DNA from: Macrobrachium rosenbergii
Taxonomy: Eukaryota; Arthropoda; Malacostraca; Decapoda; Palaemonidae
Direction of reading: 5' to 3'
Assembly: GCF_040412425.1 (NCBI RefSeq)
Contig: NC_089756.1
Coordinates: 1,068,998 to 1,132,997 of the forward strand
Length of the DNA stretch: 64,000 bases
The notes under the pieces were generated by a model. It was not told the origin of the DNA and ran no database searches. It saw nothing but the letters and a program-made list of their open reading frames with translations. This document shows, in pieces, positions 1-64,000 of this stretch. Numbering within the stretch: the stretch's first letter is position 1; the number at the start of each line of letters is the position of its first letter. The translations under genes and the position numbers were made by a program.

Positions 1-602
1 CAAAACATACAGAACTACAATATGGATACAGTCTTGATGCCTGTGAATGAAGAAACATGTGATACACAATGTGTGACATTTGTATAAATACGCATAAAGT
101 AAAAATGATTAAAAATGCGTGACCTGGCACGTTTTAGGCGTGACTAATTAAGTTTGAAGAAAATGGGAAGTCACCAAAGAAAACATGCTCAGCGGAGACT
201 TAGTTAATGGCGCCGCCGAAACACTGCGCTGGCACAGATGTGGTGACTTTACAGTCTAACCCTGAACAGTCCGGTATACGCGAATATTCATATAGTAAAA
301 AATGTTAGATTTCCATTGAGTACAATGATATTTTTATTCTGGGCCAAAAGTCCAACCCAAATGAATTAATGAATCTCTTCATCAAACAGCTTGCTCTGCA
401 GTTGAACACCCAGTCCACCCTTGTACCTTGCTTAACCTATCGTTTTTATGTGCATACTTTTGTTTTTGTTTATCTTTTGTGATGGTAAGTCGGCTCCAGT
501 GCTCCTCAAATGTTTTTATCTGAATTTTTTTATCAACTTGTACGCTTTTATTTTTGGTGTAATATTATGTCAAGTTTTAATTTATCTCCTTTGTTGGTTC
601 TT

Positions 603-708
<106 letters not shown>

Positions 709-1586
709 ATAATTTCAACTGATCTATTTTGTCATATATATTTGTTTAGATTTTGCCGATATTTTTGTATGCTACACATCAAAATACTCTTGTTAGTGGT
801 TTCCTTTGTTCGTACAGCTAGAGCGTCTGTTCAGCTTTATTGGTTATATTATTTCTTTTCCAGATAAAAATATGTGGAATCGATGGAGCTCCAAGAAGAG
901 CTTCTCACTAGAATCATTAGGTTGGGTTTATAGCAGCATAGGCCATGGCACAGAGGCGTTCCGTAAGTGTGTTAATGAGTTTACAGTACTGGATTAAAGG
1001 CTCTGGTGCAGTACCCCAGGAGTCGAGACACGAACACCATCAGACTCAGCCACCTTGCTCTGCTGTATATTCTGTATGTATAGAGAATACATCCAGTATG
1101 GAACAGGTTTCCATGTTCCTACATCCTGGTTATGAACTTGTTCAAGTTGCAATGGTTCATTTAGAGAGAAAGTTCTGTATGCATGATACCTGACATTTAT
1201 TTTCAGATGTGTTTATTAATAGTTCATCATAATTACGATATATTCTTTTGGTGCCAGTTCCAACAATTTGTCGATAAATTAAACCCTCTCGATGTTATTT
1301 AAGTTTGGAAATGATAATTATGGCCAAATCATATGAAATTAAAAAGACCGTTTTTTCCATTGATATGGTATTTTTTTCTTTTTTTTTTTATTCTTCAAAA
1401 CATAAGGTAGTTTCTTCTAAAAAATAAAAGTGTAAATATGACCAGATCAGTTCTCACTTCTCTTGTATCTGTATTTGACATAGCTGGTTCTATGTGACAG
1501 CACTGCTTACATTTTGCTATGGATTAGAAAAGCATCAGTGTCGTTTTATTTTTATAAAACCTTAATGCACAAACTCGTATATGCTG

Positions 1587-1589
<3 letters not shown>

Positions 1590-1677
<88 letters not shown>

Positions 1678-1693
1678 ATATGTGTGTGTGTGT
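1590..1693. repeat. (TA)n-(TG)n compound microsatellite
   Basis: About 84 bases of perfect TA repeat are followed, after a short break, by a run of about six TG units at 1682-1693. Confidence 0.95.
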
Positions 1694-2207
1694 CCGTGCG
1701 CTCGAATTTGTTCAAAGAAGTTTTATTAGCTTTTTAAGACAAAATTGTGCTCTATTAAAATGAAAATGCTTTGCACGCTATGTGGTGTTTTTCTTTCCTT
1801 TTTCCTTATCAGGTATATTTCTCGTCATCACTAAAATCGATTATCTCTTGATGAAGAAACTTATCAGAAAGCATCCCATCAGGCCACATGAGGAGTCGAG
1901 CATTTATTTAAACTGTAGATTAAAGATAACTGCATCTTTTGAGATAGGACGTCTAAAAATGTCCATGTTCAAGTTCATTTTTTCAGGCTGCATTGAAAAT
2001 AATAGCTGCATCACCGTAGTTTGGCTTATCATGAGGTTTCCATAATTTTTTAACAATTCCTTTCTCTGTGGAAGAAAGGTGGCATAGTAAGTATCCCATG
2101 ATTGCTTCAAAAAACGCAGAATATGGACATGATTCGGAAACGTCTTCTTTTTACTAAAGTAAGTATATAATTATGTATAAAAGAACAGGGAAAGCAAAAT
2201 ATGGTCT

Positions 2208-2624
2208 TATAACAAGGTGGCGAGTAAGAGGCAGAGTCAAGGTGTGTTCTAATTTATTGACACAAAACCTCTGACAGGTTAAGAACTCTTGCGAGCGGAA
2301 AAGTAGAATTTGACATTAGAAGAAAATGGAGGGACGTCTAAATACAGTCAGATGTGATTTCTAACACCTGAAGAATCGTTAACAATCCTACATACAAATT
2401 AGGAAGAGGTTTCGAATATATATGGTTAGAAAGCTTGCAATGCCTTACGTACATTAGTAATTACAGTTCTGACAAAGACATAATGTATCTTCTGAAAAAC
2501 GCATAAAAGATCGCTTGAATCAGGAGCGCTGGATCAATGTTTCCTGGGTCTCGGTGAGTCATGTAGATGTTTGTTTTGAAACGAGGATGGCCTGAGGATC
2601 CTGGCAACAGCTCTGGACCTCACA
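2208..2624 (-). repeat. 3' LTR of the Gypsy element
   Basis: In sense direction it starts TGTGAGGTCC and ends near TTGTTATA, and it matches 6264-6663 along its length. It is about 17 bases longer because the other LTR lacks a short segment after the sequence ACAAAA. It lies next to the polypurine tract. The many scattered differences between the two LTRs indicate an old insertion. Confidence 0.88.
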
Positions 2625-2629
2625 ATATG

Positions 2630-2646
2630 CTCCCCCCCACCCCAAA
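2630..2646 (-). other. polypurine tract of the Gypsy element
   Basis: On the minus strand this reads TTTGGGGTGGGGGGGAG and ends six bases before the TGTGAGG start of the 3' LTR. This is the position where a plus-strand DNA primer is expected in LTR retrotransposons. Confidence 0.75.
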
Positions 2647-2749
2647 GTAAGCCTGGGGAGTGGGTCGTAGTCTGGGATATAAGCTGGTTTTAATCTGTAG
2701 GTGGAGCCCCAGGTGATTTTTCCATCTACCATCAGCTGATACACTTTCT

Positions 2750-3600
2750 CTCTGCGTTGCAGTATGTGGTGTGGTCCCGAGTAGGCTGGAGAGAGGAGGG
2801 ACTTCTATGTGTCTATTCTCATGAACGCATACTTTGCTGTTTTAAGGTCTTCAGGGATGTATTTTTTCTTGCTACGTCATATGTTGTCTTCACCAGCATG
2901 ATGTTTTCCAATGCTCTATAAACATCTGAAAGAGTCGTGGGTTCTGTCATGTCTTGAAAAACGTCTGCCGGTATTGTCAACACTTGACCATAGAGTGCTT
3001 CTACCAACAATGCATCGAATGCTGCATGTGGGATGTTCTTAATCCCAGAAAGACCCACAGTAATTCCTTTCTCCAACTCCTGCCTTGACATCTGGCAGTG
3101 AGTGCTGATTTGAGGGAGTGGTGGAGCTGCTCTACCATGCCTTTCACTTCTGGGTTGTGTGCTGTTGTGTGAATGAGTTTTGTCCTGAGGCTGGTGGTGA
3201 GGGAGTTCCATAAGGTGGAGGTGAAGTCAGCTCCTCTGCCACTTGTTGTGTACTGCAGTACTCCATGCCTGCTGACCCAGTCTATTAGTGCTTTCGCACA
3301 ACTCCCTGGTGCCTTACTGGTATTGCTTCTAGCCATCTGGTGTTCCTGTCGATGATCATGAAGAGATACCTGTACCCCTCATAGGGGGCAGGGGTCCCAC
3401 AGCGTCGAAGTGGATGTGAACCAGTCACTGCTGTGTTGTCTGGAATTCTCCTATCCCCGGCTCTGTGTGCCTTGTTATTTTTTATGTTTGGCATGGGAGG
3501 CATTCTCTTGCCGACTTTTTGATGTCCGCTTTCATTCTCCATCAGACGTATCGCTCCGACAAGGTTCAGGCTGTGGATCTGCCTGATGGGTGGGGCAGGT
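2750..3600 (-). pseudogene. Gypsy integrase (broken)
   Basis: Reading minus from about 3540, one frame gives a His/Cys-containing N-terminal part and the core start GYRYLFMIIDRNTRWLEAIP, which carries the first catalytic Asp. A second frame (3336-3001) continues the core with TSGRGADFTSTLW and HNPEVKGMVEQLHHSLK. The usual SDRG motif, which holds the second catalytic Asp, reads SGRG here: codon GGC on the minus strand at 3240-3238. The Glu of VEQLHH is kept. The C-terminal part lies in a third frame around 2819-3211. Integrase would insert the cDNA copy into the host genome, but the frame changes and the lost Asp mean this copy cannot. Confidence 0.82.
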
Positions 3601-3738
3601 TGTGAGCGAGGTTGAAGGCTTACTTTCTCAACCTTAATGGTAGGTATGGGCGAGGGCGTCCGTACTCATCTTGCAGGTGATGGTCATCTCTCCGTTGTTG
3701 ATGGACAGGTCGCTTAATGTAAGGGTGGGGTTCTCCCA
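3601..3738 (-). other. Gypsy pol linker between RNase H and integrase
   Basis: No clear domain here. In Gypsy elements this is the spacer between RNase H and the integrase zinc-binding domain. The reading frame is interrupted. Confidence 0.4.
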
Positions 3739-4222
3739 CTAAAGTCGCTGTATGTCCACATCATCCTTCTGAGCAGATGTTATTTCGGGATATGATATCC
3801 CAATCTGGATGGTGTTGATGGAGTTTCGGTAAAGGGTGTCTGCCACGTTGCTGGAAGAGCCCTTTAAGTATCTGATGGTGCAAGAATGTTCTGCTATCAG
3901 TGATAGGTGACACTGCTGTCTTGCTGACCACCCATCTCCGCTTTTGGTGAAGGCGTATACAATAATTGGTGGTCTGTCAGTACCACGAATTGTCGTCCTT
4001 CTAGCAAGTGTCAGATGTGGTGGATGGCTTTGTGGACTGCCAGTAACTCTGAAGAATGCCAACAGGTGATGACCATCATCTGTATCTTGTTCAAGTACCA
4101 CGCCCATCACTGTGCTACTTATGTCCATTGTTAGGGTGAGGAACCTATGGGGTAAAGGAAAGATTAGTGTGGCAGCAGAGGTGATTGCTTTTTTAGCTAG
4201 TGTGAAGGCTTTATCTTGTTTT
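3739..4222 (-). pseudogene. Gypsy RNase H region (broken)
   Basis: The minus-strand frame 4128-3739 starts MDISSTVMGVVLEQ, the usual start of a Gypsy RNase H (an Asp-x-Ser-x-x-x-x-G-x-VLEQ pattern). It later contains AEHSCTIRYLKGSSSNVADTL, corresponding to the conserved tail in which RNase H ends with a loss-of-RNA and N-x-x-AD-x-L motif. The middle is scrambled relative to a normal domain, which implies compensating frameshifts. The domain would degrade template RNA in RNA-DNA hybrids during cDNA synthesis. Confidence 0.72.
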
Positions 4223-4965
4223 TCATACCAACATAGTTTTTTTAGGTTTTCCTTTTAAACACTCATATATTGGTGCCATTAGTTCAACAAGGATAGGTAT
4301 GAAACAGTGGTAATAGTTAATTATTCCAGTGAATTCTTGGACTGCTTTGATTGTTGTTGGTTTTGGGAGGTCAGTGATTGTTTGGACCTTCATCAGGAGG
4401 GGCTTGATACCACCAGAGCTTATTTGGTGACCCAGGATTCCACTACTGGTTTTGCCCATTCTCATTTGTCTTTTCAGACTATAAGTCCGTTCTCTTTAAG
4501 TATTTGCAGGACCCGCCTGACATCTATCATGTGTTGTTGGATGTTAGGGCTGAATATCAGTATATCATCGACATAGATGACACAGAAGAGTAGGTTGCCC
4601 AGGATTTCGTCCATCAGACATTGAAAGGCCGCACCTGAGTTCCAAAGGCCAAAGCATCTGTAGTTGAAGGTGTATGTGTCAAAGGGGGTAATAATGGCCG
4701 TTTTTTTTCTATGTCCTCCTTTGGGACTGGGACTTGGAAGTATCCCTTCAACAGGTCGATCTTCGTAAATATTTTGGACCCCTCCATCTGGTTGGTTATG
4801 TCGGTGATGTTCAGCAGTGGGTACCTGTCAGGTACTGTCTTGATGTTGAGTCTCTGGTAGTCACTGCAGGGTCGCCATGTGCCATCAGGTTTTGGTACCA
4901 TGTGTAGGGGAGATGCCGAGGGACTGGAGGCTTTTTGGCATATTCCTGCCCGTTCCACATCCTAG
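4223..4965 (-). pseudogene. Gypsy reverse transcriptase (broken)
   Basis: The minus frame from 4958 contains SPLHMVPKPDGTWRPCSDY, LNIKTVPDRYPL and IFTKIDLLKGYFQVPV, the first RT blocks including the palm Asp of the FTKIDL motif. The frame then shifts. In the next frame the catalytic YVDD box is intact at 4575-4564, followed by a fingers-palm region and the thumb/connection motif LPKPTTIKAVQEFTGIINYY (4465-4223). The enzyme would copy element RNA into DNA in cytoplasmic particles. It is split over at least two frames with no visible way of joining them. Confidence 0.88.
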
Positions 4966-5059
4966 AAGGCTTGTTTGGCGTGGGCAAGTTTTGTCCTGGG
5001 AACCTTTGGTGACAATGCAGGTCTGGTCAGGTCGTGCTGCAGGTTGTCCTTAAATACCT

Positions 5060-5518
5060 TCAGGAATCCTGTAGGAGGCGAATTATCTCTGGTGCTGGAG
5101 TTGGTGTGGATGGGGCTACAAGGGTGGGTAGTGTGATCAGCTGCTGTTTCGCTATGTCTACCAGCATGTCGTGGGCTTTTACCAAGTCTGTTCCTAAAGG
5201 TGTGATTGTTACGTCTGCTTTGATGAACTTCCAGTTGTACCTCTTCCCACCAAGCGACACTTTCATGGTCCTTTTCCCATATGTTTTCAATGGAGCTCTG
5301 CTAGCAGTGGATGCCTGTAGGGTGCTGGGGGTTGGATTGAGGTGTTCATGCAGGATGGCTGGTGCAAATGATTTGAATGCGCCGGTGTTGACCGGGAACT
5401 CCATACTTGATGTTTTGTCTACAATGAAAAAACACATTGAGTTTTGTTGCCCACCACTGTCATTTATTTTATTGAGTCGCTGCTGCAACCCTTTTGCATG
5501 TCTTTTGACATGCAGCAA
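5060..5518 (-). pseudogene. Gypsy retropepsin region (active-site Asp changed)
   Basis: A 152-residue open minus frame with CFFIVDKTSSMEFPVNTGAF, the usual context of an aspartic retropepsin. The catalytic motif normally reads D-T/S-G. Here it is N-T-G, with the Asn codon AAC on the minus strand at 5389-5387. A single G-to-A change from GAC in a CpG context would explain this. The protease would cut the Gag-Pol polyprotein. The rest of the frame is quite well preserved, unlike the RT and integrase parts. Confidence 0.8.
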
Positions 5519-6296
5519 TCATCTTCACAATTTCGAACTTCACTCCCGAACCTCCAGTGGTAGAAACAAATGCCCTTGGGACATTCTTCTATTTTTGGCT
5601 TGTATTTTGGTTTGCTTTTTCACCTGGAGCTGCGGTAGTGGTGCATGGGGGTGGCGGAGCCCTCTGGATTGCTGTCCGTCTCTGTGTCAGTCGGCTGCTG
5701 TGGCTGTAGGGCGGCTGCTGCTAGAGTGTAGGCTCCATCGACTTGTGGGCCAGGTGGATGGGGTCAACTGTCTTCAGGAAATCGCCGAGGTCTATGGTTG
5801 ATGCATCAGGGATGGCCACGACTGCTTGGTGGGGTAATTTTGTAAGTAGGACCTCTCTCACAAGGTCAAATGTAGTTTCTGGGTGGCCGTCTGTGGCGGG
5901 AATTATAATTAGCTGCCATAGTTGCTTGTAGACATGCGACAGCCTCTGGTCTCCCGTTGCTGCCCCTACATTGTCTAGGAATTTCCTACCCCTGAGGATG
6001 GGCGGCATGCTGAAAGATGACCTTAGGTGGGCCTTCAGCATTTTGTAGGTGACAGTTGTCTTTTGGTCGGTGAGCCATTCTGCGATCCGCTTGAAGACAT
6101 CATCTGGCAGGGACTCGAGGACAGTGATGGTCTCTGTTCTGTGGAACCAGGCCTCTGGGTTGTGGGTTGTGAAGGGCAGTAGGCGGATGTTTGCTGCTGC
6201 AGCATAATCGCTGGGTGGGCTGATGCTGGAGGTGGCGGCGTCGGTTATTTTCAGGGTCATCAGTATAACAAGGCAGCGAGTAAGAGGTAGAGTCAA
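5515..6296 (-). pseudogene. Gypsy Gag capsid with zinc-knuckle-like tail
   Basis: The minus frame 6296-5721 contains YAAAANIRLLPFTTHNPEAW, FKRIAEWLTDQKTTVTYKML and a long helical region, typical of Mag-like Gag capsids. The frame starts inside the LTR, so the native start is uncertain; the Gag-like part begins near 6235. A stop ends the frame at 5721. Farther on, around 5570-5515 in another frame, CFYHWRFGSEVRNCEDDC gives a Cys/His cluster like the zinc-binding tail of these Gags. Gag would package element RNA. Confidence 0.75.
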
Positions 6297-6663
6297 GGTG
6301 TATTCTAATTTACTGATACAAAATTTCTTGTGAGCAGAAAAGCAGAATTTGACATTAGAAGGAAACAGAGGGATGTCTATATACAGTCAGATGTGTTTTC
6401 TAACACCTGAAGAATGGTTAGCAATCCTATATACAAATTAGGAAGAGGTTTCAAATACATATGGTTAGAAAGCTTGCAATGCCTTGCATACATTAGTAAT
6501 TACAGTTCTGACAAGGACATAAAGTATCTTCTGAAAAATGCATAAAAGATCACTTGAATCAGTAGTGCTGGATCTGTTTCTTGAAAGTCTCGGTGTGTCA
6601 TGTACATTTTTGTTTTGAAGCGAGGATGGCCTGAGGGTCCCAGTGACAGCTCTGGACCTCGAA
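6264..6663 (-). repeat. 5' LTR of the Gypsy element
   Basis: Direct copy of 2208-2624. In sense direction the sequence just downstream of it (CTGATGACCCTGAAAATAAC, from about 6263 leftwards) resembles the TGGTGACCC-type primer-binding region of many Gypsy elements. The primer tRNA cannot be assigned safely. The outermost bases differ from the other LTR (GAGG instead of TGTGAGG), so the outer edge may be eroded. Confidence 0.85.
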
Positions 6664-6739
6664 GTCCAATGTTTAATTGCAGTGTGTTAAGTAAAGAGCA
6701 TTTCATAAGGGGTAATATAAAGTAGTTTCTGGTCATATT

Positions 6740-7260
6740 TATGCTGAGTTGGTGCACAAGAAAGTGGTTTTCATTTTATGGGGGTGTTCTTATGCTCTCT
6801 TTGTTGATTGGCTCTTGTTTCTCCCACGTAAATGAGGTAACTGATTGCAAAGATCGATGGTAATCTGCATGACGGATTCTTCAGGGTTTTTGCTGGAGGA
6901 TCTTGATCTGTTGTGTCATTATTGTGAGATGTGGTTGTTTTTGTAGTGTTTCCTTAATACTCGTAGCTAGAAGGAATAGCTCCTACTTATCGTTGAGAGA
7001 GGACTTCTCTTTTAAAATATGGAGCACTTCTAGGATGGGTAATTCAGGTACTGAGCTACTGGTCGTAGCGTCTTCTAATGGCCTGGAGAGACACAATGTA
7101 GTCATCCCAAAATAAGCACCGGGAAATCCTTGGAAGAGGGACGTGCTTAGGCGAGACCCAGTTGTTCTTCATCAGGAGGCTAAGCATAATTTTAGTTTTA
7201 TAATAAATTGTACACTTTATAGTACTGTTGCAGTTAGAGGGCACGTTCATCTTCCTGATT
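6740..7260 (-). pseudogene. Penelope-like GIY-YIG endonuclease region (eroded)
   Basis: The minus frame 7250-7056 includes YYKTKIMLSLLMKNNWVSP (matching the NLLIKNN linker of these elements) and WDDYIVSLQAIRRRYDQ, aligned to the IGxT-x-x-LRRR part of a GIY-YIG domain. Farther left, another frame gives VLHILKEKSSLNDKQELFLL and IKETLQKQPHLT, resembling the helix that follows the domain. The catalytic Tyr, Arg and Glu cannot be placed with certainty. Confidence 0.5.
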
Positions 7261-7374
7261 GGCAGAGCTCATACGTTCACGGTAGTATAGTTTGACAGAT
7301 GTTCTATCACGGCTTGGGGTGGCAGTGTGTACCATTCTTTGATGATTTCTTTTTTATTTTTTCCTGAGTGATGA

Positions 7375-8000
7375 TTAAAATAACCTGGGCAACTCTGTCA
7401 AATTTTGTATGTGTGGAGTGTGATAAAGAGTAGTTTGAAAAGGCCATTCAAACAAAAGCAGTGATGACACTTCACTCACGATACTCATTTTCATTTTATC
7501 CATATATAATTCTGTTTCCAGATGCGCATTATTTAGTAAAACAAGAACGTCAAGGAAAGGAAAGACACTATATTCTTCATCTGTTTGTGTGTCTGCCAAT
7601 CTCATCCTCGCTCCTCACTCTGGCAAAGATGTTATTAGTGTAACTGCAACAGGTCTTGTGGAGAGAACACGTTCTTCTATGATACCCACATAAAAGTTTG
7701 CAAACAGGGCACCCAAAAGGGATCCTGTAGCGACTCTGCATTTTTCTGTGTATGGGTGTAACGTGAGTTTATGCAAATATTTTTGGGAATGAAAAACTCA
7801 TTCTGAGCAGAAAATGTTCTATAGACGTATGTATTTTAAGGCTTCGTTTGTCAGCAAGGTGAATTTTTAGAATAACCACTTCACATTAAACGGGTAAATA
7901 AGATGGCTTACAGGATTTCAAAGTAATCAGGGATCTGAGGAGGGGGATGGAGCTGATCAGTTCACTTGTTACTCTGAGCAGTCTCACTTTTCCGCCAATA
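7375..8000 (-). pseudogene. Penelope-like reverse transcriptase, C-terminal half (dead)
   Basis: On the minus strand the phrase VATGSLLGALFANFYVGIIE corresponds to the RT block with a GSPLGPxLAN-type motif. About 15 codons later, where the family has the catalytic Y-x-D-D, the matching frame reads YTNNIF (7642-7625), so both Asp are replaced by Asn. The next block, FPFLDVLVLLNNAHLETELY, is in another frame. The RT would prime on target DNA. Loss of both Asp plus frameshifts makes it inactive. The N-terminal half is not recognisable; the open frame 8140-7886 has no clear motif. Confidence 0.62.
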
Positions 8001-8140
8001 TAAGTGAGCATAACGAGGCTGCAAGTGTCAAATTCCTGATTCATTTTGAGAGTAAGAAACTGGGGACAATGCCTTACCGTTCCAGTAATGTGGAATATGC
8101 AGATACGATGTTTTTTTTTATGGGTTTTGCAACAATTCAA

Positions 8141-9658
8141 TTTCTAGATTACACTGTTGTGAACTCTGTCATAAAAAAAGGAAATCGGCAATTAGGCCGA
8201 TATGAATGAAATACTTCCAAATGTATTTTTTAGATACCGAACAAACGGGAAAAATGCATGCATCATTGAAACCTTTTCCTTTCCTCAATGATATTCACTG
8301 GACTCCGATAAAGAAAAGAAATGCAAACCTAATGGAATCTCCCCTCCATCAAAGATAGGCCTATTCATTGCACACCGATCAAAGATTTTAAACGTATTAT
8401 CAAAAATCTCTCTCTCCATCAGAAGTATTCATCACGAAACAAAGAAAAAAATGCACCTATGAAAATGCTTTCGCCTTTGTCAGATGAAAATGAATGGGAA
8501 CAGTATTGAAAGTTCCCTTTCTTCTTTCGTTCCTGTCAAAGGTAGCCTATTCATGCAGAAATCGAAAGAGATGACATTCAAAATGCAGCACCCTCCCTAC
8601 CTGCCTTCCCTTGCCATCATGACTACTGTCACTATCACTCATTCAGCATAGGCATAGCAAATCATTAAAATTAGGTAACGTGAAGTCTATTCACAGGGGA
8701 TTTGTTGGTTGAAAGGATTGTAATGATAAATTTCTCAATAACCTGCAAGAAAAAACTAATTAAAAGACTAGCAATTCTGTTGCCCAATGCGCTTCATCAA
8801 CCCTTCCCCTAATATCGCTGACTACTCTGACACGGTGACACCCTGTAAGGACGGGACTGAGTGACGTACTGGCTGGGCTGGGTGTTGACTAGTTTATTAG
8901 TAGTTCCTTACTGAATGAATGTACGGAAACTTCGAAGACGTTATTGGCCTGTGCGAGCCGCAAAGTAGCATCTAAACAAAGAGAGCAAAACAGAGGTAAT
9001 CTTTTGGACATCTGTGTTTGTCGGCAGACAAACAGATGGCGATTGTGAGACACGTAATAAACGTACAGTGATAAGACATTATGGAAAGGCCAGGAAATTC
9101 TACATATGGCCTGTTGCAAGAGATTCGAGACAGATTAATGAATGCAATGCAGCAGCATAATGTGAAATGGCGATACGCTTGGCGTCTTCACAAACAAACA
9201 CTGTTATGAACCACTTTTCCGTGGGGCATTCAGATTCTCTTTTTTTAAAGGAAAAAACAGTATGGGGACTGGAGTTGTCTGAAGTACTGGAACAACCAAA
9301 AGGGGAAGGAGCCAAAGAAAATACCTCAGCACCCTAACTTATTTACATTATATGTTACAGTATATACAAATGAGTTCAGGTTCTTGGAAAGCACAGCGAA
9401 ACATCATAGGTCATAAAACAGTAACTCAGAAAAAAAAATTAACAACAACAGCGTAATTAAGTATTAATTCAGTAGCAATTCAATAAGTCATAACCAGAGC
9501 TCACCTGCTCTCATAATAATCATAATAAACCACAATTACATATTGCTTAATAACAATAATAACGTGACAATTCACAAGAGCCTTTTGCTCAACCAACAGT
9601 AAAGATAAAATCACCAAAAGAGCCGTTTGCTCAACCAGAAGCAATAAGTGACAACACT
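8141..9658. other. no recognised gene
   Basis: AT-rich intergenic sequence with short open frames only (for example 8889-9119 and 9100-9315, minus). None has a recognisable motif. I see no inverted repeats or tandem repeats here. Confidence 0.45.
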
Positions 9659-10108
9659 TTACATGACAACGACATAATAACGACATAATACACCATAAAT
9701 AAATGGAGTTTTACAATGAGCGCCACCATCAAACAGAAAACCTCGAGGACGACCATCGAACGCCGCTGAATTATCGCCAATCCACCACCGATCGATCACC
9801 ACAGCGTCGACACAACAGCTAAACCGCTGTCCTGAAGAAATCCTCTTCAGTATTGGTGACCATGCTCCGGTCACGACCTCCTCCTTGAGAACTTGAATTG
9901 ACGTGCTCCCTTGGTAACGAATACCTGTCGTATGCAGTCCATCAATGAGGTGACACTCCAAACTCGTTGCCGTCATCACCAACACCCTGGTGATCCTTCC
10001 AAAGCTGCTGTTGCTGCCATCGCCATTAACACAGTGATCCTCAGAAACTGCTGCTGCTGCTGTGTTCTCGACAGACCATTGTCGAGAACCTGCCAATCTG
10101 CTTTCCAA
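9659..10108 (-). CDS. unrecognised 149-residue open frame
   Basis: The frame starts MESRLAGSRQWSVEN and contains GQRFSCCVDAVVIDRWWIGD. It lies in a locally GC-richer patch (about 9690-10160) that contrasts with its AT-rich surroundings. That could mean an eroded transposon gene, an exon, or an untranslated region. The opposite strand is also open over 9911-10162. There are two short near-repeats just downstream at 9567-9645 (the phrase GCTCAACCA). I do not recognise the protein and give no function. Confidence 0.18.
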   Translation of the reverse strand: MESRLAGSRQWSVENTAAAAVSEDHCVNGDGSNSSFGRITRVLVMTATSLECHLIDGLHTTGIRYQGSTSIQVLKEEVVTGAWSPILKRISSGQRFSCCVDAVVIDRWWIGDNSAAFDGRPRGFLFDGGAHCKTPFIYGVLCRYYVVVM

Positions 10109-10525
10109 AACCTGACTAATGCTGCTCTTTTCAACGAGGCCGACGTTACCTCACCAACCTGATGAAAAACTGAAAGAAGGAGAAACAGTCGAACAACCCT
10201 GAGATGAAGGTTTCAATAAAATAACTACCAAACGTGACAATACATACAGTCTGATACAGAAAATTCGGTGGAACATTATGAGTACATGATTAGAATGCTT
10301 GCATGGAAATGCAAGTAGTGGTGATTGTACATATATCAAGACAACAATGGTTTGGGAGAAACAGACGGAAATATTGTATGGTAGAAGTTGCGTTCCTTGA
10401 GTGAGAGAAAAATGGGATGCTTTTGTTTTTCCTCTTTGTCTGGGTCCCTCTGAAGGTATGACGCACGCACGCACACACGTGTGCTCGAAAGATACCGCCA
10501 TCGCGTCGGTGCGATGGGTCTCTTA

Positions 10526-10570
10526 GGCTGCTTTCACACGTATCGACTTTACGCCGTCCGCCGTCTACGA
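10526..10570 (+). repeat. left terminal inverted repeat of the small Harbinger element
   Basis: Matches the reverse complement of 11328-11371 with few differences. The GC-rich CGCCGTCCGCCGTC core recurs in the subterminal region (about 10593-10630). Confidence 0.85.
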
Positions 10571-10679
10571 CCCAGCGCCGTGCATTCCAGAGAGAGCGCC
10601 GTTGTGTTGACGGCGGACGCCGTCCACGCAACGTCACAACCTGTGCCGTCCACCTGCCAGTTGCCTCCAGTCTTTCATC

Positions 10680-10880
10680 ATGGACACACAGGAGCACTTG
10701 CTCTACCTATATTACTTATATCTAAAAAGAAAAAAACATCGTTCACACGGCAGAAAGTGGGTCCATAATATCAATGTTGCCAGACCAGTGGTTGGAGCTT
10801 TTGTGACACTATGAGGAACTCAGAAGGGATGCAAAACAGTTTTTCAACTACTTCAGAATGAGTAAAGAATTTGTTCTTTG
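10680..10880 (+). pseudogene. Harbinger transposase N-terminus (truncated)
   Basis: From the ATG at 10680 the frame reads MDTQEHLLYLYYLYLKRKKH, then a RKWVHNIN stretch equivalent to the basic W-V-x-P-I/N motif near the start of PIF/Harbinger transposases. After a frameshift near 10815 it continues HYEELRRDAKQFFNYFRMS and KEFVLCIV, matching the conserved FFNYFRMS-x-x-F block. The DDE catalytic domain is absent because the element is internally deleted at about 10875. Confidence 0.72.
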
Positions 10881-11049
10881 CATCGTCGCTCATAGACTCA
10901 AAGTCCGGGTTCAGGTGATTGCAGATTTCCCTCCATGCTGCAGTAGTTTCAGTCTTGGACTTGTATGCTTCAAGGCTTTTGTCCCAGAGAACAGGCCTCG
11001 CTTGAACCAGGCTAATCAACAATTCAACGTCTATGTCAACGTCTTCCAT
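10771..11049 (-). pseudogene. MADF-domain protein N-terminus (truncated Harbinger ORF)
   Basis: The minus frame starts MEDVDIDVELLISLVQARPV and continues LWDKSLEAYKSKTETTAAWR with EICNHL, the first helices of a MADF (Myb/SANT-like) domain. PIF/Harbinger elements normally encode such a DNA-binding partner that helps bring the transposase to the ends (established knowledge). The homology stops near 10866. Beyond that, the remaining 32 codons are antisense to the transposase N-terminus and are not part of a normal MADF protein. Confidence 0.75.
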
Positions 11050-11327
11050 TCTGACTGGCGAGCAATACTATGCACACGTCTGTGGTCAGGAAACAACTAA
11101 AGTGGTGTTGCGACTCGAGCCGTCCAGTACAGGCGGCGGAACGCCGTCACGTGTGAACATGTCCATAGAGACCTGTGTACATTTCACGCCGTCGATGGTG
11201 CGACGCCGTGCCGTTTCCAAATGGGCACCGTTGTGACAACGGCGGCGCCAAGTCGTTCACGGCGTCAGTCGATATGTGTGAAAGCGTCCATAGACATCCA
11301 TGGTTATTTGAGAGGACAACGTCATGC

Positions 11328-11371
11328 CGTGGACGGCGGACGGCGTAAAGTCGATAAGTGTGAAAGCGGCC
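11328..11371 (-). repeat. right terminal inverted repeat of the small Harbinger element
   Basis: Inverted partner of 10526-10570. An extra diverged copy sits about 80 bases inside, at 11262-11289, so this end carries a duplicated terminus. Confidence 0.85.
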
Positions 11372-11404
11372 ATACAACCCCATACGCCGTCTGACTTACT
11401 CGAG

Positions 11405-11560
11405 AGAAGCGTTAAGGAAAAACGGTGATCTTTAAAATTCACCTCACTGACAAACGAAGCCTTAAAATGTATATGTTTAGAATGACTTTTCTTTCATTTC
11501 CCAAAGTATTTGCATAAACTCGTGTTACACCCTGAATAAAAGGGGGTGAAAAAGGAGGTA
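11405..11560 (+). mobile_element. inverted fragment of the Penelope-like element
   Basis: The reverse complement of about 11430-11545 matches 7740-7875. Both contain GGCTTCGTTTGTCAG, GAGTTTATGCAAATA and GGTGTAAC in the same order with moderate divergence. It lies immediately right of the small Harbinger element, 3.5 kb from the larger relic and in the opposite orientation. Confidence 0.65.
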
Positions 11561-12816
11561 CCCAGGGATGATGTAAGTGAATTTTTCAGCTTATGTCTCA
11601 CATGCTGTTATTGATAAATAGCCTAAGCATTGAACAGATATAGATTAAAACAAACTTATATGAACACGCCATCATTATTTTTACCAATATATTTGCTTTA
11701 TGGACCCTATATAAACTTCATTCAATCTTGTTAAATTTGGACCAACTATATGAGTAGAGCCACACCAGGATAACGCCAAATGGCTCGTTATTATCGTATA
11801 AAATCATCAGTTTTTCTAAAGGCTGAATATTGGGTTCCATGTGTTCCATCCAAATATTGTCTGTTTTGTTGTAAAGGGTGGCATGTTGACATGTCTGAGT
11901 TTGTTTGCTGATAATGCTTGATTAGGATTAAAGTCACAGACATGCACTCTAGGTAGCTGGATTATGCAGAGTGTTGCCTCAGTCCTCTGGAGGCACATCA
12001 TATCTTCCAAACTTGTTATTTCATTACAGAACTCTTTCAGATATATCAATGGTTTTATGAGCTCAGCACACGACCAAATGCTTTGTTTTACTGATTATCC
12101 AAAAACATGATAAATTGCAATTTATGCATGTTAAGTAATCTGCTAGTTTGGAGAAATGGCTCAAGACCATAATATCATATCAGATGCTGATATGAAAAGG
12201 AAATTAGAATCTTGTTTCCAATTTTTCCGATTATTATACTGAGGAAGATGTCCGTATCAAGTGTTTAACAATTTTTTGCCATTTTTGTAACCTAGTAACT
12301 TTCATCATTGGTCATTATTATAATCAGCTTGGTACAATATCGATAAATGTGCATAAGAACACTGCCACCTGGATCTTCGGGAAATTTTGCATAATGTAGG
12401 TCTATTTAGATACACATCTGTCAGAGTTTAAACTATATAATCAAGTATGGAAATCTGTCAACGTATTTGTCATTTGGCTACTTCTTTCATATTTTATATT
12501 TGTTCAATAAACAAAATTATTCAGGTGATACCTTGCAGTGTATACATGGGTTTAAGCAAGGCCAGGGTTTAGGCATGCAACAGACTGAATGATTGAATTG
12601 TGGGGTGATTTCATTAGCTTTATGTCCTTGTTGGTTTGGGATGTATGTTTCATTTGGTGCTAGACAGCATTTTCTGCATGTGGCTTCTTATGTCATCTCA
12701 TAATAACGACTACCCATCTTTGTGGGGGTTTGATTTTTTGGTACAGTTCTTTCGTTTGATTTAAGACTTTTGTAGCTAATCTGCCAACCCTCGTAGTTTG
12801 TGGTGTTACAATTATA
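11561..12816. other. no recognised gene
   Basis: AT-rich sequence. The only sizeable frame (11816-12049, minus) has no recognisable motif. No repeat structure was noticed. Confidence 0.45.
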
Positions 12817-12952
12817 ACCAGGGAGTATCACCTGAAAATAGATGCTAACATTAGCCTCCCTCACTGGGGATTTGAACTGTCAACTGCTGAAGTATCAGGC
12901 AAACACTTAGTCCACACAGCTGCAAAGAACATAAAAAGAGAGGAACTAAGAT
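12817..12952 (-). mobile_element. tRNA-derived SINE-like unit, copy 1
   Basis: On the minus strand 12923-12853 reads like a decayed tRNA. There is a box-A-like GTGTGGACTAAGTG near the start and a box-B-like AGTTCAAATCCCC about 40 bases on, as in RNA polymerase III internal promoters. A second copy follows at 13092-13225 in the same orientation, including flanking non-tRNA sequence (the AGTATCACCTGAAAATA side and the ACATAAAAAGAGAGGAAC side). I infer a SINE rather than a functional tRNA, because the acceptor ends do not pair well and the element is repeated. Confidence 0.55.
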
Positions 12953-13091
12953 ATACCTTTGTATTTGTATGTACCATATGTGGGCCCCATTGCACCCTCA
13001 ACTGATTTCACTCAGTCCCTGCCCAACCAACAGTGAGCGGATATATCTAATCCTCTTTCCCAAGGGGCTCAAGATGATGTACACAATATAA

Positions 13092-13225
13092 GCAGGCAGT
13101 ATCATCTGAAAATAAATGCTCACAATAGCCTCCCTTCATGGTGATTTAAACTGTCGACCACTGAAGTAGCAGGTCGATGCTTAGTCCACACCACTACAGA
13201 AAGCATAAAAGGAGAGGAACCAAAT
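13092..13225 (-). mobile_element. tRNA-derived SINE-like unit, copy 2
   Basis: Partner of the unit at 12817-12952, about 275 bases downstream and in the same orientation. The box-B-like region is altered to AGTTTAAATCACC. A tandem duplication or two separate insertions would both fit. Confidence 0.55.
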
Positions 13226-15930
13226 AGGCCACTATGGTAGCATAGTGGGCAGTATACCCAGTTTGTGAATCTGTGAGTTTGCATCTGCCAGAGAACCTTA
13301 AGTTTTGTGAATCTGTGAGTTTTCATCTTTCATAAAACCTAATCTTTTCACGAACACATACGTTCTTTGTGTTTACTTGTAGGGTTGTCTTGTGTTGTTT
13401 ATTGCATATGGCTACTGCTGTAGCTAGGTATCCAAAGAAGGTCCAAACTAGTGTTTTGTAGAGAGCAAGTTTAACTATGTAGGTCACAACTGGATCCATC
13501 AAGTTAATTTGAGGCTGGTGTCTGTATCTGTTTTGAGGCATTGCAGGGTATTATGTGATGGGTGAATGAAAACTCTGAGGCCCAGAATTTTATTTGTGTT
13601 TCAGTGGGGGTGTTAATGTTGTTAACATTTGTTCGTTCATGTTTTATAAGATAAGAGAGATCTAGTGGGTGTAACTATGCTCTTTGCAGCAGTTCAATAG
13701 ATTCCCTGTTGTTTCCCTCGTCATCTGTTTGCATTAGATCGTGTTCTGGCTTTGTTTCTTTCCCAGCCATCATAACATATGAGTCATGTCATTATTAAAT
13801 TGAGCAACTGGAGTGTGCAAATAGTGGGCTAGGATAGTCAATGTACTGGAAAGAGAATACGAACCAGAGAAGACCTCAGATTACCACTACTGCACTATAA
13901 AAACTGAGTGGTACATTACTGGCCTGAAGAAAATTGCAAATTAGAGGCAAATTCAGGCGAGTTGCAGGGAAATTTGCACATCTTGTAAATTGGACAACGC
14001 CACACTGCCGAAGGTCTTCTCCACAGTTATTGCTGTTTTGCATGCTGTCTTTTTTAGAATTTATGTACATCGTTGTGGGCTGCTATCTTTTCTATGTAGC
14101 TGGGTGTTGGGTGCTCTCATGGCAACGGAAAACAAATTGTTTCTCTAATGGTTGGTTTTTATTCTGCATGCAATATTTCAGCCAATGTCTCATGATTTTT
14201 TGGAAACCTTAAGTACCATCTCCAATGCACAGAATGGTTTGCAGTTGTGGGGGTGGATGTTTCTTGATTAAACTTAGCCAAAATATACAGTTTTATTATA
14301 CTCCAATAACCTGAGAACAGCACACCATTATACATGTCCTAAGTAATCCCTTGCACTTTTGGATTAGATTTTATAACTGTATTGCTGAAATTTCTATCCG
14401 GCCGGGTGCTTGAAAATTCATCCATTGCATAAGGCTTCATTGTGGTGGGAATCCTAGTTGAATATTTCTTTGTCTAGGATATGACTGATGTTCTCTGAAC
14501 CATTCATTTACCGTTTTTGTGGTAAAATTTTCATAATTGTCTTATTCCTTTCAAAAATCGTTCCGGTCTGTTAGGACAAATGATGCAATATTTTAATATT
14601 ACCATTCATTATGGTCAGACGTGTTGTGTGTGTGTGTCCTTGATTCACTGGGTATTTTGAATTTTAACCAGAAAGTCTTTGGGCTCCAATTACATTCTGA
14701 AGCTGAGAACACACTGAAAACAGGAAGTTTATTGAGCGTTTCCAGTATCTCCTTAGGGTGAGATTTCCTGTTTTGAGACAGTCAGTGTACATATCTTAGT
14801 AGATGGATGATTCCTGTTTTACTTGAGGCATTAGGTTAAAACTTTCAATACCAGTTTCGAGAGGTGTATGCTTCTTTGTTTGCCATAAACATTGTTTGTT
14901 TCTGCATTTAAGATTTACGCTTGTAGTTTCTAGTGAGTGGTTTCATTTTGTATTGTATATTGATGGTGTAACTGTTAAGCTTTGTTTGCCTAGGCAAAAT
15001 GACTGGTTTAATTTGTTATTTTTAAATAATCATAGATATACGATTGGATCCCATTTAATTTCCTGGACATGAGTGGTGAATGAATATTGCAAATTTATCA
15101 TAAGCCAATATGCCTAGCTCTCCTTTTAATGCCCTTCGATCTGAATGTCTTGTATTTAGGCCCAAGGGGTGCAATTTTCTAAATACAATATTACTTCACG
15201 CTTGCCTGTTACACCTGGACGAGATACTTTCTGATTGTGTTTTGTAAAATTGTTTTGTGAACACTAAGATCTGCAATGAGTAATTCTGGATTTTAAGTGA
15301 GAATCGCCGTTTACTTATGCGGTAAATAGGCTGCAACTTCATGGGTGGAAGTTGGTTGATCTTAAAAGTATGGGTCCAGTAATAGTTTGTAATTTGATTA
15401 CAAGGAATGAGTTTTCATCTATTATATATTGCCCTAAATTACGTTCACTATTTGTACTGCCCAATCATGTTCATGGTAATGGCAACCATTTGTGATATAA
15501 GTCTTTAATTTTCTGTTAACTTTCTGCTACTATTTCTGTTTTGTTTAGTAATATAATGTCTGGTTAAATTCTGAGCTGAGATAAGGTACTTATTTCTTGC
15601 CAGTTTATCTTCCATAATGTGATTTCTATGTTATTGTTCCTTTGACCATCAGATTCTTCTATGTTTGTTTTTGTGGTTCATAGACTCAGGGAACAACTTC
15701 CTTTGCAGCTTTTACTTTTGTGTTTCGTTCTGTTTTCATGTATCTGATGTTCTTAATTTTCCCTTTTGACACAGTTCACACTGCTACAGCACCTCCAGGT
15801 TCAGGGCCTGGGTCCTACGAGTTTTATTTTACTGTGTCTACAGTATGGTCGTTTGGGTGGTTTTGGGGAGTAAAGGATGTAATCCTTGTTCAGAGTTATC
15901 ACCTCTGAAGCATATATAGATATATATGTA
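13226..15930. other. no recognised gene; one short direct repeat
   Basis: AT-rich DNA with no convincing coding region. At about 13263-13335 the phrase TTTGTGAATCTGTGAGTTT occurs twice with a spacing of about 43 bases. A short GT run lies at about 14624-14638. Open frames such as 13934-14212 (plus) have no motif I know. Confidence 0.45.
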
Positions 15931-16033
15931 TAAATTTCTGACTCACATCAGGATCGATCCCAGGTCTTTCACTTGAAAGGCAAGGGCGCTGCCCACTAGG
16001 TCATACAAGTTCCTGATGTGAGTCAGAAATTTA
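15931..16033 (-). mobile_element. tRNA-like sequence enclosed by a perfect 22-base inverted repeat
   Basis: The arms 15931-15952 and 16012-16033 are exact reverse complements (TAAATTTCTGACTCACATCA plus GG). Between them the minus strand reads ATGACCTAGTGGGCAGCGCC then CTTGCCTTTCAAGTGAAAGA and CCTGGGATCGATCC, with recognisable box A (TAGTGGGCAG) and box B (GGGATCGATCC). I infer a tRNA-derived SINE or a processed tRNA relic. The perfect outer hairpin is unusual. Confidence 0.6.
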
Positions 16034-16074
16034 TTTCTGTTCCACACGTGATTGTGTGTTGATTATCTCTCTTG

Positions 16075-16336
<262 letters not shown>

Positions 16337-16343
16337 TATATAA

Positions 16344-17464
16344 CTAGAAAAACCCCAAAATATGCACGTGACTTATTTATCAGCTAAAGCCACAGGAGAA
16401 GCTTGAAAAGAAACAACAGACAGCCTGTCAAGTGCTTTCGTGTAATGAACACATTTCTGGGGCACAAAGAGATATAGAGTATAAAACGAGTGAGCAAGAA
16501 AGTTCTTACAAAAGTAAAGCAAACAAATTTTTAAATGTATCATTAGACCAATACAAACAAAAACAATGTTCGTCCAGATTACTCAACTACTTAAAACACA
16601 AAAGAAGGAAAGGAATTGCCTAATGACCACATCAAATACAGAAATGAATGATAACAAGCTGACTACTTGTCGACCACTTTATAAAACAACTGAAGACACT
16701 AAATGAACAATAATCACAACAATGATAATAACAATATACAGAAAAAGACATCATCAATAAAAAAAATAATGGTAATCAGTAATAAAACAGCTGAATGGAC
16801 AGAAATATTAACAATAAATGCATAAAAAGTCATCAACAATAAAAGAAATGATGACAAACAACTAGTCTAGAAAAACTAAAAGATTATCTTCATGCTTTCC
16901 ACTATTTTATTTATAATGCAGTTGGCTAATTTGTTCATACCAGGGCTCAAATTTTAAAGTTGTGTGGAATATGTGTTCATAAAAGCAAATTTAATTATAT
17001 TCCTGCTAATATAATCTTTACAATATACAATTTCTTCCGCTTTTGTCCAATCGATAGCATGAAGAAAATTATTGAGATGAATAAAAAGGGCACTAGCGGT
17101 CTGTCCAGTTCTAACAGAATATTTATGTAGATTTGATCTACTGTAGTAGACAACTCTTTTCCAGTTTGCGCAATATATTAAAATCTTATCGCAACTTTTA
17201 CATGGAATGGTTTAGAGGCAGCAGGCAGATGAAAATGGCGAGTTCTTTACAAGCAAATTACATACCGTATTTCAGCTTTTAAAAACTAATTTTACATCAA
17301 AATATCTTTTTTTATCTTTTATTATAAAAATACAATTACATTTCAATAATTTACATTATTTGAGTAATTTTCGTAATACAAAAATATAAATATAAACTTA
17401 GACAACATTTTGCTACAAAATAATGCAAATCAAAATCAAAACTTATTATTTAAAAATTCTTTGG
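16344..17464. other. no recognised gene
   Basis: A-rich sequence with a short plus-strand frame (16432-16623) of no recognised family. The part from about 17270 may be the 3' untranslated end of the LINE on the minus strand. Confidence 0.4.
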
Positions 17465-17636
17465 TTACATACTTGGAAATATTGCTTGTATATCTACATT
17501 TAATATACAATACATCCTTTGTGAATCTAGTTTCTTTTTCAAAAAATCAATTATATTTTGGCAGCTATTGTTGTGTTTGTAACACATCCACAAACAATAC
17601 AAATAGCTGGTGATCAATAAAATGGCTGTGTTTTTA

Positions 17637-18182
17637 TCAACGTTTGATTTCCCTACTATATCTATCATAGAATAATAGTTTCAATAAACTATAATTACTT
17701 AGTTTACAGCATTTCCTTAGAATGGAATTAAACCAATTTACTATATTATTCTTTTCTCTATATAAGTAAAAAATATGCATTTGATACTCTGTTTCCCCAC
17801 AATGGTCACATTTTGAGTCCTCTCTTAACTTCAACATATGGAGCCTTTGTTTTGTTGCTAGTGACTCATGAATATACCTGACCACAAATTCCCTTCCCTC
17901 TACTTTAATGAATTGACTATTAATATTTCTCCAAATATTTTTCCATTTAAGCGTGGGCTACTTATTTTCTACTGCTGGAATTTCTTTCCTCCAAATGACT
18001 GAATACATTTCCCTATTATTTATATTTGGAAAGAATTTGTTGTGATATGCTTTCCTAATATCATCTACACCCAAAGAATAATATTCAGGGGTAAAATATG
18101 CTATTTCTGATAAATTATCTAATTCCATCATACCATTTAATCTTACAGAACAATAATATCTGGTTAACCCGTTACAGTTCAT
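17637..18182 (-). pseudogene. LINE C-terminal zinc-binding region
   Basis: Two minus frames continue the LINE. The first, 18182-17958, includes DDIRKAYHNKFFPNINNREM. The second, 17885-17637, starts MVRYIHESLATKQRLHMLKL and has KCDHCGETEYQMHIFYLYRE, a C-x-x-C plus His pattern typical of the zf-RVT region at the end of L1/Tx1-type proteins. A further C-terminal frame lies at 17668-17465. Confidence 0.7.
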
Positions 18183-18433
18183 TATACATTTTAAACAAGT
18201 TACACTGAAGATTGCTCTTGCCTTTTCTTCAATACTTATTATTCCTAAACCCCCTTCTATTTTGACAAATGCAGGGTACTACGTTTTATAGGTCGATACA
18301 TACCACACCATATATACTAGAAAATAATTGCATTCACCTTTTGAGCTTGTTTTTTACTTAACGGAAGTGTGTGAGCTACATACCATATTTTTGACAATAT
18401 CAAAGAGTTGATTATTAATGCTTTCTGGTAGTG

Positions 18434-19443
18434 TTAAATATCTTTTACACAACATGTTAACTGCCTTTTCAGTTTTTTTTTCTGTATATCTGACCAGTTT
18501 ATTTCACAAGTTTCCTCATATGAATTGCTGAAATAAATGCCTAAAATTTTAGCACAGTCCACAACTTTGAAACAAGTTAACTTCCAGTCTCTTCTGCCGG
18601 ACCATTCACCTATTCCTAAGATGCCACATTTTTCTTTATTTAATAATGAGCCAGTTGCTGCTTCAAATTTCTTTATTTCATAGTGAATCTCTATTAAAGA
18701 ATCATCGTCTGCAAAGATTACTGTTGTATCATCAGCAAATCCCTGCACTTTAATTTTGTCATTGTTTGGTAATGTAGGAGGTACAATTTTTTTATTGGTT
18801 TTTAATGCTAGGTACAATGGTTCTTGGAAAATGACATACAATAACATTGATAGTGGACAACCTTGTCTAACCGACATTCTTACATTAAAGGTGCCTGTAA
18901 ATAGTCCATTCACGCATATCATACTTTTACAATCTTTATATAATATTTTTAACCATGTAATAAATTTTTCTGAAAATCCAAACTTTTCCATAATTCTAAA
19001 AAGGAATGGCAAGTTCACCCTACCAAAAGCTTTGGACCAGTCCAAGTTTAACATCCCTGCATTCAAATGATTTTCCCTTACATAATTTATTATGTCTCTT
19101 ATTGTATTATTGCAGTGAATTATAGATCTGTTTGGAACACCACAATATTGTTCAGGTGATACGATTTTTCCAAGTACAAGTTTCAACCGATTTGCCATTT
19201 TTTGCTAGAATTTTATAATCAACATTTAGCAGAGTGATTGGTCTCTAGTTTTCAATCAGTTCCAAATTTCCACTTTTTGGACATAGTTTTATTATTACTA
19301 AATTTTGAGATTCCGATCAATTTCTTCCTTTCAACATACATTTTATTACCTCTAAAAAATCGTTTTTAATAATATACCAAAATCTTTTATAAAACTCTAC
19401 AGTTAATCCATCACTTCCAGGTGATTTCCCTTTATTCATTTTT
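18434..19443 (-). pseudogene. LINE reverse transcriptase domain
   Basis: From 19443 the minus strand reads the KGKSPGSDGLTVEFYKRFW block, then LCPKSGN and RPITLLNVDYKILAK. A frameshift occurs at the AAAAAA run near 19200. The 254-residue frame 19198-18434 follows with MANRLK, GMLNLDWSKAFGRVN (palm Asp kept; the second residue is Gly instead of the usual Asp in AFDRV), SVRQGCPLSMLLYV and the catalytic GFADDTTVIF with both Asp present. LNKEKCGILGIGEW and AKILGIYFSNSYEETCEINW follow. The RT would copy LINE RNA at a nicked target. Much of the core is intact despite flanking damage. Confidence 0.88.
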
Positions 19444-20989
19444 CAATGATTCCCATAATTCTTCTGTATCAAATTCCTCCCCTAAAGTTCATCGTCCTCT
19501 TCATCTACCTTTCTTTTGCACTTCTCAAGCAGATATGATTGTTCTTCGTGATTTCCCTCAATAAATTCATACATTACTTTGAAATGATCCTTAAGAAACA
19601 GGAGAACAAACAGCCTTTGTAATTGTTAGCATATTTCCACTTTTACCTTTTAGCTTCTTTATCAGGTAATTAATTGCCTTTATGCTTTTTCTCATATTTC
19701 CACTTTTACCTTTTATCTTTTTATCTCTTAATTAATTCCTTTACAAAGTTTTTCTCATATTTCCATTTTACCTTTTCAAAGCACAAATTTCATAATTTTT
19801 ATGAGGCATAAGCCTATATTTGCAAACTTTTGCTAAAGGACATAAGCTTCATTTTATCAGGTGATTAATTGTACCTTAAACCTCCCTTTTCTGCATTTCC
19901 ACTGCCTTGTTTAAACTTTTTTAGTTAAAGGCTAAGGTAAGGAAAACTCCCAATTTAAAACCCTTTACTGCCTTGTCCATGGTCAAAACCTTTTTTAGCT
20001 AGGTCTATTTTTAATAACCATAGCATGATCAGAGAACTGGAGACCTCATATTTACTAACCTACAAGAATAATCATGGCTTTATCAAAAATGTACAGATGA
20101 ACGGCTTTAGTGGGAATTTTATCTCAGAATGGATGATGTGGTTGTTACATCTTTTAACTAGTCATTTTTTATGCAGGTGGCATTTGAATTGTCATCAAGC
20201 TATCTTTCCCAAAAATTAAATAGAAAGAAATGTAATAACAACCCAAATGCAACAGAAAACAACAGAAAATAAGGATTGCTACTTTAATGTTAGAACATTT
20301 TATATCAGGCTGGAAAGTTCTTTCTTTTAGAGAGAGAAATGGAAAGAATTGCCAAATATTTAGGGCTTTTCTCATAGATGGCCAGGATTTGGGATGTTCT
20401 CCAATCTTCATCAGGAGGAACCTTCATATTCGGGAGGCCAGAGTGCTGATGACAAATAATGTTGGTGTGATTTAGACAAATCTGTGAAACCATGTTTGAT
20501 TATTATTGGGCTGTATCTGACAGGTATTTTGTTTTTATAAAAGTCACACCATTCAATTTTGCATAATAAACATATCTTACATCTGAACATGATAAGAGGA
20601 TGTTGATCAATTTAATCTACATATTAAAATCCAGGCAAGATTGAAGTGCAAAGAAATTAATTATGGTTATTTGACCTCAATTAATTGGGACAAGGATTTT
20701 TTCGGATCTTGAATATTTTTGGGCCTTTTTCTTTTAGAAGAAATGAGATCAAACAGATTTGTAGACTGGTCCATTTTAGAGAGAGAACAGATTTTCAAAC
20801 ACCTGGTTTCCACCACCCATTAACATCTCTGGACATGGAAAAGCCCAGGTGACAGAGTTAGAAACCTTTAGACTTTCTAACCATCAATATTTAGGAACTC
20901 TGTCAACCTTTTGAAAACCTTCCCAGGAGTTGCAATAACCCGATTGTAATTAATTACCAGTTTAGCAACAGTGATGGTGAAGTTGAAAA

Positions 20990-22700
20990 ATCAGAGGACT
21001 TTTACCTAAATTTAGGCAACTGAAATTATTGAAAACAGAGGAAATGAAGAACCAATATAATAAAATTCTAACTTTAGATTGACCCTTTTAAGGAGGAAAG
21101 TGCTCCAACATCCTCAATTAGTGGCAAAATTTGGAAAATGCTTTTAAAGAATTTTTCAAATAATACCTTTCAACAGAAATAATCAAGAGAATGGATTAAG
21201 ATGCCTTAATGATGGATGAAAGAAGGCTCATAGGGTAAAATTCTAGATTTAGAGCTCTGATAGAACTATTCTTTACAGAGGCAAAGGAGAAATGGATTTG
21301 GATGATTATTTTTGATTTCCATTTTTGAAGATTTGGATAAAAGGGATGAACGGAGAAAGTATGATCAGGTGAAGAAATTACTTTTCAGAATGCTTTTATC
21401 AGCACTTTCCAAGCGGATGGAACCATAGTAATTCAGTTTAGTTTCCTCTGTATAAAACTCAAAAGAAATATTGGAAAGATGGACTTATATTGCTTTTTGA
21501 TGATGATAGAATAGAACATTAGACTTCAATGACAACGGAGAAGGACCATTTATAATCAGATCAGAGATTGCATCTTTAAAACAAATTTTCTCATATTTCC
21601 ACTTTGATGATACTTTTAAGATGTTTTATCTGGGAGAATACATCATTGATATATTTATAGTGGAAGGAATATATTTCCAGCCTGCAACACAGATTTATCT
21701 ATTATTTATTTCAATGTCAAAATTAGTTTGGAACACTTGAGTGCAATAAACACCGGACTATCATCATATTGAGTCCCAAAAATAATTTTAAATTGTTTTC
21801 ATAGAATAAAAATAAGCATTCCCAGAGATTTTGAACAGTGTTTTTTCAAGAGATAATAAACAAGAAATGCAATTTTTATTTTGAGAATGTTAATTAAGAG
21901 CAACAAAGTGAAAAAAGATCTATATATTTGTTTTTACTTGAAAAAGGCTTTTGATCAGGTGAGAATGTAGACCTTTATGATATTGGAACAGATAAATTTC
22001 CGATTTTATCTTTGATACAATTTTATATTGGAATCAAGAGGCAAAATTAATTGAAAATGACACTTTTTCTCAAGATTCCAGTGGTTGTTTATCACCTTTT
22101 CTCTTCAATTTATATAGTGACAATGATAATTTATGGAATACTTTTCTCATATTGGAGGAGTCAATACTTAATAAGTTTTTATGCTGATGATACAGCATAA
22201 AATTAGATTCATGCCTTTAACTTTAGCTTTCTCAGTACTTTACATTTGTCAATAAATTAAGAAAACAGAAGTTATTTATCTCCAAAGATGAAATCCCCCA
22301 AAACAGATATGAAATTAATGCTGTTTTTAAACAAACTGATAGTTTTAATTATTTAGGATGCACTTTCTCAAGTGATGGAAAATGTGAAAATGTTTTTATC
22401 AGGAAGAGAATTCCATGGCAAAAGATGCATTTGGTATCATAAAAATTAGTCACCAACTTTATACTTAGGAGAAAAAGATTTCTGAAATGTTTTGTTTGGT
22501 CTGTATTGTTTTATGGCTGTTTTGGACCTGGAAGGCAGATGAGGAGAGGTTACAAGGCTGCAGAAAAATGTGGTTTTGGAGAAGGATTGAAAATATCAAA
22601 ACAGATTAAAAACTAATCAGGTATATAGATTGTAGGATTGATTGAACTTTTGGCTTTAGTTTTTTGACAAAGGTAGACAAATACAAATTTTTCCACTTTG
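20990..22700 (+). mobile_element. RTE-like LINE relic, heavily eroded
   Basis: On the plus strand, in shifting frames, several RTE-type RT blocks can be read in the right order. They are RNAIFILRMLIKSNKVKKDL followed by YICFYLKKAFDQV (about 21865-21965), a FYADDTA catalytic box with both Asp (about 22176-22197), FNYLGCTFSSDGKCE (about 22344-22390), and FLKCFVWSVLFYGC (about 22480-22522) with a following basic W-F region. The last phrase matches the RTE/BovB-like FVWSVLLYGCE motif. Stops are frequent, and words of the 63-bp satellite interrupt it. Confidence 0.68.
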
Positions 22701-22898
22701 AAGACAAGAACTAGAACATCTCTTAAACTGGTAAAATCAATGGAAAATTAACCTGACAAAAATATGTGAATTTAAAATGACTCATATTCCCATAAGCATT
22801 ATAAAAATAAAAATAGAACTTAATTGAGAAAAAATTGTATTTTTCTCTATTCAAAATCAACTGGGGATTAATACCAAATAATATTTGATAAACAAAAA

Positions 22899-23215
22899 CA
22901 GGTAATTAATTGCCTTTATACTTTTTCTCATATTTCCACTTTTGCCTTTTAGCTTCTTTATCAGGTAATTAATTGCCTTTATGCTTTTTCTCATATTTCC
23001 ACTTTTACCTTTTAGCTTCTTTATCAGGTAATTAATTGCCTTTATGCTTTTTCTCATATTTCCACTTTTACCTTTTAGCTTCTTTACCAGGTAATTAATT
23101 GCCTTTATGCTTTTTCTCATATTTCCACTTTTACCTTTTAGCTTCTTTATCAGGTAACTGATTGCCTTTATGCTTTTTCTCATATTTCCACTTTAAACCT
23201 TTTAGCTTCTTTAAT
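22899..23215. repeat. tandem array of five 63-bp units
   Basis: Unit starts at 22901, 22964 and 23027 are exactly 63 bases apart. Because 63 is a multiple of three and one minus frame has no stop, the array also reads as a 21-residue peptide repeat (MRKSIKAINYLIKKLKGKSG plus N). I regard this as a chance property of the period, not as evidence for a gene. Confidence 0.92.
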
Positions 23216-25350
23216 ATAATTAGATTGATATATTATTTTTATAATTTATTTATTTTGATTCCTTTTAGCTTTTTATCAGGTAATTAGTTTGTTTTGGAGA
23301 CAGTTTTATTTTCATATTTCCACATAAATTTCATCAGGTGATTATCATTGCCAGCATTTTCCCAATAAATTTATTAAGCCATATTTTTTATTTCTTTACC
23401 CAGGTAATGCAACTTTTGAAAAACTTTTCTCATATTTTCAGCAAATTTTACCATTCTTTACAAGTAAAATTACCTTTTTAAGTTTTAAATCTCAAAAACA
23501 TTCAAAGTTTTAGCTTTACCAGGTAATTAATTGCCTTTATTCATTTCCAAACTCATATTTCCCCTTTTTCACCTTTTGCTTTCCTGAAATTAATTGCCAT
23601 ACAATTCTCATATTTCCACAGGCACTTTTCAGTACTTTCTTTACCAGGTAATTAATTGTTTTATGTTATATAAATTTTCAACTTTGAACCTTTTGACTTT
23701 TTAATCAGGTATATTTAATTGCCTTTATGGGTCTCATGTTCCATCTTTTAATCCTACATTTTTATGAAGGTCTAATTGATTTTGACACTTAAATTATCTT
23801 TCCACTGGTACTACATCTTTGTTAGATTTAGCATAATTAAATTGCTCCGAATTTTTCTGCATTTCCATTTTCAACATTTTTGCAAAATAATATCAAGATT
23901 TTATTGCCTAATGCTTTTTCTCATATTTCAATTTACCTTTTATCTGTATCCAGACCAGGTAAATAATTTCCAACTTTATGCTTTCCAAAACATTTAAAAC
24001 AAATATTTTAGTTCTTTTATCTGTCCCTCAAATTAATTGCCTTTATGCTTTTGACAGATAATGATTTAAACTTTTATACAAACTTCTGTAATTCCTTTAA
24101 GAATTACTTGGGTTTAACAAAACATCATTTACATTTTCCTTCAAATTTAGCTTTTTATCAAAATTAATTGCCTTTATGCTTTTTCTGATATTTCCTTCAC
24201 ATAGAGTTTATTCTTGCAATAACCAAACATCTACGTATATCATATTTACACTTTTACCTTTTAGGTTTCTTTTGGTAATTTGTTTATGCTTTTCATTTAA
24301 TCCATTCACATTTAACCTTTTACCTTTTCAGATCTATTCTTTATCAGTTTGTCCTATATTTCCGTTTTGACCTTTTTTTCTTTATCGGGTAATTAATTAC
24401 AGATTCATCTTTTCTCTTGATTTGAACGTCAACATTTATCTGATAATAGCTGCCTTCAACAGTGTAATTAATTGTTTATAATCTTTCCTCAGAGTTGAAA
24501 ACTTTTCCAATTTAGCTTCTTTACCAGGTAATTAGATAGCCTTTATGCTTTTCTCAATTCCACAGATTTGAAGCTTTTATCAGGTCATTATTCTTTGAGT
24601 TTTAGATCCTCATATTTCCAATTTCTTCCAGTTTAGTTCTTTATCAGGTAATTAATTGCCTTTATTACACTCTTCATATTTGAACTTTTACCTTTTACCT
24701 TGGTTTATCTTCAATTAATTGCTCTTTATACTTTTCCATTTTCACAGTTTTTTTGTTCTTTACCTTGGTTTCATCCTCTTGTGTTTTTCCATTTCGGCAG
24801 ATTTTACCAGACTTGAAAATACTTTTCATATTTCAAAACTTTTATTTTTGCTTCTTGTCCAGGAAGCAATTAATTGGAAATGACTTTTCTCACTTCCACA
24901 TTTTGAGACATGTCTTTTCTTTACCAGGTAATTAATTGAAATATTATGTCTTTCTCAGATTTCCACTTTTGCCTTTTGAAATTTATTGATTAATTTCCTT
25001 TTATGCTTTTTCTCATATTTCCGTTTAACTTTTAGCTTCTTTACCAGGTAATTAATTGCCTTTTATGCTTTATCACATATTCCAATACTTTCCTTTTGCT
25101 TCTTTGCAGGTAATTAACTGCCTTTATGCTTTTTCTCCTCCCACATCAAATTTTGTAAAGACTTCATTTTTAAAATTTTGCTCTTATTTTCATTCCTTCA
25201 GACCATTCGTTTTGGAACAGTTTATTTTACTTTTCATCATAACAGACAGGCAAATATTTATCATTGACAGCATTAATCGATATTGCAAGATCAATTTATT
25301 AAGCCATTTTTCATTTGACAAACAGACAAATCTTTAATGAAAACAATTAC

Positions 25351-26697
25351 TCAGCTTTTTAGAAATTTACATCATTCAATTACATTTGTAAAGGCATCTT
25401 TTTAAGAAACATTCAAAACAGACAAGATTTGAGGCAAATGGGTGGCGTACCATGAAGACATTTCATTTCCGAACAAAAGACGTCACTTCTATTACGTCAC
25501 AACCATAGCCTGAATTTAACATACAGACCAAGACCACCGAGAAGACCGCAGACAGGCACTGTTCGATTGTACTTATGGTGACAAACAGACAGACGGTAGC
25601 TGTTTAGGCATAGACGGGTGATCTATCCTGAAACAAAACAGTGACAAAATAGATATTTTGTTGCTTGCCAGTTACAGGTGCCATGTTACTTTTAACTACA
25701 GACAGACGGAAGGTCTACAATGATTTTGACACTAAATTAGTCTTATGATAGTGACTAACATCTCTGTTAAGTAGGTTTAATATAAAAGACTCAGAAAAAG
25801 AATTTATTCAACATTTACAGTGACATACAGATTTTACAAACATCTTTATCATTGTATTAAAAATCTGTACCATACACAGTGTTAACATCAAATTACAAGA
25901 CTGGTATTTCATTGATTTACTCAGACAAGATATGAATGAAATGCCCAATTATTGTTTCAGATCCATTTCCTTTATTTGACAGATGATTGTTTTAAACTTT
26001 ACTTTTATACAACTGATGTGACAGACAGGCAGGCAAGAGTGCTTGGGTTTAACGGACAGACAATAAGATGCTTAAAAAAGAGGCAGACATTAAACTTTGC
26101 TATTTTTTTCTTACAGACGGACCGGGAACATCTACAGGCAGGCTTATTGAGAGAGAGAGATTATTTAATTTGTTGACCTTTATATTTAATCCATTCACAT
26201 TCATTATTGCCCATGAAATGATTGAAAGTAAAAAAAATTACATCCCTTTTCTGGTCTCTCAATTTTTGAAAAAAGAAATCAGTGATTTTTTCAAGATCTT
26301 GAATAGTAAAGTTTTCTTCTTTGAGATACTCACTGAATCATTTTCCATTTAATTGAACATTTTTTGTTTTCAAATTTCCATCAGTCTCCATTGCTTTTCT
26401 GACAGTTTATAATGTTTCAAGTTTAAACCATCTTCTATCTCATGACCAATTTTTCGTGAGCTGGTTTCATAATTATCTTATTTTCTCTTGATGAATTTCC
26501 ATCAAATGAGAATAATAGTGGGAACTTCATTGTTTTATTTGTATCTTTCTGGTATAATTTCCAATTCCTGGTTCCCTACATCTCAACAAGTGTACTGAAT
26601 TTCCAGAGATAATCAAAAGAGGTTTCATGTGAGTTTCATCCACCGTCAGTTGATTTGTCATTGCATGGTCAATGATTTACATTTATTCTTAATGGTA
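25351..26697. other. no recognised gene; CAGACAG-rich patch
   Basis: Between about 25230 and 26160 the short words CAGACAG, ACAGACGG and GACAGGC recur at irregular spacing more often than seen elsewhere. No coding motif was found. See the findings for a possible explanation. Confidence 0.4.
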
Positions 26698-26741
26698 CAA
26701 TCACTCAAAAAAGTTTTGCAACATACTTCAAAACTTTTCGG
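26698..26741 (+). repeat. left terminal inverted repeat (Tc1/mariner-type)
   Basis: Pairs with 28508-28551 in inverted orientation; about 10 of 44 positions differ. Confidence 0.72.
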
Positions 26742-27279
26742 ACAACAGCTGATAATAACGACATCTGGCGCTATTTGCAACTCAGTTGTAAGCGCATGAA
26801 ACAACTGAACACTAGTGGTGGGTCCGAGAAATACCTGCAGTTTCCTTAAACAGGGCTTTTTCTGATACTGCTTACTGTTGTCATATTTTACTTAATTAAA
26901 GGATGTTACTATAATACTTCAGAGGTCATCAGCCAAATTATGTTTTAATATTTTCATCTCCAACTGCCATCACTATCGTTGTTTTATCTCCTTCATATAT
27001 GTGAACTTTGTAGACATAGGCCTATGACTGTTTTTTAAGTTGAACTATTAGTCTTATTTATTAACATCAACAAATACGACTTTAGTAAAGATTTGCTTCA
27101 CATTATTATTAATTAAATTTTTGAATGACTAATCCTAACATATTGTGAATTAGTGCAACTTAATATAAAATATACTGAACTAGACTAACAGATTTCACGT
27201 CTAATTTTTGTAATACATAGAATATAATCGCACACACACATACATATTTATACATAGTTACATATACACATTGATTCCG

Positions 27280-27440
<161 letters not shown>

Positions 27441-28507
27441 CCATTATCATGTGTAATTTCTTATTTCTTTCATTGCTACTTAGGCCTATCATTTTGATGC
27501 CTCTGATGAAGTTAACTGAATATATAACGTCTATTTTTGTATTTCTTATTATCTAAGTTTCTAAAGAATTAAAATTAGCAAGACGTTCAACATTAATTTA
27601 GTTTTGCTAAATGCCAGCAGTGAAGAAGACTACTATGCTCATCAGTGGAGAATGTCTCCTCCTCATCGCAAAAAGATGACTCTTAAAAATCATCGGCCAC
27701 TGGATTATATTATAACGCAAACCCTAGCCTCTATTCTTTGTGTTTCGCTGATATGAAGTGCTTCTTGATCAGGAGTATGATGAAATAATATCTTGGTCTC
27801 ATGTAGCCTGTTACGGATGGTTTGAGCAGCAATTGAAGGGAAAGAGCGTAATGTTGTCTCTTTATAGCAACATCGGTTGTCAGGGGGGAGTTAGGACTTT
27901 CTCCTTCAGTGATCATCCGATGATGATCTTTAACAGTTTAGTGCAACAATGGGGTTGTCCTCCAATTTTACAATGAATTTATCAAATTTTCTCGTTTTCT
28001 CTGTTTTTGTATCCTCTATACATGGTTGTTTTATTTACGCTAAGCTGCCGAGCAATATATTTACAACAGAAACATTAGTCTTATATGCTAAGATTGTAAT
28101 GATTCATTGTTGCCCATCTTAAATGCAAGTTACGAGACAGTTTGTTAATTTCCTGCCAGAATTGGATCGATAACATACGACGTTACAGAGATTTTTTCTT
28201 TTTGTTTTTGACAACGATAATGGTTGAATTCTTTCTTTCTTTATTTATATATAATTTCATTGATGATTATTCAATATTATTTTATTATTCAATAAGCTTT
28301 TATCTGGATTCGAAATATAGTTTCTTCTTTGACTCTTTTGCCCAATCATCTGAAGTGAAATTTTTCAAAATGTTTCATCATTTTTCGTAATATGAATTTT
28401 TCACTTGCCATTTTATATTGTTAACCGTATGATTAATAACCAAAGTCTCAATAAGAAAATTACATTTCCTTGTAAATATCAAAAGAACAAATTACTGTTA
28501 GGTGAAC

Positions 28508-28551
28508 GTCAAAACTTCTGGAACATGTTGCAAAACATTTTTGAATGACTG
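28508..28551 (-). repeat. right terminal inverted repeat (Tc1/mariner-type)
   Basis: Inverted partner of 26698-26741; followed directly by TA. Confidence 0.72.
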
Positions 28552-28553
28552 TA

Positions 28554-29380
28554 CATCAGAAAATGAGTCATTTTGTTCTGACGCTGGGGTAAACTGTTTG
28601 GAGACACACGCCTGATGGTAGAGTACCTCAGCAATATTAGGAATTTCTTATCTCTCAAGAGTCTATAACTTTGAGGGGAACAATTACAAAACAAAGAAGA
28701 CAATATTACCAGCTCTGATGAATAATCAAATTTATTCAGTCATTAACTGTAGTTGTTCAAATATGAATTTCAGCACCAGCAAATGTTCGACTGATCATCT
28801 AAAATTATTGCCAAAAATGAAATCACTAATTTTATGGCAGCAATGCTATTGCAGGTTTTAGAAATACACTCAGCAATGTCAGCTCTCTGCAAGTTATTCA
28901 ATATCTACTCAATGATATTCATATCATGAACCTCTGTAGGAATCTTTAAATCTCCCAAGTGACACACTTCAGAAACATGAACAAACGCATGTACTGTGCA
29001 GTTAGCCTTCACTGTAGGTAGGATATTGTGTTGTACAGTATGCTATTTCATAAATCTGTACTCAATTGTTACCTGTGGAAAAGGAAAGATGGTCTTTTAA
29101 TATTTGTACAAAATTTATATATGAGCATTAAAACACAGTAATGCCATGAGGTTAGGTTAGTTATTGACATCCCTTCTGTTTTGTACCTGTAACCCTAGAA
29201 TACTAGGCCAGTCTAATTTTATTCACCTTAACCAAACTAGGTCCAATAAGGTTTGTCCCTTACCTTTGACTACTGGCAATGGTAACTTGCCTACTTCCTG
29301 ATCACTATACTGTACATCCACTTGTGATGAACCTATAACTTCTATGTCTGTGCCATTTCCAAAGCTCTTGCTAAGTCCTA
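28554..29380. other. no recognised gene
   Basis: AT-rich DNA without recognisable coding, RNA or repeat features. Confidence 0.45.
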
Positions 29381-29490
29381 CACTGGGAGTTGTCTGGACA
29401 TAGGCTACACTGGGAGTTGTCTGGACTAGGCTCTGGGAGTTGTCTGGGACACTCTGGGAGTTGTCTGGACATAGGCTACACTGGGAGTTC
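29381..29490. repeat. 27-bp minisatellite, about 4.5 imperfect copies
   Basis: The unit CACTGGGAGTTGTCTGGACA followed by TAGGCTA recurs with small deletions (about 25, 21 and 25 bases in later copies). On the minus strand it gives Q-T-T-P-S-V-x-like repeats within a 102-residue frame (29531-29223) that I do not recognise. Confidence 0.85.
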
Positions 29491-32400
29491 TGTGTTAAGT
29501 CTAGTTTATATGAATTCCTACTAAAATTCAATCTAAGCTAAACCAGTCTTTCTTTATATTGCGCTTTACCTTGCTGCTCACAACAACTACCTAAATCCCT
29601 TTTCTGGCTACAGAATTCTTAGGCTATACCTGGGTGTAGGCACAGGCCTAACTCATGTTACCTTACCAGACAAACCTAACTGTTCGTTTGTTTGTGCCCC
29701 CGACGTGGCGTAGCGCTGGTTTCACTGTGATGACTACATCCTTTATACTGCAGTCAAAAGTTATCCTAATGTGGAATGGAATGGAATACGAAATTTAGGC
29801 TTGAAGCCAAGCACTGGAATCTCATGTTATCCAGAGGCAAAAGTCAAACAATTGTGGCAGTGAACTTTGTGTTGAGTTTACCTACTTACCATAGTAAGTT
29901 CGTACAATAAAACACACCAGATATATCTGTGGCACGCTACTTCATTATGCCATGCAAGTTTTACGGTCCAATGTTAATAAAACAACGGAACCACGAGAAT
30001 ACCTTGTACTCAAATGATCATAGTCAGACTACCAGGGTCGACGTTGTAGGGCAAACAAAGCTAGTCTTGAGGAACTTGAAGACCGTACAGTGACACTATT
30101 TCACTATTTTCATTCCATCACAGGCCCCAGCCCAAAACTTTGAACTACAATATTTTTTTGAGTTTCGGCAAAATCAACCTCTAAAACTAATTTTGGAACT
30201 TTTTATAACCATTTAAGTCCTACTATCAATTTTTCATGTTTATTAAACATCTACCTTTATTCTACAGTACTAAACAGTTTCTTTGAGTTTGTTTTTTTTT
30301 CAAAATTTGTAACTTGCTTCACTTAGGAACCTTCAGACTGTAGGTCACCTGAAAAACAAGATATAAGTCAGTTGCATCAAGCAAAATCGAGGATTCTTGC
30401 TTGTAAAGTGTTATAATATGGACACCGATAGCCACAACCAGGCCTCTAAGCATCTTATACACAGACCTCTGTAACTGAGAAGGGCACAGTTGGTAGACAA
30501 TCTGTGAGCTTTCGTATCCAAACATTGATTTCAGATATAGATTTCAACCCTGTGAATATGCTCTATGACATTTTTGGGTCACTGACATAGCTTCTCTTAC
30601 GAGTTTTGCCTTGTCAAAGACTACTGTGAAGCTTTTCTCAAAAATCAAGAACTTTAAGTTCAAAAATGGTACCCAAAATTCTTTACCAACTAGTAAAATA
30701 AGTCGAGCTGCCAAGTATGCCTACGTAACTTTTTTTTTCACCACTGGAATTTTAACAGAAGTCAAAATAGTCATCAAAAATCTACGATAACACGCTGTAA
30801 AATAATTTTATACACCCGTTACATCACATTAATGTTGAAACATAGTCCTGTTTATATCACTGGTTATTGTAACTTAAAAAGGCGACTGTTTCTTGAACAT
30901 TCTTGAGCTCAGTTTTTGTGCAAACATGAATATTTTAAAAGTAAGCCTTAGTGCTAAAATTAGTTTTCTCCATTCAAATAAGACTTTACTCAGATATTAA
31001 TGACATACCATGAAATTATTCAACGTCATTTAAATTCCACTGGCAAAAATCAGTCATGTAAAGATTTAAGTGCAACTCTGTAGGAATACTGCATTCATAT
31101 TTACATGAGAGTACCACCCCCTAATTTATAACATAAGAAAACCAATAAAAAGCGTAAGAAAACTACGAGACAAATATCCTAATATTGTCAAGATACTTAA
31201 GTACTAAAAATTCATTCATCTGTAGACCACATTCTCCTTTGCAAAGCTTGACCAGGCTTCCCTGGATCCTTCAGGTATACATTTCTCCCCTGTGCATTAT
31301 ATACCTCGGTTTTTAAAGATGTTTCCAGCAACATTTCTCTCTACAATTTATGTAACCTAGTAACTTCGTTTCCATTGCATTTAGTTCTTGAGACTAGTTT
31401 TTTTTAATATGAAATTTTAATACAAATGTTTTCCCTTTACACTTTACTACAGACTGGAGCACATTATCAGGTTCTAAATACTTCTAAAAGTTCCTGCCTG
31501 ACTTTGGTAAGTCTTGTCTGGTGTTCAGCGCAATTAATTAGGAATTTTTAACTGATGTTCGTAGAAAACAAAGTTGTTAAATGCTGGCCCGGTTTTGCTT
31601 TATAGAGTCAGTTGCAGGGTCTCTATTAGCATTCATATCTATCTCAAATCAGAAGACTTCTGCTCCGGGATCCTTGTAGTTGTTTCCTTATTGAGGAAAT
31701 TTTTTTTACTATTATTCCTTGTTCATTTTTGACATGCACTTTATCAAGGGTTTACCTTTGATATAGATAACAAAGAAGCCTTGGCCCGCTAAGGACAGAA
31801 CGTGCAGGGCTCCTCACTACAAATCCTAATACCGACTGTCATTCTGCCAGCAGCTCAGCCTGAAAGGAAAACATTCAGTTAGATTCTGAAGATGTCATTT
31901 CAAGCCATTGACCTCTAAAGGTACTGAAAACCTGGTACTTCCTATTTTATAAAAGTTCCTAAGCAAATTCTTCCCAGTTCAAGCCAAGTTGAAAGTACGT
32001 CAGCTTTCAAATGACTCTCTCATTGCCTGTTAACTCATTTAAATCACCTCTGCATACAACTCAAGTAAAAAGACTTCTTAAGGTTTGTGCGAAATAACTG
32101 TAGGTGACTTGTATACCTAAACCATTCTTCTCTAAGAGGCTGCGATTCAGTGTACGAGTTCGTTGATTACTTTCCAGGTTCAACTGTCAACTCCAGTCTG
32201 TCATCCATTGTACCTCGACGTCATTTCCCATATTTTGATATTAAAGTGATCTGTGGTTCTTCCTCCTCCTTTGTTTTGATTCAAATTGAAGTCGTTTCGA
32301 TACATCTATGATGCCAATTTGATGCAACCCAACTCGTTTCCCCACAAACGATTGAAACACCAAAATGCATTTTTCCAAACATTTACGATTTATTTTAACC

Positions 32401-32706
32401 AAAATTTGTCGCATTTGGATTATATTTATTGACATTCAAACGACACATATACTTTATAGGAAATTATCTCATGAAACTAGATCGATTTTTACGTAACATA
32501 GATACCTAACACGTTTGACAACTATTAAATACCCGATGATTCAAAAATTCTCGTATGATATCAACAGCTTTTAAGCTACCATGTTGATATTACAAATCTA
32601 AATTTCTAAGACTACATTTAATTCATGTGCTAATTTCGCAATTTAATCTACAAGAGAAAATGGTATTAAATCATTACCATTAACCAAACTAATGGTCAAA
32701 ACAGAC
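29491..32706. other. no recognised gene
   Basis: AT-rich sequence with scattered short open frames (for example 30319-30525 and 32241-32435, minus). None has a motif I know. No clear repeats were noticed. Confidence 0.45.
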
Positions 32707-32709
32707 TAA

Positions 32710-32756
32710 TACCTGAGTCATACGTTGGCGATTCAAGACCACGCACGTCGTAACAG
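32710..32756 (+). repeat. left terminal inverted repeat of the 6.58-kb Harbinger element
   Basis: Pairs with 39243-39289. Subterminal words such as CGTCGTAACAGCC and further degenerate GGCG/CGAC motifs extend inward to about 33080. Confidence 0.88.
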
Positions 32757-33125
32757 CCTAAAATTTGCTCATTACGACGCCACTACAATCTAATTACGAC
32801 TAAGTCGCCATCAATTGGCATGATTCGTTAACACGTTGCCCAGCTTGACGATGTCCGCCAAGTGATGGCGGACGTGCAAGGCTGCCTAGCACCTACACAG
32901 TCAAGTCACGACAACTGTCACAAGTTGCCATGCCATGGCGCAAGACACAATAGTGTTGTAATGGCGTCTCGACTGATCCAGTGGCGTCGCTATTTGATTA
33001 CTTAAGACGTAACTAGTAATGTCGACATGCGGCATCCAGTATGACGTACGCCATGAACTTGGCAATCCCACAGCATGCGCAGTGGGGGTACGCAATAGTC
33101 AGACTGTGTCACGTGCGTCGGCAGC

Positions 33126-33134
33126 CATAAAAGG
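33126..33134 (+). promoter_or_regulatory. TATA-box-like element upstream of the MADF gene
   Basis: CATAAAAGG lies about 95 bases before the candidate ATG at 33226/33229. It is followed about 25-30 bases later by TATCAGGTCAACAGTC, a plausible arthropod-type initiator context. Position and sequence fit a basal RNA polymerase II promoter carried by the transposon; this is inference. Confidence 0.45.
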
Positions 33135-33225
33135 CAGCTCCCAGACTATCAGGTCAACAGTCTCTCACCTGTTACCTGTACGTGACCTCTGCTGCTATCC
33201 TCGCTGTGCCCTTTGTTGGATCATC

Positions 33226-34363
33226 ATGATGCCGCAAAGCATTGTCAAGATTGTTAGGAAGAAGGGTGTGCCATACAAGGACTTCTCCCCTAGTACCTCT
33301 GCAGCAGCCGTCCAATGCCATGGTTCTTTGTCATCATCTGCTTCTTCTGCTGATGACCCCCGTATGCAGGCCCTTCAGCAAGCCGCCAAAGAAGGAGACT
33401 AGCTGCAGTAGCACCCCTTCTGTATGACAGGGGCCTTGCTGAATTCAAGTAGGTGGCAAAGAAGACGTGACTCCTGGCAGAAAAGGCCAAGTCCCTCAAG
33501 TCCCCTTTGACAGGAGCGCAGCTGAGCACGTGGTTAAAGTCGATCAGAACCAGGTATGGGTGGTTGACCAGTACCAAGAGCAGCCAGGCAGCAGTGAGTG
33601 ACCTGACAGACAGGGAAAGGTGGATCCTGACGACGTTTAGCTTCTTTGGGAAACACACTGTCCATCAGAAGAAGCCGAAGACCCTTGGATTGAAAGAGGT
33701 AATTGTTCTGCCCTGTATTGGTTCCATATGTTGTGTTTTTTTCCTGATTATAAATATCATAATATAAAAGTTTTCATGTTTCATATATGCTGTTAAAGAA
33801 ATTATTAATACATTTCCCTTTTTCTTTCCCTACAGTCCGCTGCTGCTGCCGGATGATGACGAGGTGATCATCATCCCTGCCATCGAGGAAAGGAGGCCTA
33901 AGAGAAAGAAGTCTTTCCCTGAACGTCAGCAGACCGAAGACTTCGTCCTTGAGAAGGTTAATATTTCATTATTTTCAATCTTGAAAAATAAAACAAACAT
34001 GTTGATTAACATTTACAAAATATATTTGATTTTCATAACATTAACTACATAGATATTTTTTATTGTCTGATTTTATCCTGGTTTTCATTTCTGCAGTGAA
34101 GTATATATCACTTTTGTGTATTAACTAATATTTTTTCTATTTTTTTAGGTGATTGAAAACACCGAAGCGGCCAAGAAGGCATTTATGGATCAGATACAGC
34201 CAAGGTTGCAAAAGATTGTGCGGAGATTGACCCGTTCTTCTGTACGTACCTACAAACGGAGATCGGGTTTCTTGTGCAGAGACTACAGAAGGCAACAAAA
34301 GAAGGGAGACTGAAAGCGAGTTTCGACCTTTTCCAAGCCTCAGATGTTCGATTTGGGAAATGA
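33226..34363 (+). pseudogene. Harbinger MADF-domain protein (three exons, disrupted)
   Basis: The frame starts with two ATGs (33226, 33229): MMPQSIVKIVRKKGVPYKDF, then a Ser/Ala-rich stretch. After a frameshift near HPF the MADF domain reads LYDRGLAEFK-stop-VAKKT-stop-LLAEKAKSLK, then GAQLSTWLKSIRTRYG, TKSSQAAVSDLTDRERWILT and KTLGLKE. Two stops (TAG and TGA) interrupt it in frame. Intron-like gaps with GT...AG ends follow at 33699-33835 and 33957-34148. The exons between them encode DDDEVIIIPAIEERRPKRKK and a C-terminal helical part ending at FGK-stop (34361-34363); the junction frames are off by one. In this superfamily the MADF protein binds DNA and assists the transposase in the nucleus. 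This copy looks dead. Confidence 0.78.
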
Positions 34364-35379
34364 ACTAAGATACATCGTCAACCACATCTTTCGTGCCTCA
34401 GCCTGCACCGTCAACATCCTTCGCGCCTCAGCCTCCTGCTGCTTCAACATCTTCGCGCCTCAGCCTCCTGCTCCTTCAACACTGCCGTCGCCTCTGACAC
34501 CTCCGAATCCCAGCCAAGTGGCCAGTAACAGTTTCCTAGAGAACATATTTCCCCTCTACTGCAAGTCCCGCTTCGACGATGCCTCCTACTTCAAGCGTCA
34601 CTATGACGATGGCTCCTACTACTCCTCAACCTTTAAGTGTATTTTGGTTCCCTTTTCTTCCTTTTTGTTATTGTTCACACAATAATAAAAAGAAAAAAGG
34701 TTCTTCTTGTAACTGTTCTCTACTAATGCTACTGTAAATTCCTTTTGTACCTTTTCAATATGATACTGTAAATTCTTCTGCTACTATAAATTGTATCTAT
34801 GTATATTTTTTATAATATATTAAATTGTGTAATATGTTTATATTGTGTATATATTAAATTTTCCTAAAAGCAATATTAACTTAGTTCTATAACAATATTT
34901 TTTTCTTGAAATATTGAGCACAGTAATTTTTGGGCAACAATTTCCTTAGCCACAAACCATCCCCAATATTTTTAAGGTTATTAAACTTGAGATGAATGAA
35001 GATTGATATTTTCATAAGTTTAGATAAAGTAAAAATGAAACTTAAAACTGGTAAAAATAATGTGCAAATCAATTATATTAAACTGTATATGAATGAGGGT
35101 ATGATATATTTTCATAAGCTCAAATAAAGAAAAAATAGAGCTTAAAACTTGTAAAAGCAATGTGCAAATCAAAGTTATCAGTATTTTTAAAATATTTTCA
35201 GAATTTCAGATAAAGGTAAATAACACATGAAAACTAGTAATAAGTAAAATATATGTGTTAAATATCCTCAGTATTGTTGGTATACTGTGATTAGAGAAAC
35301 TTTTTCTCATCCTAACTGGCAAGATTATACCTCGATCCAAGTTCTGTCTGAGGCGAGCCACTTAGTCAAAAGAAGATTC
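34364..35379. other. Harbinger interior, AT-rich; short Pro/Ala repeat
   Basis: At about 34385-34500 the phrase CTTCGCGCCTCAGCCTCCTG recurs about three times, giving a Pro-Gln-Pro-rich reading. This is possibly the remains of the MADF gene tail. An AATAAAAAG polyadenylation-like signal lies near 34684. The rest is AT-rich with no recognised gene. Confidence 0.5.
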
Positions 35380-35740
35380 AAGCTTAACCCAATAGGGGTG
35401 AGAGAGAGAGAGAGAGGTCAAGGGCCGAATTAATTACCCACAGCTGCCTTTTTTTAAAACATATTTTGGATTAAGCTTATCCCAAGGGGCTGAGAGAGAG
35501 AAAGGTCAAGGGCCGAATTAATTACCCACAGCTGCCTTTTTTTAAAACATACTTTGGATTATGCTTATCTCAAGGGGCTGAGAGAGAGAGAAAGGTCAAG
35601 GGCGGAATTAATTACATACAGCTGTCTTTTTTTAAAACATATTTTGGATTAAGCTTATCCCGAGGGGCTGAGAGAGAGAGAAAGGTCCAGGGCCGAATTA
35701 ATTACCACAGCTGCCTTTATTTTCTATGTTGATTGAAATA
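35380..35740. repeat. four tandem units of 88-93 bp
   Basis: Units start at 35380, 35473, 35561 and 35651. Each has AAGCTTATCCC, a GA-rich run, GGTCAAGGGCCGAATTAATT, CAGCTGCC and a T-run with ACATATTTTGGATT. They lie between the two Harbinger genes. Confidence 0.92.
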
Positions 35741-36190
35741 TATTTTGGATTCAAGATTTTCAGTACTCTTCATATACTCTAAGAACTTCATATATAGATA
35801 AATATGACACAGATTACAACATAAAAGAAAATATATTTTGTAATAATATAAATATTTTTGAATTTTAACTTTTATTCAGGAATTTTACATAGTTTTTAAA
35901 CATGATTTTCTTTTATATAAATAAGTCAGGGAGTTGATTGCAATCAAAAACAATTTATTAGAATGTTCTGAAGTATAAGAAGTGAAAAGGCATTTTCTAT
36001 TTTGAGTAAAATATATATTGCATTCAAGATTTTCAGTATCCTTGATATACTTTGAGAATTTCACATATAGATAAATATGACACTGAATACAACTTAAAAG
36101 AAAATATATGTAGTAATAATAGAAATATTTTTGAATTTTAACTTTTATTTATGAAATTTACAAAGTTTTCAACATGATTTTCTAAAGTGT
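35735..36190. repeat. direct duplication of about 180 bp, period about 270
   Basis: The segment with TCAAGATTTTCAGTA, ATATAGATAAATATGACAC and TTTGAATTTTAACTTTTATT at about 35745-35910 repeats at about 36017-36185. The shared GAAAAGGCATTTTCTATT follows each. Confidence 0.85.
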
Positions 36191-36684
36191 GAAAAGGCAT
36201 TTTCTATTGTTTTCTTATATCATTGATTCCTGCCAATGAACGGAGACTGCAGTGGAGTTTGCATAGTCACGAAGGTAGTCACATTGAGCCTTGCCAGTCA
36301 TGGTTGTTGTCTGCCGGTTTAGGGGAGTCAGGCTTGGTAAACTTTGTTCAGACCTCCAGTTACCAGGTAGGACCTCATGTGTCACCAAGTCCTCTTGATT
36401 TCTCTCACTCCAGACATGAGGATTTTTTGTCAAAAGACCCGGTACGACCTTGACGAAGTTGTATGGGGGTGTGAAACACTTTGATTGTGTGGGAGACAAA
36501 TGGAAAATATTGATTTAGTTATTAGATGGTATACAACAGGTATTTCATATTAAATACGTATTATTTCTTAATAAAAAAAATGACATACAAAAGGGATTTC
36601 ACACTGAATACGTATTTAAACAAGCAGACAAGATAAAGACAGTAATAATTGTGAACAATATCTACCTGCTTGCTAGAATCCCAA

Positions 36685-36800
36685 AGGCATTCTCCACTGT
36701 ACGTCTTGCCCTGCTTAGTCGATAATTGTAGATGTGTTCAAGTATTGTCAGACTTCTTGCAGGGTATGGTTTCATCATTGTAACGAATGGAACCTCTGTC
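36685..36800 (-). pseudogene. transposase second exon
   Basis: The peptide [20 protein letters not shown] is a hallmark of the segment after the third catalytic Asp in PIF/Harbinger transposases. It is followed by AGCAG/GTAGAT, which looks like a splice donor (about 36676). Confidence 0.75.
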
Positions 36801-38054
36801 CAAGCCACCTCACCCATTTTTACAGCTATAACGTACCTGAGAAAGAAATAAAATTCATTTCAATTGTTTTACAGTAATTATTGGAACTGTGGGTTTCCAC
36901 TCGCCCCTTCATAAACTCTATCCTTCATTCCCCAAAATGGTTAAGTTTAACCCTTCTCTCTGTTCAAAATGACTGCCTAGGGCCTTGTTTCCAGGTGACC
37001 TTCAAAGATGCCTTCCTTGACAGCGTCAGACAATGGGCAAGGGAGGGGCAAAAAGAGAAAGTTGGCAGCCCGCCATGCTAAAAACCCTCCACGAGGTTCA
37101 ACTGCTGCCATGTGGCCTATATAGAAAACGCGACAAAAACTGACCTTTGCGCCACCTAGCCAGATGCCACTGCTTAATCTCCGAAGGTTACTTATAGACA
37201 ATGCAACGGAAATCGAGAGAGAGAAGAGCACAGAACACCACCGAGGACAGATGTCCTTAACCTTGCCTGACCCTCGAACTTTCCACGTGTTCAACCCCGA
37301 GGTTCAAACCAGTCTACCTTTGTATTGGCATTTCCTTTAATTCCCTCCTCCATCGCCAGCGTCCTATCAAACAAGGACACCGTATTCTTAACAAAGGTAA
37401 TGTACCAGAATAAGGTTTCTTAGTCAGTCATGATTTCTGTTATTTCTTTGTCTGATTTTCATTTATTTTCCATTGAGCGATCACCTTCAGTAATTTGTGT
37501 TGGAGCATTCAGTGTTAACGTGATTATGCATTTAGTGTTGAACTGAATTATTTAGCACCATCTGTGCATTTCCCTCAGTTCCCTTCGAGCATCTTATTAT
37601 TCTTGCAAGTAACCGTCCTGCATATGTTGCAAATAGGCTTCGACTGTGGAATCACTCGGCTCTATCCATGTGCACTCCCCCTTCTACTCCTACTGCGATG
37701 TTTCCTGTTATGAAGACATCATCGGCGTAGAATATTTATTCTGTGTAGGATTCATTCATTCAGCAGGCCCTTATTATTACCTGCCCAGTAATTCATCATT
37801 CTTCTGATCTGTGTTTGTTATGTAAATATAATTAGTTAAGAGAACCCTTGAGTTTACGCAATTTTCCCTCACATGAAGAAAGTACTAAGCCACAGATTTT
37901 CCCTTGTTTGTCTACAAAGTTGTCCTAATATTGAGTCAGATGTGTAATAAATACAGTAGATTTCTTGACAAGGTAAGGAACTCCCTGCGTTCATCCGTTG
38001 CCACCCAGAATCAAATAAGTACCCATGGAAAATTTGTAGCATCACATACTTCTT

Positions 38055-38929
38055 AAGAGTGAAGGCATCATCTCCAATGAAGAAATAGTCGACTGGGGGT
38101 TTATCTTCAGTTCATTTGGCAATCTTTCCGGGGCAGGCAGGCTGGTTTCACGTCGATCAAGCATTTTGCTGAGCTGTGTCTTAGCAAAAACACCACCAGA
38201 CTCAGACCCTATGGCACCTATATCCACGTGCAGGACCTTGTACTCAGCATCAACAACTCCTAGTAGAATTACAGAGCAGAACTTCTTATAATTGAAATAA
38301 TGAGTTCCTGCATGGGCTGGGTTCTGGATGTGGATGTGTTTCCTGTCTATTGCTCCAAGGGTGTGTGGGAAATTCCATTGTTGCTCAAACCCACGGGCTA
38401 CCTCCTTCCATCGTTCTAGGGTGTTGGGTACCTGCATGACCTCATCTCCATAGGCAGCCACAATGCCCCTATAAGCCTCAGGCACAATACTGCTGATCAT
38501 GTTGGGAGCTTCTCAGAATTGGTAGCACAGGCTCTTGTAGGATTCTCCAGTTGCAAGGAAACGTAGGATAATTGCAACACACAAGCCTGGCTCAATGGGT
38601 CTTCTCCAGAATGTGAGGGTCTTCTTTATGTAGGGTGTGACCCGTTCCACAATTTCATTGAAAAGCTCTTCCGTAATCCTGGTAAAATTTCGGTACAGTC
38701 CTGGAGTTTCAGTTGCCAATTCTTTCATCAAGTTTTCATAGTATCCTTTCTCCTGTCTTCTTTGTAAGTAGGGCCAGACCCAGTATCTTCTTGATTTTCT
38801 TTGCTTCTTGCATTTTCATTCCTGCAGGCACTTAATTCTTAACTACAACATGGCATCATAATAATCCAAAATGCATTCTACTAATTTGGGATCATATAGG
38901 TTCTCAGGTATGAGGTTCAGCAAATCCAT
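38055..38929 (-). pseudogene. transposase main exon (N-terminal and most of the DDE domain)
   Basis: Continuous homology with stops at two positions in the N-terminal 50 codons and one near YQF-stop (38513). The frame changes just before the third catalytic block. A GT-containing junction follows KK at about 38062, consistent with a splice donor. Confidence 0.78.
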
Positions 38930-39242
38930 GTCCTCCGTGTTCTTGCTCTGTCTGCGACTGGAATAAGAATGATGGGTGCCGAATTCACCTGGCACTTACA
39001 TATGGAGGCATCCATGTCCACGTCACAGTTACGAAGTTGTTGCATATGTCGGCATGTGACGTAACTACATGACAATTAAATCGTCATGCCCTGTTGCAGC
39101 CACCAAATGTGGGTGTGGCCTAAATCACCAGCGACATGCATGTATGACTACATACATACATAATCTCATCTCGACATGCGCAATGCTGTTGTAACGGTTC
39201 ATTGCGTATGGCGTCATGATGCCGATTGATCGCCAAACCCAG

Positions 39243-39289
39243 CCATTACAACAGTCGTGGTCTTGAATCGCCAATGTGTGACTCTAGCA
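39243..39289 (-). repeat. right terminal inverted repeat of the 6.58-kb Harbinger element
   Basis: Inverted partner of 32710-32756; followed by the TAA target duplication. Confidence 0.88.
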
Positions 39290-39292
39290 TAA

Positions 39293-39948
39293 CGCCAATG
39301 TTTACAAATGTCACGCTGACACTGATTACTTCATGACAATGCATTTGCTCAGTACTAGACTGCATAAAAAATTTCACTTTATTGAGTGACAGTCCTCACT
39401 TCTCTGTTAAGGGATTAGGTTTACTGATTTATTAAATGCTCTATCTAAATTTAGCATTTTTAAAAGGGAGATAATAAATCTGATATACAAGTTGATGTCA
39501 AAAATATCATGATAGTAAGTTGTTCTTTTCTGTTTTATTCAGTAAAACAATGTTTACAAATATTGCTCTAACACTGATTATTCCATAGCAATGCATTTGC
39601 AATACTAGACCACATACATAAAATTGCAATCTAAGTTATTGGAATGGGTTTACTAGTTTCTTAAATGCTCTATCTAAATCTAGCATTTTGAAAAGGAAGA
39701 TCATTTATTTGCTACAAGAGACGATGTCAGAAATATGATAGTACGTTCTTTTACCTTTATCATTAAATGATAAACTGATGTGATGAAAGACCGTGGGTTG
39801 TATCAAATCGTCTTAATGGGTGTATTAAAATGACTTTAATCGAAATGGCCGTAGCCTTTGGAGAGAAACCTTCTTAATTTTTAAAAAAATCTACATTAAT
39901 TACTCATTGGGAAAAAAGGGGCTGATGCAAATAATAATCATAGATGAA
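39293..39948. other. spacer between two Harbinger copies; imperfect internal duplication
   Basis: No gene seen. The phrases TTTACAAATRTYRCKCTRACAC and GATTTACTGATTTATTAAATGC occur twice (about 39300-39450 and 39550-39680), suggesting an old duplication of about 250 bases period. Confidence 0.45.
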
Positions 39949-39951
39949 TAA

Positions 39952-40548
39952 TGCCTGAGCCACACATTGGTGATTCAAGGCCGCAACCGTCGTAATGGCT
40001 GGGTTTGGAGATCAATTGGCATCAGTTACAGGCCTTGGGCCACAAAAAAAGGAAAGTCAGCTAATTACACCATGACATCATATGCAATGAACCATTATGA
40101 CAGCATTGCATACTTCGAGATGAGATTATGTACGTACGTAGTAGTGTGCACATGTCACCGATGATTTAGGCCACGCCCACATTTGGCGGCTGTGACAGGG
40201 TGGCAACGTCCGTGAAGGCATAATGATTTAATTGTCATGTAGTTATGCCACATGCCAGCATATGCAATGGCATCGTAACCGCGACCTGAACATGGATGCC
40301 ACCACATATAAGTGCCAGGTGAACTCGGCACCTATCATTCTCATTCTAGTCGCAAACAAAGCAAGAACATGGAGGACATGGATGTGCTGAACCTCATACC
40401 TGGGAACCTACATGACCATGAATTAGCGGAAGCATTTTGGATTATTTCAATGGTGAGTTGCAGTTAAGAATTAAGTGCCTGGAGGAACGAAAATGCAAGA
40501 AGCCAAGAAAACCAAGAAGATGCTGGGTCTAGATTTGCTTGCACTTCT
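39952..40548 (+). mobile_element. second Harbinger copy, one end only, inverted
   Basis: Starts after TAA (39949-39951) with TGCCTGAGCCACACATTGGT, a terminal repeat like those of the 6.58-kb element. It continues in the same order as the minus strand of 39289-38760: terminal repeat, subterminal region, TATA-like ACATATAAG (about 40303), then the transposase start from about 40370 (MEDMDVLNLIPGNLHDHELA). A one-base deletion shifts the frame near AEA; the next frame reads CLEERKCKKPRKPRRCW. Homology ends at about 40548, where DIRS-like DNA follows. Confidence 0.82.
40370..40545 (+). pseudogene. Harbinger transposase N-terminus, second copy
   Basis: ATG at 40370. The protein start parallels the transposase at 38929. 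At the position of the TGA stop in the other copy (LQE-stop-KC) this copy has CGA (LEERKC), which shows the other stop arose from a CpG transition. It has its own frameshift and a TAG after CWV. Confidence 0.75.
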
Positions 40549-40619
40549 CTGACCAGCCTTAAACAGACAGGACATACCATTCTTTGACTAAGGTAAGTCA
40601 GGTTCCCAGAGCTGACATG

Positions 40620-41402
40620 TCACCTGATTTCCCTAGTCCTTTGCAAATATATAGAGAGAGCTCTAACTGGACATAGGTAAGTTTCTTCCCCATCTGGCAT
40701 CAAAGAGGACAGACTAGGGATCACGAAAGAGCAAGGCAGAGGATGAGGCTTAAAATCATTCTTGGCCCTGAAAAGGGGTAGAAAAGAAAGGCTAACAAAC
40801 ACAGAGTCTTCACTTTCAAAATCCTTAAGGGAGGTTGTGCTCAAGGATTCAAATGGAGGCATTCATAAATACTTAAGCACCACATCCAAATTCCAGCCCA
40901 GGAGTTAATTTGGAGATTTAGAAATACATATCAATTTGGAAGGTGTGGATGGCCTCCTTAATATCCATGTTAGATGAAATGTCAAAGCCAACATGCCTCA
41001 ACACAGCAGCTAACATGGATTGATGCCCTTTAATTGCTAGGGCTGAAAAATGTCTGTTGTAGCATAAGTAAAGTAAGAATTTAATGATGTTATTCACAGA
41101 AGTATGGGTGCAGAAGGCCCTCTGGCAGAGCACCAAGCCCTATATACTGCCCACTGTTTTTGATACAGTGACATTAGTTGACTCCCTTCTGGCGTTAAGG
41201 ATAGATTTTCTGCATTCTTTTGAAAAACCTCTTGCTGGTAAGAGACAGCAGAGTCTCTCCAAGCGGTCAGCTGAAGCGTGGGGACGTTTTGGTGAAACCT
41301 CATATCTTCTGGCTGTTTGAGAAGACCTTTCCTTGATGAAAGAAGCGTTGGTCTACTAACAGAGGCAGGGTGTTTGGGAACCATTCTCTCGGTGGCCACC
41401 AA
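40620..41402 (-). pseudogene. DIRS 1 tyrosine recombinase (fragmentary)
   Basis: Minus frames 41402-41094 (SLYQKQWAVYRAWC, the N-terminal SAM-like region), 41136-40918 (NNIIKFLLYLCYNRHFSALA with IKGHQSMLAAVL) and 40862-40620 (LCPVRALSIYLQRTREIR). The catalytic H-x-x-R and Tyr region is not found and may lie beyond the left truncation at about 40600. Confidence 0.72.
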
Positions 41403-41439
41403 AGGGTCACTAAAGTCATGGATGAATTCACAGCTATAC

Positions 41440-42960
41440 AGAATCTAGCTAGTACTCTTTGTAAAATAGCAAAGGGGAGAAAAGCATAGAGGTCTAGATA
41501 AGACCAGTCTAAAAGCATTGCATCGACTCCCCATGCCTGAGGGTCCTGAACTGGAGAGCAGTACACTGACAGGCGATTGTTGGACCTGATGGTAAACAGG
41601 TCCATTAGAGGAGCACCCCATAGTTTCCACAGTTCCTTGCAGACTTGTGGATGCAAGGTCCATTCAGAAGACAGAATCTGGTCCTTCTTGCTCAGTTGGC
41701 CTGCCACAATGTTCATTTTTCCTCGCACAAACTCAGGTAACAGAAGGATTTGCCTTTCCTCTGACCAAGTGAGAATGTGGCTTGAAAGGCAGAACAAAGC
41801 CTCTGACTTTGTGCCTTATTGATTGCTCAGCTATGCCAGTGCTGCTGAATTGTCTGAAAAGAGCGCTACCTTTTCATCCAGTGCTAGGATCCTCTAATGC
41901 TAGCAGGGCCTCTCACACTGCCTACATCTCTAACTGAATGATATGGAGTTCTCGATCCTCTGGGGATCAAACCCCAGCTAAATGCCTGCCTGCTGCAACC
42001 GCCCTTCAACTTTCTGATGATGCACCAGAATATAACGTGAGGTCTGGGTTCTTCAACTGGAGAGACACTTTTAGTAAAAGTCGAGGTTGATGGTACCACC
42101 ATCTCAGAGGGTCCTCTAACTCCCTTGTGACCTGAATTTGAATGGATTCTGGCTGAACTTTAAGGTTCCAGTGCCTCTTGAGAAAGAAAAGAATTGGTTC
42201 CATCCTCAGCCTGGCACCCAGAACCAACTTCTCTAGTGATGCCATGTGCCCTAGCAGGGCTTGTGAAGGATAGAAATTCTTCTAGAATTAAAAGAAAGTT
42301 TCTATGCATTTCTCCTTCAGGGAAACCAAGAAATTCTTGGTGTCCAGATGCATTTCCAGGTAACCAAGGTTCTGAGTTGGTATTAGATTTGAATCTGAAA
42401 CATTTATCAGTATTCCCAACATACTTGTCAACTTTAAAGAGTATCTCTTGCCCTCAGGCTCCCCTCTAAACTGGATGCTGGAATCAGCCGATCATCCAGA
42501 TAGAGAAGCATCAAAATGCCTAACATGTGAGCCCACTTGCCCAACTGTGATGGCACTCTTGTAAAATCTTGAAAAGCTGCTCAGATGAAAGTACATCGCC
42601 CAAAACTAGTATACCTTGCCATAAAAAACAAACTGCAAATATTTCCTTGTATTTATGTGAATTGGTACATGGAAGTAAGCATCCATCATGTTCACTGATA
42701 CCGTGCAATCCAAGACTATTTCCACATCCCCTTTTAGCCCAAGAGAGTCTATGTCCTCTCGCAAGATCTGGAACTTCTCATTGTGAAGATAAGAGGGAAA
42801 ATCCAGAGAAGAGCTGGTTAGAGGAGGCTGGGAAAAAAAGGGAATGCTGTATCCATCCTACCGTACCTCCACCATCCAGGGATCTGCCTCCAGATCCTGC
42901 CAAACTGAATAAAAGAGGCTCAACCTCTCTCCTACTTGGGTCTGGGTGGCTTGATTCATC
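41440..42960 (-). pseudogene. DIRS 1 reverse transcriptase and RNase H
   Basis: Minus-strand blocks in order: WQDLEADPWMVEVR and DGYSIPFFSQPPLTSSSLDF (about 42900-42800), SVNMMDAYLHVPI (about 42690), the catalytic YLDD at 42502-42491, MASLEKLVLGARLRMEPILF (42245), DPLRWW, an Asp-rich RNase H stretch, and ILLLPEFVRGKMNIVAGQLS (about 41740). MDLFTIRSNNRLSVYCSPVQ and DPQAWGVDAMLLDWSYLDLY follow. The YLDD box is intact, but about a dozen stops and several frame changes are visible. Confidence 0.8.
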
Positions 42961-42990
42961 ATAGTATTAGTAGCTGGATCTCTAGGATGC

Positions 42991-44078
42991 TTATTGTCCT
43001 GAAAGCCGAAAAGGGCCCCAATGACTTGCCTATTTGCCTGGGGGAAACCTTGAAACTTGCATTAACTGCAGAAGTGGCTGCTGCCTTGGTTGTGTTTGCC
43101 TAAATGTTTGAGAGCGATGCAACAAAGATCTGCTTTCCACTTCTCAACCTCTTGCACTATCGTACCTATTGCTGGGGCATCCAGTGAAGAATGTAAGGGG
43201 TGATGTGCAATAACATCAACCTACTTTGTCGAAGAGACAGAGGAAACCAAAATGAACACAATTGTTTCCTTCGCTTGCCAACCATCTTAGTAAAGGAATG
43301 CACAGACTAGCCAAGCGAATCTAAAACTGCTCAATCTAAGCAGCCAAAAAATTTGCAGAAAACCAGAAACGATCTCACTTGCTTTTCATCTACTGCTGCT
43401 ATAGCCATTTCTGATAAAGGGTAGAGGACATCGTTCTCCTCTTTCTCATAATGAGGGGAAGAAAAAGGGAAGAACTTTTAGAAGAAACTTTCTGATGGAG
43501 CAATTTAGCCACTCAGTTAAATCCGTTCAGTGCCAACTTAGCCCGTGTTGGAGTCGGAAGGGGATATGACTCAGGTTTTCAGCCTATCAATCTTAAGGGA
43601 CCTGAATCCTGGACTACTGGTTCCTCAGAGAAATCAGGAAATTTGCTAGTACATACCTTACTCAGTCTCTGAACAGTTGATGATACTACCTACTCTTCAT
43701 CAGCATCAGAGCCAAATTCGAAAGCCGCAGGCTCATAAAGGGAAATAGTTGGGAAGCAGGGGTGGCGGCAACAAAACCGCCTGTTCCCTGAGATGAAAGG
43801 AGTTTCAACTCCTCTAAAAAGGAATTAAATGGAAGCTCATCAACATGCCCGTTCCCATCTGCTCGCTTCCTGAAGAAGAAAGAGACCAGTCTGATGTTTA
43901 TGGGCCAAGCACCTACAGCCAGGAGAACAGATTTGGTTGTTTGAAGGTGGAGAGGTGTAGGTCAGTGCTTGTAACAGCAGAGACCAGTGCACAACGGAAG
44001 AATAGAGAAGTGCTCTATAAACATCAGAAAACCCAGAAGACTGATATTGACATACTGGAAGCGTAGATAAACACCCCA
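42991..44078. other. probable DIRS 1 gag side, not recognisable
   Basis: In DIRS-like elements the gag gene precedes pol, so the minus strand here should contain it. I can only see open fragments such as 44079-43840 (minus) with no motif I can name. The plus-strand frames are not supported either. Confidence 0.3.
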
Positions 44079-45290
44079 TTGTTATCTAGACCACCCACAC
44101 ATTTGTCTGGTGGTAGCGGCGATGCGATTGTTTATACAAGACGAGAAGCAGCATTGTCGACAGAGGAAGCAATCAGCATACTTGAAATGCGTCGTGCTGG
44201 TAATAACAAAGATGATAAGATAAACTCCTGCGTACCAGTACGAGCCAAGGGTGGTAACATGTTTGTTTTAGATGTCGATTCGTTGCCAAATAAGCGTGAT
44301 TTACATGTTGAAATTATGTATGGGTAAATGACGGAAGAAGAAAACTTCTTAAAAGAAACCCTAAACTGTACAAGAACTTTTTAAAAATATGGCTTCCCGA
44401 TAAAACACATTCGGCATCTTTCCAAAAGGCAATTTTCTAGTTAACTGATGATTCTAGACATGTAATAATTCATTATACTGGGGATGAAACAATTTATCAA
44501 CCTTTTTCACAAGGAAATTCCAAATAAAAAAAAACAGTGTTTTTCGTAGAATATGTCCGTCCGAGATAGATAAATCAAAAGCTAGTGACATTTCCTCATC
44601 TGCAAATCTGATTGAAAAAGAGTCTAGGAGCGAGGCAGTTTTAACTGGATTGGATTTAGGTGTTAAAACTGCTAGGAATCTGCAACAAGTGAGAAACCAT
44701 TTCCACAAGGCCCGTCTTGAAAATAAGCTTAGCAACGATGACATATACAATTTATGTGCAATTTCTTATGAACTAGATGACTTTCACAAACAAATTTATG
44801 CTTTTCCATCATTAGTACGTATCTCAGGCAAGGATGAGATTTTGACAGAATATAATGATTTATTAGCTTTTGATTCAGGGAGCCCTTTAAAAATGTATTA
44901 CGATAGCCTACAAATTATAAACTTGGGGAATAGCTTGTTAGTGTACTCACCAACGTGTGCTCTTTGGGGGTTCCAGGGTTATTCCTCTGGTGTTTATGTT
45001 GCATGACTGCCCAGATGCAAAATTTCACGGACGCTTATCTGATGTTTTAAAGAATGACATTCCAGATCTAAGCAAAACTTCATAACCAATCATTTGTGAT
45101 GGTGAACCAGGCTATAAACAAGATTTTACCCAATGTTTCAATTGTTCATGGAATCACATAAAACAAGTTGTTAAAATTTGGTTAACTAAACTTAAGACAA
45201 CACAGGACGACATTTCAGTTTATACAAATCACTTAAATTCATTATTAAAATGTCATAACGAATGCGAATTTGACTAAAAACTTGAACAAC
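44079..45290 (+). pseudogene. MULE-like transposase relic
   Basis: Plus-strand frames, read in order, give RRAGNNKDDKINSCVPVRAK, LPDKTHSASFQKAIF, VIIHYTGDETIYQPF, the long frame 44650-45006 (DIYNLCAISYELDDFHKQIY, YYDSLQIINLGN) and, after a shift, LMHDCPDAKFHGRLSDVLKN and PIICDGEPGYKQDFTQCFNC with SWNHIKQVVKIWLTK. The last part matches the D-G/E-x-G-x...C-x-x-H pattern of MULE-type DDE transposases, and the YDS-x-x-LGN part matches the first catalytic Asp block. Family assignment is from memory of motifs. The copy has stops and frameshifts and ends at the DIRS 2 boundary. Confidence 0.5.
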
Positions 45291-45309
45291 TGGAAGTAAC
45301 ATGGTCGGA

Positions 45310-46090
45310 CGGAGGGGTTCTACAACCACCTCTTCGTGGTTCCCAAGTCATCGGGAGGATGGAGGCCTGTCCTGGACGACAGTGCCCTGAACCTCTTTGT
45401 TCAAACAACGAAGTTCAAAATGGAGACGAGCCAGTCGGTATTGTCAACCATCCACCAGGGTGACTGGATGGTCACGATCGACATGCAAGATGCGTGCTTC
45501 CACGTTCCAGTTCACCCAGATTACAGGAAGTATTTGAGATTCGTGTTCCAGGACAGAGTCTTCCAGTTTCGGGCACTGCTTCAGCCTCTCCACGCCACCT
45601 CAGTTTTTACTTGAGTACTCGCTCCCCTAGCAAAATGGTTACATCTCATGGGGATAAACATCTCTCTGTACCTCGACGACTGCCTCCTACGCTCCCCCTC
45701 AAGATCTCAGTGCACAGAGGATCTTCAAAAAACACTTCAACTTGCTCAAGATCTAGGACTTTAAATAAATTTCAAGAAGTCTCAGCTAGTCCCGATTCAG
45801 TCTATTCCATATTTGGGGATAGTGATAGACTCTTTGAGTTTTTGGGCTTTTCTGTCTCAACAAAGGATCCTAAATTGTCTCAGAAAAGTTCAAGACTTCA
45901 GAGCTCGCCCCTCCTGCTCAGTCAATGCATGGATGAGTCTCCTGAGAACCCTCTCTTCCATAGAGCATTTGTTCCATTGGGCAGGCTACATACAAGGGTA
46001 TTGCAATTTTACCTCAAGGCCAATTGGCAAAGGAAGTCATTCCCAGATTCATTTATCTTCAACAGTACTCCTGAGATCTAAGAGGACCCT
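45310..46090 (+). pseudogene. DIRS 2 reverse transcriptase
   Basis: Starts with NHLFVVPKSSGGWRPVLDDS, ALNLFVQTTKFKMETSQSVL and GDWMVTIDMQDACFHVPVHP (palm Asp kept in TIDMQDA). YRKYLRFVFQDRVFQFRALL follows, then a damaged LPFGL-type block and the catalytic LYLDDCLLRS (YLDD at about 45668-45680) in another frame. VPIQSIPYLGIVIDSLSF and the thumb follow. One stop and at least two frame changes are visible. Confidence 0.85.
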
Positions 46091-46770
46091 CGGTGGTGGC
46101 TGGTGAAGGGCAGATTTACGACAGGAAAGTCTCTGGCTCCAATGTACCCCAACCAAACGTTATACTCGGACGCTTTGGATGGGTTGGGGAGCTCTTCTCA
46201 ATGGTATGGATGTTTCAGGAACATGGTCTCCAACTGAAAGAACCCTCCACATCAATGTAAAAAAGTTAAAGGCTATTCATCTTGCACTTTAGCATTTTGC
46301 AACACAGACTTCAACAAGATATTGGCGGTCCATTCAGACAGCAAGACCGCCCTGGCTCACATCAAGAACTAAGGAGGGACTCATTCTTTTTTGCTCTACA
46401 AAGTGACCAAGGATTTTCTCCTGTGGGCACTAAGCAACGAGACCCAAGTGGTGACCTGCTTCATTCAGGGAAGCCATGGGGAAAGCCGTCGATAGACCTG
46501 TTCGCAATGTCAAGGAACCATCTTCTTCCTCTGTATTGTTCCCCAGCTCCAGATCAGCAGGCATGGGCGGATGCCATGCTGCCGGACTGGTCAGACCTCC
46601 ACACACACACACAGCATGACCCTAGTCGCTCCCTTTTGGCCTCACAAGGAGTGGTTCCCAGACCTCCTAAGTCTACTGACGGACTTCCCAAGGCTACTTC
46701 CTCAGAGGAGAAATCTTCTCAAACAGTCGCACTTTCACAGATTCCATCTAGGGTTATCCACTCTCGCTCT
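46091..46770 (+). pseudogene. DIRS 2 RNase H and linker domain
   Basis: Contains the RNase H-like phrases LYSDALDGLGSSSQWYG, KLKAIHLAL and TDF-x-AVHSDSKTALAHIKN in shifting frames. Then comes the DIRS-specific region SGKPWGKPSIDLFAMSRNHL, YCSPAPDQQAWADAMLPDWS and MTLVAPFWPHKEWFPDLLSL. A tract of CA repeats (46599-46612) interrupts the reading. Confidence 0.75.
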
Positions 46771-47712
46771 GACAGGCTTCAGACTCAAGGAGCTTGTCAG
46801 AGTGAAAGGATTTTCAAGGAAGGCTGCAGAGGTTATTGCTAAGCGTAGGCGACGATCTTCTGCTGCAGTCTACCAAGCCAAATGGACAGTTTTTCGGAAG
46901 TGGTGCCGTGAGTGAAATATCTCCTCTTCTCAGACATCTGTAACTCAGACTGCAGATTTTCAGTTACATCTTAGAGCCCCAAAAGGACTTAAAACATCTA
47001 CCATCAAGAGCAATGTTGAGTTCTGTATTCAAACATAAATGGCTGTCAGGACCGCCATTTGAACTTTTGGAGTCATCCTCACTTAGGAATCTAATGAAGA
47101 AGACCTTATTCTTGATGGCATTAGCTGCAGCTAGAAGAGCTAGTGAGCTACATGCCATCAATAAAAAGGGTAGGCTTTTCTCAAGGTAATGCTATATTCT
47201 CACTGATTTTGGGTTTCTTGGCCAAGAATGAGTGCCTGACTAACCCTTGGCCTCGTTTCTTTTCAATCAGGAGCCTGTCCGAAGTACTCAGTCCATCTGA
47301 TCAAGAGAAAGTCCTCTGTCCTGTAAGAGCCTTAAGAGTATACCAAGAAAGAACCAAAAGCCTCAGAGGTTCCTCCTCAAATCTTTGGTGTTCCATGAAA
47401 GACCCCAGCAGTCCATTGTCCAAGAATGCATTAATGTTCTTTTTAAGATCTGTGATTTCGGAAGCACATTCAGGGGTTCAGGACGATTTACTACCGTGAT
47501 GTAAAGTAAAACCTCATGAAATAAGAGCGGTGGCTACATCCTTGGCATTCAGACATAATCTGTCTCTCTCTTCAATCTTGCAGTCAACATATTGGAGGTG
47601 CAAGTCAGTGTTTACCACATTCTACCTACAGGATATAGAAACGGTATACGAAAAATGCAGTACTTTAGGTCCGTTCTTCACAGCTGGCATGGTATTGAGG
47701 GATGAAGGATAG
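46771..47712 (+). pseudogene. DIRS 2 tyrosine recombinase
   Basis: Shows the N-terminal SAM-like part (KGFSRKAAEVIAKRRRRSSA, YQAKWTVFRKWC). The box A region MKKTLFLMALAAARRASELH (about 47092-47155) holds the conserved Arg. VLCPVRALRVYQERTKSLRG follows, then KPHEIRAVATSLAFRHNLSL (about 47509-47570) with the H-x-x-R motif, and TYWRCKSVFTTFYLQDIETV with the candidate nucleophile Tyr. All catalytic landmarks of a tyrosine recombinase are visible, but the frame changes at least twice (near 47040 and 47500). In DIRS elements it integrates a circular DNA intermediate without target duplication. Confidence 0.85.
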
Positions 47713-47715
47713 GAG

Positions 47716-48504
47716 GAACGCCTTCTTTTCCTCTATCCACTCTCCTTGAATAAGGATAGTTGCACTTCTTGGGAAGTCTGGTGAGCACTGAGTTGTGAGT
47801 GTCACCAATCCGTGATTTTATGGTTTTGATTAAATTTTGTGGTGGTGTAGTTTATTTTTTATCTGGTCTTTGTTTTCTGTTGTGCTGCGCCCAGGGCAAG
47901 GGCATATACACATATTATTTATGTGTCCTTTTGAATTGTAAGCTTTGGCAACCCGCAATAACCTCCTACGTTGCAAAGCACCCACTCAAGTAGAGGTGAC
48001 CCTTGGCTCTACCGCCATGCCGCTACAGGTCGAGAGGAGCTTCAACCAGAGGCAGTACCCATCTGCCGTTGCTCCTTCACCAGGTAAGGCACTTCAAAAT
48101 GCTAGCTAACTTTATATTCCAAATTTTTTTCCATATCAGAGTTTTTCTGGGGTAGTATATGTCCTTTCATCTCACCCCCAATCAATGTGGGATTCAGCTA
48201 TGTAATTATTTGGTAAGTTACTTATATAAAAATGGCATTTTTTATAATAAAATAAAGTTTTATATATACTTAGCAAATAATTACAGGATCAGAGCTCTCC
48301 CTCCTAAACAAATTGAGCTCTTTACCTACGCTATACCTATTCTTCCCTCAAAGTGGGCAGGGCAGTATACCTACACCCAAAACAAAAGAGTGCTCCCGCT
48401 AATTTTGAATTTTGAGCTGCTGCGTAAAGTAGAAACTATAGCCATATAATTAATTGGTAAGTATATATAATAATTTATTTTATTATGAAAATGTCATATT
48501 TGTT
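47716..48504. other. 3' region of DIRS 2
   Basis: Non-coding. It contains TA-rich inverted repeats (see next entry) and may carry the terminal repeats of DIRS 2, but I could not match them to a 5' end because that end is truncated. Confidence 0.4.
48202..48284. repeat. inverted repeat, arms about 28-30 bases
   Basis: GTAATTATTTGGTAAGTTAC at 48202 pairs with the reverse complement of 48257-48284 (GTAATTATTTGCTAAGTATA...). A related AATTAATTGGTAAGTATATA recurs at about 48447. It could be a terminus of DIRS 2 or of a small foldback element. Confidence 0.7.
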
Positions 48505-50388
48505 CTTACACGATATACAAACCATCGATCCTTCACATTAGGAAGGCTCATTGGTTGGAGGGAGAAATCTGAGTGAGTCTCTTTGAACTGAATGGAGTTC
48601 TGCACACCTGGGTTGCTACTCCTGGTCGAAAGAGCAAGAAGGAGTACCGTGCCTGACCAACTGATCGGAGTATAGGAACTATGAGATCAAATGCCAGACA
48701 TCTGGACCTTTTTGAATGAGTGAGGAATCCAACTCATACGAAAACAGACTGGGAAGAATATAAAGAGTCAGTTTCCTAACCCGAAGGTCGGGAAGAGTCA
48801 ACGAGAGACCCACTGCCGCCTCGAAAGGAGGCAGTCCCTAGACGTCCAAGGGCATCAAGGGGAAAGAAGCAGCCTTCCTCTCCTTTGGCAGACGGAGGTC
48901 TGTCTGGTTCCTGGGACCCCCTTGAACCTCGGGAGAGGAAGGGAAGAGGCAGCAGAAGGTGAAATCAAAGATAAGTAGAAGACGGCAGCTACTTCCACAG
49001 GGCGATTTCCTTCACCTTCACTCTGACATCTTCTACAGGATGGTGGACACAAAACATCGTAACCTCCAGGCTAGCTAGGCAGGAACACAACGGAAGCAGC
49101 CCAGGACATGACCACCAGGAGAAGCAGCAGGCACGATCAGGACAGCCAATGCAGGAGCTATGGAAGCAGTTCAGAAGGCATGAGCTACAGCAATGGCCAG
49201 GAACGTCACTTCCACAGGGCGACTTCCTTCACCTTCACTCCAACTGCTTCTACAGGATGGTGGACATGAAACATCGTAACACATCAGAAGCAGCCCAAGA
49301 TACGACCACCAGGAAAAGCAGCAGGCACGATCAGGACAGCCAATGCAGGAGCTACGGAAGTGGTTCAGAAGGCAGGAGCTACAGCAGTGGCCAGGAACGT
49401 CACATGAAAGTAACCAGCAGCGACTGGAATGATCAGGACAGCTGCGGCAGGAGACCAGGAAGAGTCACCCAGAGACTGTTGTCGAGTTAACAAGAGCATA
49501 ACATAGGAAACAGCAGGAGCAGATGGACCACAGATATGCCAGAGGCAGTGCCACAGCATACACAAATGCCAGCAATGATAGTGATCGATTCACATCGGCG
49601 GGAACAGAGTTGGAATGATCCCGAAGTAGAGTTATGCAATTCCAACCAGGTACTGTGGTTAATCCTGAAGCAACACTGAATAAACGTCGGTACTCCTTCA
49701 TACAAGATATCCCCTGAGATATCCAGCCAACTACTGCTGTGCCTGAGATGCTCACTGTCAACTTGAAAGAAATAGCAAAGATGATTAGTAGGGACTCCTC
49801 TAGCTACGAGGGGAACTGCCCTACGCAACGAGAGGAAGCCCCTTAGAAGAGGCTGCCTGACTGCCCGCAGCCCCTGCACCTCGCAGTCTTTGCCCAACAA
49901 GCGAGCGAAGAGGGCGAAGGAGAGAGATCTCTACCAAAGGAGAGATAAGGAGGAACCTACAAGGAGAGAGAAAGAGGGGCGGGGGGAAGGCCACCAACTC
50001 TCTATAACAGAGGCGGCGAAAAAAACACTCAGCACAAAGTAGAAAGCAAGTAGTCATGCCCTTGTACACGGAGAGTGGGAACCCAAGAAGGGAAGCGAGC
50101 GCTTACGCCCCAATCAATGTAGGGAAGCAAAGATATTATGTCCCAATCTAATATCTCCAAACGTACAGAGGAACGCCTTCAGTATCTAAATAAAAGACTA
50201 CAGGAAGAGAAGCATTACCACTAGGTTATGCCCCTCTAAATACGCCCTTGGCCATCAAACCCAAGACACAGACACAGGCGAATGACGGCTTATGCAAGGC
50301 TATCACAAATCGTGGGTTTGTATTAATAAATATCAAACATGCAATATATACACACAAATACAGAAAAATCCCACTGGGATACTATCAC
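48505..50388 (+). repeat. short, internally deleted copy of the large repeat unit
   Basis: 48517-48780 matches 50690-50960 (from ACACGATATACAAACC through the CTGCACACCTGGG phrase). 48840-49800 matches 55520-56660, including the tandem repeats. The two matches are adjacent here but 4.5 kb apart in the larger unit, so this copy lacks the segment corresponding to about 50.96-55.5 kb. It is in the same orientation as the left arm of the large inverted repeat. Confidence 0.78.
48985..49450. repeat. tandem repeat, about 217-bp units (left set)
   Basis: CTACTTCCACAGGGCGATTT at about 48990 recurs at about 49205. Each is followed by CTTCTACAGGATGGTGGACA, GACCACCAGGA and AGCAGCAGGCACGATCAGGA. A partial third unit ends near 49450. 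Confidence 0.85.
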
Positions 50389-50674
50389 AATTTTTGGAAG
50401 TAAATTGTATTTTTTCTAACTATGCAAACCTGAGGTCCTTTGCATTAGGAATTACTTTCAGTGTAGGCTGGAAACGGCCGTTAAACACTTGAGCAAGGTG
50501 GTTAGGCAGTAACTAACACCAGGTAGGCAGGAATACTCACCTGCCCAGATGTAAATATTCCAGTTTGCCTTTCGGTCCAGGTTCAGATTGAGGAGTGGCA
50601 TGAGGTGGGCATAATATGTAATGTGAAGGACCTCAGGTTTTTATAGTTAGGAAAAATACAGTTTACTTTCAAAA
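50389..50674. mobile_element. foldback (MITE-like) element, left copy
   Basis: Both ends carry GGAAGTAAATTGTATTTTTT-CTAACTAT-like sequence in inverted orientation (TTTTTATAGTTAGGAAAAAT and ACTTTCAAAA at the right end), each followed inward by CCTGAGGTCCTT and TAGGAATTACTTT or ATATGTAATG. No coding. Equivalent to 60329-60615 in inverted orientation. Confidence 0.75.
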
Positions 50675-53479
50675 ACTGTGATTTGTTCCGACACGATATA
50701 CAAACCGTCGGTCCTTTACATTAGGAAGACTCACTGGTTGGAGGGAGGAATCTGAGTGAGTCTCCTGAACTGACTGGAGTTCTGCACACCTGGGCTACTC
50801 CTCCTGGTCGAAAGAGTGAGGAGAAGTACCTGAGCCTCTGACATATTGATCGGAGTGTAGGAACTGCAAGATCAAATGTCAGATACTGGACCTTTTCGCA
50901 CGAGTGAGGAAACGTGACTCATGCGAAATAGGTTGGAAGAATCTTAGAGTCGGAGGCAGTAAGGAAAAGCTGAGATAGGGTTTCTCTTATTGCCAGACTC
51001 TCCTTCCTCCCTTTGTTAGAGAAAGGAGCAGAATTGCTTCTATGATTCTAGGAGAAAAATAGAACAGGTGCTTGATGTGTAGTCTTACCGCATCAGTACC
51101 AGGTTCAGCATGTGTTGGTTCAAGTCCTATTCTCATCCCGAAGGAGGAGAAGTAGAAGGATGGGGAAGGAGGAGGAAGAGATGCCAGTCACTCTTGGTAT
51201 CCTTCTCACTTCCAGAACCAGCACCTTAGGCGAGATGCTAGTAGTCCTCTTGAAAGAGCCGGGTAAGAAAACACAATTTGTTAAGCAGCCACCACAGGGC
51301 CAAGGAAAAAAGATTCCGAGGGCCTGTACGCAAGTCCATAGGAAGACAAGAGTGTGGTCTATGAGACCACGTCTTGCTTCCAGCCCGACAGAATCTTCCA
51401 GAATGCGAGGGATGGACCAAGCCATCGGCTTCGTGAGCTCTTGGGTGGAAGGTACTGGTATCGACGTCGTCAGCTGCTGAGTACCTCCTTCGATCACTTC
51501 ACAAAGTCATGAGGAAGATGTGTCCTTAGGCACTTCTTCCTTGGGAGAGAGAGTACTAGCAAAAATGTCAACGACATCCAGGTTAGGAGTGTCGAGCCTT
51601 TTCAGAAAGTACCACAGCTCCCTAAAGGACAAAGTAACGAATGACCTGGATCATCGATACAAAGTCCAAGGAGGAGGGAAACAAGGACAACTCGAACTCA
51701 TCTTCTATGCCAAGGCCGGAGCAAGGTGAGAGATGGTCCTACAAGGGCAGATCTCTATCCAACAACTCTCATAAGGACACGTGCAGCATGGGATAGGAAC
51801 CCTAAACAAGAGTCCCATGCCACCCAGGGAGCAGTTCCCTGGGACAGCAAGACCGAAGAAGCTTCTCATCCGTAGCTAAATCTTGACTGAGGAGAAGGCT
51901 ACTTCAGATAGAAGACTAGGTCGCAAGGGCCTACGTTCTTCACAAATGAAAGGGAAAGAAGCAGCCCTCGGCAGAGAAGACAAGGAAGTCCAGACTTGAA
52001 GAGAGACTCTGACTCGAGAAGGAGTACAGCAACGACACCCACCAGCGAAGACGGCTCCATTCCCTGTGAGTGTTGCATAGGAATTCAAGAGATATCCAGC
52101 TATAGTCACTGCCCCTCAGCAAGAAAGCCTATGCTTGCAAGGGAAGCTGGAAGGACTCCCAGTCCCAAACACACCGGGATGTACTGCCCAAAGAAACGCT
52201 TCTTGTGTAGCTGCTACAGGAGGTTGGGTCAAGCAGAACTCTTCTCGATGCCTCGGCTATCAGGACGGGCGAGAGGGGAAGTCTTCCAGCATTTGTCTGT
52301 AACTCGGGGTGAGCAATGCGTCAGAATCCCTAGCAAAACAGACAAGTACAGAGGGGAAAAAAAGTAGATATCAAGTTTCCCAGAAAGACAGCATGCCCAG
52401 CCGTAGCGGCCTCTGGGTCCAGTATGAAGGAGCAAGAAAAAACTACCGACTTGTGCAGGGAGGCAACAGAAAAACGGTAGGGATTTCTCAGTCAAGCCAT
52501 CTCTTCATGAATCTTTGAGTCAACAGCACGTTCCGTCCTGATCACTCAAACCCGAGGCTAAGCTCGCCTGCCAATACATCCCCACCAGGGATGCATCTGG
52601 TTAATTGAGATGTCGAGTGCGCTATAGAACACTCAAGTACCTGCAAATGTCAACAGATGGAACAGGAGAAAAAACGATTCCCTCTTGTTTGTTGACAAAT
52701 GCCACTACTGTGGTTTGTTGTTCAATGAACCACTGAGTGTTGCAAAACTCATCCTGAAATCTTGGAAGGCCAGAAGGCTGCCTTGAGCCCAGGATGATGA
52801 TGAGAAGGTACTAATCATCTCGGTCCCACACCTTCATGGCAAAGTCTTACAGGTGTGTGCCTATTCCTCGATTGGTGAATCTGTAAGAAGACACACGATG
52901 TGAGGGGAATATGCAAGCATATTCAAAGTTCCTTCAATCAAGAATTAGCCTAACTCCTTCCTCATACTCTGAAGAGGAAAGAAGGATGGAGGAATTGCAG
53001 AAGACTTCCATTCTCCGCCATGGGGAAGCTTCTGGAAGATGACATGATACCAAGACAATTAGCTCTAGCTGGGCTGGCATTTCCTGAATCAGGAGCATGG
53101 GAGAGGAAGCGGGAAGGAAGTTTGATAAGAAGAATTGCCGAGACCTAAGGGAAATAGATACTTCTCCTGAAGGAAACCATTCCCAGGTCTCGGCAATGTC
53201 GCTGCCAGCTCCAGAGACTTGATAAGTATCATTTCATCCAGGAATCTGCAGTAGGAGAACTTCTTTCCAGTCAATACTTCTTTCTCTCTTCCCTTCTTCC
53301 CTCCTCCCTCATGGGCAAGAGGGTGGAAAGAGACGCAATTATGCACACTCTCCTTGAAGGGTAGGAGAGGCTATGTTCTGCAATCTTCTATCAAAGCCTG
53401 GGACTTCTTAGAAGTTGAGGGGGGGCTGGCTTGAACTCGAGGTCGAGCCGAGATGACTAAGACCCCAAGGTCTTGGCCA

Positions 53480-53994
53480 CTGTCCAAAGGACATGGCAGT
53501 GCCCTGGTATCTGGCAAATCTCTGCAAGAGAGGGCAGAACCTAAGGGTTCCCAAGGGTCAAGCCAACTCGGGACTTATGAAACCGGAGATCCAAATTGAG
53601 ACAAAGTCCTTCTTAGCACCAGAATTGTCCACGGAACTGCAGTCGGCCAGACCCTTCGAGGCAAGAAGAATTCGTATTCTGTCAAGGCAGGGGAGAAGCC
53701 TGGTGTCTCGACCTGAATGAACTCATTTTCCGAAGAAAAGAGTTCATCTGGTCGAGAACGCTCTTGGAAGCAAGGACCGCGGTGGCCCCTGACTCTCTCG
53801 GCCCCTCGGGAACTGCAAGGGTTGCAAGTGATGAAGATTATTCATTGGGAGAGTCGCGGTCCTGTCCCAGGGATCCTTGCGCTGACGAATCGGCGCGAAG
53901 TTCCCCAAAAAATGAGGGCGATCGCAACTTGAAAGACCCTCACTACTTCCGAAGCATGAAACTCCTGTGCCTCTTCCCTTGGAGGGAGCCTTGA
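53480..53994 (+). CDS. unrecognised open frames within the left arm (mirror at 57479-56860 minus)
   Basis: Frames starting MAVPWYLANL (53493) and MEARTAVAPDSL (53764) have counterparts in the right arm on the minus strand. Both arms share GLMKPEI, APELSTELQSARPFEARRIR and LSRQGRSL. Conservation between arms may only reflect their recent common origin. The DEDYSLGESRSCPRDP-type acidic stretch looks protein-like, but I cannot assign a family. A Gag-like protein is one possibility. Treat as hypothetical. Confidence 0.2.
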
Positions 53995-54410
53995 CAGATC
54001 CCATGAAACCCTCCTCGGCTATCTGGTTATACTACAAAACAATCGGGGGACCGACACCCAAAGCACACCAGTAAGCCGAGCTCCAAAGAGCTCTCTCTGT
54101 CCATCTCGCGCCTCTCGGAACAACCAAGAGGAAAAGAGAACAGGTGAGGAGAAACAGTACCCCTACCTGTCCTGCCAGTAAAGCCAGCAGGAGAGGTGGA
54201 CTGTGAGTGATAATCAACCGAAGAAGATTACTGCTACACGAGGGAAGAAGAGAGCTTGTGCCATGGCAAAGCGCTTTCCTGGGAAGAGAAAAAAAGTTCA
54301 CTTGAACAGAGCTGAGAACCTGATTCGGAAAAAACCAAGTGGGGCTGAGCTGAGCCAATCGCACGAATGCAATTCAGACTGAAAGGTATGCGGTGGACGG
54401 GAGGCAGGCT

Positions 54411-54545
54411 GGGCAAGCCGAGCCGAGCTGGGCCAGTCTTGCAAGTGCGACCAAGGACTGGGCAGGGCGAGCAAGCCGAGCAAGCTGAGCCGAGCCAGTC
54501 TCGTAAGCGTGACCGGGGGCCGAGCCGAGCCGAGCCGATCAAGCG
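54411..54545. repeat. imperfect repeat of GAGCCGAGC words
   Basis: AAGCCGAGCCGAGCTGGGCC is echoed by AAGCTGAGCCGAGCCAGTCT and by GCCGAGCCGAGCCGAGCCGA, with an overall spacing of about 60 bases between related blocks. Confidence 0.7.
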
Positions 54546-54751
54546 AACACAATCGGAACTGGACAGGGCGGAACTCGTCTGCCGTGAACTATTGCTAGTT
54601 TCCCGAACTCTAAACTCCGAGGCCGAGGCCCCTCGAGAAGAAGGTTCAAAGTGGAACTCTGTGTCTGCTATCCTGCATGCTCGAACCCTAAGGTTCAAGA
54701 CACAAGAATGAAACCCAGCCGAGCAACCGAAGCAGCTGGCGGGCAGTATCG

Positions 54752-54820
54752 AGACACCTGGCGTCTCGGCACCCAGACACCTGGTGTCTCGGCACCCAGA
54801 CACCTTGGTGTCTCGGCACT
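54752..54820. repeat. three copies of a 23-24-bp repeat with a palindromic core
   Basis: AGACACCTGGTGTCTCGGCA plus CCC is repeated three times. Each unit carries the near-palindrome GACACC-TGG-TGTC. Single echoes occur at about 55189 and 55262. Confidence 0.85.
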
Positions 54821-55654
54821 TTCTCTCGTCCTGTGCCTCTCATCAGGAAAGCGCTCGTGATTCATAGAATTCGAGCTACCCACGAGACTCCCAAAAATTG
54901 GGAGTGGCTGCTTTCAGTTCCTAAGAGATCAAAAGAGCCAGGCACAGAACCAGTCTTAGATGCAGACTTCCAAGACTGGCAATGAGGGCGTGCCTCGAGA
55001 GGTCGCGCTCTTGCGGCCCCTGAAATGCCAGACCCCACAGGAGAATGCGAATCGGTTCCCGCCCAAGGGCAGGAAGAGCCAACGAAAAAAACTTGTCTCC
55101 CGGAAGAGAATCAGTCCCTTAGAAGTCCCACAGGACTCCCAACGGGAATCTCTTCCGTGCTTCTTCTGGTGTTTGAGCCGACAGGATCGAGACACCAGGC
55201 TGGGAACCCAACCGAGCACTGGCAAGCACTCAGAGTGCTTGTGGTGATGGCAGGAAGGGCTGAGACACCTGGGTGCCTGGCCCTTTCTCTCGCACTGCTC
55301 CCGACCTGGGCTGAGGAAATATTCTCCAGACCAGATCGGGATACTCGATATTCCATAGAATCTCGAGCACTTAGAGCGGCTCGCGAGCAAGCCCCCGGAG
55401 CAGCCCCCGTCTTAGAAGCGGAACCTCTAGGACTGGGAACGGGATCGCAGACCAAGTTCGGTGCTCCCGCGGCTCCCGAAACACAAAACCCAGGGCTATG
55501 CGAATCAGTTTCCTAACCCGAAGGGAATCAAGGGGAAGAAGCAGCCCTCCTCTCCTTCTGCCGACGGAGGTATATCCGATTCCCAAGACCCCCTTGGACC
55601 TTGGGAGAGGAAGGGAGACGCAGCAGAAGACAAAATCAGAGATAAGATGAAGAA

Positions 55655-56330
55655 GACGGTGGCTACTTCCACAGGGTGGCTTCCTTCACCTCTACTCTGA
55701 CATCTACAGGATAGTGGACAAGAAACATGGTAACCTCCAGGGCAGTCAAGCAGGAACACAACGGACGCAGCCCACAACACCACCACCAGGAGAAGCAGCA
55801 GGCATGATCAGGACAGCTGATTCAGGAGCTAAGACAGCGGTTCGGAAGGCAGGAGCTACTGAAACGACCAGGAAAGTCACTTTCCACAGGGCAACTTCCT
55901 TCATTTTCACACCAACATCTTCTACAGGATCGCGGACATCGTAACCTCCAGGGCAGCTGGCAGCAACACAATGGAAGCGGCCCCAGGCACGACTGCCAGG
56001 AGACACGGCCAGCGTTATTAGGACAGCCAGTGCAGGAGCTACAGCAGCGGTTCGGAAGGTAGGAGCTACTGCAACGGCCAGGAACATCACTTCCACAAGG
56101 CGACTTCCTTCACCTTTACGCCAACATCTACAGGATGGTGGACATCGTAACCTCGAGGGCAGCTGGCAGAAACACAACGGAAGCGGCCCCGGGCATGACC
56201 ACCAGGAGAAGCAGCAGGCATGATCAGGACAGCCAATGCAGGGGCTACGGCAGTGGTTCGGAAGGCAGGAGCTACTGTAACGGCCAGGAAAGTCACATGA
56301 AAGTCACCAGCAGCGATAGGAATGATCAGG
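55655..56330. repeat. tandem repeat, 205-216-bp units (right set)
   Basis: The landmark ACTTCCACAGGG recurs at about 55664, 55880 and 56088, and its shortened form CACATGAAAGTCACC follows at about 56293. Internal landmarks are GACATCGTAACCTC, AGCAGCAGGCATGATCAGGA and CGGTTCGGAAGG. On the minus strand the array reads as Ala/Val/Pro-rich repeats, most likely incidental. Confidence 0.88.
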
Positions 56331-57602
56331 ACAGCTGCGGCAGGAGAACAGGAAGAGTCACCCAGAGACTGTCGTCAAGTTAACAGGAGCGTAACACAGG
56401 GAACAGCAGGAGCTAATGGACCACAGATATGCCAGAGGCAGTGCCACAGCATACATAAAGGCCAGCAATGACAGCGATCGATCCACATTGGCGGGAACAG
56501 AGTCGGAACGATCCCGACATGGAATTAGTCATCCAGCTAGGTATTGTGTTCGATCCCGAAGCAACACTAATGAACGTCGGGACTCCTTCATGCGAGATAT
56601 CCCCTGAGATATCCAGCCAATTACTGCTGTGTCTGCAATGCTCACTGTCGACCTGAAAGAGAAAGCAAAGATGATTAGAGAGGGAAATCTCTACCGCAGG
56701 AGAGAAAGGAAGAACCTATGGGGAGAGAAAAGGATGGAGGGGAGGCCACCAACAGCGCCGTGGAAGTGTAACTTACAGACGACGCCCGCAACCTCCCACC
56801 AGCCCTGCAACTCTCTAAGCACAGAAAACAACACTCTTTGGAGTTTGGCTTCCTGGTGTGCTTTGGGTGTCGGTCCCCCGATTGTCTCGTTGTACAACCA
56901 GGTATCTGAGGAGGGTTTCATGGGATCTGTCAAGGTTCCCTCCAAAGGCAGAGGCACAGGAGTTTCACACTTCGGAAGCAGTGAGGGTCTTTCAAGTTGC
57001 GATCGCCCTCGTTTTTCGGAGAACTTCGCGCCGATTCGTCAGCGCGAGGATCCCTGGCACAGGACCACGACTCCCCCAATGAATAATCTTCATCACTCGC
57101 AACCCTTGCAGTTCCCGAGGAGCCGAGAGTGTCGGGAACCGCCGCTGTCCTTGCTTCCGAGAGCGTTCTCGACCAGATGAACTCTTTTCTTCAGAGGAGT
57201 TCAGTCAGGTCGAGACAGCAAGCTTCTTCCTTGCCTTGACAGAATACGAATTCTTCTTGCCTCGAAGGGTCTGGCCGACTGAAGTTCTGTGGACAATTCT
57301 GGTGCTAAGAAGAAGGACTTTGTCCCAATTCGGATTTCCGGTTTCATAAGTCCCGAGTTGGCTCGACCCTTAGGAAAGAACTTTACTTGGTTCTGCCTTT
57401 CTCTTGCATAGATTTCCCAGACATCTCGGCAATCAAGGTTCGTACCAGGGCACTGCCTTGTCCTTTGGAAAGTGGCCAAGACCTTGGGGTCTTAGTCATC
57501 TCAACTCAACCTCAAGCCATCCCCCCCGCCCCCTCAACTCCTAAGAAGTCCAGGCTTCGATAGAAGATCGCGGAACATAGCCTCTCCTACCCTTCTAGGA
57601 AA

Positions 57603-57998
57603 GTGCGCATAACTGCGTCTCTTTCCACCCTCTTTCCCATAGGGGAGGAGGGAAGACAGAAAGAAGTATTGACCGGGAAGAAGTTCTCCTACTGCAGATT
57701 CCTGGATGAAATGATACTTATCGAGTCTCTGGAGCTAGTAGCGACATTGCCAAGACCTGGGAATGGATTCCTTCAGGAAAAGTATCTATTTCTCTTAGGT
57801 CTCGGCAATTCTTTTCATCTCGCTTCCTCTCCCGTGCTCCCGATTCAGGAAATGCCAGCCAAGCTAGAGCTAATTGTCTTGGTATCCTGTCATCTTCCAG
57901 AAGCTTCCCCATGGCGGAGAATGGAAGTCTGCTTCCATTCCTCCATCCTTCTTTCCTCTTCGAAGTATGAGGAAGGAGTTAGGCTAATGCTTGATTGA
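57603..57998 (+). CDS. unrecognised 131-residue frame in the right arm (mirror in left arm)
   Basis: Contains KFSYCRFLDEMILIESLELV and ATLPRPGNGFLQEKYLFLLG. The left arm encodes a near-identical stretch on the minus strand (53346-53089). The opposite strand is also open here (57912-57718), so strand and coding status are uncertain. No family recognised. Confidence 0.18.
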   Translation: MRITASLSTLFPIGEEGRQKEVLTGKKFSYCRFLDEMILIESLELVATLPRPGNGFLQEKYLFLLGLGNSFHLASSPVLPIQEMPAKLELIVLVSCHLPEASPWRRMEVCFHSSILLSSSKYEEGVRLMLD

Positions 57999-60328
57999 AG
58001 GAACCTACGAATATGCTTGCATATTCCCCTCACATCGTGTGTCTACTTACGAATTCACTGATTGAGGAATAGGGACACACCTGTAAGACTTTGCCTTGAA
58101 GGTGTGGGACCGAGACGATTAGTACCTTCTCATCACCATCCTGGGCTCAAGGCAGCCTTCTGGCCTTCCAAGATTTCAGGATGAGTTTTGCAACACTCAG
58201 TGGTTCATTGAACAACAAACCACAGTAGTGGCACTTGTCGACAAACAAGAGGGAATTGTTTTTTCCTCCTGTTCCATCTGTCCACATTTGCAGGTACTCG
58301 AGTGTTCTATAGTGCACTCAACATCTCAATTAGTCAGATGTATCCCCGGTGGGGATGTATTGGCAGGCGAGCTCGGCCTCGGGTTTGAGTGATCGGTACG
58401 GAATGTGCTGCTCACTCGAAGATTCATGAAGAGATTGCTCGACTGAGAAATCCCTACCGTCTTTCTGTTGCCTCCCTACACAAGTCGGTAGTTTTTTCTC
58501 GCTCCTTCATACCAGACCCAGGGACCACTACGGCGAGGCATGCTGTCTTTCTGGAAAACTTGATATCTACTTTTTTCCCCTCTGTATTTGTCTGTTTCGC
58601 TAGGGGTTCTAAAGCATTGCTCACCCTAAGTTACAGACAAATGTCAGAAGACTTCGCCTCTCACCTGACCTGATAGCTGAGGCATCGAGATGAGTTCTGC
58701 TTGACCCAACCTCCTGTAGCAGCTACACAAGAAGCAGTTCTTCGGGCAGTACATCCCGGTGTGTTTGGGACTGGGAGACCTCCATCTTCCCTTGCAAGCA
58801 TAGGCTTTCTTGCCGAGCAGCAGCGGCTATAGCTGGATATCTCTTGAAATCCTCTGCAACACTCACAGGGACTGGAGACGTCTTCACTGGTGGGTGTCGT
58901 TGCGGAACTCCTTCTCGGGTCAGAGTCACTCTTCAAGTCTGGACTTCCTTGTCTTCTCTGCCGAGGGTTGCTTCTTTCCCTTTCATTTATGAAGAACGTA
59001 GGCCCTTGCGACCTAGTCTTCTATCTGAATTAGCCTTCTCCTCATTCAAGATTTAGCTATGGATGAGAAGCTTCTTCGGTCTTGCTGTCCCAGGGAACTG
59101 TTCCCTGGGTGGCATGTGATTCTCGTTTAGGGTTCCTGTCCCATGCTGCATGCACCCTTACAAGAGTCGTTGGATAGAGATGTGCCCTCGTAGGACCATC
59201 TCCCTCCTTGGCATAGAAGATGGAATATTAGGTGAAGGGGTCAATACCTCGACTCCTCGGATATTGTAGGTGGACTCCGAATCCTTCGGTATCTATTGTC
59301 GGGTTCGAGTTGTCCTTCTTCTCCTCCTCCTTGGACTTTGTATTGATGATCCAGATCATTCATTACTTTGTCCTTTTGGCAGCTGTGGTACTTTCCGAAA
59401 AGGCTCGACACTCCTAACCTGGATGTCGTCGACATTTTCGCTAGTACTTTCTCTCCCAAGGAAGAAGTACCTAAGGACGCATCTTCCTCCTGACTTTGTG
59501 AAGCGATCGAAGGAGGTACTCGGCAGCTGACGACGACGACTATACTGGTACCTTCCACCCAAGAGCTCACGAAGCCGATGGCTTGGTCCATTCCTCGCAT
59601 TCCAGAAGTTTCTGTCGGGCTGGAAGCAAGACGTGGTCTCACAGACCACACTCTTGTCTTCCTATGGTCTTGCGTGCATGGCCCTTGGAACCTTTTTTCC
59701 TTGGCCCTGTGGTGGCTGCTCAAAAAATTGTGTTTTCTTACCCGGCTCCTTCAAGAGGATGAGTAGCATCTTGCCTAAGGTGTTAGTTCTGGAAGTGAGA
59801 AGGATACCGAGAGTGACTGGCCTCTCTTCCTCCTCCTTCCCCGTCCTTCTAATTCTCCTCCTTCGGGATGAGAATAGGACTCGAACCAACACGTGCTGGA
59901 CCTGGTGCTGATGTGGTAAGACTACACACTGAGCACCCTTTCTATTTTTCTCCTAGACTCATAGAAGCAATTCCGCTCCTTCCTCTAGCAAGGGGAGGAA
60001 GGAGAGTCTGGCAATAAGGGAAACCCTATCTCAGCTTTTCCTTACTGCCTCCGACTCTAAGATTCTTCCAGCCTATTTCGTATAAGTCACATTTCCTCAC
60101 TCATGCGAAAAGGTCCAGTATCTGACATTTGATCTTGCAGTTCCTACACTCCGATCAATATGTCAGAGGCTCGGGTATTCCTCCTCGCTCTTTCGACCAG
60201 GAGGAGTAGCCCAGGTGTGCAGAACTCCAGTCAGTTCAGGAGACTCACTCAGATTCCTCCCTCCAACCAGTGAGTCTTCTTAATGTAAAGGACCGACGGT
60301 TTGTATATCGTGTTGGAACAAATCACAG

Positions 60329-60615
60329 TTTTTGAAAGTAAATTGTATTTTTCCTAACTATACAAACCTGAGGTCCTTTACATTACATATTATGCCCACC
60401 TCAGGCCACCCCTCAATCTGAACCTGGACCGAAAGGCAAACTGGAATGTTTGCATCCGGGTAGGCGGGTATTCCCGCCTACCTGGCAGTAGTTACTGCCT
60501 AACCACCTTGCTCAAAAGTTTAACGGCCATTTCTAGGCTACGCTGAAAGTAATTCCTAATATACAGGACCTCAGGTTTGTATAGTTAGGAAAAATAGAAT
60601 TTACTTTCAAAAATT
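60329..60615. mobile_element. foldback (MITE-like) element, right copy
   Basis: TTTTGAAAGTAAATTGTATT then TTTCCTAACTATACAAACCT at the left is mirrored by AGGTTTGTATAGTTAGGAAA then AATAGAATTTACTTTCAAAA at the right; the arms are about 55 bases. It sits exactly between the inverted-repeat arm and the LINE to its right. Confidence 0.8.
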
Positions 60616-60833
60616 TTGATTTTATTCCCATAAGTTGACAGTCGCTGTTGGTCATACTTTGGACACTCACATAACACGTGTCTGAAGGTATCATCATCCT
60701 GCACTCTGAGCACTCGTGAGCCAGGCCACGTGGGCTGCTCATTAAGTGTCCATGTGTCACACAAGTATAGCCTATTCTGAGACGTGTTAGAATTACTTGT
60801 GCGTATCTCTCTCTCTGATATGATTAACTCCAT
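60616..60833 (-). pseudogene. LINE C-terminal Cys/His segment
   Basis: Minus frame with QNRLYLCDTWTLNEQPTWPG and VQDDDTFRHVLCECPKYDQQ, the short C-terminal segment with an H-x-x-x-x-C pattern that ends many Jockey-type proteins. The peptide then runs into the foldback element. That is probably where the LINE was cut by insertion of the repeat unit to its left. Confidence 0.65.
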
Positions 60834-61171
60834 TTTTTAACATTAGGTTTTATTTGTTTCAACTTATTACTTTCAGGTTCTTCATCCCATATATATTGCC
60901 ATTTATTTATGATACCCATTTTTACGTGTGCTACATAATCAGTAATAGGGATATTCACATTTGATCTTGTCATGTGGGTTGCTTCTTTGGCTGCTTTGTC
61001 TGCATCTTCATTCCCTTTGATCCCTACATGGGCAGGGATCCAACATATTTCTACATTTTTTCCATTACTATATAAGTTATGGAGATATAATTTAATTTGT
61101 TGTACTATATTGTTTTTTGACTTATAACTCTGAATAGCTTCTACAGCGCTTCTCGAGTCACTAAAAATCAC
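60824..61171 (-). pseudogene. LINE RNase H domain
   Basis: The frame starts MIFSDSRSAVEAIQSYKSKN, with the second-Asp block of RNase H (F-S-D-S-x-S-A). It continues VEICWIPAHVGIKGNEDADK with AAKEAT, the conserved W-x-P-x-H-x-x-x-x-GNE-x-A-D motif holding the last catalytic residues. The N-terminal D-G-S block is in the frame-shifted sequence right of 61180. It would remove LINE RNA from the hybrid. Confidence 0.88.
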
Positions 61172-61417
61172 AAAATTATTGAATGATGTTTCTTTAATTA
61201 TTTTTATAGATGATGCAATTTTCCCACTTCGTGTTCTAATTTAGATCCATCTGTATATATTGCGTAATGTGGACCTTTTCGGCTTATATGCTCTATTGTA
61301 TGATGTCTATGGTGTTCTGGTGTATATGAGTTACTTTTTGGATAAATACTTGAGGTGTGTGCAAATTCTCATTTTATTCATTGTCCAGGGAGGAGGTGAT
61401 TTTACTATTAAAGGCAC

Positions 61418-61879
61418 TTACATATTTACATTTAGCGACTCAAAGAATCTTCTAGCTCTAATTATGAAAGGTGGTGGATGGTTATTTATAAATACATCTT
61501 TTAATTCAAATAATTTTTTGGTTGGAGAATCACTCGTCTGAATTCTTAGAGCACTTTTCATTGTTATTAGCACTCTATGGAGAGGCAGAGGCAGTTTACC
61601 ACATTCAACTTGCAAAGATGATTTGGGTGATGATCTAAAGGCTCCTGAGCATATTCTAAGGCCCTCATTGTGAACAGGGTCTAACATTTTCAGCGCTGCA
61701 TTCGATGCTGAGCCATATACTTCGCTTCCATGATCAATGCTGGACAGAACTGTTGCTTTATATTGTACAGTAAGGGCATGTCTATCGGCTCCCCGAGTAG
61801 TGTTCGGTAGTTTTCTAATTAGATTTAATGCTCTTTTACATTTAGATTTTACGTATGTTATGTGGGCTTCCCAGTTCAA
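61418..61879 (-). pseudogene. LINE RT thumb and connection region
   Basis: Open frame with MNWEAHITYVKSKCKRALNL, ATVLSSIDHGSEVYGSASNA and DPVHNEGLRICSGAFRSSPK, the usual phrases after the RT core of Jockey/I-type elements (W-x-x-HI, L-x-Y-x-x-x-VYG, HN-x-GLR-x-x-x-GAFRTSP). A short gap of frame-shifted sequence separates it from the RT core. Confidence 0.85.
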
Positions 61880-61959
61880 GTGAGAGTCGAGAGATTTTCA
61901 AGTGTATTTCTTCACCTTTTTTTCCACTTCTTATTTTTATAAAACATGATTGCTTGAGT

Positions 61960-63240
61960 TTAATCTATGGAAAATTTAAAGCCTACAGATGAGGCCCATT
62001 CATCTATTTTTACTATGCATTTGTTAATGATTCGTTCTGCATGTTTTATTCGAGATGCTGAATAATATATGGCAAAATCATCCATATACAGGTTACTTTT
62101 AATACCAATAGGAAGATTATTACTGATATCATTAATTGCTAAAGTAAACAGTGTGCCACTAAGGACACTTCCCTGTGGAACACCATTTTCAAATGGAAAT
62201 GTTCTAGACAGAACATTATCATTTCTCACCTGAAAACTGCTATTTGTCAAAAAGTTTTGTATAAACCTAGGTAAATGTCCACAGATGTTGTTGTTTTGCA
62301 AAGTTTTTAATATAGCATACCTCCAAGTAGTATCGTATGCTTTTTCAATGTCAAAAAAGACAGCTACAGTAATTTGTTTTCGTTCAAAACCTCTATGTAT
62401 ATGGTCTTCTAAGTTACAGAGATAATCTAATGTAGATCTGTTACACTGTGACCCAAACTGAGTGGGAGTCAAAATTTTATTTTCTCGAATGTGCCATGGT
62501 AGTCGAGCACTTACCATTTTCTCAAACAGTTTGCATAAGCAGCTTCTTAAAGAAATTGGTCTGTAATTATTTACATTACTGGGATCCTTTCCAGGTTTGG
62601 GGATAGGAATTATTGTAGCTTTATGCCATTCATCTGGAAATAAATTTCGAAGCCATAAATGACTATAAACTCTAATAAGTATGACTTTGCCAAAGGTGCT
62701 AAGTGGCAGATCATCTCAAAACAAACATTGTCACCTCCAGGAGCAGATTTATTGCTGTTCAAGAGAGCGTATTTCAACTTTGACATATTAAATTTTTTAT
62801 TATAATACATATCTTCTCTTGTTTCAAAATTTATTGCTATTAATTCTATTTTATTTTTCTTTGTGCAGAAGTGTTCGTGTAAATTCTTATCACTACTTAC
62901 ATTTGCTAAATTTTCTCCCATTATATTACTTATTTCTTTTGGATCAAGTGTTCTTTTCCCATCTTTTAATATGGCATGTCTAGGTGGTTTGACATGGGTA
63001 CCATTTATTTTCCTGAATTTTTCCCATATTTTTTGTATGGGAGTATTATTAGAGAGATCTGATACGTATTTCCTCCACGAAATGACTCTTCCTGGAATTA
63101 CTTCTTTTTTTAAATTTTGCAGATATTTTGTTGTATAGAGGTTTTAATGTATCAATTTCTAGTAATAATATAATAATTTTTTGTAAAGTTCCTTCTAATA
63201 TCAGTAACATTTTATTTATTTTACTGAACTTTCTATTCAA
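61960..63240 (-). pseudogene. LINE reverse transcriptase
   Basis: The minus frame 62921-62610 covers the region before RT with LKYALLNSNKSAPGGDNVCF (the K-S-A-P-G-x-D motif) and is then interrupted. The frame 62517-61960 has TPTQFGSQCNRSTLDYLCNL, AVFFDIEKAYDTTWRYAIL (palm Asp present), NGVPQGSVLSGTLFTLAIND and the catalytic box NLYMDDFAIYY with both Asp. The core is well preserved. The upstream frame 63240-63049 carries the linker after the endonuclease. Confidence 0.88.
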
Positions 63241-63249
63241 ATTATCTGA

Positions 63250-63921
63250 TCATCTCCCTATTGAGTGTTTTATATTTATTAATTCTGTTAACTTATTGGG
63301 CCACCATGGAACTTTGTGTTTTGTTGGATGGGGTTTTGACTTTGGTATTGCTTTATCAGCAGCATTTTTAATGAAATCAACAAGAAATTTATTAGTTTCA
63401 TTATGGTCTTTTAAATATTCAAATGGTGGGATATTTCTAGTGTGCATTTCATATTGTTCCCAGTCCACTTTATAAATGTTATAGTGAGGGACATGTTTTG
63501 CAGGATTATTTTGTAATAAGGAAATTAATATTGGGGAATGATTACTGGTATACAAATCATCACCTGTATTCCAGTCTAATCTGTCAACTATACTTGTTGT
63601 ACATAAAGTTAAATCTACTGAGGAAAATGCTCCGTGTGCTTTTGAAAAATCTGTACTAATTTCGTCATCGTTAATACAGCAGATGTCGTTTGAATCCATG
63701 AACTCTTCTATTTTGCTACCTGTTCTATTTGAGTTTGTACAATTACAGTCCCATATTGGGTTGTGAGAATTAAAATCACCTACTATTAATGTAGGTTCCT
63801 TTCTATTGTTAAGTAAATCTTTAAGTTTATCAGTGTCGTAATTTTTAGTAGATTGGTTGTATAAATTATAAGTTATGTAATTATCGTTTTTTATTCGTAT
63901 TTTAATACTTGATATTTGCAA
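63250..63921 (-). pseudogene. LINE endonuclease domain (partial)
   Basis: An open frame of 223 residues. KEPTLIVGDFNSHNPIWDC holds the conserved G-D-F-N motif, and VDLTLCTTSIVDRLDW follows. Near the end, TSNHSPILISL replaces the usual S-D-H-x-P-I catalytic motif (Asp to Asn; codon AAT). Such endonucleases nick the target DNA to start reverse transcription. The N-terminal part (the E-T and Y/H motifs) would lie to the right of the window or in the last 80 bases. Confidence 0.85.
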
Positions 63922-64000
63922 GTCAGTAAAATTTACAGGTACTCTGTCATAACATACTTTGTTATGTGCATATATAGCAGTACCTAAATTTCCTTCTTCT

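What the first reader, a model, noticed from the sequence alone, without database searches (positions are those of the whole stretch)
50389..60615. 10-kb unit made of two 3.7-kb inverted arms around a repeat-rich 2.7-kb centre
The arms run outer edge to inner edge in inverted orientation with only scattered differences (15 in about 200 bases sampled). Each outer edge is a foldback element. The centre is GC-richer and tandemly repetitive. No transposase, RT, integrase or recombinase is recognisable, although the arms have open frames on both strands. A partial, same-orientation copy at 48505-50388 shows that the unit is mobile or recurrently duplicated rather than a one-off palindrome. It could be a giant foldback or non-autonomous transposon, or an inverted duplication with a gene family in it. 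It is the best candidate for something undescribed.
Basis: partly seen in the sequence, partly recalled or inferred. Interest (0 to 1): 0.75.

Follow-up and report, generated by a model that had tools for sequence, protein, structure and literature searches.

The report
Non-coding DIRS retroelements, inverted by chance
The 10-kb "palindrome" in this crustacean-like genome is best read as two separate copies of one large, gene-dead mobile element of the DIRS type lying back to back, and the family itself is a little-described kind of passenger that appears to move with the enzymes of its coding relatives.

Summary
In detail: two 3.7-kb arms in inverted orientation (90.6% identical), a foldback at each outer edge, a repeat-rich centre and a partial direct copy. 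The unit is not a giant transposon. The own-genome search (3.18 Gb) shows the arm to be part of a dispersed element ("X", about 7.3 kb) with DIRS1-like anatomy: inverted termini, internal complementary regions (ICRs) matching both termini, NTT/TTT ends, no target duplication seen. Each edge foldback is the ICR plus right terminus. The window holds three X copies: X1 (48498-50381, minus, internally deleted), X2 (50384-56836, minus, inserted in X1) and X3 (56834-60625, plus, inserted in a LINE). X2 and X3 differ by 8.2%, like other family pairs (mean 9.8%). Their junction was found once among 40 scored candidates, and is best read as a deletion fusing two insertions. X encodes nothing: each frame carries at least 59 stops shared by half or more of 15 copies, the RT core is missing, and four recombinase frameshifts are shared by 10-11 of 12 copies. 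Coding DIRS elements with matching ends exist in the same genome. So X is a non-autonomous, pseudogenised DIRS family, probably moved in trans. Trans mobility and copy number are inferred, not shown.

The parts
48498..50381 (-). X1: internally deleted X copy (element coordinates 7030-6783 and 2109-242); its 3' side ends at the right end of a coding DIRS remnant, at X's circular-junction trinucleotide
   Evidence: BLAST against full-length copies; start of homology and neighbouring foldback
50384..56836 (-). X2: X copy from its right terminus to element coordinate about 590, 5' end missing; inserted into X1
   Evidence: the right flank is X1 at element position 242
56834..60625 (+). X3: 3' part of an X copy (element coordinates about 3530-7329), inserted into a LINE ORF
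   Evidence: LINE reading frame up to ...QQRLSTYGNK
56834..56836 (.). X2/X3 junction with 3-bp overlap; found only here among 40 scored genome candidates
50619..50723 (-). Internal complementary regions (ICRs) of X2, self-palindromic
   Evidence: 75% self-inverted, E 6e-7
60281..60385 (+). Internal complementary regions (ICRs) of X3, self-palindromic
   Evidence: 73% self-inverted
50384..50447 (-). Right terminus of X2 (complementary to the right ICR)
60557..60625 (+). Right terminus of X3 (complementary to the right ICR)
50434..50575 (-). Conserved ITR of X2; the inverted partner of the left ITR seen in full copies
60429..60582 (+). Conserved ITR of X3
55665..56296 (-). 206-bp tandem repeats, a normal internal part of X (element 1245-1881 in copy L009); about two copies in X1 at 48991-49403
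44488..48497 (+). DIRS-B: coding DIRS1-like remnant (RT, tyrosine recombinase) with its own ICR at 48201-48285 and right end, the same geometry but different terminal sequence
   Evidence: the recombinase is named from its motif (recalled), RT by a sub-threshold RVT_1 match
60626..63143 (-). Non-LTR (LINE) ORF2 remnant in which X3 sits

Best explanation
The locus is a nest of non-autonomous DIRS1-like retroelements. The element X is a DIRS1-like element of about 7.3 kb whose genes were already dead in the founder of the family, but which kept the cis signals (left and right ITR, two ICRs, NTT/TTT ends). Shown: this anatomy, the dispersal, the lack of coding capacity, the homology to coding DIRS elements with matching ends, and that X2 and X3 are no closer than other copies. 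Inferred: X RNA is copied and circularised by a coding relative's reverse transcriptase, the ICRs template the circle junction, and the relative's tyrosine recombinase integrates the circle at an NTT without target duplication, sometimes into other DIRS or X copies. Here X2 went into X1, X3 into a LINE in the opposite orientation, and one deletion with 3 bp of microhomology removed both 5' ends and left the apparent palindrome (inferred).
For: Dispersed copies: 184 matches on many contigs, 40 of 6432 candidates scored. Inverted ITR at the far end in 13 of 20 loci fetched. In these 13, left start found in 13 and right end in 12 (one disrupted), 6.4-8.5 kb apart; left trinucleotide NTT in 11 of 12 printed rows, right TTT in 8 of 12; no target duplication seen by eye. 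lTer-lICR 39-58 bp at 84-94% in 13 of 13; rTer-rICR 53-69 bp at 91-99% in 12 of 13; lITR-rITR 89-167 bp at 83-94% in 13 of 13. Same geometry in the coding DIRS-B. Coding relative D55: RVT_1 just above cut-off, similarity to DIRS-B in RH and YR, X-type ITR (85%) and 3' end (74%), 7.4 kb. Collinear with X copies over 5175 of 7377 bases. L009-D55 identity 83-92% in the last 400 alignment columns against 58-77% upstream. X2-X3 divergence 8.24%, mean of all pairs 9.84%, support for the pair 0.164. Junction found once. Shared stops; shared YR lesions. Nested insertions: X2 in X1, X in X at about position 208 in D25 and X in a DIRS ICR in D48.
Against: No transcript, circle or new insertion was observed, so mobility in trans is inferred. 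D55 and D71 are themselves interrupted; an intact partner was not found, because the genome search was mostly unavailable. D55's YR frame matches no Pfam family. The conserved-ends contrast rests on one X copy and D55; against D71 it is weaker (70-84% in the last 400 columns, 53-74% upstream), and D55-D71 shows no such contrast. The coding control D55-D48 shows no clear third-position excess (7/13/15). X2's single nearest copy is X3 (8.24%, next 8.30%), although X3 has six nearer copies. The loci were chosen among the best matches to X2. The codon-phase test has little power on a star-like family. Only 40 of 2500 junction candidates were scored. Self-insertion is not shown to be preferred: 2 of 20 right flanks (one at a disrupted end) in the first set and 0 of 10 in the second abut X.
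Confidence: 0.89

Rival explanations
1. The 10-kb unit is itself a giant foldback transposon with 3.7-kb terminal inverted repeats that moves as one piece.
For: Both outer ends are right termini like those of the dispersed copies; an ITR-bounded composite could in principle circularise.
Against: Of 41 listed matches to the junction query, only the window spans it; 39 (one of them the window's own left arm) hold only the X3 side from the junction on, and one short match covers positions 152-203 (40 of 2500 candidates scored). Copies elsewhere are single elements with ITRs of about 150 bp. The left flank is X1 and the right flank a LINE.
Confidence: 0.02
2. The palindrome is an inverted duplication of one element in place (fold-back synthesis or breakage-fusion).
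For: Two arms in exact register, 3-bp overlap at the junction; X3 is X2's nearest copy by a small margin.
Against: X2 and X3 differ about as much as other family members, X3 has six nearer copies, and support for the pair is 0.164. A duplication as old as the family burst cannot be excluded by divergence alone.
Confidence: 0.07
3. X is a host gene family or long non-coding RNA locus, not a mobile element.
For: Non-coding, GC-richer than its surroundings.
Against: Dispersed on many contigs with sharp ends in unrelated flanks, ITR, ICR and NTT ends; homology to coding DIRS.
Confidence: 0.01
4. X copies are merely dead relics of an autonomous family that was coding while it multiplied.
For: X is collinear with coding DIRS over 70% of its length; differences between D55's YR and X show a third-position excess in 4 of 5 copies.
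Against: At least 59 stops per frame are shared by half or more of 15 copies; four frameshifting YR indels are shared by 10-11 of 12 copies, judged against D55's open frame; in L009 a net 770 bp or so are missing over the RT core. The lesions predate the burst.
Confidence: 0.05

Closest known systems
DIRS1-like retrotransposons (PMC3266345; passages seen)
   Same: ITRs; two ICRs near the 3' end overlapping on a 3-bp circular junction; trinucleotide ends of the NTT/TNT kind (published TTT...TGT/AAA and TTT...TAT/AAA); ICR sizes in the published range; a short core shared by ITRs and ICRs; no target duplication
   Different: No RT/RNase H/methyltransferase or tyrosine-recombinase frames; about 7.3 kb against 3974-6283 bp for the 28 elements they detailed; their finder needs three coding domains and leaves relics out, so it would miss X
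DIRS elements of caridean shrimps (PMC5532655, PMC10454600; passages seen)
   Same: DIRS reported as abundant (2.87% of the Exopalaemon carinicauda genome; 8.84% for Macrobrachium nipponense in that paper's repeat accounts, with a divergence peak near 10%); X may be part of such totals
   Different: The passages give totals only, with no element anatomy and no non-coding family
DIRS-1 of Dictyostelium (PMC5633606; passages seen)
   Same: Circular intermediates, and reported insertion into DIRS-1 copies; some X copies are nested in X or DIRS
   Different: Autonomous, coding; a preference for self-insertion was not shown here
Non-autonomous TOC1-type YR elements of Chlamydomonas (recalled, nothing read)
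   Same: Non-coding elements thought to depend on YR retroelements in trans
   Different: Recalled to have split direct repeats (PAT-like ends), not ITR plus ICR
Foldback elements (FB, Galileo, Tetris; search listing only)
   Same: Long inverted arms and internal tandem repeats at first sight
   Different: X has ITRs of about 150 bp; the long arms here are two elements

Membership tests
DIRS1-like lineage (as a non-autonomous derivative) | Inverted terminal repeats | tested here: met
   13 of the 13 loci with a far-end ITR (of 20 fetched): 89-167 bp at 83-94%
DIRS1-like lineage (as a non-autonomous derivative) | Internal complementary regions near the 3' end, matching the left and right termini | tested here: met
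   lTer-lICR in 13 of 13, rTer-rICR at 53 bp or more in 12 of 13; self-palindrome at 60281-60385
DIRS1-like lineage (as a non-autonomous derivative) | Trinucleotide ends matching the circular junction, no target-site duplication | tested here: met
   Left NTT in 11 of 12 printed rows, right TTT in 8 of 12, no direct repeats in the flanks by eye, no chance control; nested copy in D25 with both halves of the target present
DIRS1-like lineage (as a non-autonomous derivative) | Homology to coding DIRS1-like elements | tested here: met
   Collinear over 5175 of 7377 bases with D55; D55 has RVT_1 at 29.8 bits against a cut-off of 29.6 and similarity to the recombinase region of DIRS-B; its YR frame matches no Pfam family
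Autonomous DIRS1-like retrotransposon | Open frames for gag, RT-RH-MT and tyrosine recombinase | tested here: not met
   Longest stretch free of shared stops 235 codons in any of six frames; shared frameshifts; RT core missing in L009
Autonomous DIRS1-like retrotransposon | Circular DNA intermediate and RNA copying | not testable with these tools
   Needs DNA or RNA from the animal
Foldback transposon with 3.7-kb arms as TIRs | The composite recurs with common ends and target duplications | tested here: not met
   Junction found once among 40 scored candidates of 2500; flanks are X1 and a LINE

The most novel reading that the evidence does not exclude
X is a long-lived non-coding lineage living as a parasite of coding DIRS elements: its body drifted to 58-77% identity with the coding relative D55 while the ICR-to-end block stayed at 83-92%, and it multiplied at full length (about 7 kb) to what look like high numbers (thousands of unscored candidates). 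It would be the DIRS counterpart of a SINE or LARD, showing that DIRS enzymes act in trans on long non-coding templates chosen by ITR and ICR alone.
Probability: 0.5. Interest if true: 0.5.

Novelty: new variant of a known kind. Interest (0 to 1): 0.35.

Why it matters
A published DIRS finder rests on coding domains (PMC3266345), so non-coding families such as X would be missed and counted as unclassified repeats or foldbacks. X comes with coding relatives of matching ends in the same genome, which makes the cis requirements of DIRS replication (how much of ITR and ICR is needed, and whether the enzymes act in trans) directly testable. It also warns that long palindromes in such genomes can be chance neighbours of one repeat family.

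Tried and rejected
Rejected: giant foldback or long-TIR transposon; in-place inverted duplication; gene family; chance. No hidden Pfam domain in the 10 frames tested; no Rfam family or tRNA in the window (0 matches).

Led nowhere: an X pattern and the LINE RT protein in viral contigs (0 loci each); a mistaken pattern in the window (0 matches); a protein search with a right-arm frame (35 candidates, none at E 10 or below); X motifs in papers (0 papers); phrases for non-autonomous DIRS (0 papers); TOC1 searches (no useful paper). The foldback was first taken for an inserted MITE; the match with the geometry of DIRS-B and the far-end ITR of full copies overturned that. That X1 homology runs on towards the arm edge was not significant with X1 and X2 alone; full copies settled the extents. 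A genome-wide search with the DIRS RT protein and a count by pattern did not complete.
Full report
1. What is there. The two arms (50376-54090 and 60628-56834) are 90.6% identical in inverted orientation, with 349 differences in 3729 compared sites and 16 internal gaps (the aligned stretches are slightly wider than the arms). Ten base shuffles gave at most 46 bits. Differences between the arms fall evenly on codon positions in all six frames, and no Pfam family was found in 10 of 10 frames tested.

2. The surroundings. The window is animal DNA. A coding DIRS-type remnant (RT and tyrosine recombinase; here DIRS-B) lies at 44.4-48.5 kb, another DIRS remnant on the minus strand at 40.6-42.7 kb, and a LINE ORF2 on the minus strand at 60.6-63.1 kb. 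Named LINE relatives include Macrobrachium rosenbergii (75% over 66% of the query), Procambarus and Petrolisthes, but also spiders, and the best matches are unnamed. The host is probably a decapod; no call names it.

3. The key. DIRS-B ends in a self-palindrome (48201-48285), a spacer of about 160 bases and an end (48447-48501) complementary to half of the palindrome. The foldback at each edge of the 10-kb unit has the same design: a palindrome at 60281-60385 (and 50619-50723), about 170 bases, and an end complementary to half of it. That is the ICR plus right terminus of DIRS1-like elements as described in PMC3266345 (passages).

4. Test in the genome. The arm query gave 184 matches across contigs, with 40 of 6432 candidates scored. 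Twenty loci were fetched. In 13 of 20 the far end carries the inverted ITR; there the two ends lie 6.4-8.5 kb apart in the 12 where both were found. Right ends are sharp in unrelated flanks in 18 of 19 loci examined (L017 is disrupted; L020 was left out because its right end is interrupted; L023's flank is another X), and X2 and X3 end alike. The left terminus matches the left ICR in 13 of 13, and the right terminus matches the right ICR over 53 bp or more in 12 of 13. No target duplication was seen by eye; the left trinucleotide is NTT in 11 of 12 printed rows and the right one TTT in 8 of 12, without a chance control. In D25 one X sits inside another at about element position 208, with both halves of the target present.

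5. The window in element terms. X1 (48498-50381, minus) holds element 7030-6783 and 2109-242; its 3' side stops at the circular-junction trinucleotide, against the right end of DIRS-B. X2 (50384-56836, minus) runs from the right terminus to about position 590, and its right end sits in X1 at position 242. X3 (56834-60625, plus) runs from about 3530 to its right terminus, which cuts the LINE frame just after ...QQRLSTYGNK; four of five relatives viewed run on for 30 residues. X2 and X3 meet in a 3-bp overlap.

6. Not a recent duplication. Over 3667 columns X2 and X3 differ at 8.24%. The mean over all pairs of 21 sequences is 9.84% (range 7.3-13.5%). X3 has six nearer copies; X2's nearest is X3 by a hair (8.24 against 8.30%). 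Support for X2 plus X3 is 0.164 (19 of 20 loci used, L024 dropped because its start is doubled; two loci cover only part of the arm). A 400-base query across the junction gave 41 matches: the window spans it; 39 hold only the X3 side (one of them the window's own left arm); one short match covers positions 152-203 (40 of 2500 candidates scored). One deletion from within X2 to within X3 would remove the left ITR of X2, the rest of X1, the LINE tail and the 5' half of X3, and explains everything seen (inference).

7. X is non-coding and was so in its founder. In an alignment of 15 copies, 59-74 stops per frame are shared by at least half of the copies (2.4-3.0 per 100 codons; composition alone would give 4.0-4.6 in one sequence, and the half-of-copies rule lowers the count), and the longest stretch free of them is 235 codons. 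Codon-phase variation is absent (2 of 46 windows at p<0.05, 0 at p<0.01), though a star-like family gives that test little power.

8. Where X comes from. Four stretches next to X copies hold coding DIRS or further X elements. D55 (contig C55) is a 7.4-kb DIRS with X-type left ITR (85%), a 414-residue frame at the place of gag, RT (RVT_1 29.8 bits, cut-off 29.6), and similarity to the RNase H and recombinase pieces of DIRS-B, though its recombinase frame matches no Pfam family. X copies are collinear with it over 5175 of 7377 bases, mostly at 58-69% identity. In L009 about 250 bases stand in place of 1015 of D55 that include the RT match. In the recombinase, four frameshifting indels are shared by 10-11 of 12 aligned copies (12 of 14 sequences gave an alignment of 150 bases or more; judged against D55's open frame). 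D55-X differences there show a third-position excess in four of five copies, the fifth aligning over only 34 bases; the coding pair D55-D48 itself shows no clear excess (7/13/15), so this is weak support for a coding ancestor. Identity of L009 to D55 is 83-92% in the last 400 columns (ICR to end) but 58-77% upstream; against D71 the contrast is weaker (70-84 and 53-74%), and D55-D71 shows none; L009 and L010 are 87-97% alike throughout. The cis signals were kept; the genes were not.

9. Self-insertion. X2 sits in X1, X in X in D25, and X in the ICR of a coding DIRS in D48. But among right flanks only 2 of 20 in the first set (one at the disrupted end of L017) and 0 of 10 in the second abut X, so a preference is not shown.

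10. Mechanism. Shown: anatomy, dispersal, death of the genes before the burst, matching ends in coding relatives, cases of nested insertion. Inferred: copying and circularisation of X by a relative's enzymes through ITR and ICR, and integration by its tyrosine recombinase at an NTT.

11. Novelty. DIRS is reported as widespread in decapods (PMC2685390, title and passages; PMC10454600 and PMC5532655, passages). No paper in the held library has "non-autonomous DIRS", "nonautonomous DIRS", "non-autonomous YR", "non-autonomous tyrosine recombinase" or "DIRS non-autonomous", and "non-autonomous" does not occur in PMC3266345 or PMC2685390. That is weak evidence of absence: repeat databases were not searched, and TOC1 of Chlamydomonas (recalled) is a non-coding YR-type element. 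I rate X a new variant of a known kind, and the palindrome itself ordinary.

Noticed in passing
window 44488-48497: Coding DIRS1-like remnant on the plus strand with a clear ICR (48201-48285) and right end; it stops within a few bases of X1's circular-junction trinucleotide, as if it had integrated there.
   Followed up: partly
window 40599-42710: A second DIRS-type remnant on the minus strand (RT, RNase H and recombinase pieces).
   Followed up: no
window 38776-40530: A 1.75-kb foldback with arms of about 450 bp (80%), next to a weak DDE_Tnp_4 frame (just below cut-off) at 38042-38512.
   Followed up: no
window 19630-19776, 22899-23286, 24989-25137: Minisatellites of one 62-63-bp unit type at three places within 5.5 kb.
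   Followed up: no
D48 stretch (L032 plus L026), near 10939: An X copy starts exactly in the ICR of a coding DIRS with an X-type 3' part (69%); together with DIRS-B against X1 this suggests that ICRs may be integration targets.
   Followed up: partly
D25 stretch (L024 plus L031), D71 stretch, window 50381: Right ends lie at X positions of about 208, 194 and 242: a possible second insertion hot spot just inside the left ITR (three cases only).
   Followed up: partly
G000:C29:21998308-21998748: The junction query hit both strands here (positions 152-203 minus and 201-400 plus), perhaps another inverted X pair.
   Followed up: no
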